Shown: positions 1 through 42,529 of the stretch, in pieces
Layout of the letters: each line of letters starts with the position of its first letter
Position numbering within the stretch: position 1 is the stretch's first letter
From: Candidatus Cloacimonetes bacterium HGW-Cloacimonetes-1
Lineage (GTDB): Bacteria; Cloacimonadota; Cloacimonadia; Cloacimonadales; Cloacimonadaceae
Length of the DNA stretch: 42,529 nucleotides
NCBI GenBank assembly: GCA_002841975.1
Contig: PHBQ01000018.1
Coordinates: forward strand, 1-42,529
Direction of reading: 5' to 3'
Translations under genes and position numbers: made by a program
The notes under the pieces: generated by a model
Told to the model about the DNA's origin: nothing
What the model saw: the letters and a program-made list of their open reading frames with translations, nothing else
The model's database searches: none

Positions 1-283
1 TTTCTGTGTGATAGTTAGCGTCAAGAGAAATGTGTCGGGAACAATACCGGAAACAGAGCACAGCTTTTCCAGCCTGTCCGGCAAATACTGGTTCAGGCCT
101 GATATCCACCCTCCATTCAGGTCCGTACAATTGATGATGTTTGAACGATAACGCTATGAATAGTAGCCTGATGCCAAGCTGGAAGAAAACTGAAAGCAGT
201 TCGGTAGAGTTATCTAACTGATAGAAATTCAATCTTTTCGAAATATTTTTCTTGACGAATTGCAGAGGCTGAATTATGTTCAT
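1..283 (-). CDS. Partial N-terminus of an unnamed, possibly DUF58-like protein
   Basis: Reading the minus strand from an ATG at 283, the frame stays open for 94 codons to the window edge, so the gene runs off the left side. The peptide begins MNIIQPLQF, has a moderately hydrophobic stretch at about residues 39-56, then a segment around residues 65-77 containing RPEPVFAGQ. An 'x-PVFAGE/Q' turn just after a membrane segment is typical of DUF58 proteins, which often accompany MoxR ATPases. That match is from memory and weak. No good ribosome site precedes the ATG, and a TTG at 232 is another possible start. The gene would diverge from the FadL porin. An open run this long could occur by chance about once in a hundred tries per frame, so it is probable rather than certain. 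Confidence 0.42.
   Translation of the reverse strand, partial: MNIIQPLQFVKKNISKRLNFYQLDNSTELLSVFFQLGIRLLFIALSFKHHQLYGPEWRVDIRPEPVFAGQAGKAVLCFRYCSRHISLDANYHTE
252..280 (+). promoter_or_regulatory. Candidate sigma-70-type promoter for the FadL porin gene
   Basis: TTGACG at 252-257 and TATGTT at 275-280 are 17 bases apart, close to the housekeeping consensus. The element lies about 55 bases upstream of the porin start and overlaps the 5' end of the proposed divergent reading frame. The assignment rests on pattern only. Confidence 0.4.
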
Positions 284-333
284 ATCATGGCAAGATACAC
301 AGCAGCATTATACTCATTTTAAGGAGAATCAGA

Positions 334-1743
334 ATGAAGAAAGTTCGTATAGCAATGCTACTACTCGTTCTCATCAGTGTCACCGGTTCACTATTTGCCG
401 GTGGTTTTGCTCTTTCCGGAATTGGCTCACGAGCCATTTCTATGGGCGGTGCCTTCCGTGGTATGGCGGATGACGCTACAGCAATGTATTGGAATCCCGC
501 AGGACTGGGTTTCATGACCAACAGCAGTTTGACAATTGCCGGTGCCGGCATCTATCCTGCCTCAACATTTGACTTCAGTGGTAATACTCACGGACTCGCA
601 GCATCCGAAATCGAAGCCACCAAAAAACTGTGGCTGTTCCCCAATCTCTTTGCTGTCAAAGCCGGTGAATGCAAGCTCAAATATGGTATCGGCGTTTACG
701 TTCCTTACGGCCTTGGTGCCGAATGGGATGCCTTTAGTTTACCTACGACTATGCCTGTCCCCGATTCATTGGGCGTCTATAGCATGCAACCCATCACTTG
801 GGGAACTACTGGAACCGATGGTAATCAACATCCTCTCATCGAGAAAGAATCCTATAGCTCCATCGGTATAGTTGATATTCACCCTACAGTCAGCTATCGT
901 ATCATGGACAACCTTTCGATCGGTGCTGGTCTCAGTGTCAACTATGGCATGATCGGCATTAAAAGCCTCAAACCTAACCTCAGTGCGACCGGTGCATACA
1001 CCTATTATGTACCTACTTTCATGGAATTGGAAGGCACAGGTATCGGTTATGGCGCAAACTTTGGTATTATGTACAAACCTACGGAAAACATGAGCCTGGG
1101 TCTGAGTGGCAAAATGCCTTCTACGATCAAACTGAGTGGCGACCTGAAACTCCGTACCTATATCAACAGCGTCGTTGCCAGTACCATGGGACAGGCAAAT
1201 CCATTCGTAAGTGTCTTTGATACAGAAGCAGATGCCACCTTGAATTTACCTGGTGACATCGGAATGGGTCTTTCCTTTGCAGTGCTGGAAAACTGGAAAG
1301 TCAATGCTGATTTTACCTACACTATGTGGAATGTGCTGGATAAAGTAATCGTCGAATTCAAAGATACCTATTACACTTCTGCAGCTGATACCATAGGTGT
1401 CTCCGAACGCGAAATGGTAATGAACTGGGACAACACTATGCGTTTCAATCTCGGTACCGAATACACTATGGGTGCCAATGCTTACCGTTTAGGTTACTTC
1501 TACGACCAAAGCCCGATTCCGGATGGGACTCTCAGCCCTACCTGGCCGGACGTTAATTACAAAATGAGCGGTAACATCGGTTACAGCAGAGTATTTGGTC
1601 CTTTCCAGTTCGACATCAACTATGAGCATATCTATTTCACAGAACGCGAAGTGAAAGTTCAGGAATCAAATTTCGAAAACATGGCCGGTGTTTATAATAC
1701 CGCAGTCAATGCTTTCAATTTTGGCCTGACCTACAACTTCTAA
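334..1743 (+). CDS. FadL/OmpP1/TodX-family outer-membrane transport protein
   Basis: This 469-residue protein is an outer-membrane beta-barrel of the FadL family, which lets long-chain fatty acids and other hydrophobic compounds across the outer membrane. It has a clear signal peptide (KK start, hydrophobic core, cleavage near LFAGG at residues 20-24). The FadL-type N-terminal hatch follows: GSRAISMGGAF at about 31-41 and the diagnostic MYWNPAGLG at about 51-59. The rest alternates polar and hydrophobic residues and ends in an aromatic residue (TYNF), as barrels do. AAGGAGA at 321-327 is a good ribosome site for the ATG at 334. A rho-independent terminator follows the stop, so it is probably monocistronic. 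The substrate cannot be told from sequence. Confidence 0.93.
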   Translation: MKKVRIAMLLLVLISVTGSLFAGGFALSGIGSRAISMGGAFRGMADDATAMYWNPAGLGFMTNSSLTIAGAGIYPASTFDFSGNTHGLAASEIEATKKLWLFPNLFAVKAGECKLKYGIGVYVPYGLGAEWDAFSLPTTMPVPDSLGVYSMQPITWGTTGTDGNQHPLIEKESYSSIGIVDIHPTVSYRIMDNLSIGAGLSVNYGMIGIKSLKPNLSATGAYTYYVPTFMELEGTGIGYGANFGIMYKPTENMSLGLSGKMPSTIKLSGDLKLRTYINSVVASTMGQANPFVSVFDTEADATLNLPGDIGMGLSFAVLENWKVNADFTYTMWNVLDKVIVEFKDTYYTSAADTIGVSEREMVMNWDNTMRFNLGTEYTMGANAYRLGYFYDQSPIPDGTLSPTWPDVNYKMSGNIGYSRVFGPFQFDINYEHIYFTEREVKVQESNFENMAGVYNTAVNAFNFGLTYNF

Positions 1744-1764
1744 AATACAAACCGAACATACAAT

Positions 1765-1794
1765 AAATGCCTCACATTGTGGGGCATTTTTTCT
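1765..1794 (+). terminator. Rho-independent terminator after the FadL porin
   Basis: AATGCCTC pairs with GGGGCATT (one G-T pair) around a 7-base loop, and the right arm runs into a T-rich tail. It starts 21 bases after the porin stop codon. Confidence 0.82.
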
Positions 1795-2111
1795 GCCCGG
1801 ATGGTATAGGTATCGTGTTTGCCCGGATTGCAAATATTCGTATCTGCACATTCTCGTAATCACAGTCGCCTCGACAGTGGTACACGAGGCGTGTACACTT
1901 ACGGTCTGTCAGGATCTGTGTGCAGGATTGCAAAGAAATTGTTGACGGATGAACAGGGATTCATACTCTTGCAAAATGTGGAAGTCAGTAAGTTCCGGAT
2001 GCGAGCCATCCGAGATGGCTGCTATACGTTCCTTACTTAGTTGTGGCTATGATGCGGCTATGCCGCCCCATGAATCATAGGGAGGCATAGCCACATCATT
2101 ACCACATCTAT
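1795..2111. other. Gene-free gap rich in short hairpins
   Basis: I see no convincing gene here. The longest open frame (1819-2040, plus) has no ribosome site and an unprotein-like composition. The gap holds several perfect short inverted repeats: CGCCTCG/CGAGGCG at 1867-1891, GTACACG-AGG-CGTGTAC at 1880-1896, AGCCATC-CGA-GATGGCT at 2004-2020, and a larger imperfect one at 2049-2099. The first two overlap and cannot both form. They resemble hairpins in the other long gaps of this window. Confidence 0.6.
2049..2099. repeat. Large imperfect inverted repeat upstream of the HlyIII gene
   Basis: Two 19-base arms (2049-2067 and 2081-2099) are complementary at 17 positions around a 13-base loop. A smaller perfect hairpin GCGGC-TAT-GCCGC (2054-2066) is nested in the left arm. 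The right arm ends about 20 bases before the ribosome site of the HlyIII gene, so the structure lies in or next to its leader. There is no T-tract, so it is not a standard terminator. Confidence 0.7.
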
Positions 2112-2131
2112 GTAAGGAGGAAGGAGATATC

Positions 2132-2800
2132 ATGGCAAAGCAGAAAGGTAAATTTTTGGATAAAATACCGCTCAGTGCCCCTCAGACTCTGGGCGAAGAA
2201 ATAGCCAATAGCATTACCCACGGCACCGGAGTGGGGCTCAGCATCGCCGCCTTGGTGATTTTGGTGGTATATGCGGCGCGGGTCAGTGATGCCTGGAAAG
2301 TGGTATCTTTTAGCATTTATGGAGCATCCTTGATAATTCTCTATCTGGCTTCCACGCTTTATCATGCGTTTCCTCAACCCCGAGTGAAAAGGTTTTTCCG
2401 CATCTTGGATCATTCTTCCATCTTTCTGCTGATTGCCGGCACCTATACTCCCGTGATGATCGGAACTCTGCGTGGAACCTGGGGCTGGACCCTCTTTGGA
2501 CTGATCTGGGGATTGGCAATCTTGGGAATAAACATGGAGATCTTTGCGATGCACAAATCACGCATCGTCTCCGTGATCACCTACGTCCTGATGGGCTGGT
2601 TAATCGTGATCGCGATCAAGCCTTTGTCGAGCGTAACTCCACATTCCTTTATGCGTTGGATGTTGATTGGAGGACTCTGCTATACCTTTGGGGCGATATT
2701 TTATATCTGGAAAAAGCTACCTTATCATCACCCTATCTGGCATTTATTTGTGCTGGCGGGCAGTATCTCGCACTTCTTTGGGATGCTGCAATTGGTGTAA
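2132..2800 (+). CDS. Hemolysin III / PAQR-family integral membrane protein
   Basis: This 222-residue protein belongs to the HlyIII (YqfA/PAQR) family of seven-helix membrane proteins, now regarded as putative metal-dependent hydrolases acting on lipids. Family marks are visible: a short cytoplasmic N-terminus with GEEIANSITHGTG at about 21-33, STLYHAF at about 74-80, DHSSIFLLIAGTYTP at about 92-106, and a C-terminal HLFVLAGSISHFF at about 205-217. These supply the conserved Ser, Asp and His metal ligands. Length is normal. An AAGGAG ribosome site at 2121-2126 fixes the ATG at 2132. It stands alone between a hairpin gap and a convergent gene, so context says little about its role. The hemolysin name does not imply toxicity. 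Confidence 0.9.
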   Translation: MAKQKGKFLDKIPLSAPQTLGEEIANSITHGTGVGLSIAALVILVVYAARVSDAWKVVSFSIYGASLIILYLASTLYHAFPQPRVKRFFRILDHSSIFLLIAGTYTPVMIGTLRGTWGWTLFGLIWGLAILGINMEIFAMHKSRIVSVITYVLMGWLIVIAIKPLSSVTPHSFMRWMLIGGLCYTFGAIFYIWKKLPYHHPIWHLFVLAGSISHFFGMLQLV

Positions 2801-2880
2801 GAGACTTTTCAGATAGCACTTCTTTATCTCAAGAGGAGTATGCTGTTTTGGATCTATTCCCGCCCACCACCCTTTATGGA

Positions 2881-2925
2881 GTAGGGCTCCGCCCTACAAC
2901 CCGTATATTAGAAGGTCTTTCTAAT
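2881..2925. repeat. Two small hairpins between convergent genes
   Basis: A perfect hairpin GTAGGGC-TCC-GCCCTAC (2881-2897) is followed by ATTAGAA...TTCTAAT (2907-2925). They lie in the 136-base gap where the HlyIII gene and the LptD-GmhB-methyltransferase cluster converge, so they may act as bidirectional terminators or transcript-end stabilisers. No T-tract follows the first. Confidence 0.5.
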
Positions 2926-2936
2926 AGCTGGAGTGA

Positions 2937-3737
2937 TTACTTACGGTCTGCAAAAACTATCTGATAGGCACAGATGGAGAAGGCTACCCCTACATTGAGG
3001 GAGTTTTTCCAGCCCAGAACCGGCAAATCGATGATCCGATCACAAAGGCTGAGGGTAGCTGCGGAGATGCCGAGGCTTTCGTTGCCCAGTACCAGGGCAA
3101 TGGGAAAGCTAAAATCTGCTGCAAACACCGACGTGGCACTTTCTGCAGTTTCCAGCGCATAAACTGTATAGCCTTGCAGTTTGGCATTGCGGATAGCTGC
3201 TGCCGTATCGGCAAAATACTGCCAAGATACGAGGTTGGAAGTACCCATAGCGGTCTTTTCCATATTGGGATGATCTGGAGTGGGGGATATTCCGCAAAGA
3301 TAGATGCCAGCCAAGGCCAGGCACTCTGAAGTGCGGAAGATGGATCCTACATTGAAGACGGAGCGGAGGTTGTCTGTGATTACGATGATCTGCCGGGCTC
3401 GTGCCCTGGCTTCGGGATCCGGTGTGGGACTGCCATCACGAGTACGAATCGGGATTTGATTGTCCTTCCGCACGATTCCCTGATCAGTAAAATAGGGGGC
3501 AAGAACCTGTAGCAATTCATGAGCATCGGAGGCACTTTGAATTTGATCTATCAGTTCGCAAAGCCTCGCATCATCCAGGTCATCACGATGCAGCAGGATC
3601 TCCTCCCGCAAAGCGCAGACTCTTTCCCAGTCCCGGATAGAGCTTTCCAGTTCGGCGAGGAGTTTTTCAATAGTTTTCTGCCGACGCTGGGGACTCATAG
3701 CCAGAAATTTAGCACTGGAAAAGTGGGGGATATCCAT
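2937..3737 (-). CDS. TrmH/SpoU-family RNA 2'-O-ribose methyltransferase
   Basis: This 266-residue SPOUT enzyme uses S-adenosylmethionine to methylate the 2'-OH of a tRNA or rRNA nucleotide. A helical N-terminal extension covers about 110 residues. All three SPOUT motifs follow: NLRSVFNVGSIFRTSE (motif 1, catalytic Arg), LVLGNESLGIS (motif 2), and LPVLGWKNSLNVGVAFSI (motif 3, knot and cofactor loop). The target cannot be told; the extension differs from classical TrmH and RlmB. I chose the ATG at 3737, whose A is also the last base of the upstream TGA stop (TGATG), so translation is probably coupled to the GmhB-like gene. An in-frame TTG at 3740 would add one residue. It is last in the lptD cluster. 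Confidence 0.88.
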   Translation of the reverse strand: MDIPHFSSAKFLAMSPQRRQKTIEKLLAELESSIRDWERVCALREEILLHRDDLDDARLCELIDQIQSASDAHELLQVLAPYFTDQGIVRKDNQIPIRTRDGSPTPDPEARARARQIIVITDNLRSVFNVGSIFRTSECLALAGIYLCGISPTPDHPNMEKTAMGTSNLVSWQYFADTAAAIRNAKLQGYTVYALETAESATSVFAADFSFPIALVLGNESLGISAATLSLCDRIIDLPVLGWKNSLNVGVAFSICAYQIVFADRK

Positions 3738-4333
3738 CAAGGGTAATAAGTCGTAATCAATTGAGCCGCAGCCAATACATCCGGCACGATGAAGTCCGGA
3801 CGGATTTCACGCGTGTGCAGCATTTCCGTAAATTCATGCTGTCCATCCCCGGTCATTACCAGGATTGTGTGTAGTCCCGCATTATGACCAAAGGCGATGT
3901 CGCTGTAACGATCGCCGATCATCCAAGATTGCTCCGGGCGAAAGCTGTATTCTTGCCGTGCCCGCTGGAACATCCCGATTCCGGGTTTACGGTCTTCATG
4001 CTCGATGTTGAAGGGTTCCACGATTCCATCTTTGTAATAGGGAGAATAATACACGCTGTCCAGATCGGTTCCGGTGGTGTGGATGAGTTCCCGCATCCTG
4101 TTATGCACAGTATCCAGAGTAGCGGTGTCAAAATAACCACGGGCAATACCGGATTGATTGGTCACGATAAAGAGATAGAATCCGGCATCCTGCAAGATGC
4201 GCAGGGCAGCACCGGTGTTGGGATAAATCTTGTATTCATCGGGATTGGCGATGTACCCATATTGGTCGGAACTGATGGTACCATCCCGATCCAGAAAAAC
4301 AGCTTTGGAAAAATCAGTATTTTTTACTATCAT
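3737..4333 (-). CDS. GmhB-like HAD phosphatase lacking the zinc-loop cysteines
   Basis: This 198-residue HAD-IIIA phosphatase most resembles D,D-heptose 1,7-bisphosphate 7-phosphatase (GmhB), which makes LPS-core heptose precursors. It also resembles the phosphatase half of HisB. Visible HAD motifs are LDRDGT (about 14-19, nucleophile Asp), VTNQSG (about 57-62), RKPG with its Lys (about 116-119), and IGDRYSD (about 139-145). Canonical GmhB has a zinc-binding Cys/His loop before RKP. Here that loop has no cysteine, and the whole protein contains none, so this is a zinc-free variant or a phosphatase with another substrate. Its start overlaps the lptD 3' end by 20 bases and its stop overlaps the methyltransferase start. 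LptD as neighbour supports a lipopolysaccharide-related role. Confidence 0.8.
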   Translation of the reverse strand: MIVKNTDFSKAVFLDRDGTISSDQYGYIANPDEYKIYPNTGAALRILQDAGFYLFIVTNQSGIARGYFDTATLDTVHNRMRELIHTTGTDLDSVYYSPYYKDGIVEPFNIEHEDRKPGIGMFQRARQEYSFRPEQSWMIGDRYSDIAFGHNAGLHTILVMTGDGQHEFTEMLHTREIRPDFIVPDVLAAAQLITTYYP

Positions 4334-6722
4334 GAGTTTGAAACTTCAATGCATCCGGCAAGGCGGTGTTAAAGAATATTATGCGATAGTCCCAATAGTC
4401 GTTGCGGCGGGAATAACTAATGTCTATCTTCCAACAGTGCAAGGCACGCGAGATATTGAAGCTCTGGGAAATCAAGTCTTTGGTCTTGAGATTGTAATAA
4501 TTTGAATATTGGACAGACCAATTGGTGGTGACTTTGAGGCTGGCATTCATTCTCAGGTCGTTGCCTGCGGCGTCGAGGAGACTCGTGGGGGCACTTAAGT
4601 TGTGCGTAAGCCCCAGGCTCCAGCTATCTGTAGTCCGGGCAGCAGTTTGCTCGGCACTTTGTTGCAGGGAATCGGAAGGGATATAGGCATTGAACAGGGT
4701 ATTTTTGGTGCGGGGGAAATACTCCACATAGGGGAAGGTTCCGCTCAAGTTTATGGTTTGGCTGAAATAGTGATTGCGGAAGTGAGGATCTGTCCAATGC
4801 ACTTGGTAGGGGTCTTGAGTGACCCCATACTGGGCAGAATATGCGGTTTTCAATAGTGGTAAATCTTTTCCCGGAGGACGGAAGGTGAGGCTGTGGGAGA
4901 TGGCATTGAACTGTTTGGTATCCTTTTGGAGATTGACGGAAGTGCGGGACGACCAACTGATGATGTCGTTCAGTTTCTTTTCCGTCTTGCCATCCGAGCC
5001 CATATACTTGATCTGCCATTTTTGATCCACACCCATGTTCAGGTTTGTGGTCTTATTCGCCGAGCTGAGGCCGATCCCACCAAAGCTGTAAAAGTCACTA
5101 TTATCGCGAAAGTCCGGGGCATAACTGATGCCGGCTGATGGTGTGAGAATGTGGCGGACGGATAGTTGATTCCAACGGCTAAAGTTTTTGATCCCATAAA
5201 CATTGAAATTGGTATTCATGGAGGCGCTGTAATCATTACCACGCACCCATTTGTCGTCATTTTTATCACGGTCGAACCAGCTCTCATTATATGTCATATT
5301 CGGTTGAATGTTGAGCCAGCCCCGATATTTGTAATTGTAGGAGATACCCATGTTGTGCTTGATGCCGGCGTGATGCTCGTTCAAGAGCGTATTTCCCGTG
5401 GTGTCTGCAGGATCAGGGGTATTGTCCCAGATGATATCTTGCAAGGTCTTGTCTTTGGCTCTTACTACACCAGTATGGTTTAAATTCACAGCATAACTGA
5501 GGCTAAAATTGGTCCACCAATCGTTGCGGGCGGGGCTGTCATCGGGAGTAAAAAACTCGTAGATAGGGCGGGTCGGCATGCGGTAAGAAGCACTGGGTAG
5601 CGAGAGCGAGATGTTATCATTAATAAGGTCTTGGGTGTAGGTGCCACCTATATTCAGGTTTGAACTGAGGATAGGTTTGCGATAAGAGATGGAGGATGTG
5701 AGCTGCTGTGCCAGGCTTTCGTCGATATTATCACTGCTTTGCCACAGCCGTTTGTTACTGAGGAAATCGAGCCGGACATCCAGGGCAGATTTATCCCCCA
5801 AGTCCTGGCTGTGATTTGCCTGTAAAGCCCAATCGTTATTGGTGGTAGTGGATCCGATCGCCTTTTGATATGAGGCACGAAATCCACCTTTGTAGGAATA
5901 GCGTTTGGTATAATTGGTGTTGAGGTTTGTCCGCCAACCTGTCTTTTCCATCAGATCCAGTGCCAGAGTGACATCGGCGTAATCTGCAATGGGATAGTAG
6001 TATGCGATGTTTCGCACGTATTTGCCATCCACGGTATTGTATCCGGGTTCGGGCATGAGGAATCCGGCATGACGTCCCTTGCGGATGGAAAATGTCATGA
6101 ATGGAAAGTAGAAGATAGGGAAGTGATTTACAGAGAACACCACTGGCTTCCCGACGATCTTGTCGCCACGATAGATGCGAAGTCGATGCGCCCAAAACCA
6201 AAAATCCGGATCCATGTCGTCGCAAGTTGTAAAGCGTCCATTATCAGCATCGTAGATATCTTTGTCGATCTTGCGAATCTCTTCGCCGTAATAATAGCCT
6301 TTTTCGATGCGACTCAAACCGCCTCGCATCATTCCGGTCTGAGATTGAACATCGTAATAGACCTCGTTCCCGATTAAAACCTGGTCTCCATCCTGCATCA
6401 CGGTCTTACCATAGGTGAAGGCGCGATCTTTTTTGAGGTCTATTTGCAGGGAGTCTGCGGTAATGGTAGAATTCTGGTACTTGATCCCGGTGTTGCCGAT
6501 CAGCATCAGCAGTTCCTCGGCATAGTCGTAACGTACTTCGTCTGCATTGTAAGACAGGGAGTCCAGGGGGGGGACTTGAATCAGCAGCGAGTCTACTACA
6601 GAATCCGGCAATGGGGAGCCGCCGCTTGCGGATGTCTCCGTAGCTTGAGCCCACATCACAATGACGTTGATGCACAGGGCGATCAGTAGTAGAGCGGTTC
6701 TATTTTTCATTCGTTTAAGCAC
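4314..6722 (-). CDS. lptD: LptD-like LPS-assembly outer-membrane protein (OstA)
   Basis: This 802-residue protein fits LptD, the barrel that with LptE inserts lipopolysaccharide into the outer leaflet after transport by LptA-C. A signal peptide (LLLIALCINVIVMWAQA) is followed by an OstA/LptA-like jelly-roll at about 55-165 (IKYQNSTITADSLQIDL and similar strands). The conserved LptD start is next: GRFTTCDDMDPDFWFWA, then a PxFYFPFMxFxIRKGRxAGFLMP-type stretch near 195-225. Many long barrel strands follow. Only one Cys (in TTCDD) is evident, so the four-Cys disulfide pattern of enterobacterial LptD is not present. The start is GTG at 6722, with AGGA just upstream. An ATG at 6710 also fits a signal peptide but its spacing to AGGA is poor. 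It heads a three-gene cluster. Confidence 0.87.
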   Translation of the reverse strand: MLKRMKNRTALLLIALCINVIVMWAQATETSASGGSPLPDSVVDSLLIQVPPLDSLSYNADEVRYDYAEELLMLIGNTGIKYQNSTITADSLQIDLKKDRAFTYGKTVMQDGDQVLIGNEVYYDVQSQTGMMRGGLSRIEKGYYYGEEIRKIDKDIYDADNGRFTTCDDMDPDFWFWAHRLRIYRGDKIVGKPVVFSVNHFPIFYFPFMTFSIRKGRHAGFLMPEPGYNTVDGKYVRNIAYYYPIADYADVTLALDLMEKTGWRTNLNTNYTKRYSYKGGFRASYQKAIGSTTTNNDWALQANHSQDLGDKSALDVRLDFLSNKRLWQSSDNIDESLAQQLTSSISYRKPILSSNLNIGGTYTQDLINDNISLSLPSASYRMPTRPIYEFFTPDDSPARNDWWTNFSLSYAVNLNHTGVVRAKDKTLQDIIWDNTPDPADTTGNTLLNEHHAGIKHNMGISYNYKYRGWLNIQPNMTYNESWFDRDKNDDKWVRGNDYSASMNTNFNVYGIKNFSRWNQLSVRHILTPSAGISYAPDFRDNSDFYSFGGIGLSSANKTTNLNMGVDQKWQIKYMGSDGKTEKKLNDIISWSSRTSVNLQKDTKQFNAISHSLTFRPPGKDLPLLKTAYSAQYGVTQDPYQVHWTDPHFRNHYFSQTINLSGTFPYVEYFPRTKNTLFNAYIPSDSLQQSAEQTAARTTDSWSLGLTHNLSAPTSLLDAAGNDLRMNASLKVTTNWSVQYSNYYNLKTKDLISQSFNISRALHCWKIDISYSRRNDYWDYRIIFFNTALPDALKFQTHDSKKY

Positions 6723-6735
6723 AATATCCTAACAT

Positions 6736-6766
6736 TACATAGATTTTTTACGGATTTATATGTCAA
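6736..6766 (-). promoter_or_regulatory. Candidate promoter for the lptD cluster
   Basis: On the minus strand TTGACA (6766-6761) precedes TATGTA (6741-6736) with a 19-base spacer; TCTATG at 6743-6738 gives a 17-base spacer. The element ends about 14 bases upstream of the GTG start, implying a very short leader. The -35 box is perfect but the -10 is ambiguous. Confidence 0.4.
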
Positions 6767-6985
6767 GTTATTCGTCTCGTAAGAGCAATAATGGAGAGTT
6801 TGGTGTAGTAATCGGCCCAGGCAATGGATCATACTAACTGTGGCGATTTTACCCGAAATCTCAGATCTTTTGAAAAGCGAGCAAAGTGCAGAATATTTGA
6901 CAGAGCTTTGAGAAATTGTTTGACAAGCTGTAAAGACCATGAATCTTTGTTTTGTTTTACCATGGACGGTAAAGGGAGTAAAAAT

Positions 6986-7255
6986 ATGGAGATCATTGTT
7001 CGAAGGCTATCCGAACGAGAGATTGAGGATTACAGCGTTTATGCATGGCCCCTCTGGACAAAAGAAATTTCTGAATTTGATTGGGACTACGAAGCAACTG
7101 AAGACTGTTTGTTGCTGACCGGACTGGTCGAAGTCACAAACAACAAAGGGGAGATCATTACTATTCAAAGTGGAGACTATGTGACATTTCCCCAAGGTCT
7201 TACTTGCCGGTGGAAAGTGATAGAGCCGGTCAAAAAGCACTATCGATTTCGCTGA
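6986..7255 (+). CDS. Small cupin-fold protein (Cupin_3/DUF861-like)
   Basis: This 89-residue protein looks like a single minimal cupin barrel of the DUF861/EutQ type. It has W-P-LWTKEISEFDWDY near residues 20-34, CLLLTGLVEVTNNKGE in the middle, and GDYVTFPQGLTCRWKV near 64-79. The F-P-x-G-x-x-C/W-x-W turn is typical of Cupin_3. The usual metal-binding histidines are mostly absent, so any catalysis is doubtful. A GGGAG ribosome site at 6974-6978 supports the ATG at 6986; the frame extends further upstream but with unlikely protein. Its TGA stop overlaps the ATG of the next gene (TGATG), so the two are probably made together, suggesting a functional link with the DUF512 protein. Confidence 0.75.
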   Translation: MEIIVRRLSEREIEDYSVYAWPLWTKEISEFDWDYEATEDCLLLTGLVEVTNNKGEIITIQSGDYVTFPQGLTCRWKVIEPVKKHYRFR

Positions 7256-8526
7256 TGGCATTATTAATTCATAGTGTAATGCCGCGCAGCTTGGCTGCAA
7301 AGAATGGCATCCATGCCGGTGACATCATAATATCGATAAATGGCAATCGGGTACAGGACTTTATAGACCTCCAATTCTTCTCTTCCGATTGTGCGCTAAA
7401 TTTTGAGATTCAAAGTTCGACAGGAGAGTCGCGCCAGATCCTCATCGAGCGAGTTGATGGTAAACCTCTGGGCATCGAACCGGAGTCTTACAATTGCCGT
7501 TTCTGCCACAACCGATGTGTGTTCTGTTTCATCGATCAGATGCCTCCCCATCTCCGTCCCACACTCTATACCAAAGACGATGACTATCTGTATTCTTTTG
7601 TGTTTGGGAATTACATCACATTGACAAACCTGCGCGCAGAAGAATTTGAGCGCATCGCTAAGCAACACATTTCACCTTTGTATATCTCGGTTCATACTAC
7701 GGATTCGGGGCTGCGTAAGCAAATGATGCGCTACAAGCAGGACTTCGACGTGGTACGCCGCCTAAAAACCCTCTCAGAAAACGGTATCGAGTTCCACACC
7801 CAGATCGTAGTCGTTCCGGGTCTGAACGATGGTGAAGCTCTCAAAGAGACCATTCGCACTCTGCTTCATAAAAAGCTGAATACTCTGTCCATCGGTCTGG
7901 TGCCGGTAGGGCTCACCAAACACCGGGAAAAACTAACTCAATTGACAGCATTTGATGAAGTAAGAGCCATAGAACTCCTGGATATTGTGGAAGAATTGAA
8001 GCAGGAAACCGAGCGGGATCTTATCTTTTGTGCAGACGAGTTTTTCGTCTTGGCACATCGTCCGATTCCACCCAAAGAATACTATCAAGAATATCCCCAA
8101 TTGGAGAATGGCATCGGAATGTTGCGGCTCAGCATGGAGAATTTTAAGAGTAAAAAACGATCATTTTTAAAAGATATCAAGAAAAAGAACCAGCCCTTGC
8201 TTTTTGTCACCGGTAAATCTGCTTTCTCCTTTGTTCAAGAGATCGCCGATTGGGTTAATAGCAAATTTGACGAACCAATTGCCCGAACTCAAGCCATCCG
8301 CAACGATTTTATGGGAGAGCTGATAACTGTTGCCGGACTCTTGACTTATGAAGATATCAACAAACAGATTTCACCCCGCGATAATGAGGTAATCGTTCTA
8401 CCCAATAGCATCTTCAATCATGAAGGTGTCACCATCGACGGGAAGTCTCAGATCGATATGAAACAACTGTGGCAACGTGACATCCTGGTAGTCGACCAGT
8501 TGTTTGAAGATTGGGATTGGATCTAA
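7255..8526 (+). CDS. PDZ plus DUF512 protein with radical-SAM-like iron-sulfur motif
   Basis: This protein of about 423 residues belongs to the DUF512 family, annotated elsewhere as Fe-S oxidoreductase related to NifB or 'PDZ-like plus radical SAM'. Its function is unproven. An N-terminal PDZ domain (about 8-60, KNGIHAGDIIISINGNRV) is followed by a cysteine cluster C-x2-C-x3-C-x2-C at about residues 82-92 (CRFCHNRCVFC), which could hold a 4Fe-4S cluster. A TIM-barrel-like core contains LYISVHTTD and VVVPGLNDG. The C-terminal DUF512 domain includes FVTGKSAFSF and NDFMGELITVAGLL. I take the start at the ATG overlapping the cupin stop (7255), for coupling and because upstream residues do not look like PDZ sequence. 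A GTP-binding-protein (Der) neighbour, common for this family elsewhere, is absent. Confidence 0.85.
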   Translation: MALLIHSVMPRSLAAKNGIHAGDIIISINGNRVQDFIDLQFFSSDCALNFEIQSSTGESRQILIERVDGKPLGIEPESYNCRFCHNRCVFCFIDQMPPHLRPTLYTKDDDYLYSFVFGNYITLTNLRAEEFERIAKQHISPLYISVHTTDSGLRKQMMRYKQDFDVVRRLKTLSENGIEFHTQIVVVPGLNDGEALKETIRTLLHKKLNTLSIGLVPVGLTKHREKLTQLTAFDEVRAIELLDIVEELKQETERDLIFCADEFFVLAHRPIPPKEYYQEYPQLENGIGMLRLSMENFKSKKRSFLKDIKKKNQPLLFVTGKSAFSFVQEIADWVNSKFDEPIARTQAIRNDFMGELITVAGLLTYEDINKQISPRDNEVIVLPNSIFNHEGVTIDGKSQIDMKQLWQRDILVVDQLFEDWDWI

Positions 8527-8586
8527 AACTCAGATTTTATTTGACCATTTTGTAGCATTCTACAGACTTACAATCAAAGCCCAAAC

Positions 8587-8604
8587 AGGAGACAATGTAA
8601 AGGT
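8587..8604 (+). promoter_or_regulatory. Ribosome site and start-stop (ATG-TAA) element before phnD
   Basis: AGGAGA at 8587-8592 is followed at 8595-8600 by ATGTAA, a start codon directly followed by a stop. The real phnD ATG follows 4 bases later at 8605. The ribosome site is 3 bases from the dummy start and 13 from the true one, so neither spacing is ideal. It may tune initiation, or be chance. Confidence 0.35.
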
Positions 8605-9534
8605 ATGAAAAGAGCAATATTCATTCTTCTGACGATAACCTATATTCTGCTGGCTGCCTGCACGAGCGGTGCTAATCAACAAGAAAAAGCCAACCGCAAC
8701 CTGGGTACCAAGCAGAATCCGATAAAAATGTTTTTCGTCCCCTCCATGGAAGCAGGAAAAGTGGTGTCCAGTGGAGAGGCTATAGCGGAGCACTTGCACG
8801 AAAAGACAGGATATTATTTCAAAGTGGCAGTTCCCACCAGCTATGCTGCTGTGATCGAAGCACTCGGGACATATCAGGCTGATATTGCATGGCTTTCGAC
8901 CTATGCCTATATTTTGGCAAAGCAAAAGTATGATGCAAATGTGAGACTGATGACCATCCGCAACGGCCTGAAGTCTTATCGTGGTCAATTTGTGGCCAAA
9001 TCCAATAGTGGAATCACGTCCATCAGCGATATTCAAGGCAAAGTAATAGCCTATACGGACGCAGCTTCCACCTCCGGTTACATCTATCCTTCGGCTATAT
9101 TGCAGCTGAAAAACATCAAACCCAAAGAATATTTCTTTGCCGGCGGGCATCCCCAATCTATCCTCTCTGTTTACAGCGGAAGAGCCGATGTAGCTTGCAG
9201 TTTCTGGTCTCCAGCCGATGCTTCCGGTAAACCGAAGGATGCTCGTGAGAAACTCTTTGAAACCTATCCCGATGTTTTTGAAAAGATTGCGATCATAGGC
9301 TACACAGACTGGATTCCCAACGATACCGTGACTTTCCGCAAAAGCATGCCCAAAGACATCGAAGAAAAAATTGTGCAAGCACTGCTGGATTTCGCTGCTT
9401 CCGAGCCCGGAAAAGCGACCTTGAAGACATTGTATGACATAGACGGACTGGACAAAGCTTCGGATAACGATTATGAAGTAGTTCGCACTACACTCAGAGC
9501 TCTAAATATGGATCCGGCGGAGATGTTGAAATAG
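8605..9534 (+). CDS. phnD: Phosphonate/phosphite-type ABC transporter substrate-binding lipoprotein
   Basis: This 309-residue protein belongs to the PhnD/PtxB family of periplasmic binding proteins, which capture phosphonates, phosphite or similar oxyanions. The signal peptide ends in a lipobox (LLAAC, Cys at residue 19), so it is membrane-anchored. The family core is clear: FVPSMEAGKV near 44-53, a type-2 binding fold with TSYAAVIEALGTYQADIAWLSTYAYI near 78-103, YTDAASTSGYIYPSAIL near 151-167, and VACSFWSPADASGK near 196-209. It is 3 bases upstream of a PhnC-type ATPase, so they are co-translated. No PhnE permease is next to them or elsewhere in the window. The ligand cannot be told; phosphonate is the family default. 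Confidence 0.85.
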   Translation: MKRAIFILLTITYILLAACTSGANQQEKANRNLGTKQNPIKMFFVPSMEAGKVVSSGEAIAEHLHEKTGYYFKVAVPTSYAAVIEALGTYQADIAWLSTYAYILAKQKYDANVRLMTIRNGLKSYRGQFVAKSNSGITSISDIQGKVIAYTDAASTSGYIYPSAILQLKNIKPKEYFFAGGHPQSILSVYSGRADVACSFWSPADASGKPKDAREKLFETYPDVFEKIAIIGYTDWIPNDTVTFRKSMPKDIEEKIVQALLDFAASEPGKATLKTLYDIDGLDKASDNDYEVVRTTLRALNMDPAEMLK

Positions 9535-9537
9535 AAC

Positions 9538-10284
9538 ATGATAGAAATAAAAAACCTTCGTAAAACCTATGATAACAAGTACTGGGCTGTCGATAGAATT
9601 TCTCTCAAGATCAACCAGGGTGATTTTATTATCCTGCTGGGACTATCCGGTTCCGGAAAATCCACTCTGCTCCGTTGCATGAATCGCTTGATTGAACCCA
9701 CCGAGGGCGATATATTTTTTGAAAAGATGAACGTACGTCTTGCCTCCGGACAGGATCTCCGTCATTTACGGAGAAATATCGGCATGATCTTTCAGCAATT
9801 TAACCTCGTCAAAAACCTTTCGGTGCTGACCAATGTCCTGACCGGGAGACTGGGCTACCATTCCTTCGTTACTCCCTTTACAAAGCAGGACACAGAATTT
9901 GCCATGCACAATCTGGAACGCGTAGGGTTGACAGACTTTTCGCATCGCCTGGTCAAGCAGCTTTCCGGCGGACAACAACAACGGGTGGCGATTGCCAGAG
10001 CTTTGATGCAAGAACCCAAAGTGATCCTTGCGGACGAACCGGTTGCCAGCCTCGACCCCGCAACTGCAGATTCGATCATGCAATACTTGGGAGAGATCAA
10101 TCAACGGGACGGGATTACCATAGTCTGTTCCCTCCATTTCCTCTCCTTGGCCCGTAAGTATGGGAACCGTGTCTATGCACTCAAAGATGGGAAATGTGTA
10201 TATGAAGGCGTCCCCTTGGATATTGACGAGGCACGATTTAAATCCATCTATGGCCAAGAGGCCAAAGAAATAGATATCCGCTGA
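9538..10284 (+). CDS. phnC: PhnC-type ABC transporter ATP-binding protein
   Basis: This 248-residue ABC ATPase closely fits PhnC. It has Walker [10 protein letters not shown] at residues 35-43, the Q-loop IFQQFNLV, signature [15 protein letters not shown] from 142, Walker B VILADEP at 162-168 followed by VASLDP, and the switch His in CSLHFL. PhnC-type features include the [12 protein letters not shown] segment and an insert after the Q-loop (VLTGRLG). It would power import with PhnD, but the membrane permease PhnE that must bridge them is not encoded here. A small outer-membrane protein follows 41 bases later. The permease may be elsewhere in the genome, or PhnDC may borrow another system's permease. 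Confidence 0.9.
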
Positions 10285-10325
10285 TCTAGCAAGCGGGCTC
10301 AATACTATAAATATACGGAGACATA

Positions 10326-10889
10326 ATGAAAAAGCTATTCTTTCTGATCATGATGATCGCTTTTGTTGTAGGAACCTTTGCCAATACTTTTCAAGTCAAT
10401 CTGGGTATAGATCTGCCCGGATCCCATGATCGCGAAAACGCCAGTGGAAAAACATCCTGGGATACCCTGATGGGAGTGACTCCCAGCTTTGAGATTTTGA
10501 TGAACAGCGGTGTCTTTATGTCCGGTGCCGGAGTGGAAATCCAGATCCCCCGCAGAGTCGATATCGACGGCTCAAAATCCGATTTTGGTTTCATTCCGCT
10601 CTATCTTGCCGGCAGAATCCAACTCCCGCTGGGCTATCAGTTTGTTCCCGAAATAGCAGTTAACATGGGTTACAACTTCATGTACGCCAATGACGATTAC
10701 AAAAATAACAGCGACCTCACCGGAGGTTTTTACTGGGCTCTGGGTGGCGGTGTATCGCACGGGAAAGGCGTCTTTCAGCTCCTCTATAAAGTGAACCATG
10801 CAACAGAGGAAAAGACTACGGGATCCACTACCACAAATACCGATATCACAAATTCACAATTCTGTTTTAATATGGGCTATCGCTTCTAA
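10326..10889 (+). CDS. Small outer-membrane beta-barrel protein, family unrecognised
   Basis: This 187-residue protein has a signal peptide (MKKLFFLIMMIAFVVGTFAN) and then a mature part built of amphipathic beta-strands. It ends in GYRF, the aromatic terminus expected of an outer-membrane barrel inserted by BamA. Strand-like segments such as FIPLYLAGRIQLPLGYQFVPEIAVNMGY and GGFYWALGGGVSHG suggest an 8-stranded OmpA/OmpX-like fold. I do not recognise a named family. The start is fixed by GGAGACATAATG around 10317-10328. It follows phnC by 41 bases and may share its transcript, so a role in outer-membrane passage of the PhnD ligand is possible but unproven. A good terminator follows. Confidence 0.7.
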   Translation: MKKLFFLIMMIAFVVGTFANTFQVNLGIDLPGSHDRENASGKTSWDTLMGVTPSFEILMNSGVFMSGAGVEIQIPRRVDIDGSKSDFGFIPLYLAGRIQLPLGYQFVPEIAVNMGYNFMYANDDYKNNSDLTGGFYWALGGGVSHGKGVFQLLYKVNHATEEKTTGSTTTNTDITNSQFCFNMGYRF

Positions 10890-10901
10890 TATAGGCGCAT
10901 C

Positions 10902-10946
10902 GCAGAGCGTTTCGTAGCAGAGCGTTTCGTAGCGGAGCGTTTCGTA
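10902..10946. repeat. Three tandem copies of a 15-base unit
   Basis: GCAGAGCGTTTCGTA at 10902-10916 is repeated exactly at 10917-10931, and with one change (GCGGAGCGTTTCGTA) at 10932-10946. The array begins 13 bases after the barrel gene and abuts its terminator hairpin. There are no spacers, so this is not a CRISPR array. Confidence 0.9.
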
Positions 10947-10947
10947 C

Positions 10948-10981
10948 CGGAGCTTGCCAAAGCTCCGACTCTTTTCTTTTT
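10948..10981 (+). terminator. Rho-independent terminator after the phn/barrel genes
   Basis: CGGAGCTT (10948-10955) pairs perfectly with AAGCTCCG (10960-10967) around GCCA. A pyrimidine tract follows with two runs of four or more T. This is a strong terminator for plus-strand transcription. Confidence 0.8.
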
Positions 10982-11267
10982 GCGGAGGATCAGCATCCTC
11001 CGGCTATGGGGGTAGCGGAGCTTTCCGCAGTTCCGATCTTTTCTTCAGATCGCCTATAGGTCATTACAACCCTCATTTACCCTACTTCAATCCCAGGTGA
11101 CTCCCTCGTGATCCCCTCGTGAAGCTCTCGTGGGCACCAGGGAAGCGCAACAGAATCTACTCGCCAATACCAGGCAGTGAATGAAGGGTTGAGATAGGTT
11201 GTGAGATAAAAAGAAGGGCAGCGACGCGAGTGCATCGATGCCCAATATTTTGGTGTTGAGGTTATTC
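10982..11267. other. Gene-free gap with stacked hairpins and a dispersed repeat
   Basis: No believable gene is present; an antisense frame at 11087-11419 is a shadow of the DUF4476 gene. The gap contains CGGAGGAT-CAGC-ATCCTCCG (10983-11002), GCGGA-GCTT-TCCGC (11015-11028), and the 65-base dispersed repeat at 11081-11145. The third and fourth hairpins of the set have 4-base loops like the terminator hairpin next to them. Confidence 0.65.
11081..11145 (-). repeat. Dispersed intergenic repeat, copy 1 (inverted)
   Basis: The reverse complement of this stretch aligns with 24500-24565 with roughly four in five bases identical by eye. It starts CTTCCCT, contains two tandem units of the type TCACGAGGGGA, and ends AAGTAGG. 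Both copies lie in gene-free gaps and in opposite orientation. Confidence 0.75.
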
Positions 11268-12020
11268 TTAGTTTGCGTTGATAATGTCTTCGGCAGCTTC
11301 CTTGTCCTCGGAATATGTGAAAGCATCGAGTATCTTGTAATTGTTTTGGGGATCTGTGCAGCCGGGATATGAAATCTGCAAGGCATCAACCTTGTCTTCG
11401 GCAAAGGTAAATGACCCAATCAAACGCAAGATCTGATTGACATTGAAATTATAGTTCTTAGAGGCTGTCTTGAGAATGCGAGTCTTGTCATCACTAAAGC
11501 TTTCTTTGTTGATTCTCCCGAGGAGTTCTGCAAAATCATTTGCGGAAATAGCCTTCCGACCATTGGTGGGTTTCTCCTCGATGAGGGGTTTTACTTGCTG
11601 AGTTTGTTGTACAGGTGGCTTGGCTTCTATCACAGCTTGAGGTGTAGGTTTTTCTTCAGTTTGCATCCCAGAAATATTAATATTGATGTTGGAAGAGGTA
11701 TTGGTGCTCGTGGATGGTGTTTGAGAAATGGTAATGCTGGCGTTATCCGGCAATAATGCCAGGAGGTTGTAAATCTCTTCTACCATGTTGTTTGCACGTT
11801 TCTGGTCAATTTTATTCAATTTGCTGTGATAGTCCTTTTGCAGGGCTTCCAGCTTGATTACAATCTGATCGATGATATTGCCGGAAGTGGTAGTGCCATC
11901 TGCCGGAACACCCGTGATCGACATGGTTATATTGCCTTCAGGTGTAGTGAAAGTAAACCCTTGGGCAAACATCGAAATAGTCATTACTGTCATCAGTACA
12001 AGAATCCAGAATCGTTTCAT
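11268..12020 (-). CDS. Secreted protein with C-terminal DUF4476 domain
   Basis: This 250-residue exported protein has a signal peptide (MKRFWILVLMTVMTISMFAQ), an N-terminal region of about 75 residues with a helical stretch, and a low-complexity Ser/Thr/Asn and Pro/Lys/Gln linker at about 95-150. The C-terminal domain of about 90 residues matches DUF4476: FAELLGRINKESFSDDKTRIL, NYNFNVNQILRLIGSFTFAEDKVDALQ, and a final NYKILDAFTYSEDKEAAED. DUF4476 is found in exported proteins of Bacteroidetes and relatives and has no known function; two half-repeats centred on 'F-s-f-s-e-D-K' are visible. The start has a good site (AGGAG then TTTAAG before ATG). It stands alone, divergent from the gene at 12184. 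Confidence 0.78.
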   Translation of the reverse strand: MKRFWILVLMTVMTISMFAQGFTFTTPEGNITMSITGVPADGTTTSGNIIDQIVIKLEALQKDYHSKLNKIDQKRANNMVEEIYNLLALLPDNASITISQTPSTSTNTSSNININISGMQTEEKPTPQAVIEAKPPVQQTQQVKPLIEEKPTNGRKAISANDFAELLGRINKESFSDDKTRILKTASKNYNFNVNQILRLIGSFTFAEDKVDALQISYPGCTDPQNNYKILDAFTYSEDKEAAEDIINAN

Positions 12021-12183
12021 CTTAAACTCCTAAATATGTTTAATTTTGTAAGTTATGAACGTATCACAATCTGTTTAACAGCGATTTATCTGGCAAGTAA
12101 AAAGTGAGATCCGAGATTTTTCTGTTGACGAAAAGCTCTCTACCCTACCATTGAAAACAATTACTCAAGAGAGAAAAGTATAA

Positions 12184-13032
12184 ATGTTAAGAAAAGTGAT
12201 CTTTGTCCTACTATTAATTGGAACATTGGGCTATCTGGGAGTCTCTGCCAAAACACTGAAGAACTTTTTGGTGGAAGACATGAAGATCGACGAAGCCTCG
12301 GGCATCGCCTGCGGATACGTCAATCCCCAAACCCTCTATACACACAATGATTCCGGTGGTAAAAATGCTTTATTTGTTCTCAACTACACGGGAAAGACTG
12401 TGGGCAGAATTGTTCTGGATGGAGTTAAAAACCGTGATTGGGAAGACATAGCCACCGCCAAAGATCCTGCGTCCGGGATATCACGTATTTATGTCGGCGA
12501 GATTGGAGACAATCAAGCCAAGCATAAATCCGTGTTTGTCTATCGTTTTGCAGAGCCAAAACTAGATGGCAGATTGGACATTTCTATTTCCGATATAGAC
12601 CGCATAGAGTTCACCTACGAAGACGGATCCAGAGATGCGGAAGCTCTCTTTGTGGATCCTAAAACCATGGATATCTATGTCATCAGCAAACGGGAAACAA
12701 AGGTTGGAGTCTATCTGCTTTCCTATCCGCAAAGTACCCAAGAAGTTAATGTAGCAAAAAAAGTGGCTACTCTGCCCTTGACTTGGGTAACTGCTGCGGC
12801 AATCAGTCCGGACGGAAGAAAGATCCTGATTAAGACCTATACCGGGATATGGCAATGGAAGTTGAAGCGAAACCAAAGCATCACCGAGGCTTTTTCAAAC
12901 CGGGAACAGTCTTTGAGATACAAGATCGAACCACAGGGTGAAGCCATCACTTGGGACCCCAGGGGTAAATCGTATTTTACTCTGAGTGAACGAAGTGAAG
13001 ATAAACCCCTGTTTTTGAATCATTACCAATAA
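12184..13032 (+). CDS. Secreted beta-propeller-like protein of unknown function
   Basis: This 282-residue protein starts with a signal peptide (cleavage near VSAKT, residues 20-24). The mature part shows repeated strand-turn units typical of a propeller, with conserved-looking motifs EASGIACGYVNPQTLYTHNDSGG (about 37-59), DWEDIATAKD (about 86-95), IYVGEIGDN (about 102-110), and DAEALFVDP (about 150-158). I recall the NDSGG/WEDIA/GDIGDN set from uncharacterised secreted proteins of many bacteria, with no known activity. Acidic residues in these loops suggest metal binding, perhaps calcium. The ribosome site (GAGAG around 12169) is weak. It lies 75 bases upstream of the transglutaminase-like gene on the same strand and may be co-transcribed. 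It lacks a sorting domain, so it may stay in the periplasm. Confidence 0.7.
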   Translation: MLRKVIFVLLLIGTLGYLGVSAKTLKNFLVEDMKIDEASGIACGYVNPQTLYTHNDSGGKNALFVLNYTGKTVGRIVLDGVKNRDWEDIATAKDPASGISRIYVGEIGDNQAKHKSVFVYRFAEPKLDGRLDISISDIDRIEFTYEDGSRDAEALFVDPKTMDIYVISKRETKVGVYLLSYPQSTQEVNVAKKVATLPLTWVTAAAISPDGRKILIKTYTGIWQWKLKRNQSITEAFSNREQSLRYKIEPQGEAITWDPRGKSYFTLSERSEDKPLFLNHYQ

Positions 13033-13107
13033 ACAACATTGTTTAATAGGCTCAAGCTTCCCCGCTTCCGGGATTGAGCTGCTATCCGGAATGGATAAAG
13101 GATTGTT

Positions 13108-15351
13108 ATGAAACATTCACTAGTGCTTATTGTTACTTTCATCTTAATCGGCAGCCTCTACGCTGCCCCTCGTGGAACCACCCAAAGCGAATATCCCACC
13201 ACCGGATCAGTTTATGACCAGGCCCCTGTTTACCATCCGGCACTTCGAATCCCTCCAGCTTCCACACCTACATTGTTTAATCGCGAAGAATGGATGATGG
13301 CGGATTCATTGACGATCAAATCTATACTTCCCGCCAACAGCCAAATCGGCGTCAAATATCGTAGCCTGGATCAGGGTATTGAAGCATTCAGCTCCTTAGG
13401 GACATTTAGTCCGGAAATGATTGCAGCAGTGCACAAAGCCCCACGGTGGATGCAGGCAGAGCTCACAAATGTATTGCTCCAACTCAGTCCCGATCGGCAA
13501 ATCCTGTGGGTAAATACCATCAATAATGCAGTGGACCCCTACATCGATGAAATTGCCTTCAGTATCGCCAATTCTTCGGCCACATACCTTCAGTCACCGC
13601 TGTCGACTCCCCAGCTATTTATCGAAAATGCCGAATTTATCTATGCTATCGACGAAGACTTGGCTTACGTCTCTGTAGTCAACCATGGCACATCCACCAG
13701 CGACCCCAATTATTATTCTACCACATCCTACCGTAAATACAATTCCAATGGAGAATTGGTGAATGTAGAAGTCCCGCGTGACATTTACTATTGGTATATC
13801 GTACATCCCAAATTGACAGATGAAATTCCTGCCTATATTGATCCCGCCATTGTCGAAAACAACAGCAACCACGCAAATAATATCACCGCTCCCCAGATAG
13901 GGCAGTTCTGGAGATCGTATCTCTACAGCGTGCAGGAGGGAGAGTATCCGGTGCTTAGTGACACTCTGACGACAGTGCAGACACTCTTCAATCATAACGG
14001 AAACACCTCTGATGCAATTCACGCTCTCCAGTGGTGGATCAATAATACTATGGCTTTTACATCCAATAACGAGCGTCCTCATCAACCCGTCCGCATCTAC
14101 AGCAAACACTTTGGACGCTGTGGCGAATACGCAGATTACACCAGTGCGATTGCGCGGCTGGCATTGATCCCTTGCACCAGTATCCTATCCATGTCTGGGG
14201 ACCATACCTGGAACGAGTTTTGGGACGAAGCATGGATCCATTGGGAGCCTGTAAATGGTTATATCAACGATCCTCTGGTCTATGAAAACGGGTGGGGAAA
14301 AGTCTTTGGATCCGTCTTTGAAATTCGCAGTGATGGCTTCCTGACATCTGTAACAGACCGTTATTCCGAAGGCCTGGCCACTATTTTGGTGCATGTCGCA
14401 GATTCTACAGGAGTCGCTATCGACGGTGCCAGAGTCATCCTTGCCTATCAAGAGACTGGTTTTATTGTCGATATGATAGATTTTACAGATAATGCCGGTA
14501 ACGTCACTTTCCTCGTGGGTGAAAACCACAGTTACTATGCCAGAGTGGAGACCCCACTCGGGATATATCCTCCTGTGGCAGGCACCTATTCCGCGCTCTG
14601 TGCTAACGCAGTCGATGGCGGAGAATATGCCTATCAACTCACAGTCCCCTGTGCGATGCCGGTGGCAACAGTTACAGATCTGGGTTTACCTGCAGACGAG
14701 ACGCAGGATTGGCGGATCGGCGTGTCCTTTAGTGCTCCCGTCTATTACATTAACGGCAGAGTCAGCTGGGACGATCTCTCTGCTCAAGGTACTATTCCGC
14801 GATTTTACAAGCTGGTCAACGAGCCTTCGACCATCAATATGCTGATCACCGATGAGGATAACTATTTGTTTTATCAAACTATGCTCCTCTGCGAGGCCAA
14901 TCTCTATCTGCCCAATACCGATCACGGTTTCGTAAATTTCAATGTACCGGCCCAGCAGAATTGGTATGCCTTTCTGGACAATTCGACCCGCCTGGCAAAT
15001 TCACCCCTCATAGAAAGTATGATGCTATATGAACATTACGGAGTCGGCGTGGATGACCAATTGTTACCAATAACTACCGCAACATTGCATCAGAACTACC
15101 CCAATCCTTTCAACCCTTCGACCGCTATCCGCTTTGACATTCCACGAGCCACGGAAGCAAGCTTGAGGATATACAATCTGCGAGGTCAGCAGGTACGCAA
15201 GCTATTCGCCGGTAGTGTCGAGTCTGGTATGCACACTATAAACTGGGATGGCACGGATGATGCTGGTCAAGCGGTGTCTGGCGGGATGTATCTCTATCGA
15301 CTACAAAGTGAGAATATGGACACTATTCGTAAAATGGTTTTACTCAAATAA
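13108..15351 (+). CDS. Secreted transglutaminase-like protein with T9SS type A sorting domain
   Basis: This 747-residue exported protein has a signal peptide (to about residue 19, SLYAA). A transglutaminase/protease-like papain-fold core carries GRCGEY (Cys338) and GDHTWNEFWD (His366). Where the third catalytic residue, usually Asp, is expected, WIHWEP shows Glu380. A carboxypeptidase-regulatory-like beta sandwich follows near 425-500. The C-terminal domain (661-747) begins HQNYPNPFNPS and ends RKMVLLK, with IYNLRGQ and SGGMYLYRL. That is the FlgD-like type A sorting signal, which directs cargo across the outer membrane through a type IX-like machine and is then removed. A protease or crosslinking role on surface protein is possible. 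Its TAA stop overlaps the ATG of the RNase HIII gene. Confidence 0.85.
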   Translation: MKHSLVLIVTFILIGSLYAAPRGTTQSEYPTTGSVYDQAPVYHPALRIPPASTPTLFNREEWMMADSLTIKSILPANSQIGVKYRSLDQGIEAFSSLGTFSPEMIAAVHKAPRWMQAELTNVLLQLSPDRQILWVNTINNAVDPYIDEIAFSIANSSATYLQSPLSTPQLFIENAEFIYAIDEDLAYVSVVNHGTSTSDPNYYSTTSYRKYNSNGELVNVEVPRDIYYWYIVHPKLTDEIPAYIDPAIVENNSNHANNITAPQIGQFWRSYLYSVQEGEYPVLSDTLTTVQTLFNHNGNTSDAIHALQWWINNTMAFTSNNERPHQPVRIYSKHFGRCGEYADYTSAIARLALIPCTSILSMSGDHTWNEFWDEAWIHWEPVNGYINDPLVYENGWGKVFGSVFEIRSDGFLTSVTDRYSEGLATILVHVADSTGVAIDGARVILAYQETGFIVDMIDFTDNAGNVTFLVGENHSYYARVETPLGIYPPVAGTYSALCANAVDGGEYAYQLTVPCAMPVATVTDLGLPADETQDWRIGVSFSAPVYYINGRVSWDDLSAQGTIPRFYKLVNEPSTINMLITDEDNYLFYQTMLLCEANLYLPNTDHGFVNFNVPAQQNWYAFLDNSTRLANSPLIESMMLYEHYGVGVDDQLLPITTATLHQNYPNPFNPSTAIRFDIPRATEASLRIYNLRGQQVRKLFAGSVESGMHTINWDGTDDAGQAVSGGMYLYRLQSENMDTIRKMVLLK

Positions 15352-16286
15352 TGCATAAACAGATTGCGGAGTTTCTGGCACATTTGCTGCCACTTGCAGC
15401 AGCACAAGGCATCCACATGGTGGGCGAATCTGAGGTTCCATATGGGATTCAAGTTAAGTTTCAACGGGGAGTGGAAACCTGCCCCCTAAATCTCTATTAT
15501 TCTACCAAAAAGGGCATCTCCAAGATCTTGGGTGGCAAAAAGACCACAACCATCTATGCCGGTCTGGCGAAACTCCTTGATTTGGAAGTGACGACTTCAA
15601 AATCTATGGACATGCACCAGTGGCGGCACTGGATCGGCTCCGATGAATGCGGGAAGGGAGATTATTTTGGCACGCTGGTAGTATGCGCTTTTGCTGCTGA
15701 TGAAGAGATCGTTCCGGTTTTAAAGCGATTAGGCATCATGGACAGCAAGAAACTACGTGATCCCCAGATAGTCGAGATTGCCAAAAAGGTATATCAGTTG
15801 TACCCTCAGCGCATCAGCTGCATCTCCCTCAAGCCTTCTAAATACAACGAGATATATCAGTCTATGCAAGCTCAGAAAAAGAACCTTAACGATCTGCTGG
15901 CATGGCTCCACAGCACTGCAATTCTGGAACTACTGGGAAAGTATCCTGCCACGGACGGAGTGTTGGTGGATCAGTTCAGCAATAGCATGAAAGTCAAGCG
16001 CGCCCTCGAGGCAAAGAAACTAGAAGTTCCGGTGGTGGAGCGGCATGGGGCGGAGGCGGATATCGCCGTGGCAACTGCTTCTATTGTGGCACGGTATCAG
16101 TTCTTACAAGCACTTGATGCGCAATCCAGGTTCTATAAAGTTCCTTTCCCCAAAGGTGCCGGATCACGCATCCCCGTCGTGGCAAAAGAATTTGTAAAGC
16201 AATATGGTTTCAATCGTTTAGGCGAAGTGGCAAAGCTCCATTTTGTGACTACTAACCAGATTCGCCAAAGGACGATAGGGGTTTAA
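15351..16286 (+). CDS. rnhC: Ribonuclease HIII
   Basis: This 311-residue enzyme fits RNase HIII, which cleaves the RNA strand of RNA-DNA hybrids (R-loops, replication primers). The N-terminal 80 or so residues are the TBP-like substrate-binding domain found in HIII but not HII (YGIQVKFQRG, LNLYYSTKKGISKILGGK). The catalytic domain starts at WIGSDECGKGDYFG, with the paired acidic residues Asp98-Glu99. DSKKL near 125, LNDLLAWLHS near 180, and HGAEADIAVATASIVAR near 228-244 supply the rest of the D-E-D-D/E set. Length is normal. The ATG shares one base with the upstream TAA stop (TAATG), so translation is coupled to a secreted protein, an odd pairing. Confidence 0.93.
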   Translation: MHKQIAEFLAHLLPLAAAQGIHMVGESEVPYGIQVKFQRGVETCPLNLYYSTKKGISKILGGKKTTTIYAGLAKLLDLEVTTSKSMDMHQWRHWIGSDECGKGDYFGTLVVCAFAADEEIVPVLKRLGIMDSKKLRDPQIVEIAKKVYQLYPQRISCISLKPSKYNEIYQSMQAQKKNLNDLLAWLHSTAILELLGKYPATDGVLVDQFSNSMKVKRALEAKKLEVPVVERHGAEADIAVATASIVARYQFLQALDAQSRFYKVPFPKGAGSRIPVVAKEFVKQYGFNRLGEVAKLHFVTTNQIRQRTIGV

Positions 16287-16431
16287 GGTTTTTACTCCGC
16301 TGTTACGGTCATGACGCTACGCTGGTGTTGACCATCTTCACATCTTGCCAAGGTGTACAAGTCTATCAAACTGGATGCTGCTATTGACAAAAGAAGTGGC
16401 ATTTTAAAACTGCCCTATATAAGGAATTACA

Positions 16432-17808
16432 ATGAATAAAGAAAGACTATACATCCTGGAATCCATGCCGGTATCCAAGGCTATTGTACACTTAGCATTG
16501 CCCACAGTACTCAGCATGATCGTCCAGATATTATACAATTTGACCGATACCTTTTTTATCGGGAAACTCAACGACCCCTATCAAGTGGCAGCGGTCACCA
16601 TATCGCTTCCTCTTTTCATGGTGCAAATGGCGATGGCCGGAGTATTCGGAAATGGAGGAGCATCTTATCTATCCAGATTATTGGGTATGAAGCAGTACCA
16701 AACAGCCAAAGAGACTACCACCTTTGCCCTCTTCAGCTGTTTCATTACATCACTGTTTACAGCTGTTGTGGGCGCTTTACTCATTCCTCAGATCCTGCAA
16801 TTGACTGGATCGAGCGCACTGACCGAGGGCTATGCCCATCGTTATATGCTGATCATCCTGTTAGGAAGCCCGATTGTAATGCTCAATTTTACCCTCACCC
16901 AGCTTTTGCGTGCCGAAGGTGCCGCCAAATCGGCAATGACCGGTTTGATCATCGGAACCGTGGTCAATATTATCCTCGATCCCCTCTTTATCTTTGTGTT
17001 CAAAATGGGTGTCACCGGAGCGGCTTTGGCAACAGTGACCGGTAACGGTTTTGGCGTTTTGTATTACGCTTCTTACTATCTTCGTAAACACAGCATGGCA
17101 GCACCGTCGTGGAAAAACCTGAAGTACCATGCTACAACTCTGAAAGAGATCCTCAAGATCGGAATACCATCCTCACTGTCTTCCATTATGATGAGCATTG
17201 GCAGCACGCTTTCCTATAAATTGGCATCTGCCTACAGTGATCACCATGTGGCGGCACTGGGAGTGGCTATGCGTGTATTTCAGATCCCGATCTTTATCTT
17301 TTTGGGAGTTGCAATAGGTATTCAGCCTTTGATTGGGTACAGCTACGGAGCCGGGCTATACGGCAGAATGAAACAGACGATACGCACTTCACTGCTGATC
17401 TCGCTGAGTATGTCGGCAGTATTCACCGCATTATTTGCACTGTTCCCACGCTTTTTGATGATCATTTTCATCCGTGATGCTACAGTGGTCGATATTGGGA
17501 TCCGAGTTCTGGAAGCCTATGTCTTTGCCATCCCCTTTGCGGCGATGGGTATGATCTTTATGGTCTCGATTCAATCCATCGGTAAAGCCTTGCCGTCATT
17601 GATTGTAGCGCTCTCCCGTCAGGGTATTGTCTATATCCCGGCGATTCTACTACTCAATCATTACTACGGATTTTATGGGCTCAATCTGGCATTGCCTATC
17701 GCGGATGGGCTTACAGTGTGTATCTCGTTTAGTTTTCTATATTTTATCATGCGGAATATCCATAAACATCCAGTTTCCAAACCGGCTGTGATGGAGATAC
17801 TGGATTAG
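16432..17808 (+). CDS. MATE-family multidrug/sodium antiporter
   Basis: This 458-residue protein with about twelve membrane helices belongs to the MATE superfamily (MATE/NorM/DinF). These proteins export cationic drugs, dyes or metabolites in exchange for Na+ or H+. The N-terminal signature PVSKAIVHLALPTVLSMIVQ leads into YNLTDTFFIGKL, a hallmark of the first MATE helix pair. The internal two-fold repeat returns near residue 240 with LKEILKIGIPSSLSSIMMS. IQPLIGYSYGAG (about 298-309) is another conserved segment. AAGGAA at 16421-16426 supports the ATG at 16432. It has its own 145-base upstream gap and no operon partner. The substrate is unknown. Confidence 0.92.
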   Translation: MNKERLYILESMPVSKAIVHLALPTVLSMIVQILYNLTDTFFIGKLNDPYQVAAVTISLPLFMVQMAMAGVFGNGGASYLSRLLGMKQYQTAKETTTFALFSCFITSLFTAVVGALLIPQILQLTGSSALTEGYAHRYMLIILLGSPIVMLNFTLTQLLRAEGAAKSAMTGLIIGTVVNIILDPLFIFVFKMGVTGAALATVTGNGFGVLYYASYYLRKHSMAAPSWKNLKYHATTLKEILKIGIPSSLSSIMMSIGSTLSYKLASAYSDHHVAALGVAMRVFQIPIFIFLGVAIGIQPLIGYSYGAGLYGRMKQTIRTSLLISLSMSAVFTALFALFPRFLMIIFIRDATVVDIGIRVLEAYVFAIPFAAMGMIFMVSIQSIGKALPSLIVALSRQGIVYIPAILLLNHYYGFYGLNLALPIADGLTVCISFSFLYFIMRNIHKHPVSKPAVMEILD

Positions 17809-17903
17809 AGGCGAAACATCATGATCGAGAGTTAGGTTACTGCCCGTGTTTTACTTAACAGTGGGTCAGTATTCAGCCCCATTTAGCGGAAGGAGCAGTC
17901 TTT

Positions 17904-17935
17904 TTGCTTGTATGGAATAAATCCTGCATTATACT
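17904..17935 (+). promoter_or_regulatory. Candidate promoter for the thiol-redox gene cluster
   Basis: TTGCTT (17904-17909) and TATACT (17930-17935) are 20 bases apart, a long spacer; TTATAC at 17929 gives 19. The -10 box is near consensus. It would start transcription near 17942, leaving about 28 bases before the ATG at 17970. This argues against the earlier in-frame ATGs. Confidence 0.35.
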
Positions 17936-17969
17936 GTATATAACCATGAAACATTCGCTGGAGAGAAAT

Positions 17970-19103
17970 ATGCGTCAAATCCGAAACAGTTTTACCCTTC
18001 TGATCATAATAGTAAGCATAATGGGATTATTGACATCCTGTAGCCGTTTTGATCACGACTTTGATCCCGCTGTGGTAACAGACTTTCAAACAGTTATCTT
18101 CACCCCTCTGCAATCCTCATTTAATGCTATTACCGCTACCAATCTGGAACCAGTAATGGCTTATTATACACCTGAATATCTCCACAACGGAGTAGATAAG
18201 GCAGCCCGTGAACAGTATTATCAGTCCCTTTTTAGTGCAGCATCTACTCTGAACTTTGTGGTGACTATGCAGGAAACTGTGCAATTGACGGACACTACTG
18301 CCGTCACCAACTGGAATCTGAAGGTATATGTCCCGGAAGCACGGTTTGCCATAGCGGATACAACCTTTACAGGTACAAAGATCGTGAAACGAAACAATCA
18401 ATGGTTGCTGTTGGGTAACCAATTGACAGAAGGTAGCTCCACCCTCAAGCAACGTGTGATAGTGGAGAACTTTACCTTCACGACATGTCCCAATTGTCCG
18501 GAAGTGGAAGCTGTTTTACACGCACTCCAATTGCAATATCCTACTCAGTTCAGCTATCTGGAATATCACTTTGGCGATGTATTGGATATAGGTAATGGAG
18601 ACATATTCTCCTATTATGCAGGCTCGACCATGCCCCTCTCCATATTTCAGGGGACGACCAAACTCACGGGTAGCACAGAAGCTGTCCTGGCGCAATATCA
18701 CAGTTTATTTAGCAATCTCTCGGCACTGGAGAGTTCCTTCCAAATAGATAATTTGAATTATACTATGACCAGCCAGAACCTCTCGGGTACGGTGCGGGTC
18801 ACACCCTTGGGGACGGCTGTGGATCAAAGCGCACTCCGCCTCAAATATGTACTGATCGAAAAGGTGTCCGCGATTACGAATTCCGTGCAGGAACCGTGTC
18901 GTAATGTCGTACGTGCCAAAGGCAGTATGGATATCAGCACTCACGATTTTGCCAGTGATATCAGTTTCTCACTTCCGATCAATGTTACTATCCCCGATGA
19001 TGCCTACTTGCTGGTTTATGTCCAGAAAGTTCCCACCACCTATACCAATAATGCGACCATATACAATGGTATTGAAGTACCGGTCTCGGTCACAACTAAA
19101 TAA
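17970..19103 (+). CDS. Omp28-like lipoprotein with a thioredoxin-type CPNC site
   Basis: This 377-residue lipoprotein has a signal ending LLTSC (Cys24). The N-terminal part of about 110 residues looks like a SnoaL/NTF2-like cone domain. From about 160 it matches Omp28-related proteins: VIVENFTFTTCPNCPE, with a C-x2-C pair at Cys173 and Cys176 in a thioredoxin-like fold, then beta-rich segments and a further Cys in QEPCRNVVRA. CPNC placed like a thioredoxin active site suggests disulfide exchange or electron acceptance at a membrane surface. I chose the ATG at 17970 because GGAGAG (17960-17965) precedes it and the signal peptide begins MRQIRNS. Frames open further upstream (ATGs at 17904 and 17946) would spoil the signal. 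It is first of five thiol-related genes; the next is TlpA-like, 10 bases away. Confidence 0.8.
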   Translation: MRQIRNSFTLLIIIVSIMGLLTSCSRFDHDFDPAVVTDFQTVIFTPLQSSFNAITATNLEPVMAYYTPEYLHNGVDKAAREQYYQSLFSAASTLNFVVTMQETVQLTDTTAVTNWNLKVYVPEARFAIADTTFTGTKIVKRNNQWLLLGNQLTEGSSTLKQRVIVENFTFTTCPNCPEVEAVLHALQLQYPTQFSYLEYHFGDVLDIGNGDIFSYYAGSTMPLSIFQGTTKLTGSTEAVLAQYHSLFSNLSALESSFQIDNLNYTMTSQNLSGTVRVTPLGTAVDQSALRLKYVLIEKVSAITNSVQEPCRNVVRAKGSMDISTHDFASDISFSLPINVTIPDDAYLLVYVQKVPTTYTNNATIYNGIEVPVSVTTK

Positions 19104-19113
19104 GGAGTTTAGC

Positions 19114-19623
19114 ATGAAGAAACTACTATTGATCCTGATCCTGATCGGCATTACCTGTTTTGTCTTCGCACAAAAAATGCCGGCTTTCAAACTGCAAGAC
19201 ATCAATAACAAAGAGGTAACCTTGGCATCACTACTTGCCAAGGGTCCGGTGATTATAGATTTTTGGGCATCTTGGTGCAGCCCCTGCAAAACATCGATGC
19301 CATACCTCAATGCCCTGGATGAGAAGTATGACTCCCTGACTGTGGTCATGATCTCGATTGATGCAGCAAAGGACATCAGTAAAGCGAAAAGCTATTTCAA
19401 AAGCAAACAGTTTAGCATGGTGGGTCTTTTTGACAGCGATAAAGCGCTTGCCAAGAAGCTCAATGTTAACAACGTTCCGCACACCTTTATTGTAGATCAA
19501 AGTGGGAATATTGTATCGTCTCACGTAGGCTTTGAACCGGGAGCAGAAGTTGAATATGAGCGGATTGTGCGCGGCTTGCTCCACCTGGAGTCATTACAAA
19601 TGGAGGAAAGCTTTGATGAATAG
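19114..19623 (+). CDS. TlpA/ResA-like periplasmic thioredoxin
   Basis: This 169-residue protein has a signal peptide (to about QKMP, residue 18-21) and one thioredoxin domain of the TlpA/ResA/AhpC-TSA type. The active site is FWASWCSPCKTSMPYL with Cys55 and Cys58; Trp54 and the conserved cis-Pro in NNVPHTFIVD complete it. A 25-residue insert after the active site (SIDAAKDISKAKSYF) matches the ResA/TlpA class. Such proteins reduce disulfides in the periplasm and usually take electrons from DsbD or CcdA; a dsbD gene lies four genes downstream of the lipoprotein here. AAGGAG at 19102-19107 fixes the ATG at 19114. Its 3' end overlaps the next start by 8 bases. Confidence 0.9.
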   Translation: MKKLLLILILIGITCFVFAQKMPAFKLQDINNKEVTLASLLAKGPVIIDFWASWCSPCKTSMPYLNALDEKYDSLTVVMISIDAAKDISKAKSYFKSKQFSMVGLFDSDKALAKKLNVNNVPHTFIVDQSGNIVSSHVGFEPGAEVEYERIVRGLLHLESLQMEESFDE

Positions 19624-21058
19624 GGTACTCTGTATTTTAGTTATCATACTGGCAATCGGTACTCTCTCTGCCCAAAACACTTTGCAAATAAACGGCTTAA
19701 ATGAAGCCAGCTTTACCTATCGCACCGCCGAAGATTCGCTTAATGCCTATTTCCGTGATGCCTTTGCCTGGTCAATGAACTATCGGGACTTCAGCTTTGG
19801 CATGAAATTCGTAGCTGAACTGCCGAAATATTCCACAAATCAGAGCGAGTTACTGGGAGACTTGGTATCCAATAAACTCGATATGGACTGGAAAGAACTA
19901 TTCGTATCATACAGTAAAGATTCGTTTAAAGTTCACGCCGGAACGATCATGGAAACCTTTGGGGTTGGCATGAACTTCCGCAGTTGGGAAGACCTCGAAT
20001 TTGACAAAGATAACCGCATTGATGGTTTCTTGACCAGCTATGACAACAAACTGAAACTCAAAGCGCTTTATGGAGCCATTGCCAATATCGATAATCCTGC
20101 CATTTACGATCTGGCTTATGGTGCCGATGCTCAATACCCACTATTTGATGCCCTGTCATTGGGAGCAACAGCACTGACCTATCGTACCTATACCCCCTTT
20201 AATACCTATAACCAACAGGATGTCTTTGGCGGCAGAGGCTTGATCAGTTATGGCAATTTTGATGCGGCGGTGGAGTACTCGCAAACGGAACTCTACAAAA
20301 ACAACGGAATCAGTCGCGACGGAACCGCTATCTATGCCAATGCAAACCTCTATCTGCACCCCTTTCAGTTCGGAGCAGCTTACAAAAACTATCAGGACTT
20401 CTTCTTTAGATTGCAGGATTTACCAGCGGTAAACTATCACAACGAAACCCTGGCAGACAACCAGGCATCGGGAATTGACGAAGAAGGTGCACAGGGCTGG
20501 ATTACCTGGAACATGAATGAAAACTGGAGCCTTACCGGGAACTATGCCGAAGCTTGGGACAGTGAATTTGGCAAACGCATGAATGACATCTATACCGCTT
20601 TGGAATGGGAAGATGGATATAAACTCCTGGGTTTGGAATACTCTCACGTCGAGAAAGTGGATACCGATCTCGATCAGTGGCAAGCAGAAATGACACCTGG
20701 ACTCCATGGTGGTACGATGCTATGGGGTAAAATGATCACCACCAAAGCAGAATACAAATATGTAGAAAAGCGAAAGCACGAGATCACTTCCAGCCACTAT
20801 GAACCAAAGTTGCAAGCAGATTTTAGTATTGGTGATGTCGCCTTATCACTGGGAGTTCAGTCTCATTGGACAGAGGTCTCGGAACTCATGGATGCATTAT
20901 ATTGGACAAATGTAGAGGCCAAGTATAGCCTCTTTGAGCACACAGATTTATTGGTATTTGCCGGAAAGGATGCGGGTGGCAAGGTTTGCCGCAATGGTAC
21001 CTGCCGTTATGTAGCACCTTTCAAAGGCGTCAAAGTCGAGCTTAGCACCAGATTTTAA
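19616..21058 (+). CDS. Outer-membrane beta-barrel in the redox cluster (DUF6029-like?)
   Basis: This 480-residue exported protein has a signal peptide (MNRVLCILVIILAIGTLSAQ) and a mature part of alternating strands. It contains many aromatic-capped hairpins such as FSFGMKFVAELP, SLGATALTYRTYTPF and GKMITTKAEYKYVEKRKH, and ends STRF, the expected barrel terminus. It resembles the DUF6029 group of Bacteroidetes-like outer-membrane proteins, though I am unsure of that name. A C-x4-C pair (Cys458, Cys463) lies in one hairpin loop about 20 residues from the end, unusual in a barrel and fitting a thiol-exchange role. The ATG at 19616 follows GGAGGAAAG and overlaps the TlpA stop. An earlier in-frame ATG at 19532 would precede the signal peptide and is unlikely. 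Confidence 0.75.
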   Translation: MNRVLCILVIILAIGTLSAQNTLQINGLNEASFTYRTAEDSLNAYFRDAFAWSMNYRDFSFGMKFVAELPKYSTNQSELLGDLVSNKLDMDWKELFVSYSKDSFKVHAGTIMETFGVGMNFRSWEDLEFDKDNRIDGFLTSYDNKLKLKALYGAIANIDNPAIYDLAYGADAQYPLFDALSLGATALTYRTYTPFNTYNQQDVFGGRGLISYGNFDAAVEYSQTELYKNNGISRDGTAIYANANLYLHPFQFGAAYKNYQDFFFRLQDLPAVNYHNETLADNQASGIDEEGAQGWITWNMNENWSLTGNYAEAWDSEFGKRMNDIYTALEWEDGYKLLGLEYSHVEKVDTDLDQWQAEMTPGLHGGTMLWGKMITTKAEYKYVEKRKHEITSSHYEPKLQADFSIGDVALSLGVQSHWTEVSELMDALYWTNVEAKYSLFEHTDLLVFAGKDAGGKVCRNGTCRYVAPFKGVKVELSTRF

Positions 21059-21077
21059 AGCATTTTAGGAGATTAAA

Positions 21078-22433
21078 ATGAAGAATATACTATTATTGAT
21101 AATGATCCTGAGCATTAGCATGGCTTTTGCCAATCCCACATATTATCCCACCACTACAATTGCGGAGGACTTTGGTGCCACTTGGTGTGGCGGATGCATC
21201 GATGCCGCAGCTGGGATGGCAATCATGAATGATACCTACAATTCCGGAGAGTTCTTTAGTGTAAATTATTTCACTACTTCCGGAGATCTCAGCAATGCTG
21301 AAGTGGATGCCCGCTTTACTCATTATGAAGTCTTTGGTGTACCCACTGTGATCTTTAATGGCAAGACCCGGATGTCCGGCAACGGCTCCGAAATGGCTGA
21401 TGGTACACTCTTTGAAGCCAACTATCAAAAATACAAATTCAATGCATCTCCGCTGAAGATAGACATTGCTCAGTTTACGCCTACTAACGGGCATTTCACA
21501 GGAAGCGTTACAATGCTCTCTCCGAGTATCACTCTGACCAATCAAAATATCTATTTCCTCTTGATGGAAGATGATGTAACCACGGTAGACAGCAGAGTAA
21601 CCAGATCTATATTTTCTCAGAATATTAGCCTGACAGGGGAGAATTCGGTTTCAAACTTTGACGTCAATTTTACGATTAATCCAGCCTGGAACCAGGCAAA
21701 CTTGTGGGCAGCAGTATTTGTGCAACTGGATAACAACACAGTTCTCCAAGCCGCTTCCACCATCCCGGTTCCGGACCATTATTTGCGTGCAGCATTTGAC
21801 TGGTCTGTGAGTGATATTGGTGCACCGAATACATCGTACCTGGGTGAGGATTTCTATCTGTTTAACTTAGGACTTGCAGATACATACAACACTCGCATAG
21901 TAGTAGATTCTGCTCCGGAAGGATGGTATTTTAACTATTGTGAAGGCGAAAATTGCTATCCCGGAAGCATCCTGATTCCACATTCACTGGCTGCAGGAGA
22001 AGTAAAGGGATTTCACCTCAATCTTTCGATCGGTGCATCCGGACTTGCGATCTTCCATTTTGAAGTCACGTCTCCCAATATCGGCACGATGATCATACCT
22101 TTCCGCATCCATACCAGCGATTATGTGGCGAATGACGATGTACTGATCACGAGTCCCATCCGCATGGGCAAGAACTTCCCCAATCCCTTTAACAGAGAAA
22201 CCAAGATTCAGGTCTTTGCCGATAAGGGTAACTCCAACGCTACTATTGATATTTATAACATCAAAGGTCAATTGGTGAAATCGATCACCCATCACAATCT
22301 CAGCAGTGGAGCTAACGAAATCACTCTGAAGCTGGATCAATCTGAAGCCAGCTCTCTTTCCAGCGGAGTGTATTACTACTGCTTACAGGGTTCCACCGAA
22401 CCAGCACGTAAAATGCTGATGCTAAAACAATAA
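21078..22433 (+). CDS. Omp28-like thioredoxin protein with T9SS type A sorting domain
   Basis: This 451-residue exported protein has a signal peptide (to about FANPT). A thioredoxin-like Omp28 domain follows with active site GATWCGGCIDAA (Cys37, Cys40) and a cis-Pro turn FGVPTVIFNG. A beta sandwich near 230-350 carries a second C-x4-C pair, NYCEGENCYP (Cys288, Cys293), in the position where related secreted proteins carry a conserved disulfide. The C-terminal sorting domain (363-451) has MGKNFPNPFN, IYNIKGQLV and SGVYYYCLQG. So this thiol protein is probably moved to the cell surface by a type IX-like secretion route while its neighbours stay in the envelope. AGGAG at 21067-21071 supports the ATG. 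It lies 19 bases after the barrel and 49 before dsbD. Confidence 0.85.
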   Translation: MKNILLLIMILSISMAFANPTYYPTTTIAEDFGATWCGGCIDAAAGMAIMNDTYNSGEFFSVNYFTTSGDLSNAEVDARFTHYEVFGVPTVIFNGKTRMSGNGSEMADGTLFEANYQKYKFNASPLKIDIAQFTPTNGHFTGSVTMLSPSITLTNQNIYFLLMEDDVTTVDSRVTRSIFSQNISLTGENSVSNFDVNFTINPAWNQANLWAAVFVQLDNNTVLQAASTIPVPDHYLRAAFDWSVSDIGAPNTSYLGEDFYLFNLGLADTYNTRIVVDSAPEGWYFNYCEGENCYPGSILIPHSLAAGEVKGFHLNLSIGASGLAIFHFEVTSPNIGTMIIPFRIHTSDYVANDDVLITSPIRMGKNFPNPFNRETKIQVFADKGNSNATIDIYNIKGQLVKSITHHNLSSGANEITLKLDQSEASSLSSGVYYYCLQGSTEPARKMLMLKQ

Positions 22434-22482
22434 GTATCCGTAACAGTGATAAAACCATATTCAAGAGTGAGGTAAAAGACTT

Positions 22483-24291
22483 ATGAAGATCAGGAATAAA
22501 CTGTTTGCAACAGTGTTGTTGTTGCTACTCGGGATGAGCCTTTGGGCTGCGGCGAGTGTGCAAATCAGCATCCAGCCGGAATCCATGAAACCCGGAGAAA
22601 AGGGCATCCTCAAAGCCGTGATGACTATTCCGAAGGGCATGCATCAGACTTATGTCCCGGGTGAGAATGACTACTTTTATCTAGATGCCAAAAACCCCAA
22701 TCTCAGCTTTGGAGCAACGGTTTATCCCGCTCCGACAGAGAAGATTTCCGCTACCGAGTGGAGCTATCATGGCACTATTACGTTCACCAAACCTTTCATA
22801 GTCAAAGCGACTGCCAAACCGGGAGCTGGCAAAATCAATGCAGAATTTGCCTACAACATCTGCTTGGATAGCGGAGCCTGTGAACCCCCGGAAACAGTAA
22901 ATAAAGACATCAGTTTCACTGTAATCGGCGAACCGGTGGCGGTGGCACCTCTACCGGAAACTACCGAAGCGGAAGTGATAGAAGAACCAATCATCACAGC
23001 AGAAATTCCCACCACGGAAGAAACAATTCCCTCTGAGCCTACAAAACCAGATGGTCAAAACGTCTGGAAGTTCTTGCTGATGGCGTTCTTGGGTGGCTTG
23101 ATCCTGAACGTGATGCCATGTGTATTGCCCGTGCTCTCGATCAAAGCTATGAGCATCGTGAAACAGGCTCAGGAAGACAAAAAGCAGATACTGAAACACT
23201 CAATGGCCTATACTATGGGGATATTGACTACCTTTATCCTGATGGCGACGGTAATTATCGTCATCAAAATGACTGGAGAGGCAGTAGGTTGGGGCTTCCA
23301 ATTCCAAAATACCGGATTTGTGTTGTTCCTCTTGTCCTTGATCTTTGTTTTTGCACTCTCTCTGTTTGATGTATTTCTCATCAATGCCCCGGGGATGTCT
23401 GCCTCTACCAAAGCCAGTTCCAAAGGTGGAGTCAGCGGATCTTATTTCAGCGGCATATTTGCCGTCTTGCTCGCAACACCATGCTCTGCACCGATGCTGG
23501 GCACAGCTCTAGGCTTTGCCTTTGTTCAGCCCCCTGTGATGATCCTAGTGTTCTTCACCCTGATCGGCTTGGGCTTGGCACTTCCTTTCATCCTTTTGGG
23601 CTTGAATCCGAAGTGGATGAAAGTGATCCCCAAACCCGGTGAATGGATGAATATATTCAAAGAAGTCATGGGCTTCCTGCTGCTGGGAACAGCGGTCTGG
23701 CTGCTACATGTGGTATTTCAGCAGAATGGAGGCAACTATCTGCTCAGCGTCCTGATCTACCTCGTCTTCCTGGGATTTGCGGCATGGATGTATGGACGTT
23801 TTGTGCGCTATGAATACTCCAAAACCACCCAGTGGATATTTACTGTCCTCGCAATCATCGTGATTGCCGGATCAGCATATCTGTTCCTACCCGTCCCGGA
23901 TGCTTCCCTGCAAGGTGAGACGGCACAAACAGCCGAAATGCAGGGCTGGGAAGGTTGGCAGACCTTTAGTCCGGACTTGGTGAAGGAATTGGTAGACCAA
24001 GGCGAGCCGGTGTTCGTTGATTTTGGCGCAAAGTGGTGTATGACCTGTATTACTAATGAGAAAACAGTGATCCAGACAGCTGCCATGGAAGAAGCATTTG
24101 CTGCCAAGAAAGTACAGCTGATTCATGGAGATTATACCAAAAAGAATCCGGAAATCCAAGCATTTATGAAGCAGTTTGGCAGAGCGGGAGTTCCCTTTTA
24201 TGTCCTCTATGTTCCCGGTCAAGAGCCCAAACTCTTCCCTGAAATCATCACCATTCCGATGCTGAAAGCTGCATTGGAAGAGATAAAGTAG
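22483..24291 (+). CDS. dsbD: Thiol:disulfide interchange protein DsbD, full length
   Basis: This 602-residue three-domain protein fits DsbD, which moves reducing electrons from cytoplasmic thioredoxin across the inner membrane. The signal peptide is followed by the immunoglobulin-like alpha domain with CLDSGAC (Cys127, Cys133). A Pro/Glu-rich linker spans about 155-195. The beta domain of about eight helices has the paired cysteines in NVMPCVLPVLSIK (Cys213) and LLATPCSAPMLG (Cys334). The gamma thioredoxin domain has FGAKWCMTC (Cys519, Cys522) and GVPFYV. All six redox cysteines are present. Its place after two Omp28-like proteins, a TlpA and a Cys-containing barrel suggests they are its clients. 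A strong terminator ends the cluster. Confidence 0.95.
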   Translation: MKIRNKLFATVLLLLLGMSLWAAASVQISIQPESMKPGEKGILKAVMTIPKGMHQTYVPGENDYFYLDAKNPNLSFGATVYPAPTEKISATEWSYHGTITFTKPFIVKATAKPGAGKINAEFAYNICLDSGACEPPETVNKDISFTVIGEPVAVAPLPETTEAEVIEEPIITAEIPTTEETIPSEPTKPDGQNVWKFLLMAFLGGLILNVMPCVLPVLSIKAMSIVKQAQEDKKQILKHSMAYTMGILTTFILMATVIIVIKMTGEAVGWGFQFQNTGFVLFLLSLIFVFALSLFDVFLINAPGMSASTKASSKGGVSGSYFSGIFAVLLATPCSAPMLGTALGFAFVQPPVMILVFFTLIGLGLALPFILLGLNPKWMKVIPKPGEWMNIFKEVMGFLLLGTAVWLLHVVFQQNGGNYLLSVLIYLVFLGFAAWMYGRFVRYEYSKTTQWIFTVLAIIVIAGSAYLFLPVPDASLQGETAQTAEMQGWEGWQTFSPDLVKELVDQGEPVFVDFGAKWCMTCITNEKTVIQTAAMEEAFAAKKVQLIHGDYTKKNPEIQAFMKQFGRAGVPFYVLYVPGQEPKLFPEIITIPMLKAALEEIK

Positions 24292-24304
24292 TTTGAGAAG
24301 TCTT

Positions 24305-24345
24305 GGGGCTATTGCACTTAGTTTGTGAGATAGCCCCTTTTTTTT
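24305..24345 (+). terminator. Strong rho-independent terminator after dsbD
   Basis: GGGGCTAT (24305-24312) pairs perfectly with ATAGCCCC (24330-24337) and is followed by eight T. It starts 14 bases after the dsbD stop, closing the thiol-redox cluster. Confidence 0.92.
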
Positions 24346-24592
24346 GTTCGATCCCAGTGACCTGGACTTCAAGAATTACATGTTTAGCTCCGGTCATGAA
24401 GTCCATAGCGCTGCATAGCTTGACGACGCTATCGGCATAGTTTTGGCGCTATGAACTCCATACGATCAACTCAGGCGTTGGCAAGGAGCATCCCACAAGC
24501 TTCCCTCGTCGCGACGAGGGGTTCACGAGGGAATCACGAGGGGATCACCCCGGAATCAAGTAAGGAGTATGAAGGTGCGGCAGAGAAAGTTC
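24346..24592. other. Gene-free gap with hairpins and a dispersed repeat
   Basis: I see no gene here. The contents are an imperfect inverted repeat (24396-24411 with 24446-24461, 14 of 16 positions complementary), a perfect 18-base palindrome at 24503-24520 (CCCTCGTCG joined to its complement, no loop), and the second copy of the dispersed repeat (24500-24565). Together with 10982-11267 it shows the same class of elements. Confidence 0.65.
24500..24565 (+). repeat. Dispersed intergenic repeat, copy 2
   Basis: This stretch matches the reverse complement of 11081-11145 at roughly four in five positions. It begins CTTCCCT, includes a perfect 18-base palindrome at 24503-24520 that copy 1 has only in degenerate form, then two tandem TCACGAGGGRA units, and ends AAGTAAGG. 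Confidence 0.75.
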
Positions 24593-24620
24593 TTGACAGA
24601 AAGCCTTGCCACGTTATCTT
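24593..24620 (+). promoter_or_regulatory. Candidate promoter upstream of the HEAT-repeat gene
   Basis: TTGACA (24593-24598) is a perfect -35 box, and TATCTT (24615-24620) follows after 16 bases as the -10. Transcription would start near 24627, giving a leader of about 145 bases before the short leader ORF at 24772. The leader is A/T-rich and I see no clear riboswitch or attenuator in it. Confidence 0.5.
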
Positions 24621-24771
24621 ATAACCATAATATGAATTGCCCACTTTGTTTTATTCCCTTTACCGAATAGAAAGAACAGGCTTTTACCAAAATATGAATA
24701 CCTCAAAAACTCATTAAATCGTGACAGCATTCGCTTTTAAGCCAATAAAATCCAATAAATAGGAATATAGT

Positions 24772-24798
24772 ATGCACAATTGGGAGCAGTATCAATGA
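24772..24798 (+). CDS. Possible 8-codon leader peptide overlapping the next gene
   Basis: An ATG at 24772 preceded by AGGAA (24761-24765) opens a frame encoding MHNWEQYQ and ending in TGA at 24796-24798. That stop overlaps the ATG of the HEAT-repeat gene (24795-24797) in the classic ATGA arrangement. It may deliver ribosomes to the downstream start. The peptide is not rich in one amino acid, so attenuation by a charged tRNA is not suggested. It could also be chance. Confidence 0.3.
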   Translation: MHNWEQYQ

Positions 24799-25616
24799 TT
24801 AAAGCAGTTGGTAGACTCAACATCGACGAAATCAAGGAACTCGATTCAGAAACTGAAAAGATATTCCGCTACCTGGACCAAGATAAAGAAGACTTAGCAA
24901 AAAAGAAAATTCTCAAAATATCCAATACTCCAAACTACTTTGTACGTGAAGAATTTGGTAAACGCCTGGCGCAATACACCGGAACAGGACCCTTGGACAC
25001 CATCTGTTCGGAAATGCTAGAAGACCATCTCTATGGTATTCGCGCTACTGGATTGTTCTATTTTTACAACAAACGGCAGAGTGAACCCGAAATAATCGTA
25101 AAAACCATCGAAAAAACTTTTGAAACTGTGCCTTGGGAGTCTGAAACCATAGCTTTTGAGATGTGGAAACGTCATTCCGGAGTTATGAAAAAATATATGC
25201 CGATTTGGGCAGAATCTCCCAATGAAAAGAAACGTGCTATCTCGATGCACGGCATGGAAAACATTGCCTCCAAAAACCCGCAATTTGTCCTGAATTTCGT
25301 CTATGCCTTACTCGATGATGAGAGCGATGAAGTCCAAAAAAAGGTAAGCCATATCCTCACTCAGGTCGGCCGTCAGCGTCCTCTGCAATGCTATACAAAC
25401 GTTCGCAAATGGCTCATCGGAGCAGACGAAAAACGCGTGAAGACAATCTGGCAAACCATGAAGAAACTGGCAAACATCTTTGCTCAACGCAGTAAAAGAG
25501 ACAAAACCTACGACTTTATCAACATCACCCAGAAAACCGTCCAGGAATGGCGTACCGATTCCAATCCCGCCGTTGCCTCGATGGGTGCCAAACTGGCGCA
25601 TATCATCGGTAAATAG
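24795..25616 (+). CDS. HEAT-repeat / AlkD-like DNA alkylation repair family protein
   Basis: This protein of about 273 residues is all-helical, with HEAT-like repeats, and resembles the AlkD-type DNA alkylation repair family (also DUF-named relatives). Recognisable stretches are YFVREEFGKRLAQY near 43-56, AFEMWKRHSGVMKKYMPIWAESPNEKKRAISMHGMEN near 115-151, and LLDDESDEVQKKVSHILTQVGRQRP near 170-194. AlkD glycosylases use a Trp, an Asp and an Arg in a cleft, and I cannot place these with confidence, so activity is open. No signal peptide is present, so it is cytoplasmic. I chose ATG 24795, preceded by GGGAG (24782-24786); a TTG at 24780 is in frame but poorer. A TrmJ-like gene follows 37 bases later. 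Confidence 0.65.
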   Translation: MIKAVGRLNIDEIKELDSETEKIFRYLDQDKEDLAKKKILKISNTPNYFVREEFGKRLAQYTGTGPLDTICSEMLEDHLYGIRATGLFYFYNKRQSEPEIIVKTIEKTFETVPWESETIAFEMWKRHSGVMKKYMPIWAESPNEKKRAISMHGMENIASKNPQFVLNFVYALLDDESDEVQKKVSHILTQVGRQRPLQCYTNVRKWLIGADEKRVKTIWQTMKKLANIFAQRSKRDKTYDFINITQKTVQEWRTDSNPAVASMGAKLAHIIGK

Positions 25617-25653
25617 ATCGGACCTAAAGCCTGATCAATGCTAAAGTAAACTG

Positions 25654-26400
25654 ATGGACAATATTTATATCATCCTGGTGGAACCCATCTACAGCGGGAA
25701 TGTGGGTGCCGTGGCACGGATCATGAACAATTTCCGCTTTACTCACCTCCGCATAGTAGGCTCTATCCCAGACAAAAATGATTATTATCTGGCAATGCAC
25801 TCCGAAGACATTCTGGAGACTGCAGAGCTATTTCCAGACCTTGGTGCAGCAGTGGCAGATCTGGACAGGGTCGTGGCATTTTCACGGCGGATCGGCAAGA
25901 CGAAGCCCATCGATATGTCTCCCCGAAAAACTGCGCAGTATGTGCATCAATTGAAACATCTCAAGATCGGCTTGGTATTTGGGAGAGAGACTTTTGGGCT
26001 CACCGATATAGAGGCGGATCTGTGCCCATTGCGTTGCCACATCCCTGCAAATCCGGACTTCCCTTCGATCAACCTCGCTCAAGCTGTTGCCATTGCCGTC
26101 TGGGAATTACACGGCTATCCCATCGAAAAAGACTATGGACTGAAAGCAATTCCACATGCGGCAAGCATGAAGGATATCGCGATGGTAAAAAACTATATGA
26201 TCGATGTGATGAAGGATGTAGGATACTTCCGTAGCTGGGAACACACAAATTGGGAGGCCTTCTTTGATAAGCTGTTTCATCAGCTTAACCCCAATAAAAC
26301 CACACTTTATCGCTTTCGTCAGATGTTCAATAGATTCCATGTCCTGGTAACCGGAAAGGGCAAAGGCTATCCCCTGAACGACGAGGAAAGCCAAGACTGA
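25654..26400 (+). CDS. TrmJ-like tRNA 2'-O-methyltransferase (SPOUT family)
   Basis: This 248-residue SPOUT enzyme fits the TrmJ/TrmH-family group 1, which methylates the ribose of nucleotide 32 in tRNAs. It opens directly with the family start YIILVEPIYSGNVGAVARIMNNF (motif 1, residues 5-27), then LKIGLVFGRETFGLTDIEADLC (motif 2, near 108-129), and HIPANPDFPSINLAQAVAIAVWEL (motif 3, near 132-156, forming the trefoil knot). The C-terminal 80 residues are helical, as in TrmJ. This is the second SPOUT methyltransferase in the window; the other at 2937-3737 has a different N-terminal extension. It may be co-transcribed with the HEAT-repeat gene 37 bases upstream. Confidence 0.88.
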   Translation: MDNIYIILVEPIYSGNVGAVARIMNNFRFTHLRIVGSIPDKNDYYLAMHSEDILETAELFPDLGAAVADLDRVVAFSRRIGKTKPIDMSPRKTAQYVHQLKHLKIGLVFGRETFGLTDIEADLCPLRCHIPANPDFPSINLAQAVAIAVWELHGYPIEKDYGLKAIPHAASMKDIAMVKNYMIDVMKDVGYFRSWEHTNWEAFFDKLFHQLNPNKTTLYRFRQMFNRFHVLVTGKGKGYPLNDEESQD

Positions 26401-26469
26401 TCTGCAAGATCTCATCAATTATTAGTTTCTCACTTTGTAAGACCTGATTTGCGTGCACAAATGCCTTTT

Positions 26470-26518
26470 AAAGCCTATGCAAAGATTGACGTTCAATTGT
26501 GGAAGGCTTTTTGCATAG
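26470..26518. promoter_or_regulatory. Two overlapping, mutually exclusive inverted repeats
   Basis: AAAGCCT (26470-26476) can pair with AGGCTTT (26504-26510), with TTGA/TCAA nested inside. CTATGCAAA (26475-26483) can instead pair with TTTGCATAG (26510-26518). The arms overlap at both ends, so only one stem forms fully. The first resembles a terminator for the trmJ transcript. A TATACT box at 26519-26524 could start the peptidase transcript just downstream. Confidence 0.4.
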
Positions 26519-26561
26519 TATACTATCAGATTATGACTTAAGCGTACACCAAGAAGGATTT

Positions 26562-29312
26562 ATGAAAAAGACTATAATACTACTGATATGCTTGTTGCCC
26601 TTGATGTTGCTGGCAAAGACCATGAATGTCCACGTCGAAATGGAGATGCCAGCCTTTGATACAGCTGCAAACTCTTTTGAGAGAACCGTCAACTACGGTT
26701 CGATTACTGCACCCGGGAAGTGGCAATTGCCAGTACGTACGATCAATATTGCTCTGCCAGCAGGTGCAGAAGTGCTGTCTCATAGCTATGTAATGAACTC
26801 CGAAAGTATGCTTCCGGCTGCGGAACCAAACATCAATCCCGGCTTTAGTAACGACGAGAGAGTATTAACTGCAAGTCCTCAAAAAAGCAGCAGTGCCCAG
26901 GTCGTATATCAAGGAACGGGGAAATGGGGAGATGTAGTCTATGCCAGCTTTAGAATCTTGCCGGCTCGTTATTCCTCTGCATCAAGCGCTTATATCTGGA
27001 ATAATAGTTTAGAAATCAATCTGGAATATCGGGAAAGCGAGGAGCGGGGTTCCAATATCCTGCCCGAAACCTTGCAATCACCAGAGTTCTTTGTCAACCC
27101 GACTGCTCTCAAACAGATGTATCGCCGGGATAGCGCGAAGAATTATAAATATTTAATAGTTACCACTCCCCAGCTCTATGCGGCAGCCTTTGAATTAGTT
27201 GCGTTTCGCCAGTCCCAGGGATTGATCACAGCTTTTGCAGATATATCCACGATTCTGCAGACTTCACCGGGGGCAAATGATCCCCAGCGTCTGCGCAATT
27301 ATCTGGTCACTGCATATGCCCAGAATCACTTTTCATACATCCTCCTGGTGGGGGATTACGATGTGGTTCCTGTTGCAATGCTGACTCCCGAGCCGGACGG
27401 CATGGACACGGTTCCTTCGGATTTTTATTATAGTGATCTGAGTTCAAATTTTGATTCAGATTCAGATGGTCGTTTGGGAGAATACTCGACGGGTGTAGGA
27501 AATCAAGATTGGCAAGTGGATTTTACTCCGGAAGCCTTTGTGGGAAGAATCTCACTGAACACTCCGGCAGATGTGAGCACCGTTTGCCAACGTATAGTAG
27601 CATTTGAACAGAGTACCGCTGCCTGGAAAAACAAGACTCTATTACCCGCAGCATTCCTGAACTATGCAGGAGAAGGCCCCAACAACGAATTTTTGCAGAC
27701 AGATGGGGCAGATATGATGGAACTGGTAAAAAGTACAGTTCTAAACGGCAAACAAAACACCACTATGTACGAGCACTTTGGCGTAGTATCCTCTCACCCC
27801 AGTACAGGGGATGTCGGCTATGATGCGGTCACGAATCTACTCCGACAGGAAAGCTTTGGCCTGATCAATTGGAGTGCACATGGAAGCCCTACCTCTTCTG
27901 CCAGAAAAGTATGGGTGGCAGATACCAATGGTGACAATATTCCCAATGACAACGAAATGCAGTGGATGGGTTTGGTCGATAACAGCAGTTTTGACAATAT
28001 TGAAACCACCGATGGGGCAGTGATATTCGGTGCCTCTTGTTACAATGGCATGATAGATCATAGTGCCCCGTCTTTGGCAGAATATGCGCTGCAGAAAAAG
28101 GGTGTAGCCACGATCGGTGCGACCCGTACGGGGTGGTACAAGATAGGCTGGAAAAACCCAGGTTGGGGCGGTTTGACGTCCTATAACTATCATTTTCTGG
28201 AGAACTATGTCAAGCTAAGGATGTCTGTCGGTGCTGCGCTTTCTTATGCCAATCTTTTACACTCGCAGTATTATTTCTTTGGAGATCCTGTGGATTCGGA
28301 TGGGATCATCTGGCCGGAACTACAGAATATTTACACCTATTTACTCTATGGAGATCCGGCAATAGGCTACAGCGCCACCGGGGGTAATTACACAGGTGAA
28401 ATCCTGGTGTGGGAACCCAACGGTGCAGACGGAATAGCCGTGATCAATGCTATCAACGCTGTGAGTAGTTTCAACGTGATTTATACCGATAAGTTGATCC
28501 CGGATTATGATTATCTGGACAATTTTGCAGCAGTATTCTGCCTCTTGGGCTTTGGCACAAATACCTATACACTACAGCCAAATTCGCTGGAGCATACTAT
28601 GCTGAACAGCTATTTGGATAATGGTGGTAAAGTGTATATGGAAGGAAACATCAATTGGATGCAGAACGATCCCTTGTTTTCGAAGTTTGGCACCACTACC
28701 CCCTTTACCAATCCGGCATTTATCGAAAGGCTCCGCTTTCGTAAACCACCTATAGAGTATCGCTGGACCTATATATCGGAAGATATGTTTACACAAGCGA
28801 TGTGGTTCACAGGAGATCAAGCTGTGCCAATCATCAGTTCATTTAATACAGCATATGCCAATGATATCATCGCCGTATGGAATACGAATGGATCCTATCG
28901 CACCATATCCAGTTCCTTCCGCCTCGGCTGCATCATCGCTCCTTCGAGCACTTTGAGCACACTGGTTCGGATTATCATAGATACTCTAAATGTGCAGAGC
29001 ACAGCTCCGGTGGCAAACAGTGATGAATACCTGGTCGCAGCCAGTCTATCACTCTCTTTGTACCCAAATCCTTTTCATGGCAGCGTCACAGCAGATGTGA
29101 AAAACATCATAGGGGATAAAGCCCGAATAGATGTGTACAACATCAGAGGGCAGAAGGTTTACACAAAGCATTACACCGATATCGATAAAACTCAAACGTT
29201 TACGTGGGATGCCAGGGACTGGCAAGGTCGCCGAGTTTCCAACGGGATTTATCTGATAAAAGTATCTACTGGAGCTCAGAGTAAGATTAGTAAAGCCATT
29301 TTGATAAAGTAA
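26562..29312 (+). CDS. Secreted gingipain-family (C25) cysteine peptidase with T9SS sorting domain
   Basis: This 916-residue exported protein has a signal peptide (MKKTIILLICLLPLMLLA) and a propeptide-like N-terminal region to about 190. The C25 peptidase domain follows: YLIVTTPQLY near 199, HFSYILLVGDYDVVP near 260-275, LINWSAHGSPTS with catalytic His440, and VIFGASCYNG with catalytic Cys493. A beta sandwich near 620-820 leads to the type A sorting domain (832-916: SLYPNPFHGS, IYNIRGQKVY, GIYLIKVS). It is probably a surface or extracellular cysteine protease, related in fold to Porphyromonas gingipains; Arg or Lys specificity cannot be read. AAGGAT before ATG 26562 supports this start, which restores a clean signal peptide; a GTG at 26499 is in frame but would spoil it. 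Confidence 0.9.
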   Translation: MKKTIILLICLLPLMLLAKTMNVHVEMEMPAFDTAANSFERTVNYGSITAPGKWQLPVRTINIALPAGAEVLSHSYVMNSESMLPAAEPNINPGFSNDERVLTASPQKSSSAQVVYQGTGKWGDVVYASFRILPARYSSASSAYIWNNSLEINLEYRESEERGSNILPETLQSPEFFVNPTALKQMYRRDSAKNYKYLIVTTPQLYAAAFELVAFRQSQGLITAFADISTILQTSPGANDPQRLRNYLVTAYAQNHFSYILLVGDYDVVPVAMLTPEPDGMDTVPSDFYYSDLSSNFDSDSDGRLGEYSTGVGNQDWQVDFTPEAFVGRISLNTPADVSTVCQRIVAFEQSTAAWKNKTLLPAAFLNYAGEGPNNEFLQTDGADMMELVKSTVLNGKQNTTMYEHFGVVSSHPSTGDVGYDAVTNLLRQESFGLINWSAHGSPTSSARKVWVADTNGDNIPNDNEMQWMGLVDNSSFDNIETTDGAVIFGASCYNGMIDHSAPSLAEYALQKKGVATIGATRTGWYKIGWKNPGWGGLTSYNYHFLENYVKLRMSVGAALSYANLLHSQYYFFGDPVDSDGIIWPELQNIYTYLLYGDPAIGYSATGGNYTGEILVWEPNGADGIAVINAINAVSSFNVIYTDKLIPDYDYLDNFAAVFCLLGFGTNTYTLQPNSLEHTMLNSYLDNGGKVYMEGNINWMQNDPLFSKFGTTTPFTNPAFIERLRFRKPPIEYRWTYISEDMFTQAMWFTGDQAVPIISSFNTAYANDIIAVWNTNGSYRTISSSFRLGCIIAPSSTLSTLVRIIIDTLNVQSTAPVANSDEYLVAASLSLSLYPNPFHGSVTADVKNIIGDKARIDVYNIRGQKVYTKHYTDIDKTQTFTWDARDWQGRRVSNGIYLIKVSTGAQSKISKAILIK

Positions 29313-29391
29313 TAGCATTATTGGCTTGACAAAAGGCTTTGAGTACATCCGTATGGCTTTAATGCCAAGTGCAGAGAATTGGGAGAAATAG

Positions 29392-30234
29392 ATGCAGATA
29401 CCCAGCAAGCAAATGGCTCAGATATTACTGGGCATATTGATAAAGAAGAACCGAATGAAGAATTTTCGGGCACATATACCGCTCTTGATCGAGAAGAAGA
29501 ACTTCACGATCAAGACGGCTGATACCCGCGAAGAGTTGCTGTCTGCATTACAGCTCCGGCATGAGATTTTCATCGAAGAGTTGCTCCATAAAAAGAAGAA
29601 AAGTGGACTGGACGTCGATAAATTTGATGGTCGCTGTGATCATCTGATGATTATAGACAATCGTAACAACAAGCTCATCGGTACCTACAGGCTGCAATCC
29701 TCCCTGCATACCCGTAAGTGGTATACTGCCACAGAATTCCACATGAAGTACATCAAAAAACTACCGGGTAACAAGCTGGAATTGGGTAGAGCCTGTGTCC
29801 ATCCGGACTATCGCAACGGCGTAACAATTACACTGTTGTGGGAAGGGATTCATGCCTATATGCATGCCAGCCAGACTCAATACCTCTTTGGCTGTTCCAG
29901 TATCAAGACTATGGACAAAGAAGAGATCAAATCCATATATAACTATCTGAAATTCAATGGGCATGTCTCGGACGAGCACAAGGTAAGACCCAAAGGCAAG
30001 TTTAAAGTTCCGGGTTTCAAACGCAACATCCGCCATGGAGTATTGCATAACTTGGACAGCGACTTGAGTGAATACAAGGATCGCATCCCATCTCTACTGC
30101 ATTCCTATCTCCGTGCCGGTGCCAAAGTATGCGGATCCCCAGCGCTCGATCGCAGTTTCAAGTGTATTGATTTCCTCACCCTCTTGAACGTAGAAGATAT
30201 TCGTAAATCATATTCCGATAGAATGAGCAAATAA
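29392..30234 (+). CDS. olsB: OlsB-like L-ornithine N-acyltransferase
   Basis: This 280-residue protein fits OlsB of the GNAT fold, which acylates ornithine with a 3-hydroxy fatty acid from acyl carrier protein, the first step of ornithine-lipid synthesis. Family marks are LRHEIFIEEL near 54-63, GLDVDKFDGRCDHLMIID near 71-88, LIGTYRLQ near 95-102, LELGRACVHPDYRNGVTITLLWEGI near 127-151, and a LFGCSSIKTMD segment near 165-175. The next gene encodes an OlsA-type acyltransferase, the second enzyme, 21 bases away, which strongly supports this reading. GGGAG at 29380-29384 precedes ATG 29392; ATG 29455 is a weaker alternative. Ornithine lipids replace or supplement phospholipids, often under phosphate limitation, and the window also has phnDC. 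Confidence 0.82.
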   Translation: MQIPSKQMAQILLGILIKKNRMKNFRAHIPLLIEKKNFTIKTADTREELLSALQLRHEIFIEELLHKKKKSGLDVDKFDGRCDHLMIIDNRNNKLIGTYRLQSSLHTRKWYTATEFHMKYIKKLPGNKLELGRACVHPDYRNGVTITLLWEGIHAYMHASQTQYLFGCSSIKTMDKEEIKSIYNYLKFNGHVSDEHKVRPKGKFKVPGFKRNIRHGVLHNLDSDLSEYKDRIPSLLHSYLRAGAKVCGSPALDRSFKCIDFLTLLNVEDIRKSYSDRMSK

Positions 30235-30255
30235 CCACACCGAGTAGTTCTTAAG

Positions 30256-31038
30256 ATGCTCTATAAATCTCGTTACTTCATCCTTCACTTGTATTTACTG
30301 GTTCAGTTCTTTATCTCTGCGTTTGCGATCAAGCTGTTTTCGCCGAATCCAATAAGCAGGCGACGTAGGCTGATTCGAAACATCTATCATACTGCGCGTC
30401 AGTACAGAAAAGCATTTCAGATCGAGCTTACTGTTTCGCATCCGGAACGCATAGCTGCCTTGGATCTCACAAATTTCTTAGTAGTCGCAAATCATGTGTC
30501 CTATCTGGATATTATAATACTCTCTTCGCTTCATCCGATGGTTTTTGTCACTTCCACGGAAATGGCTGCCAATCCCGTACTGGGTGATATAACCCGGCTG
30601 GGAGGTTGCCTCTTTACAGACCGCAAAAAGCATACCTCATTACCCCAAGAAATAGAGAACTTTTCTCAAGCCCTGAAAAACGGATTCAATGTCTGCCTCT
30701 TCCCAGAAGGTACCAGCACCAATGGCAACAGTATTCGAGAATTCCGAAAGTCCCTGTTCCAAATGGCAGTTCTGGCCAAAGTCCCGGTTCAACCCGTCTG
30801 TATTCGCTATACCGGCCTCGATTTTGAGCCCGTTTCTCCGGAAAATAGAGACCTCTTATATTGGTATGGGGATATGACCTTTGCACCCCATTTCATGAAA
30901 CTCCTGGGACGCAAGATCAAAGCGGAAGTTCATTTTTTGGATCCAATCCCCTGGCTAGATGGCAACAACCGGCATGCAATCTCCGACAATGCATATCACC
31001 AAATCTACAATTGCTTTCATGGTGTCACGACTGAATAG
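30256..31038 (+). CDS. olsA: OlsA-like lyso-ornithine lipid / 1-acylglycerol-3-phosphate acyltransferase
   Basis: This 260-residue membrane-associated acyltransferase of the PlsC family has an N-terminal hydrophobic segment (about 8-26). The catalytic motif NHVSYLD at 79-85 (H-x4-D), CLFTDRKK near 119-126, FPEGTS at 149-154 (substrate phosphate or head-group contact), and VQPVCIRYTG near 178-187 follow. PlsC enzymes make phosphatidic acid; when next to OlsB the same fold usually is OlsA, which adds the second acyl chain to lyso-ornithine lipid. Neighbour context, not sequence alone, supports OlsA here, so ordinary PlsC activity remains possible. A bidirectional terminator follows. Confidence 0.78.
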   Translation: MLYKSRYFILHLYLLVQFFISAFAIKLFSPNPISRRRRLIRNIYHTARQYRKAFQIELTVSHPERIAALDLTNFLVVANHVSYLDIIILSSLHPMVFVTSTEMAANPVLGDITRLGGCLFTDRKKHTSLPQEIENFSQALKNGFNVCLFPEGTSTNGNSIREFRKSLFQMAVLAKVPVQPVCIRYTGLDFEPVSPENRDLLYWYGDMTFAPHFMKLLGRKIKAEVHFLDPIPWLDGNNRHAISDNAYHQIYNCFHGVTTE

Positions 31039-31057
31039 CAGATCTATCTAAAAGGTC

Positions 31058-31089
31058 AAACTGCGGTCGATGAATACTAACCGCAGTTT
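31058..31089. terminator. Bidirectional terminator between convergent genes
   Basis: AAACTGCGGT (31058-31067) is perfectly complementary to ACCGCAGTTT (31080-31089) around a 12-base loop. It lies between the olsA stop and the stop of the M14 peptidase gene. The A and T ends allow function on both strands. Confidence 0.75.
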
Positions 31090-31105
31090 AAACATCTATT
31101 GTTGA

Positions 31106-32980
31106 TCAAGGATAGGTAAGCTGGCAGGGCTGGCTCACATTGATCCAATATGCTTTACCTGGTTCCATAATTGTAAGCGTACCTCCCGATCTGGAAAAGC
31201 TCCAAGTATCGGTTATACTCTGTACAGAAATCAGATAAGATGAAATACTGCTCAGGGCTGTCGATATCTGCATGGTGGTATCCGGCAGGAAAGAAACCAA
31301 GTTCCATCCAGTGTTCAGAGCTATCGGATTTGAACTGGTGTTTATTATTGGGGCTACAATGCTGAGAGTCGCAGGAGCGCTCATATTGACCCAATAACCG
31401 TTACCCGTTTGGATTGTTGAAAGAGTATTGAACTGTTGTGCCATCTGGGGTGAGTAACTTTGAGCAGTGTCTTTGACCTGAAGAAGATTGGCAGAGACAG
31501 GAGCAAACAGATCTGCTACATTTGAGGTAGGGAGTTGAACGTTGAAACTGATGAGGTTCCATCCTTCGCTCAGGGGTATTGCCTGAGTATGAGGAAGTTC
31601 TCCCATCATTACATCCAATTCGGTCTTTTGGTTTGCGGTAACGATGACATTATTCACAGTCTTGTCTGGATAACCGCTTGCGGAGAAAGTGAGACTATAT
31701 GTTCCGGGACTTAAGAATCGGTAAAAATCTCCATTCTCGGGATCTGTCACGACTTTGGTAAAGTTTGTATCATGTCCTAAGACTGTGATGGTCACATCCA
31801 AAGGGTTTCCATAAGGATCATGGACGGTTCCGTGAATGCCGTAATAAGCGCTTTCCAAGTATCCCAAGAGCGCATCAGCATTGTAGTTCCAGTAGGTGTT
31901 TAACTGAGCTGCCGGCAGTAATTTGGTAGCTGAAACCTCGATAGTCGCTTCTCTGCCATTGGCAGCGTAACACATCCAATCCTGACGCCCACCGGTTGTA
32001 GAATACCAAGCATAGCCATTTGTGATCCCATTGTTTAAGTCATCCAGATATCCGGTAGGGGCGTTGGCATGGCAGGAAGCTGCATAAGCGGCACTGATGG
32101 AGGCAAGCCAGCTATCGTCCGGGTGAAGTGCCGACCATGTATCCCAAAGATAATTGACGACTTCAGCTCCACCATGGAAGTTTGCAGAGAGCACCCAGTT
32201 GTGAGTATTTGCAATGTTTATCATGTGAGTAGTCTCAATTTGCAGTGGATAGCTATTTGTGCCTTCTCCAGGGGCAAAAGGGAAGTTACGATTCAGATCA
32301 TATCCGTTTGCATTTGCCCGTCGGGATCCGGTTACCGAGGAATTACCACCATAATATGTACCATCCGGATTGGCATTGGGATTGATCCATATTTCGAGAT
32401 TATTCACCATATCTGTGGTGCGTTGGTTTGTGCCATATTGACTGAGCAGAGTGTCGATCAGCCGTAGCATCAGGATGTATCCTGTAGTTTCGTCGCCATG
32501 CATAGTGGCAGTGTACATCACTTCCGGTTCTGCTTCATTAAAGCCAACATTGTCTGAAATCTTTACGAAGAGAATCTTGCGATTGTTCACGGTCGTTCCG
32601 GCATCGATGATTTGGCAGATATTGGGGTAATCTGCAGCAAATTGGAACATCATGGAGACATAGGTCTCGTATGTTGGGTAGGATGTCCAATCTCGCATTT
32701 GATCCTTTGTCGTGGCCATCGTAGGGCTGATCAGATCACCGGGATTGGGGAGAAGCTGGGGATTGTAACCCAGCTTCGTAAATCTATTCCATTCTTCGTC
32801 ATTGGCATAGGCGTAGATCCAATTGCCTCGAACGTTGTCGATGGAGATTATAGTGGTTAATTCTTTGATTTCGGATCGATCTTTGATCTCGAAACGGAAG
32901 TAATATTGGGTCCAGTTGGCTGCCAGTAGTCCGGAGACCGAGATCAGCAGGAGTAGTCCCAGAATTATATATTTCTTCAT
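31106..32980 (-). CDS. Secreted M14 zinc carboxypeptidase with two GWNL-type C-terminal repeats
   Basis: This 624-residue exported protein has a signal peptide (MKKYIILGLLLLISVSGLLA) and an N-terminal prodomain-like part. The M14 peptidase core has TMHGDETTG (zinc ligands His161 and Glu164), NANGYDLNRNFP (Asn230-Arg231 region), ANFHGGAEVV (third ligand His269), and ATIEVSATK (likely catalytic Glu348). A carboxypeptidase-regulatory-like beta domain follows near 383-460. The C-terminus has two repeats that begin GWNLISF/GWNLVSF and end GYWVN/AYWINVS. It lacks the YPNPFNP sorting domain of the three other exported proteins here. It probably trims peptides made by neighbouring endopeptidases. The start codon lies 7 bases after the stop of the giant C25 gene, with GAGGA upstream, so the two form an operon. 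Confidence 0.87.
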   Translation of the reverse strand: MKKYIILGLLLLISVSGLLAANWTQYYFRFEIKDRSEIKELTTIISIDNVRGNWIYAYANDEEWNRFTKLGYNPQLLPNPGDLISPTMATTKDQMRDWTSYPTYETYVSMMFQFAADYPNICQIIDAGTTVNNRKILFVKISDNVGFNEAEPEVMYTATMHGDETTGYILMLRLIDTLLSQYGTNQRTTDMVNNLEIWINPNANPDGTYYGGNSSVTGSRRANANGYDLNRNFPFAPGEGTNSYPLQIETTHMINIANTHNWVLSANFHGGAEVVNYLWDTWSALHPDDSWLASISAAYAASCHANAPTGYLDDLNNGITNGYAWYSTTGGRQDWMCYAANGREATIEVSATKLLPAAQLNTYWNYNADALLGYLESAYYGIHGTVHDPYGNPLDVTITVLGHDTNFTKVVTDPENGDFYRFLSPGTYSLTFSASGYPDKTVNNVIVTANQKTELDVMMGELPHTQAIPLSEGWNLISFNVQLPTSNVADLFAPVSANLLQVKDTAQSYSPQMAQQFNTLSTIQTGNGYWVNMSAPATLSIVAPIINTSSNPIALNTGWNLVSFLPDTTMQISTALSSISSYLISVQSITDTWSFSRSGGTLTIMEPGKAYWINVSQPCQLTYP

Positions 32981-32987
32981 GAAGTCC

Positions 32988-35900
32988 TCATTTTGTCACT
33001 ATTGTTCTTTCGGCTTTGATCCGGTAGAACATGGTACGGGAAGGGTTGTTCACTACAAATTCCGGATCGGTAACAGTATCGATCAGGTTAAACACGCCGT
33101 CCGGTGTATCGCAAGCATAGATATTGTAATGGGTAACATTTGTGATGGAGTTCCAATGGATGCGAATTCCGGTGGGAGTGCTCTGGATAGATGTAATGGG
33201 AGTGGCTATTGCAGAAGTGTTGATAGTGATTGGCATGGGATCAACAGACCCGATTACTTCTCCATAAGTCACTGTCATGCTGCCCTCGACATCATATATC
33301 TCGTCGGTGGCATAAGCGTATACCTTGAGTGTGACGATTTCATTGGGATTATTCATTTGTACGAGCAGTGTAGAATAAGCTCCTATTCTCTGGATGACGA
33401 CCGAAGTGGTACCTCGGCATTCGTTACCCACAAAGGCAGCGACCATGTCATTTGCTTGGGCAGGGATGCCATCCAGCGTAACTAATCCGTAGATCGTCGC
33501 AGGGTTGTTGGGATAGAGCACCGGAGCCCAGACCGGTGTATTCACGGGTAGGACAGTCACTGTTACGTTATCACTATTCGACAGGCTTCCGTCCGAAACC
33601 GTGAAAGACAGAGTCTCGCTGCCAATCCAGTTCTGAATCGCACCCAAGGTTACAGTGGAACCAACGATATTGACTGTGATATTGGTATTCCCGCTTACTG
33701 TGAGTGTGATAGGATCCCCGTCGCTGTCATTGATATAAGAGCCGAAGCTTTGGATGAGAGTAGAGTTTTTACCAAAGCTGAAGCCGGTCGGGAGATCAAT
33801 AGTAGGAGCGTGATTGCTGATGCCCACTTCCATGGAGACATCGACAGTCTTCTGAGGTGATACGGGGTCATTGGAGTTCACGGTAATGACCGCCAGATAT
33901 GCACCGGCATCCATGTTAAAGGCACTGAGATCAACTGCGATCTGGGCATTTGCTCCGGGAGCAATGGTGCCAGCCATGGGAGTGCAACTCATCCATTCGA
34001 CCGGAGGCGCTGAGCATGTGAGAACAATCGCATCCGACAGCGTGTGAGGTTCTGCACCATAGACATCACCATCAAGCTGATAAGCAAGTATCATATCTGT
34101 TGCATAGCCCGGGGCGATACTGACATTGACGGTGGTGGTAGCAGATTCGGCACCATGAATCACACCCCATGAGCCTGATACACCATTCCAATGGACTTGC
34201 ACGCCGTTACCGGTGGCGTTATCCGAAGTCATATCGCCGCCGGTACCTCCGACAAAGGAGGTAGAGGAATTGACAGTAACACCGGTAGGGAAAGTGATAT
34301 AAATATCTTTTAACCACTCGGTGTCTGTACTGGCATTGGTAACTGTGAAGGTCCAGTCCGTAGTCATTCCGGGAGTGTATTCAGCAGTATCCAAAGTCAA
34401 GGTGGAACCTATAATGCTACGGTATGAACCGTTATTGGGATTGATAGCGGGTATACCAATGGCTCCTCTGGCAGTGAATTCTTCCATACCTATGGTATAA
34501 TTTAAGGGTTGACTCCCGGTATTGGAGATAGTAAAGTAACGTGTTTCTTCGGTTCCACCAGCCAGCGATGCGTTGATCGTGTTCACGTTCAAGACTGCAG
34601 TGGGAGGAATAAATCCGCTGCCGCTGACGTTGACGTTGACAGTGGAGCTGTTGGTAGCATTTGTATTGATCACGATATTTCCGGAATATGTTTGCGCAGC
34701 AGTGGGGGAGAATGAAACAGTATAAGTAGCAGTCTGACCCGCTGGCACATTGATACTCAGAGAATTACGCTCACTCCGTGTGGAGGCAAGAGAGACAGTA
34801 TAGGCCACAGGAGTAGTAATTGATCCTGTCAAGGCTTGAGAACCTGTGTTTTGGATCGTGAACTGAGAAGTCCCTGTGGTTCCGACTGCAACACTACCCA
34901 GATCCAGAGTTGTGGTGGGTACATTGATCATTGCAGCTGTTGGTAAGTCTTCAAAGAAGAGCTTCACATTCGGGATGTATGCCGAAACAGCAAGATAAGT
35001 ACCTGTAGTTGGTGGTGTTACAGGATCAGGATTTATACTATCGCTATAGAAATAGAGGCTGCGGTTTCCTGTGACAGCACTACACATGAATTCATCACTC
35101 GAAGAATGATAACCGGAAGTATTCTCGTCCACAGCTATCACCAGGTTGTTTGTGTTATTGTAGATAAATGGTATATTGAGAGTTACTTCGACCCATCCGG
35201 CGGTAGTGGTCACAGACATTGTGCCATCATAAACTTGGGTTAATCCAGATACAGGTAGCCAAGCAGAGTTAGAAGCATAAGAACTGGTGCTGGTATGCCC
35301 CATATAAATCTTGATGGCATCGGTCCATGCACTGTTTCCGTTGTATTGCCACGCCAGTTTATAAATGCGCTTATCTGGCATATTTAACTCATTTTGCATA
35401 TAGATGGACTGGGAATACGTATATCCATAATAGGGTTCAAGGGGTAGATGCTGGTTTGTTGTTGCAGATGTACCTATTGTAACAGAGGTTGGCACTGCTG
35501 CGGTTGGCGTAACAGACACGGTGTTGGACGCAATTGATTCCCCGGCAGGACTGGCATAGATGGCTGTGACGTAATAGCTATAGCTGGTTTCATTTATTAC
35601 AGTATTGTCGAGGTAAGTCAGAGCTGTGATAGCTGTGGGCGTCAATGATGATCCATTACGATAGACCTTGTAGCCAGAGAAGGCACGGTCCATAGTGTCT
35701 TTCGTTTCATAGCCACGAGCTGCGGGGGCAGACCATGAGAGGCTTACATTTCCATTTCCGGCTATGCCCACCAGAGTTTGGGGAGCGGGGGCGGAAGGAG
35801 TTGCCGAAGCTGTATTTGAGGCTGCTGATTCGCTCACGGGACTGGTATAGGTAGCCGTGACATAGTATGAATAGGATGTACCATTGGTGACGGCGGTATC

Positions 35901-38900
35901 GCTATAAGTCAAGGCTGTAACAGTTGTGAGCAGGCTTGAATTTCTGTATATTTTATAGGCTGAAGGCGTACCGGTGGTGGGAGCCTGCCAGGCTAAAGCT
36001 ACTATCATGTTGCTGGGAGTAGCGGTCAGATTCTGCGGAATCGGCGCCAGCGGGGTTGCTGAAACAACAGCAGTAGCTGCTGAACTTCCGCCTGTATAAG
36101 CGGCAATGAGATAGTAGGAATATAATGTGCCATTAGTAACTGCAGAATCGGTATAGGTCAGAGCTGTTACTGTCGTCAGCAATGTTGAGTTTTTGTAAAT
36201 TTTATATCCTGTAGGAGTTCCAGAACTTGGAGCTTGCCAAGAGAGAACCACAGAACCATTTCCCGCTGTTGCAGTAAGGTTTTGAGGAGGGTTATACGTA
36301 ACAGATGAAGTGGATGCAGGGAAGATAATGTTGTCGATCCAAGCACAATTGGAACCGGAATCAACGGAACCATCCTTCATATATTCCCACTTCAGAATGC
36401 GAGTCCCTGCGCTGAGTGGATAGGTAGCCTGTGTCCAGGCAACCTCACCAGACCAGCCTGTGCCCTGAAGCACGTTATCTATGTAGAATTTAAGGTAGTC
36501 GTAGTTGCCTTCGGAGGAGACTTTGTACCAGAATGATACGTTTCCGGCTGTGGTGAGGATGCGTGTGGTAGTCATGCTTGTGCTTTGGCTGTGGGTAATT
36601 GCACCACTCTTGGCGGCGTAGGTGCCGGCATAGGCACCGGAGTTTACGACTGTCCAGTTCTGGTTTCCGGCCAGAGTCCAGGGGTAGGCATTGAAGTTTC
36701 CGGTTTCAAAGTCTTCCAGGATCAAACCAACGGCAGAAATCTCGGTCTTAGCTGCAGAATAAGCCCCTGAAGTCGCACCAAAGACGAAGCTGGCAGCTGT
36801 GCCAATAGTCATGGAAGCGGCAGCGGTAGCAGTAAAGGAGATGGTTGCAGATCCTGAAGCGGCAATAGCTGTAAAGGTTTCCGCACCATCGGTGATCGTG
36901 ATTCCAGTGGTAGGAGAAGTCAAGCTAGCGGAACCTGCAAGTGCAGCAGCAGCACCGGCATTAGAAAGCTGGATTTGAGCTGTGAAGCTTTCCCCCGGAT
37001 CTATTCTACCGTTGTTATTGCCGGTGGGGTCTAAAATTGTCATTGATCCAAAGCTAAGGGCTGGAGCATTGATCACTTGAGTAAAGTTGTGCGTCCAAGT
37101 ATCCGTTCCGCTCACCATGGTCAGTGTGAAAGCAGCAATTGTGCCGTTGGCAACGTTATTGGCAATATTGAAGGTATAGGCATTGCTCTTTGTTACTGAT
37201 GCACCGGCAGCCAGTGATGTAATACTCTCGGTATTATCTGTGAACGTGATCCCGCTGGTGGCACAGGTAAGAGTTGCTATGACATTGCTGGCAGCAACAG
37301 CACCGACGTTATTAAATGTAACAGAGAATCTGCCTGTTTCATTGTATTCGGCTACGTTGTTGTTGGTATCCGAATAGGTGGTAGCGGTGACTCCTATATA
37401 TGCCCCGGCATTGGGGATAATCTGGACATCCACAATCTTGGTAATCCGGTTTTGGCGAGTGAATACCAATTGGGCAGTTCCTACCGTACTAAACGCAGTA
37501 ATAGGCAGTGTCAAAGAACCGCTGGTTCCCACGACAGCTGTACCATAGAGCGTTCCATTCATTGAGAGAGCCACACGGGATTGAGCGTCAGCCGAAACAT
37601 TTATCGATGTAGCACCTATCAATATCTGATTGGGATAGGTAGCAGTATTCACGGTTGGAACTCCAAAGTATGGCATCAGGGACGGATCACCCATGATAGA
37701 GTAAATTTCCCAATAATAGTTGATTCTAGTGCTGGCACCTTGAGTTACGGCAAGGTTACCCATATAATTTGCATCACCAACGGTTTGCACCCAATCGGTC
37801 ACGGCTTCGCTGTGAGTATGAAACATGCCATCATAGACTCCGAGTGTGGATGCGTTGTAAGCAGGAGCAGTTCCGTTGGCTGTGCCTTTGGCACCAACTC
37901 CCCACCAATAATCTTCATCCCAATAGGAGTTGTTTGTAGCACCGATATATGCGGCTGCGGCTCTATTCGAAGCGCGTATTAGGGCTTCGCCAAAGCAAGG
38001 GCCACCCGTATAGTCAAATTTATTGGTTACGCAGCAGTTACCTACAGCGACAAAAGGTTTATTGGTATTGGTCAGGTTATTGGCATCGTTAACAGTAAAG
38101 GTGGGGTCTGCCCAAGAAGTCTCACTGCCATGGGCTGTATAATTGATATAGCCACGTCCTTCACTCGCGTTGGCAATAATGGCAGCATCACTGGTTCCGG
38201 ATACTGCATAAAGGTAGGTATTAGATGTAATCCCGTGTGCAGCGTTAAAGTAATTGGCAGTTCCATAGTTTATCTGTCCATCACCGTGAGTAGGCCCAAA
38301 TGTGGGGTCTTGTCCGGCGATCATGACCACTTTACCCAGATAGGATAAATCCGGCATGGTTGTCTTTTCAAACATCAAAGTCTTGTTTATGATATTAGTC
38401 AACTCTGTGGAGGATGATACAGAAAAACGTCCATAATACATATCCGGTACAATATCTGTCCCATTCAGCCGTACATAGGACAAGTCTGTTACATGTGTTC
38501 CGGAAGTACCGGTATTTGATGTAATATTATCACCACTGGTGCTATGATCACCCACGATTAACAAATATGTAGGGGCAGGGTTTTGTGCTGTGGCAGCATT
38601 CCAGAGCCCTTGCAGGTAGGTCTTGATGGCTGTGGTGCTATTGGCAACTGTGGCGCCGCTGCCGACAGTGGTCACGATTACAGTGAATCCTTGCTGACGT
38701 TTCCAATCTACAAAAGGCTGCAGAGTAGTCACATAGTTCGCTGGGGTCAAGATCACCATCTTGGTAGGGTAGCGAACCATTGAAACACGTTCATCGGAAC
38801 GCCAGTTAAAGATAGTTTGAGCGTAAAGATTGTCATAATCTACCGATGCGGTTCTTGCCATCAAATCGGCTGTTGCTGCCAGATCCGGATGTGCAAAGTT

Positions 38901-39506
38901 GATTCTTAACTGCGCATCGTGTAAAACCTGAATCTGATTACTCATAGGGTTGTATTGGATAGGACAAAAGTCGATGGCAACGAGGCGAACACCACGCATC
39001 ATACCGAGTTCCGTCACGGTTAAGATGTCATTACCGCTGTATCTATTTTGCATATAAGATTTTTCATTGAGGATAAAAGGGAGTTGAGCAGGATCTGCAG
39101 ATTTGGAGACAGATTCTTGTGCAGGCATGATCCTGTGCCGGAGCTGAGCTTGAACCGCTGTCAGCTCTCTGGCCTGCTGTGAAGTAAAGTTATACTGAAC
39201 TTCCGCACCGATTGGGACGGCTATAATCTTGCGAACCATTGGCAATTGAGGGTCTCCGATCCGATTCGTATGAGTGTAGCCTTCGATATCGATTTTGTCG
39301 AAGGTACCGGCTTTTGTGTTTACTTCTGTTAAAGTGAAGTTGCCGACTTTGTATTGAATGTCAAAGCCGAAATCGCTGTTATTGCGCAGCAAAACTTGAT
39401 TTTGAGTGCCTATATTGACAGTCCTGTCAACAGCAGACAAGGCAAATACAGAGAGAGCTATCAGTAGGATAAGTACTACCGATTTACTAATAAATGAACG
39501 GAACAT
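32988..39506 (-). CDS. Giant multidomain C25 (gingipain-family) peptidase, 2172 residues
   Basis: This very large exported protein has a signal peptide (to about LSAVD, 26). A C25 propeptide-like beta domain leads to the peptidase domain at about 245-620: VILTPANYVTTLQPFVDWKRQQG near 250, YLLIVGDHST near 312, NYTAHGSETSW with catalytic His459, and GNCCVTNKF with Cys491-Cys492 (492 the better fit). Ig-like and CARDB-like segments and a jelly-roll (FETGNFNAYPW onward) precede three tandem fibronectin-III domains (about 1072-1345), ASPM/HYDIN-like sandwiches (about 1535-1620), and a cadherin-like repeat (NHAPTIDLP, about 1897). A domain with AFVGNECRGT and a final fibronectin-III-like end complete it. 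No canonical type A sorting motif is at the C-terminus. AGGAG upstream of ATG 39506 is good. Probably a cell-surface protease or adhesin-protease. Confidence 0.87.
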   Translation of the reverse strand: MFRSFISKSVVLILLIALSVFALSAVDRTVNIGTQNQVLLRNNSDFGFDIQYKVGNFTLTEVNTKAGTFDKIDIEGYTHTNRIGDPQLPMVRKIIAVPIGAEVQYNFTSQQARELTAVQAQLRHRIMPAQESVSKSADPAQLPFILNEKSYMQNRYSGNDILTVTELGMMRGVRLVAIDFCPIQYNPMSNQIQVLHDAQLRINFAHPDLAATADLMARTASVDYDNLYAQTIFNWRSDERVSMVRYPTKMVILTPANYVTTLQPFVDWKRQQGFTVIVTTVGSGATVANSTTAIKTYLQGLWNAATAQNPAPTYLLIVGDHSTSGDNITSNTGTSGTHVTDLSYVRLNGTDIVPDMYYGRFSVSSSTELTNIINKTLMFEKTTMPDLSYLGKVVMIAGQDPTFGPTHGDGQINYGTANYFNAAHGITSNTYLYAVSGTSDAAIIANASEGRGYINYTAHGSETSWADPTFTVNDANNLTNTNKPFVAVGNCCVTNKFDYTGGPCFGEALIRASNRAAAAYIGATNNSYWDEDYWWGVGAKGTANGTAPAYNASTLGVYDGMFHTHSEAVTDWVQTVGDANYMGNLAVTQGASTRINYYWEIYSIMGDPSLMPYFGVPTVNTATYPNQILIGATSINVSADAQSRVALSMNGTLYGTAVVGTSGSLTLPITAFSTVGTAQLVFTRQNRITKIVDVQIIPNAGAYIGVTATTYSDTNNNVAEYNETGRFSVTFNNVGAVAASNVIATLTCATSGITFTDNTESITSLAAGASVTKSNAYTFNIANNVANGTIAAFTLTMVSGTDTWTHNFTQVINAPALSFGSMTILDPTGNNNGRIDPGESFTAQIQLSNAGAAAALAGSASLTSPTTGITITDGAETFTAIAASGSATISFTATAAASMTIGTAASFVFGATSGAYSAAKTEISAVGLILEDFETGNFNAYPWTLAGNQNWTVVNSGAYAGTYAAKSGAITHSQSTSMTTTRILTTAGNVSFWYKVSSEGNYDYLKFYIDNVLQGTGWSGEVAWTQATYPLSAGTRILKWEYMKDGSVDSGSNCAWIDNIIFPASTSSVTYNPPQNLTATAGNGSVVLSWQAPSSGTPTGYKIYKNSTLLTTVTALTYTDSAVTNGTLYSYYLIAAYTGGSSAATAVVSATPLAPIPQNLTATPSNMIVALAWQAPTTGTPSAYKIYRNSSLLTTVTALTYSDTAVTNGTSYSYYVTATYTSPVSESAASNTASATPSAPAPQTLVGIAGNGNVSLSWSAPAARGYETKDTMDRAFSGYKVYRNGSSLTPTAITALTYLDNTVINETSYSYYVTAIYASPAGESIASNTVSVTPTAAVPTSVTIGTSATTNQHLPLEPYYGYTYSQSIYMQNELNMPDKRIYKLAWQYNGNSAWTDAIKIYMGHTSTSSYASNSAWLPVSGLTQVYDGTMSVTTTAGWVEVTLNIPFIYNNTNNLVIAVDENTSGYHSSSDEFMCSAVTGNRSLYFYSDSINPDPVTPPTTGTYLAVSAYIPNVKLFFEDLPTAAMINVPTTTLDLGSVAVGTTGTSQFTIQNTGSQALTGSITTPVAYTVSLASTRSERNSLSINVPAGQTATYTVSFSPTAAQTYSGNIVINTNATNSSTVNVNVSGSGFIPPTAVLNVNTINASLAGGTEETRYFTISNTGSQPLNYTIGMEEFTARGAIGIPAINPNNGSYRSIIGSTLTLDTAEYTPGMTTDWTFTVTNASTDTEWLKDIYITFPTGVTVNSSTSFVGGTGGDMTSDNATGNGVQVHWNGVSGSWGVIHGAESATTTVNVSIAPGYATDMILAYQLDGDVYGAEPHTLSDAIVLTCSAPPVEWMSCTPMAGTIAPGANAQIAVDLSAFNMDAGAYLAVITVNSNDPVSPQKTVDVSMEVGISNHAPTIDLPTGFSFGKNSTLIQSFGSYINDSDGDPITLTVSGNTNITVNIVGSTVTLGAIQNWIGSETLSFTVSDGSLSNSDNVTVTVLPVNTPVWAPVLYPNNPATIYGLVTLDGIPAQANDMVAAFVGNECRGTTSVVIQRIGAYSTLLVQMNNPNEIVTLKVYAYATDEIYDVEGSMTVTYGEVIGSVDPMPITINTSAIATPITSIQSTPTGIRIHWNSITNVTHYNIYACDTPDGVFNLIDTVTDPEFVVNNPSRTMFYRIKAERTIVTK
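35500..36300 (-). repeat. Tandem fibronectin-III repeats within the giant peptidase gene
   Basis: Three adjacent fibronectin-III domains of roughly 82-100 residues are similar at protein and DNA level. Each has an S-Y-S-Y-Y or Y-Y motif, an L-T-x-V-T-A-L-T-Y-x-D strand, and a Gly-Thr/Pro turn. The first two are closest to each other (for example LLTTVTALTY in both). The third carries an insert with TKDTMDRAFSGYK. Such repeats are prone to copy-number change. Confidence 0.75.
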
Positions 39507-39667
39507 ATACGGACTCCTTGCGATTAATCATCTCAAGAGGATGCAATATTTGTTCCTTAAAACTGTTGCACAAGCCGAAAAATGCTCGAGAGTGAATTCA
39601 AAAGTACATTATTTTTCAATCATCAAATATATATCGAAACCTATATAACCCATCACCATACAAACAA
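39507..39667. other. Leader and likely promoter region of the giant peptidase gene
   Basis: This 161-base A/T-rich stretch contains the ribosome site AGGAG on the minus strand just before ATG 39506, and several TATATA-like -10 candidates without a good -35 partner. No open frame is worth reporting. Confidence 0.5.
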
Positions 39668-39710
39668 AGGGCTTGGAGTTAATCGATTATTGGATTAACT
39701 CACAAGCCCT
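39668..39710 (-). terminator. Long-hairpin terminator after the glycosyltransferase gene
   Basis: AGGGCTTG pairs with CAAGCCCT (39668-39675 with 39703-39710), and inner arms AGTTAATC and GATTAACT pair as well (39677-39684 with 39693-39700). On the minus strand the hairpin lies about 20 bases after the glycosyltransferase stop and is followed by a T-rich tail. It would insulate the upstream sugar genes from the giant peptidase gene. Confidence 0.75.
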
Positions 39711-39730
39711 AAAGAGATTGAATATTTGTT

Positions 39731-40444
39731 TTAAATTGCTTTCAGAGTGCGCAAGAGCACCAGACGCCACACCATCCAGGCAGCTTCCCAGACTATCTTG
39801 CGGGACATCTTGGAGACGCCATTCAGCCTTTCAGTAAAGATTATTGGGATCTCGTGCAATTTAAAACCCTTAACCCATGCACGATAATTCATCTCGATCT
39901 GAAAGCCATATCCGTCGGAAAGGATATTGTCCAGATTGATTGCTTCCAAGACTTTTCGGTTAAAGCACTTGAAGCCACCGGTTGGATCTTTGACCGGCAT
40001 TCCGGTAATTACCCGCACATACTTGGAAGCAAAATAGCTCATCAAGAGGCGCTTAAAGGGCCAATTTATAATGTTCACACCGTTGCAATAGCGAGAACCA
40101 ATAACGAGGTCGTACTTTTGTGCAGCGTGCAAGAGCCGTGGTACATCATCGGGATTGTGCGAAAAGTCCGCATCCATCTCCATGATAAAGTCAAAGTCGT
40201 GTTCCAGGGCATATTTAAATCCGCACACATAGGCGGATCCCAGTCCCAGTTTCCCTTGCCTTTGCACCAGATGAATACGTGGTTCTGTAGCTTGGAGCCT
40301 TTGTACGACGGTCCCGGTTCCATCCGGTGAGTTGTCGTCTACGATCAAAAGCTCGATTTGGCTAGCCTGTAGTAATACAGATTGCACCAGTTTTGCAATG
40401 TTCTCGATTTCGTTGTAAGTAGGTACTATGACCAGAGCCTTCAT
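39731..40444 (-). CDS. Polyprenol-phosphate-mannose-synthase-like GT2 glycosyltransferase
   Basis: This 237-residue family-2 glycosyltransferase resembles DPM1/Ppm1-type polyprenol monophosphomannose synthase, which transfers mannose (or a related sugar) from GDP-sugar to a polyprenyl phosphate. The start VIVPTYNEIENI (residues 4-15) is typical. LLIVDDNSPDGTG (about 33-45) and MEMDADFSHNPDD (about 88-100) hold the nucleotide and metal acidic residues. GSRYCNGV (about 117-124) and a C-terminal helical segment follow. No membrane helices are evident, as in the short DPM1 class. ATG 40444 has AGGAAA just upstream; an open frame further upstream overlaps the acyltransferase gene and is spurious. 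It lies 7 bases after the acyltransferase stop, so both probably build or modify a surface glycan. Confidence 0.85.
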   Translation of the reverse strand: MKALVIVPTYNEIENIAKLVQSVLLQASQIELLIVDDNSPDGTGTVVQRLQATEPRIHLVQRQGKLGLGSAYVCGFKYALEHDFDFIMEMDADFSHNPDDVPRLLHAAQKYDLVIGSRYCNGVNIINWPFKRLLMSYFASKYVRVITGMPVKDPTGGFKCFNRKVLEAINLDNILSDGYGFQIEMNYRAWVKGFKLHEIPIIFTERLNGVSKMSRKIVWEAAWMVWRLVLLRTLKAI

Positions 40445-40451
40445 GATTTCC

Positions 40452-41204
40452 TTATTTATCCAGGTTGTTTTCCAAGAGTTGGGCTTCAGGGACAGTGCGT
40501 AATGGTTTCGCCGGAGATCCCAGGACGATTGTGGCTTCGGGGACATCTCTTGATACCACAGAGCCGCCGGCCACTGTGCCATCAGCTCCGATGACCTTGC
40601 CGGGAAGAATCGTGCTATTGACGCCGATACGGGCTCCGCGCTTGATAGTCACACCCTTGAAATGGTTAAATCTCTCTTTGTCGCGTGCCATATAGTTGTC
40701 GTTGCTGGTGGCAACGCAGGGTGCGACAAAGCAATAATCTTCGATGGTGGAATATGCAGTGATATAGCAATTGGTTTCCAGCTTGTTGCGGTCGCCAATA
40801 GTTACATAGTTTTCTACGGCAACGTTTCTGCCGATGATGTTGAGAGTGCCTACCGTGACGTTTTCGCGCACAGTTGCCATATCCGCTATCAGATTACGTT
40901 CACCGATAGTGCATTGAGCATAGATGATGACGTTAGCTCCGATCTGGCAAAAGCTGCCGATCGTTGCGGGTTTCAGATCAGTAGGAACTTTAAAAATACT
41001 GCGCGGGGAACTGAGTGGCTTTTTGCCGATCACAGTGTTGTCGTCGATACGTACACTGTCGCCGATGATGCTATTTTCATAGATCACTACATTGTTCGCA
41101 ATCAAACAATTATCGCCAATTTGCACGCCATCCATGATCACTACATTGTGTCCCAGGCTCACATTAATTCCCAATTTTGCACTTTCAGATATATATTGAT
41201 TCAT
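40452..41204 (-). CDS. Left-handed beta-helix (hexapeptide-repeat) acyltransferase
   Basis: This 250-residue protein is built of hexapeptide repeats with I, V or L at every sixth position: NVVIMDGVQIGDNCLIANNVVIY near 20-42, then ANVIIYAQCTIGERNLIADMATV, and later GARIGVNSTILPGKVIGADGTVAGGSVV. It therefore folds as a left-handed beta-helix like LpxA, LpxD or WbpD. Such enzymes transfer acetyl or acyl groups to sugar nucleotides. An insert around residues 62-80 (KPLSSPRSIFKV) precedes the main coil. A C-terminal helix follows GSPAKPLR. The substrate is not clear; the sugar-transferase neighbour suggests a surface-polysaccharide or glycolipid sugar. A strong site (GGAGG) lies before ATG 41204; a longer open frame upstream crosses the xer gene and is spurious. 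Confidence 0.82.
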   Translation of the reverse strand: MNQYISESAKLGINVSLGHNVVIMDGVQIGDNCLIANNVVIYENSIIGDSVRIDDNTVIGKKPLSSPRSIFKVPTDLKPATIGSFCQIGANVIIYAQCTIGERNLIADMATVRENVTVGTLNIIGRNVAVENYVTIGDRNKLETNCYITAYSTIEDYCFVAPCVATSNDNYMARDKERFNHFKGVTIKRGARIGVNSTILPGKVIGADGTVAGGSVVSRDVPEATIVLGSPAKPLRTVPEAQLLENNLDK

Positions 41205-41236
41205 CTTACCTCCATCACAGTAATCCATTATTTTTC

Positions 41237-41255
41237 TCGACAAGGATTCGACAAG
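41237..41255. promoter_or_regulatory. Direct repeat TCGACAAG x2 in a 60-base divergent promoter gap
   Basis: TCGACAAG occurs at 41237-41244 and again at 41248-41255, an exact 11-base period, close to one turn of the helix. It is in the only gap between the divergent acyltransferase and recombinase genes. A dimeric or tandem-binding regulator could use it. On the minus strand TTGTCG of each copy also resembles a -35 box. Confidence 0.4.
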
Positions 41256-41264
41256 TAAAAAATA

Positions 41265-42179
41265 ATGCACAGCATGAGAGAACTTATCAGCAAGTTTTGT
41301 ACCAACCTGAAAATTGAAGGTAAATCCGAGAACACAATCTACGGATACAACATAGATCTGGAACAGTTTCACAGCTTTCTACAACCCTTTTTTGAGGGGG
41401 AAGTGAGAGTGGAGCAAATCCTGGTAATCCAGATTCGTGATTTTTTGCGTTGGCTGCACGACAAGCAGGATTGCAATCGCAGTTTAGCGCGCAAGATGGC
41501 ATCTCTCAAAGCCTTTTTTCAATATTGCAAGCTTCAGGATGTGATCCCTGTCAATCCCATGGATCGACTTAAAAGACCCAAATTTGAAAAGAAACTACCC
41601 AAGTTTTTTTCTCAGGAAGAGATAGAATTGCTGCTCAGTATCCCGGATCTCACCTGCAAATACGGAATTCGCAACAAAGCTATATTTGAACTGATCTATT
41701 CCTCCGGTTTACGTATCGCCGAAATATGTAGCATCAGGATTCAGGATGTCGAGATCAAAAGACAATTGGTACGGGTGGTAGGTAAAGGGAACAAGGAGCG
41801 CATAGTCCCGGTGGGAAATATGGCGATTCAGAGTATCCAAAACTACTTGGAGATACGGCACGAGTTCGGACCGGTGAGTGGAGAAATGACGATGTTTTTG
41901 ACCAGAACCGGCAAGCCTTTCTACAGCCGCCAGATGAATATCATTCTCCAGCGTTACATTAGCTTGATCGCCCAACAAAAGGGTTATTCACCCCATACGA
42001 TCCGGCACACTTTCGCCACCCATCTCTTGCAGGGTGGGGCAGATTTGCGTGCGATCCAACAAATGCTGGGGCACACAAATCTATCCACCACAGAAATTTA
42101 TACGCATGTCACTCTGGACGATATTACGAGTGCATACCGAAAAGCGCATCCTCGTACCAAAAACGAGAACAAGGACTAA
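41265..42179 (+). CDS. Xer-type tyrosine recombinase (XerC/XerD-like)
   Basis: This 304-residue protein is a tyrosine site-specific recombinase of the Xer class that resolves chromosome dimers at dif. The N-terminal SAM-like core-binding domain includes GKSENTIYGYNIDLEQFHSFL. The catalytic set is complete: Arg150 in SSGLRIAEI, Lys174 in VGKGNKER, His244-x2-Arg247 in HTIRHTFATHLL, His270 in LGHTNLSTTEIY, and nucleophile Tyr279. Length and layout match XerC/XerD rather than phage integrases. I cannot say XerC or XerD; lineages with one Xer protein exist. No attachment site or mobile gene is nearby. ATG 41265 and ATG 41274 are both possible starts; neither has a strong ribosome site. Its stop overlaps the convergent pfkA stop. 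Confidence 0.9.
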   Translation: MHSMRELISKFCTNLKIEGKSENTIYGYNIDLEQFHSFLQPFFEGEVRVEQILVIQIRDFLRWLHDKQDCNRSLARKMASLKAFFQYCKLQDVIPVNPMDRLKRPKFEKKLPKFFSQEEIELLLSIPDLTCKYGIRNKAIFELIYSSGLRIAEICSIRIQDVEIKRQLVRVVGKGNKERIVPVGNMAIQSIQNYLEIRHEFGPVSGEMTMFLTRTGKPFYSRQMNIILQRYISLIAQQKGYSPHTIRHTFATHLLQGGADLRAIQQMLGHTNLSTTEIYTHVTLDDITSAYRKAHPRTKNENKD

Positions 42180-42529
42180 TCACCAAAGCAGATTCCAACA
42201 CCTCGTGCAGTTTTGATGATGTCGGAATTGACATCGACCAGGTTATAGTGTCGGATCGCATCTTGGATGGGAACGGCGACTATATCCGGATGCTTGTAGG
42301 CAACCATATGCCCCCATTTCTCTTCTAAAGCCAGTTCAAACGCTTTGACACCAAATTGGGTAGCGAGTACCCGGTCAAAAGCATTGGGACGGCCACCGCG
42401 CTGTAAATGACCCAAGATCGTTTCACGAATCTCGATTTGGCAGCCTGCTTCCTTTAACTCATGAGAAACCTGCATGGCGATCCCGCCCAGTTTTTGTTTC
42501 ATGGCTCCGACTTCCGTACTTTCGGTAAA
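42176..42529 (-). CDS. pfkA: 6-phosphofructokinase, C-terminal part (runs off the right edge)
   Basis: The frame is open to the window edge and shows the C-terminal 118 codons of a PfkA-type enzyme, which phosphorylates fructose 6-phosphate in glycolysis with ATP or pyrophosphate. The signature ILGHLQRGGRPNAFDRVLATQFGVKAFEL (residues around the middle) carries the Arg that contacts the sugar phosphate and the GRP turn. HPDIVAVPIQDAI follows. The N-terminal phosphate-donor site (GGDxPG/N region) lies outside the window, so ATP versus pyrophosphate dependence is not visible. The stop shares three bases with the recombinase stop on the opposite strand, and no terminator lies between. Confidence 0.9.
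   Translation of the reverse strand, partial: FTESTEVGAMKQKLGGIAMQVSHELKEAGCQIEIRETILGHLQRGGRPNAFDRVLATQFGVKAFELALEEKWGHMVAYKHPDIVAVPIQDAIRHYNLVDVNSDIIKTARGVGICFGD

Follow-up and report, generated by a model that had tools for sequence, protein, structure and literature searches.

The window, by which we mean the whole stretch of 42,529 nucleotides that was analysed (contig PHBQ01000018.1 of Candidatus Cloacimonetes bacterium HGW-Cloacimonetes-1, a genome of 2.78 Mb), carries at positions 17970-24291 a row of five genes, all on the forward (+) strand. On the evidence of profile matches and, for g3, of an AlphaFold model, these encode an Omp28-like lipoprotein of 377 amino acids (g1, 17970..19103), a TlpA/ResA-like periplasmic thioredoxin of 169 amino acids with a signal peptide (g2, 19114..19623), an outer-membrane beta-barrel of 480 amino acids assigned to DUF6029 (PF19494) and likewise provided with a signal peptide (g3, 19616..21058), an Omp28-like T9SS cargo of 451 amino acids with a C-terminal type A sorting domain (g4, 21078..22433), and a DsbD of 602 amino acids comprising a transmembrane domain and a C-terminal thioredoxin domain (g5, 22483..24291). 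The preliminary description of this locus had reported the five reading frames, joins of 10, -8, 19 and 49 nucleotides and a terminator at the end, all of which check out. The intrinsic terminator closing the cluster (about 24305..24345, + strand) folds with -20.9 kcal/mol (z -4.45, 0/200 shuffles) into the stem GGGGCUAU/AUAGCCCC, followed by U8; a simple terminator scan did not pick it up, probably because of the long loop. The cysteine motifs too lie in the genes to which they had been assigned, namely CPNC in g1, WCSPC in g2, WCGGC in g4 and WCMTC in g5, together with a C-x4-C pair in g3. A PHROGs search gave no match.

The g2 product combines the Redoxin/AhpC-TSA fold and signal peptide of TlpA/ResA proteins with their WCxPC active site (here WCSPC, its CSPC at 19276..19287, + strand), and matches Redoxin (8.9e-23), ResA PRK03147 (2.8e-22) and, in the PDB, ResA 4nmu (6e-17), while scoring too low for the NCBIfam equivalogs of ResA or TlpA. 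The g5 product matches DsbD PRK00293 (6.8e-51, 173.5 bits against a cut-off of 330) and DsbD_TM (PF02683, 2.5e-22); the segments MPCVLP and TPCSAP supply the membrane cysteines, the C-terminal thioredoxin domain (Thioredoxin_7, 1.3e-14) contains WCMTC (CMTC at 24037..24048, + strand), and the N-terminal DsbD_N is matched at 0.0032 with 17.9 bits against 25. DsbD is known to reduce proteins of the TlpA/CcmG type, and in known systems both TlpA and DsbD work in the periplasm.

The g1 product carries the lipobox LLTSC, which bears out the claim of one lipoprotein in the cluster; its N-terminal part weakly resembles DUF4440/NTF2-like domains and the rest is thioredoxin-like with CPNC (18486..18497, + strand). 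It matches NF045500 (1.5e-6) and NF033782 (3.9e-6), both under the curated Omp28 cut-offs (27.9 bits against 200 and 26.3 against 150). The single type A sorting domain likewise stands, in g4, where TIGR04183 is matched at 4.2e-8 with 33.1 bits, above the cut-off of 23, and Por_Secre_tail at 1.8e-9; T9SS is known to export cargo of this type. The matches of g4 to NF045500 (2.6e-6, 27.1 bits against 200) and to Omp28 (PF11551, 0.002, 18.4 bits against 34.9) again fall well below the curated values, and its WCGGC (CGGC at 21186..21197, + strand) places a cysteine at the position which in many relatives is read as selenocysteine (UxxC). With scores so far below the curated values, g1 and g4, for both of which similarity to Omp28 had been proposed, are distant Omp28 relatives that are best called Omp28-like only. 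The Omp28-related selenoprotein NF045500 and the Omp28 lipoprotein (NF033782, PF11551) share with them the CxxC/UxxC thioredoxin-like core, many relatives having UGA at the first active-site position, whereas g1 and g4 score far under the cut-offs of these families. Sequence searches of the PDB with g1 and with g4 returned nothing meaningful, a plasmid tblastn with g4 returned no match, and the literature search found no paper naming the NF045500 selenoprotein family.

By score the barrel g3 is a member of DUF6029 (4.3e-22, 78.9 bits against a Pfam gathering cut-off of 27), and its C-terminus reads ...GGKVCRNGTCRYV...TRF. AlphaFold predicts with confidence a barrel of 24 main strands (pLDDT 94.5, pTM 0.88), and Foldseek places BtuB, FimD/PapC, MtrB (the barrel of the Mtr complex) and OprC as best matches at a TM of about 0.5, so that the predicted fold is that of a generic large barrel. 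In an alignment of 80 barrels, 17-57% identical to that of the window, invariance is confined to four columns, G431, C439, C444 and G452 (mature numbering). The C-terminal CxxGxC pair is present in 80/80 sequences (in g3 as CRNGTC at 20987..21004, + strand, C458 and C463 before processing, in the last long loop hairpin), and at every other column cysteine occurs in at most 8 of the 80. The loop which bears this pair, 23-24, is the last and the most conserved of the outer loops, followed by 5-6 and 13-14, all three being more conserved than the periplasmic turns. Since in the model the even-to-odd turns comprise 2-5 residues, most odd-to-even loops are longer and the termini are periplasmic, the cysteine hairpin (436-447) is predicted to lie on the outer side. 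By topology, then, the cysteine pair and the periplasmic TlpA would be found at opposite faces of the membrane.

The association of these genes extends throughout the phylum. DUF6029 occurs in 103/125 Cloacimonadota genomes, including 66/71 good ones, and 94 Cloacimonadota loci were examined, each count being restricted to loci with a long enough flank. TlpA is adjacent upstream of DUF6029 or fused to it in 83/88 loci, the Omp28 lipoprotein lies upstream in 84/85, DsbD upstream in 65/68 and an Omp28-like gene downstream in 75/79, all four partners surrounding the barrel in 55/62. This recurrence rules out a chance neighbourhood; the genes of the module are genetically linked and, as the arrangement is not peculiar to the genome of the window, their operation as a functional unit is strongly supported. 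The comparison with related genomes called for by the preliminary description therefore upholds the cluster, the order of which is not unique to this genome. The usual order in the phylum is DsbD - Omp28 lipoprotein - TlpA - DUF6029 - Omp28-like, from which the window departs in one respect: unusually, its DsbD gene closes the row at the 3' end, downstream rather than upstream. The conservation of the cysteine pairs, on which the same description had relied, holds for g1, g2, g3 and g5, but at the g4 slot in only part of the proteins. The CxxC is found in 86/86 relatives at the g1 slot (72/86 with a lipobox-like sequence) and in 80/81 at the g2 slot, and the DsbD matches are mostly full-length with WCxxC, whereas at the g4 slot 34/84 proteins have it and 50/84 are without. 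In some of the latter (one family and others) a small protein occupies the slot and an Omp28-like gene, with UGA at the first position of its active site, lies elsewhere nearby.

Outside Cloacimonadota, DUF6029 is found in 28 genomes of the same domain, and TlpA is adjacent or fused to it in 25/29 loci, the other 4/29 having no adjacent TlpA; no gene labelled DsbD was seen near the barrel in these loci, linkage with DsbD being observed in Cloacimonadota only. Seven natural TlpA-DUF6029 fusions occur, five of them in Cloacimonadota and two elsewhere. A model of a fusion is confident residue by residue (pLDDT 90) but leaves the relative placement of TlpA and barrel unfixed (pTM 0.72). SprA, the T9SS translocon, is present in the genome of the window (best E 4.1e-52) and in most of the phylum, and outside it DUF6029 and SprA co-occur (22/28 vs 33/137; Fisher p 8.5e-8, a value that ignores the relatedness of the genomes). 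Beyond the phylum Omp28 neighbours with CxxC/UxxC accompany the barrel in 15/23 loci with SprA and in 0/6 without, yet TlpA is adjacent in 5/6 of the SprA-less loci, so that TlpA and DUF6029 form the core and Omp28 is a partner associated with T9SS.

Omp28 partners with an in-frame UGA at the active-site cysteine (WUGYC, UPYC and similar, UGA taking the first position) occur in 16 Cloacimonadota loci and in 5 outside the phylum, UGA matches in five loci (for three of these loci, the ones that fall at the ends of matches) having been left out of these counts owing to a misfit of the motif. Five of the UGA-bearing genes were scanned, and match NF045500 under its cut-off. SelB scores above cut-off in 19/21 genomes with Omp28 genes of the UGA type and is found in 0/16 genomes of the window's own family, where cysteine is used or the motif is lacking. 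As many genomes have the UGA at the active-site position, and its occurrence goes with that of SelB, sequencing error is ruled out. SelA lies directly downstream of the barrel in three loci, and selenocysteine-containing thioredoxin-like proteins lie near it in three others, one of which is among the loci with a TlpA-barrel fusion. Neither these selenocysteine versions nor the SelA neighbours, the fusions or the TlpA-DUF6029 pairs outside the phylum had figured in the preliminary description.

How could these components operate together? We put at about an even chance the proposition that a DsbD-TlpA relay, with TlpA and DUF6029 at its core, feeds an outer-membrane thiol barrel and, in bacteria possessing T9SS, surface thiol or selenol proteins. 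Cytosolic electrons would pass to DsbD and thence to periplasmic TlpA, as in the established DsbD/CcmG chemistry; TlpA, which adjacency and the natural fusions would set against the 24-strand barrel from the periplasmic side, would reduce the barrel's sole invariant cysteine pair. The reduced pair, carried by the last of the outer loops and perhaps folded into the lumen, would in turn keep surface thiol or selenol proteins reduced, namely the Omp28-like T9SS protein and possibly the lipoprotein, which is Omp28-like too. At the surface the Omp28 proteins would then reduce oxidised substrates, whether disulfides or others, for instance in protein substrates of peptidases secreted by the bacterium. 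We infer this flow of electrons, its direction and its passage across the membrane; that the module may bring reducing power out to the surface of the cell is suggested by the joining of DsbD and TlpA to a barrel with a cysteine pair and to secreted thiol and selenium proteins. The management of disulfides in secreted cargo, the purpose originally envisaged, is possible as one among several. Against the scheme stand the restriction of DsbD linkage to Cloacimonadota, the 50/84 proteins at the g4 slot that are without CxxC, and the 4/29 loci beyond the phylum at which TlpA is not adjacent.

The stricter version of this scheme, in which DUF6029 in several phyla itself passes the reducing equivalents of TlpA through its cysteine pair to surface or secreted thiol/selenoproteins, is more tentative, and we judge it somewhat more likely to be wrong than right. 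The weak point of the scheme in either version is geometry, as direct hand-over from a periplasmic TlpA to a cysteine pair on the outer side needs explaining, and the gap could be bridged by the lumen of the 24-strand barrel, by inward-folded conserved loops or by partial entry of TlpA. The same separation of TlpA from the outer loop, together with the periplasmic location of TlpA and DsbD in known systems, favours a rather unlikely alternative, namely periplasmic quality control. In this case DsbD and TlpA would see to it that the cysteines of barrel and Omp28 proteins are reduced, or joined in the right pairs, ahead of assembly or T9SS export; the barrel would be a porin or channel, and no redox reaction would cross the outer membrane. 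Yet the seven permanent fusions, and the presence of TlpA beside the barrel in genomes without SprA and Omp28 neighbours, argue for a lasting partnership, and conservation in the barrel peaks at the cysteine pair and its loop, which a disulfide with a purely structural role would not demand. A disulfide of structural significance alone is disfavoured by this pattern of conservation and by the fusions.

Handling of metals appears quite improbable. Here the CxxGxC loop would be a ligand for a soft metal, copper or similar, and TlpA a Sco-like loading reductase, in keeping with the reduction of CuA sites by TlpA-family proteins in other bacteria. The copper transporter barrel OprC is indeed among the fold matches, but many unrelated barrels score alike, the loop is without conserved histidine or methionine, and the genes noticed as recurring beside the module are those for thioredoxin-fold proteins, selenocysteine proteins and SelA, not metal genes. 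Equally doubtful is a Wzi-like polysaccharide export barrel with a structural disulfide formed by its redox neighbours. A part in polysaccharide secretion has been suggested for DUF6029, which was reported to resemble Wzi-like barrels by HHpred (PMC9603273, the only mention of the family, as a possible polysaccharide porin, in the literature searched). Against this, 24 strands are predicted rather than 18, and the genes that recur beside the barrel, at 94 loci in Cloacimonadota and 29 elsewhere, encode TlpA and Omp28-like proteins, joined in Cloacimonadota by DsbD.

To our knowledge, the known thiol relays fed by DsbD end in the periplasm. Those comprising DsbD-DsbC, DsbD-CcmG/TlpA and CcdA-ResA resemble the proposed relay in having a DsbD with transmembrane and C-terminal thioredoxin domains and a partner of the TlpA/ResA family, whereas here TlpA goes together, by linkage or fusion, with an outer-membrane barrel that has an invariant cysteine pair of its own. 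The porin-cytochrome conduits of the MtrCAB type are alike in principle, a large outer-membrane barrel housing the path of electrons, but employ a chain of haems where the barrel discussed here would employ a single thiol pair, and the likeness seen to g3 is one of fold. HBP35 of Porphyromonas gingivalis, which lies at the cell surface, bears a single thioredoxin motif and has thioredoxin activity in vitro (PMC2907840); exported by T9SS (PMC3120885), it shares with g4 the export route and the motif. It has been studied for haem binding, its abstract (PMC2907840) mentioning neither a barrel nor a TlpA partner, and the similarity seen in g4 is of the Omp28 type. The earlier statement that no described system has this composition agrees with our literature searches, which found neither a thiol relay across the outer membrane nor a T9SS with Dsb proteins, absence there being no proof. 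Should electrons be transferred across the outer membrane, this would be categorically new, in that relays fed by DsbD would extend to the cell surface and provide a haem-free way of carrying cytosolic reducing power outside the cell. It would also give the uncharacterised family DUF6029 a testable function, and point to a means by which anaerobes could reduce disulfides outside the cell or maintain the activity of the thiol enzymes that they secrete.

As to the relatives of the barrel itself, a sequence search of the PDB returned nothing meaningful, no solved relative being found, and a plasmid tblastn gave no match; a search of genome contigs with the single barrel sequence had as its sole match Cloacimonetes UBA5614, at 52% identity.

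At 21 loci from other genomes, an in-frame UGA replaces the active-site Cys in Omp28-like genes adjoining the module, both within Cloacimonadota (L039, L040, L042, L055, L057, L058, L066, L071, L079, L088, L108, L115, L116, L117, L122 and L125) and outside the phylum (L127, L132, L136, L141 and L151), and these genes probably encode selenoproteins. The gene for SelA, the Sec synthase, lies immediately 3' of the DUF6029 barrel gene in three loci (L137:9190-10557, L144:6494-7954 and L155:8962-10440). Shortly 3' of the barrel in another locus is a lipoprotein gene (L140:9511-11886; lipobox AFACS), which carries a UGA thioredoxin-like domain (SWUTYC) at its C-terminal end; SprA, the T9SS translocon, is absent from this genome.

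In one family of Cloacimonadota relatives, f10, a small protein of about 240 aa, lacking CxxC and frequently bearing a CxxxxC pair, occupies the g4 slot, between the barrel and an Omp28-like gene (for example, L115:7278-8003 and L118:5839-6564).

Within the window's cluster DsbD (22483-24291) has shifted position, since it lies 3' here as against 5' in almost all relatives. The cluster is flanked by two T9SS-tailed products, a transglutaminase-fold protein (13108-15351) and a C25 (gingipain-family) peptidase (26499-29312), and the window also contains, on the minus strand, an ORF of 2172 aa (32988-39506).
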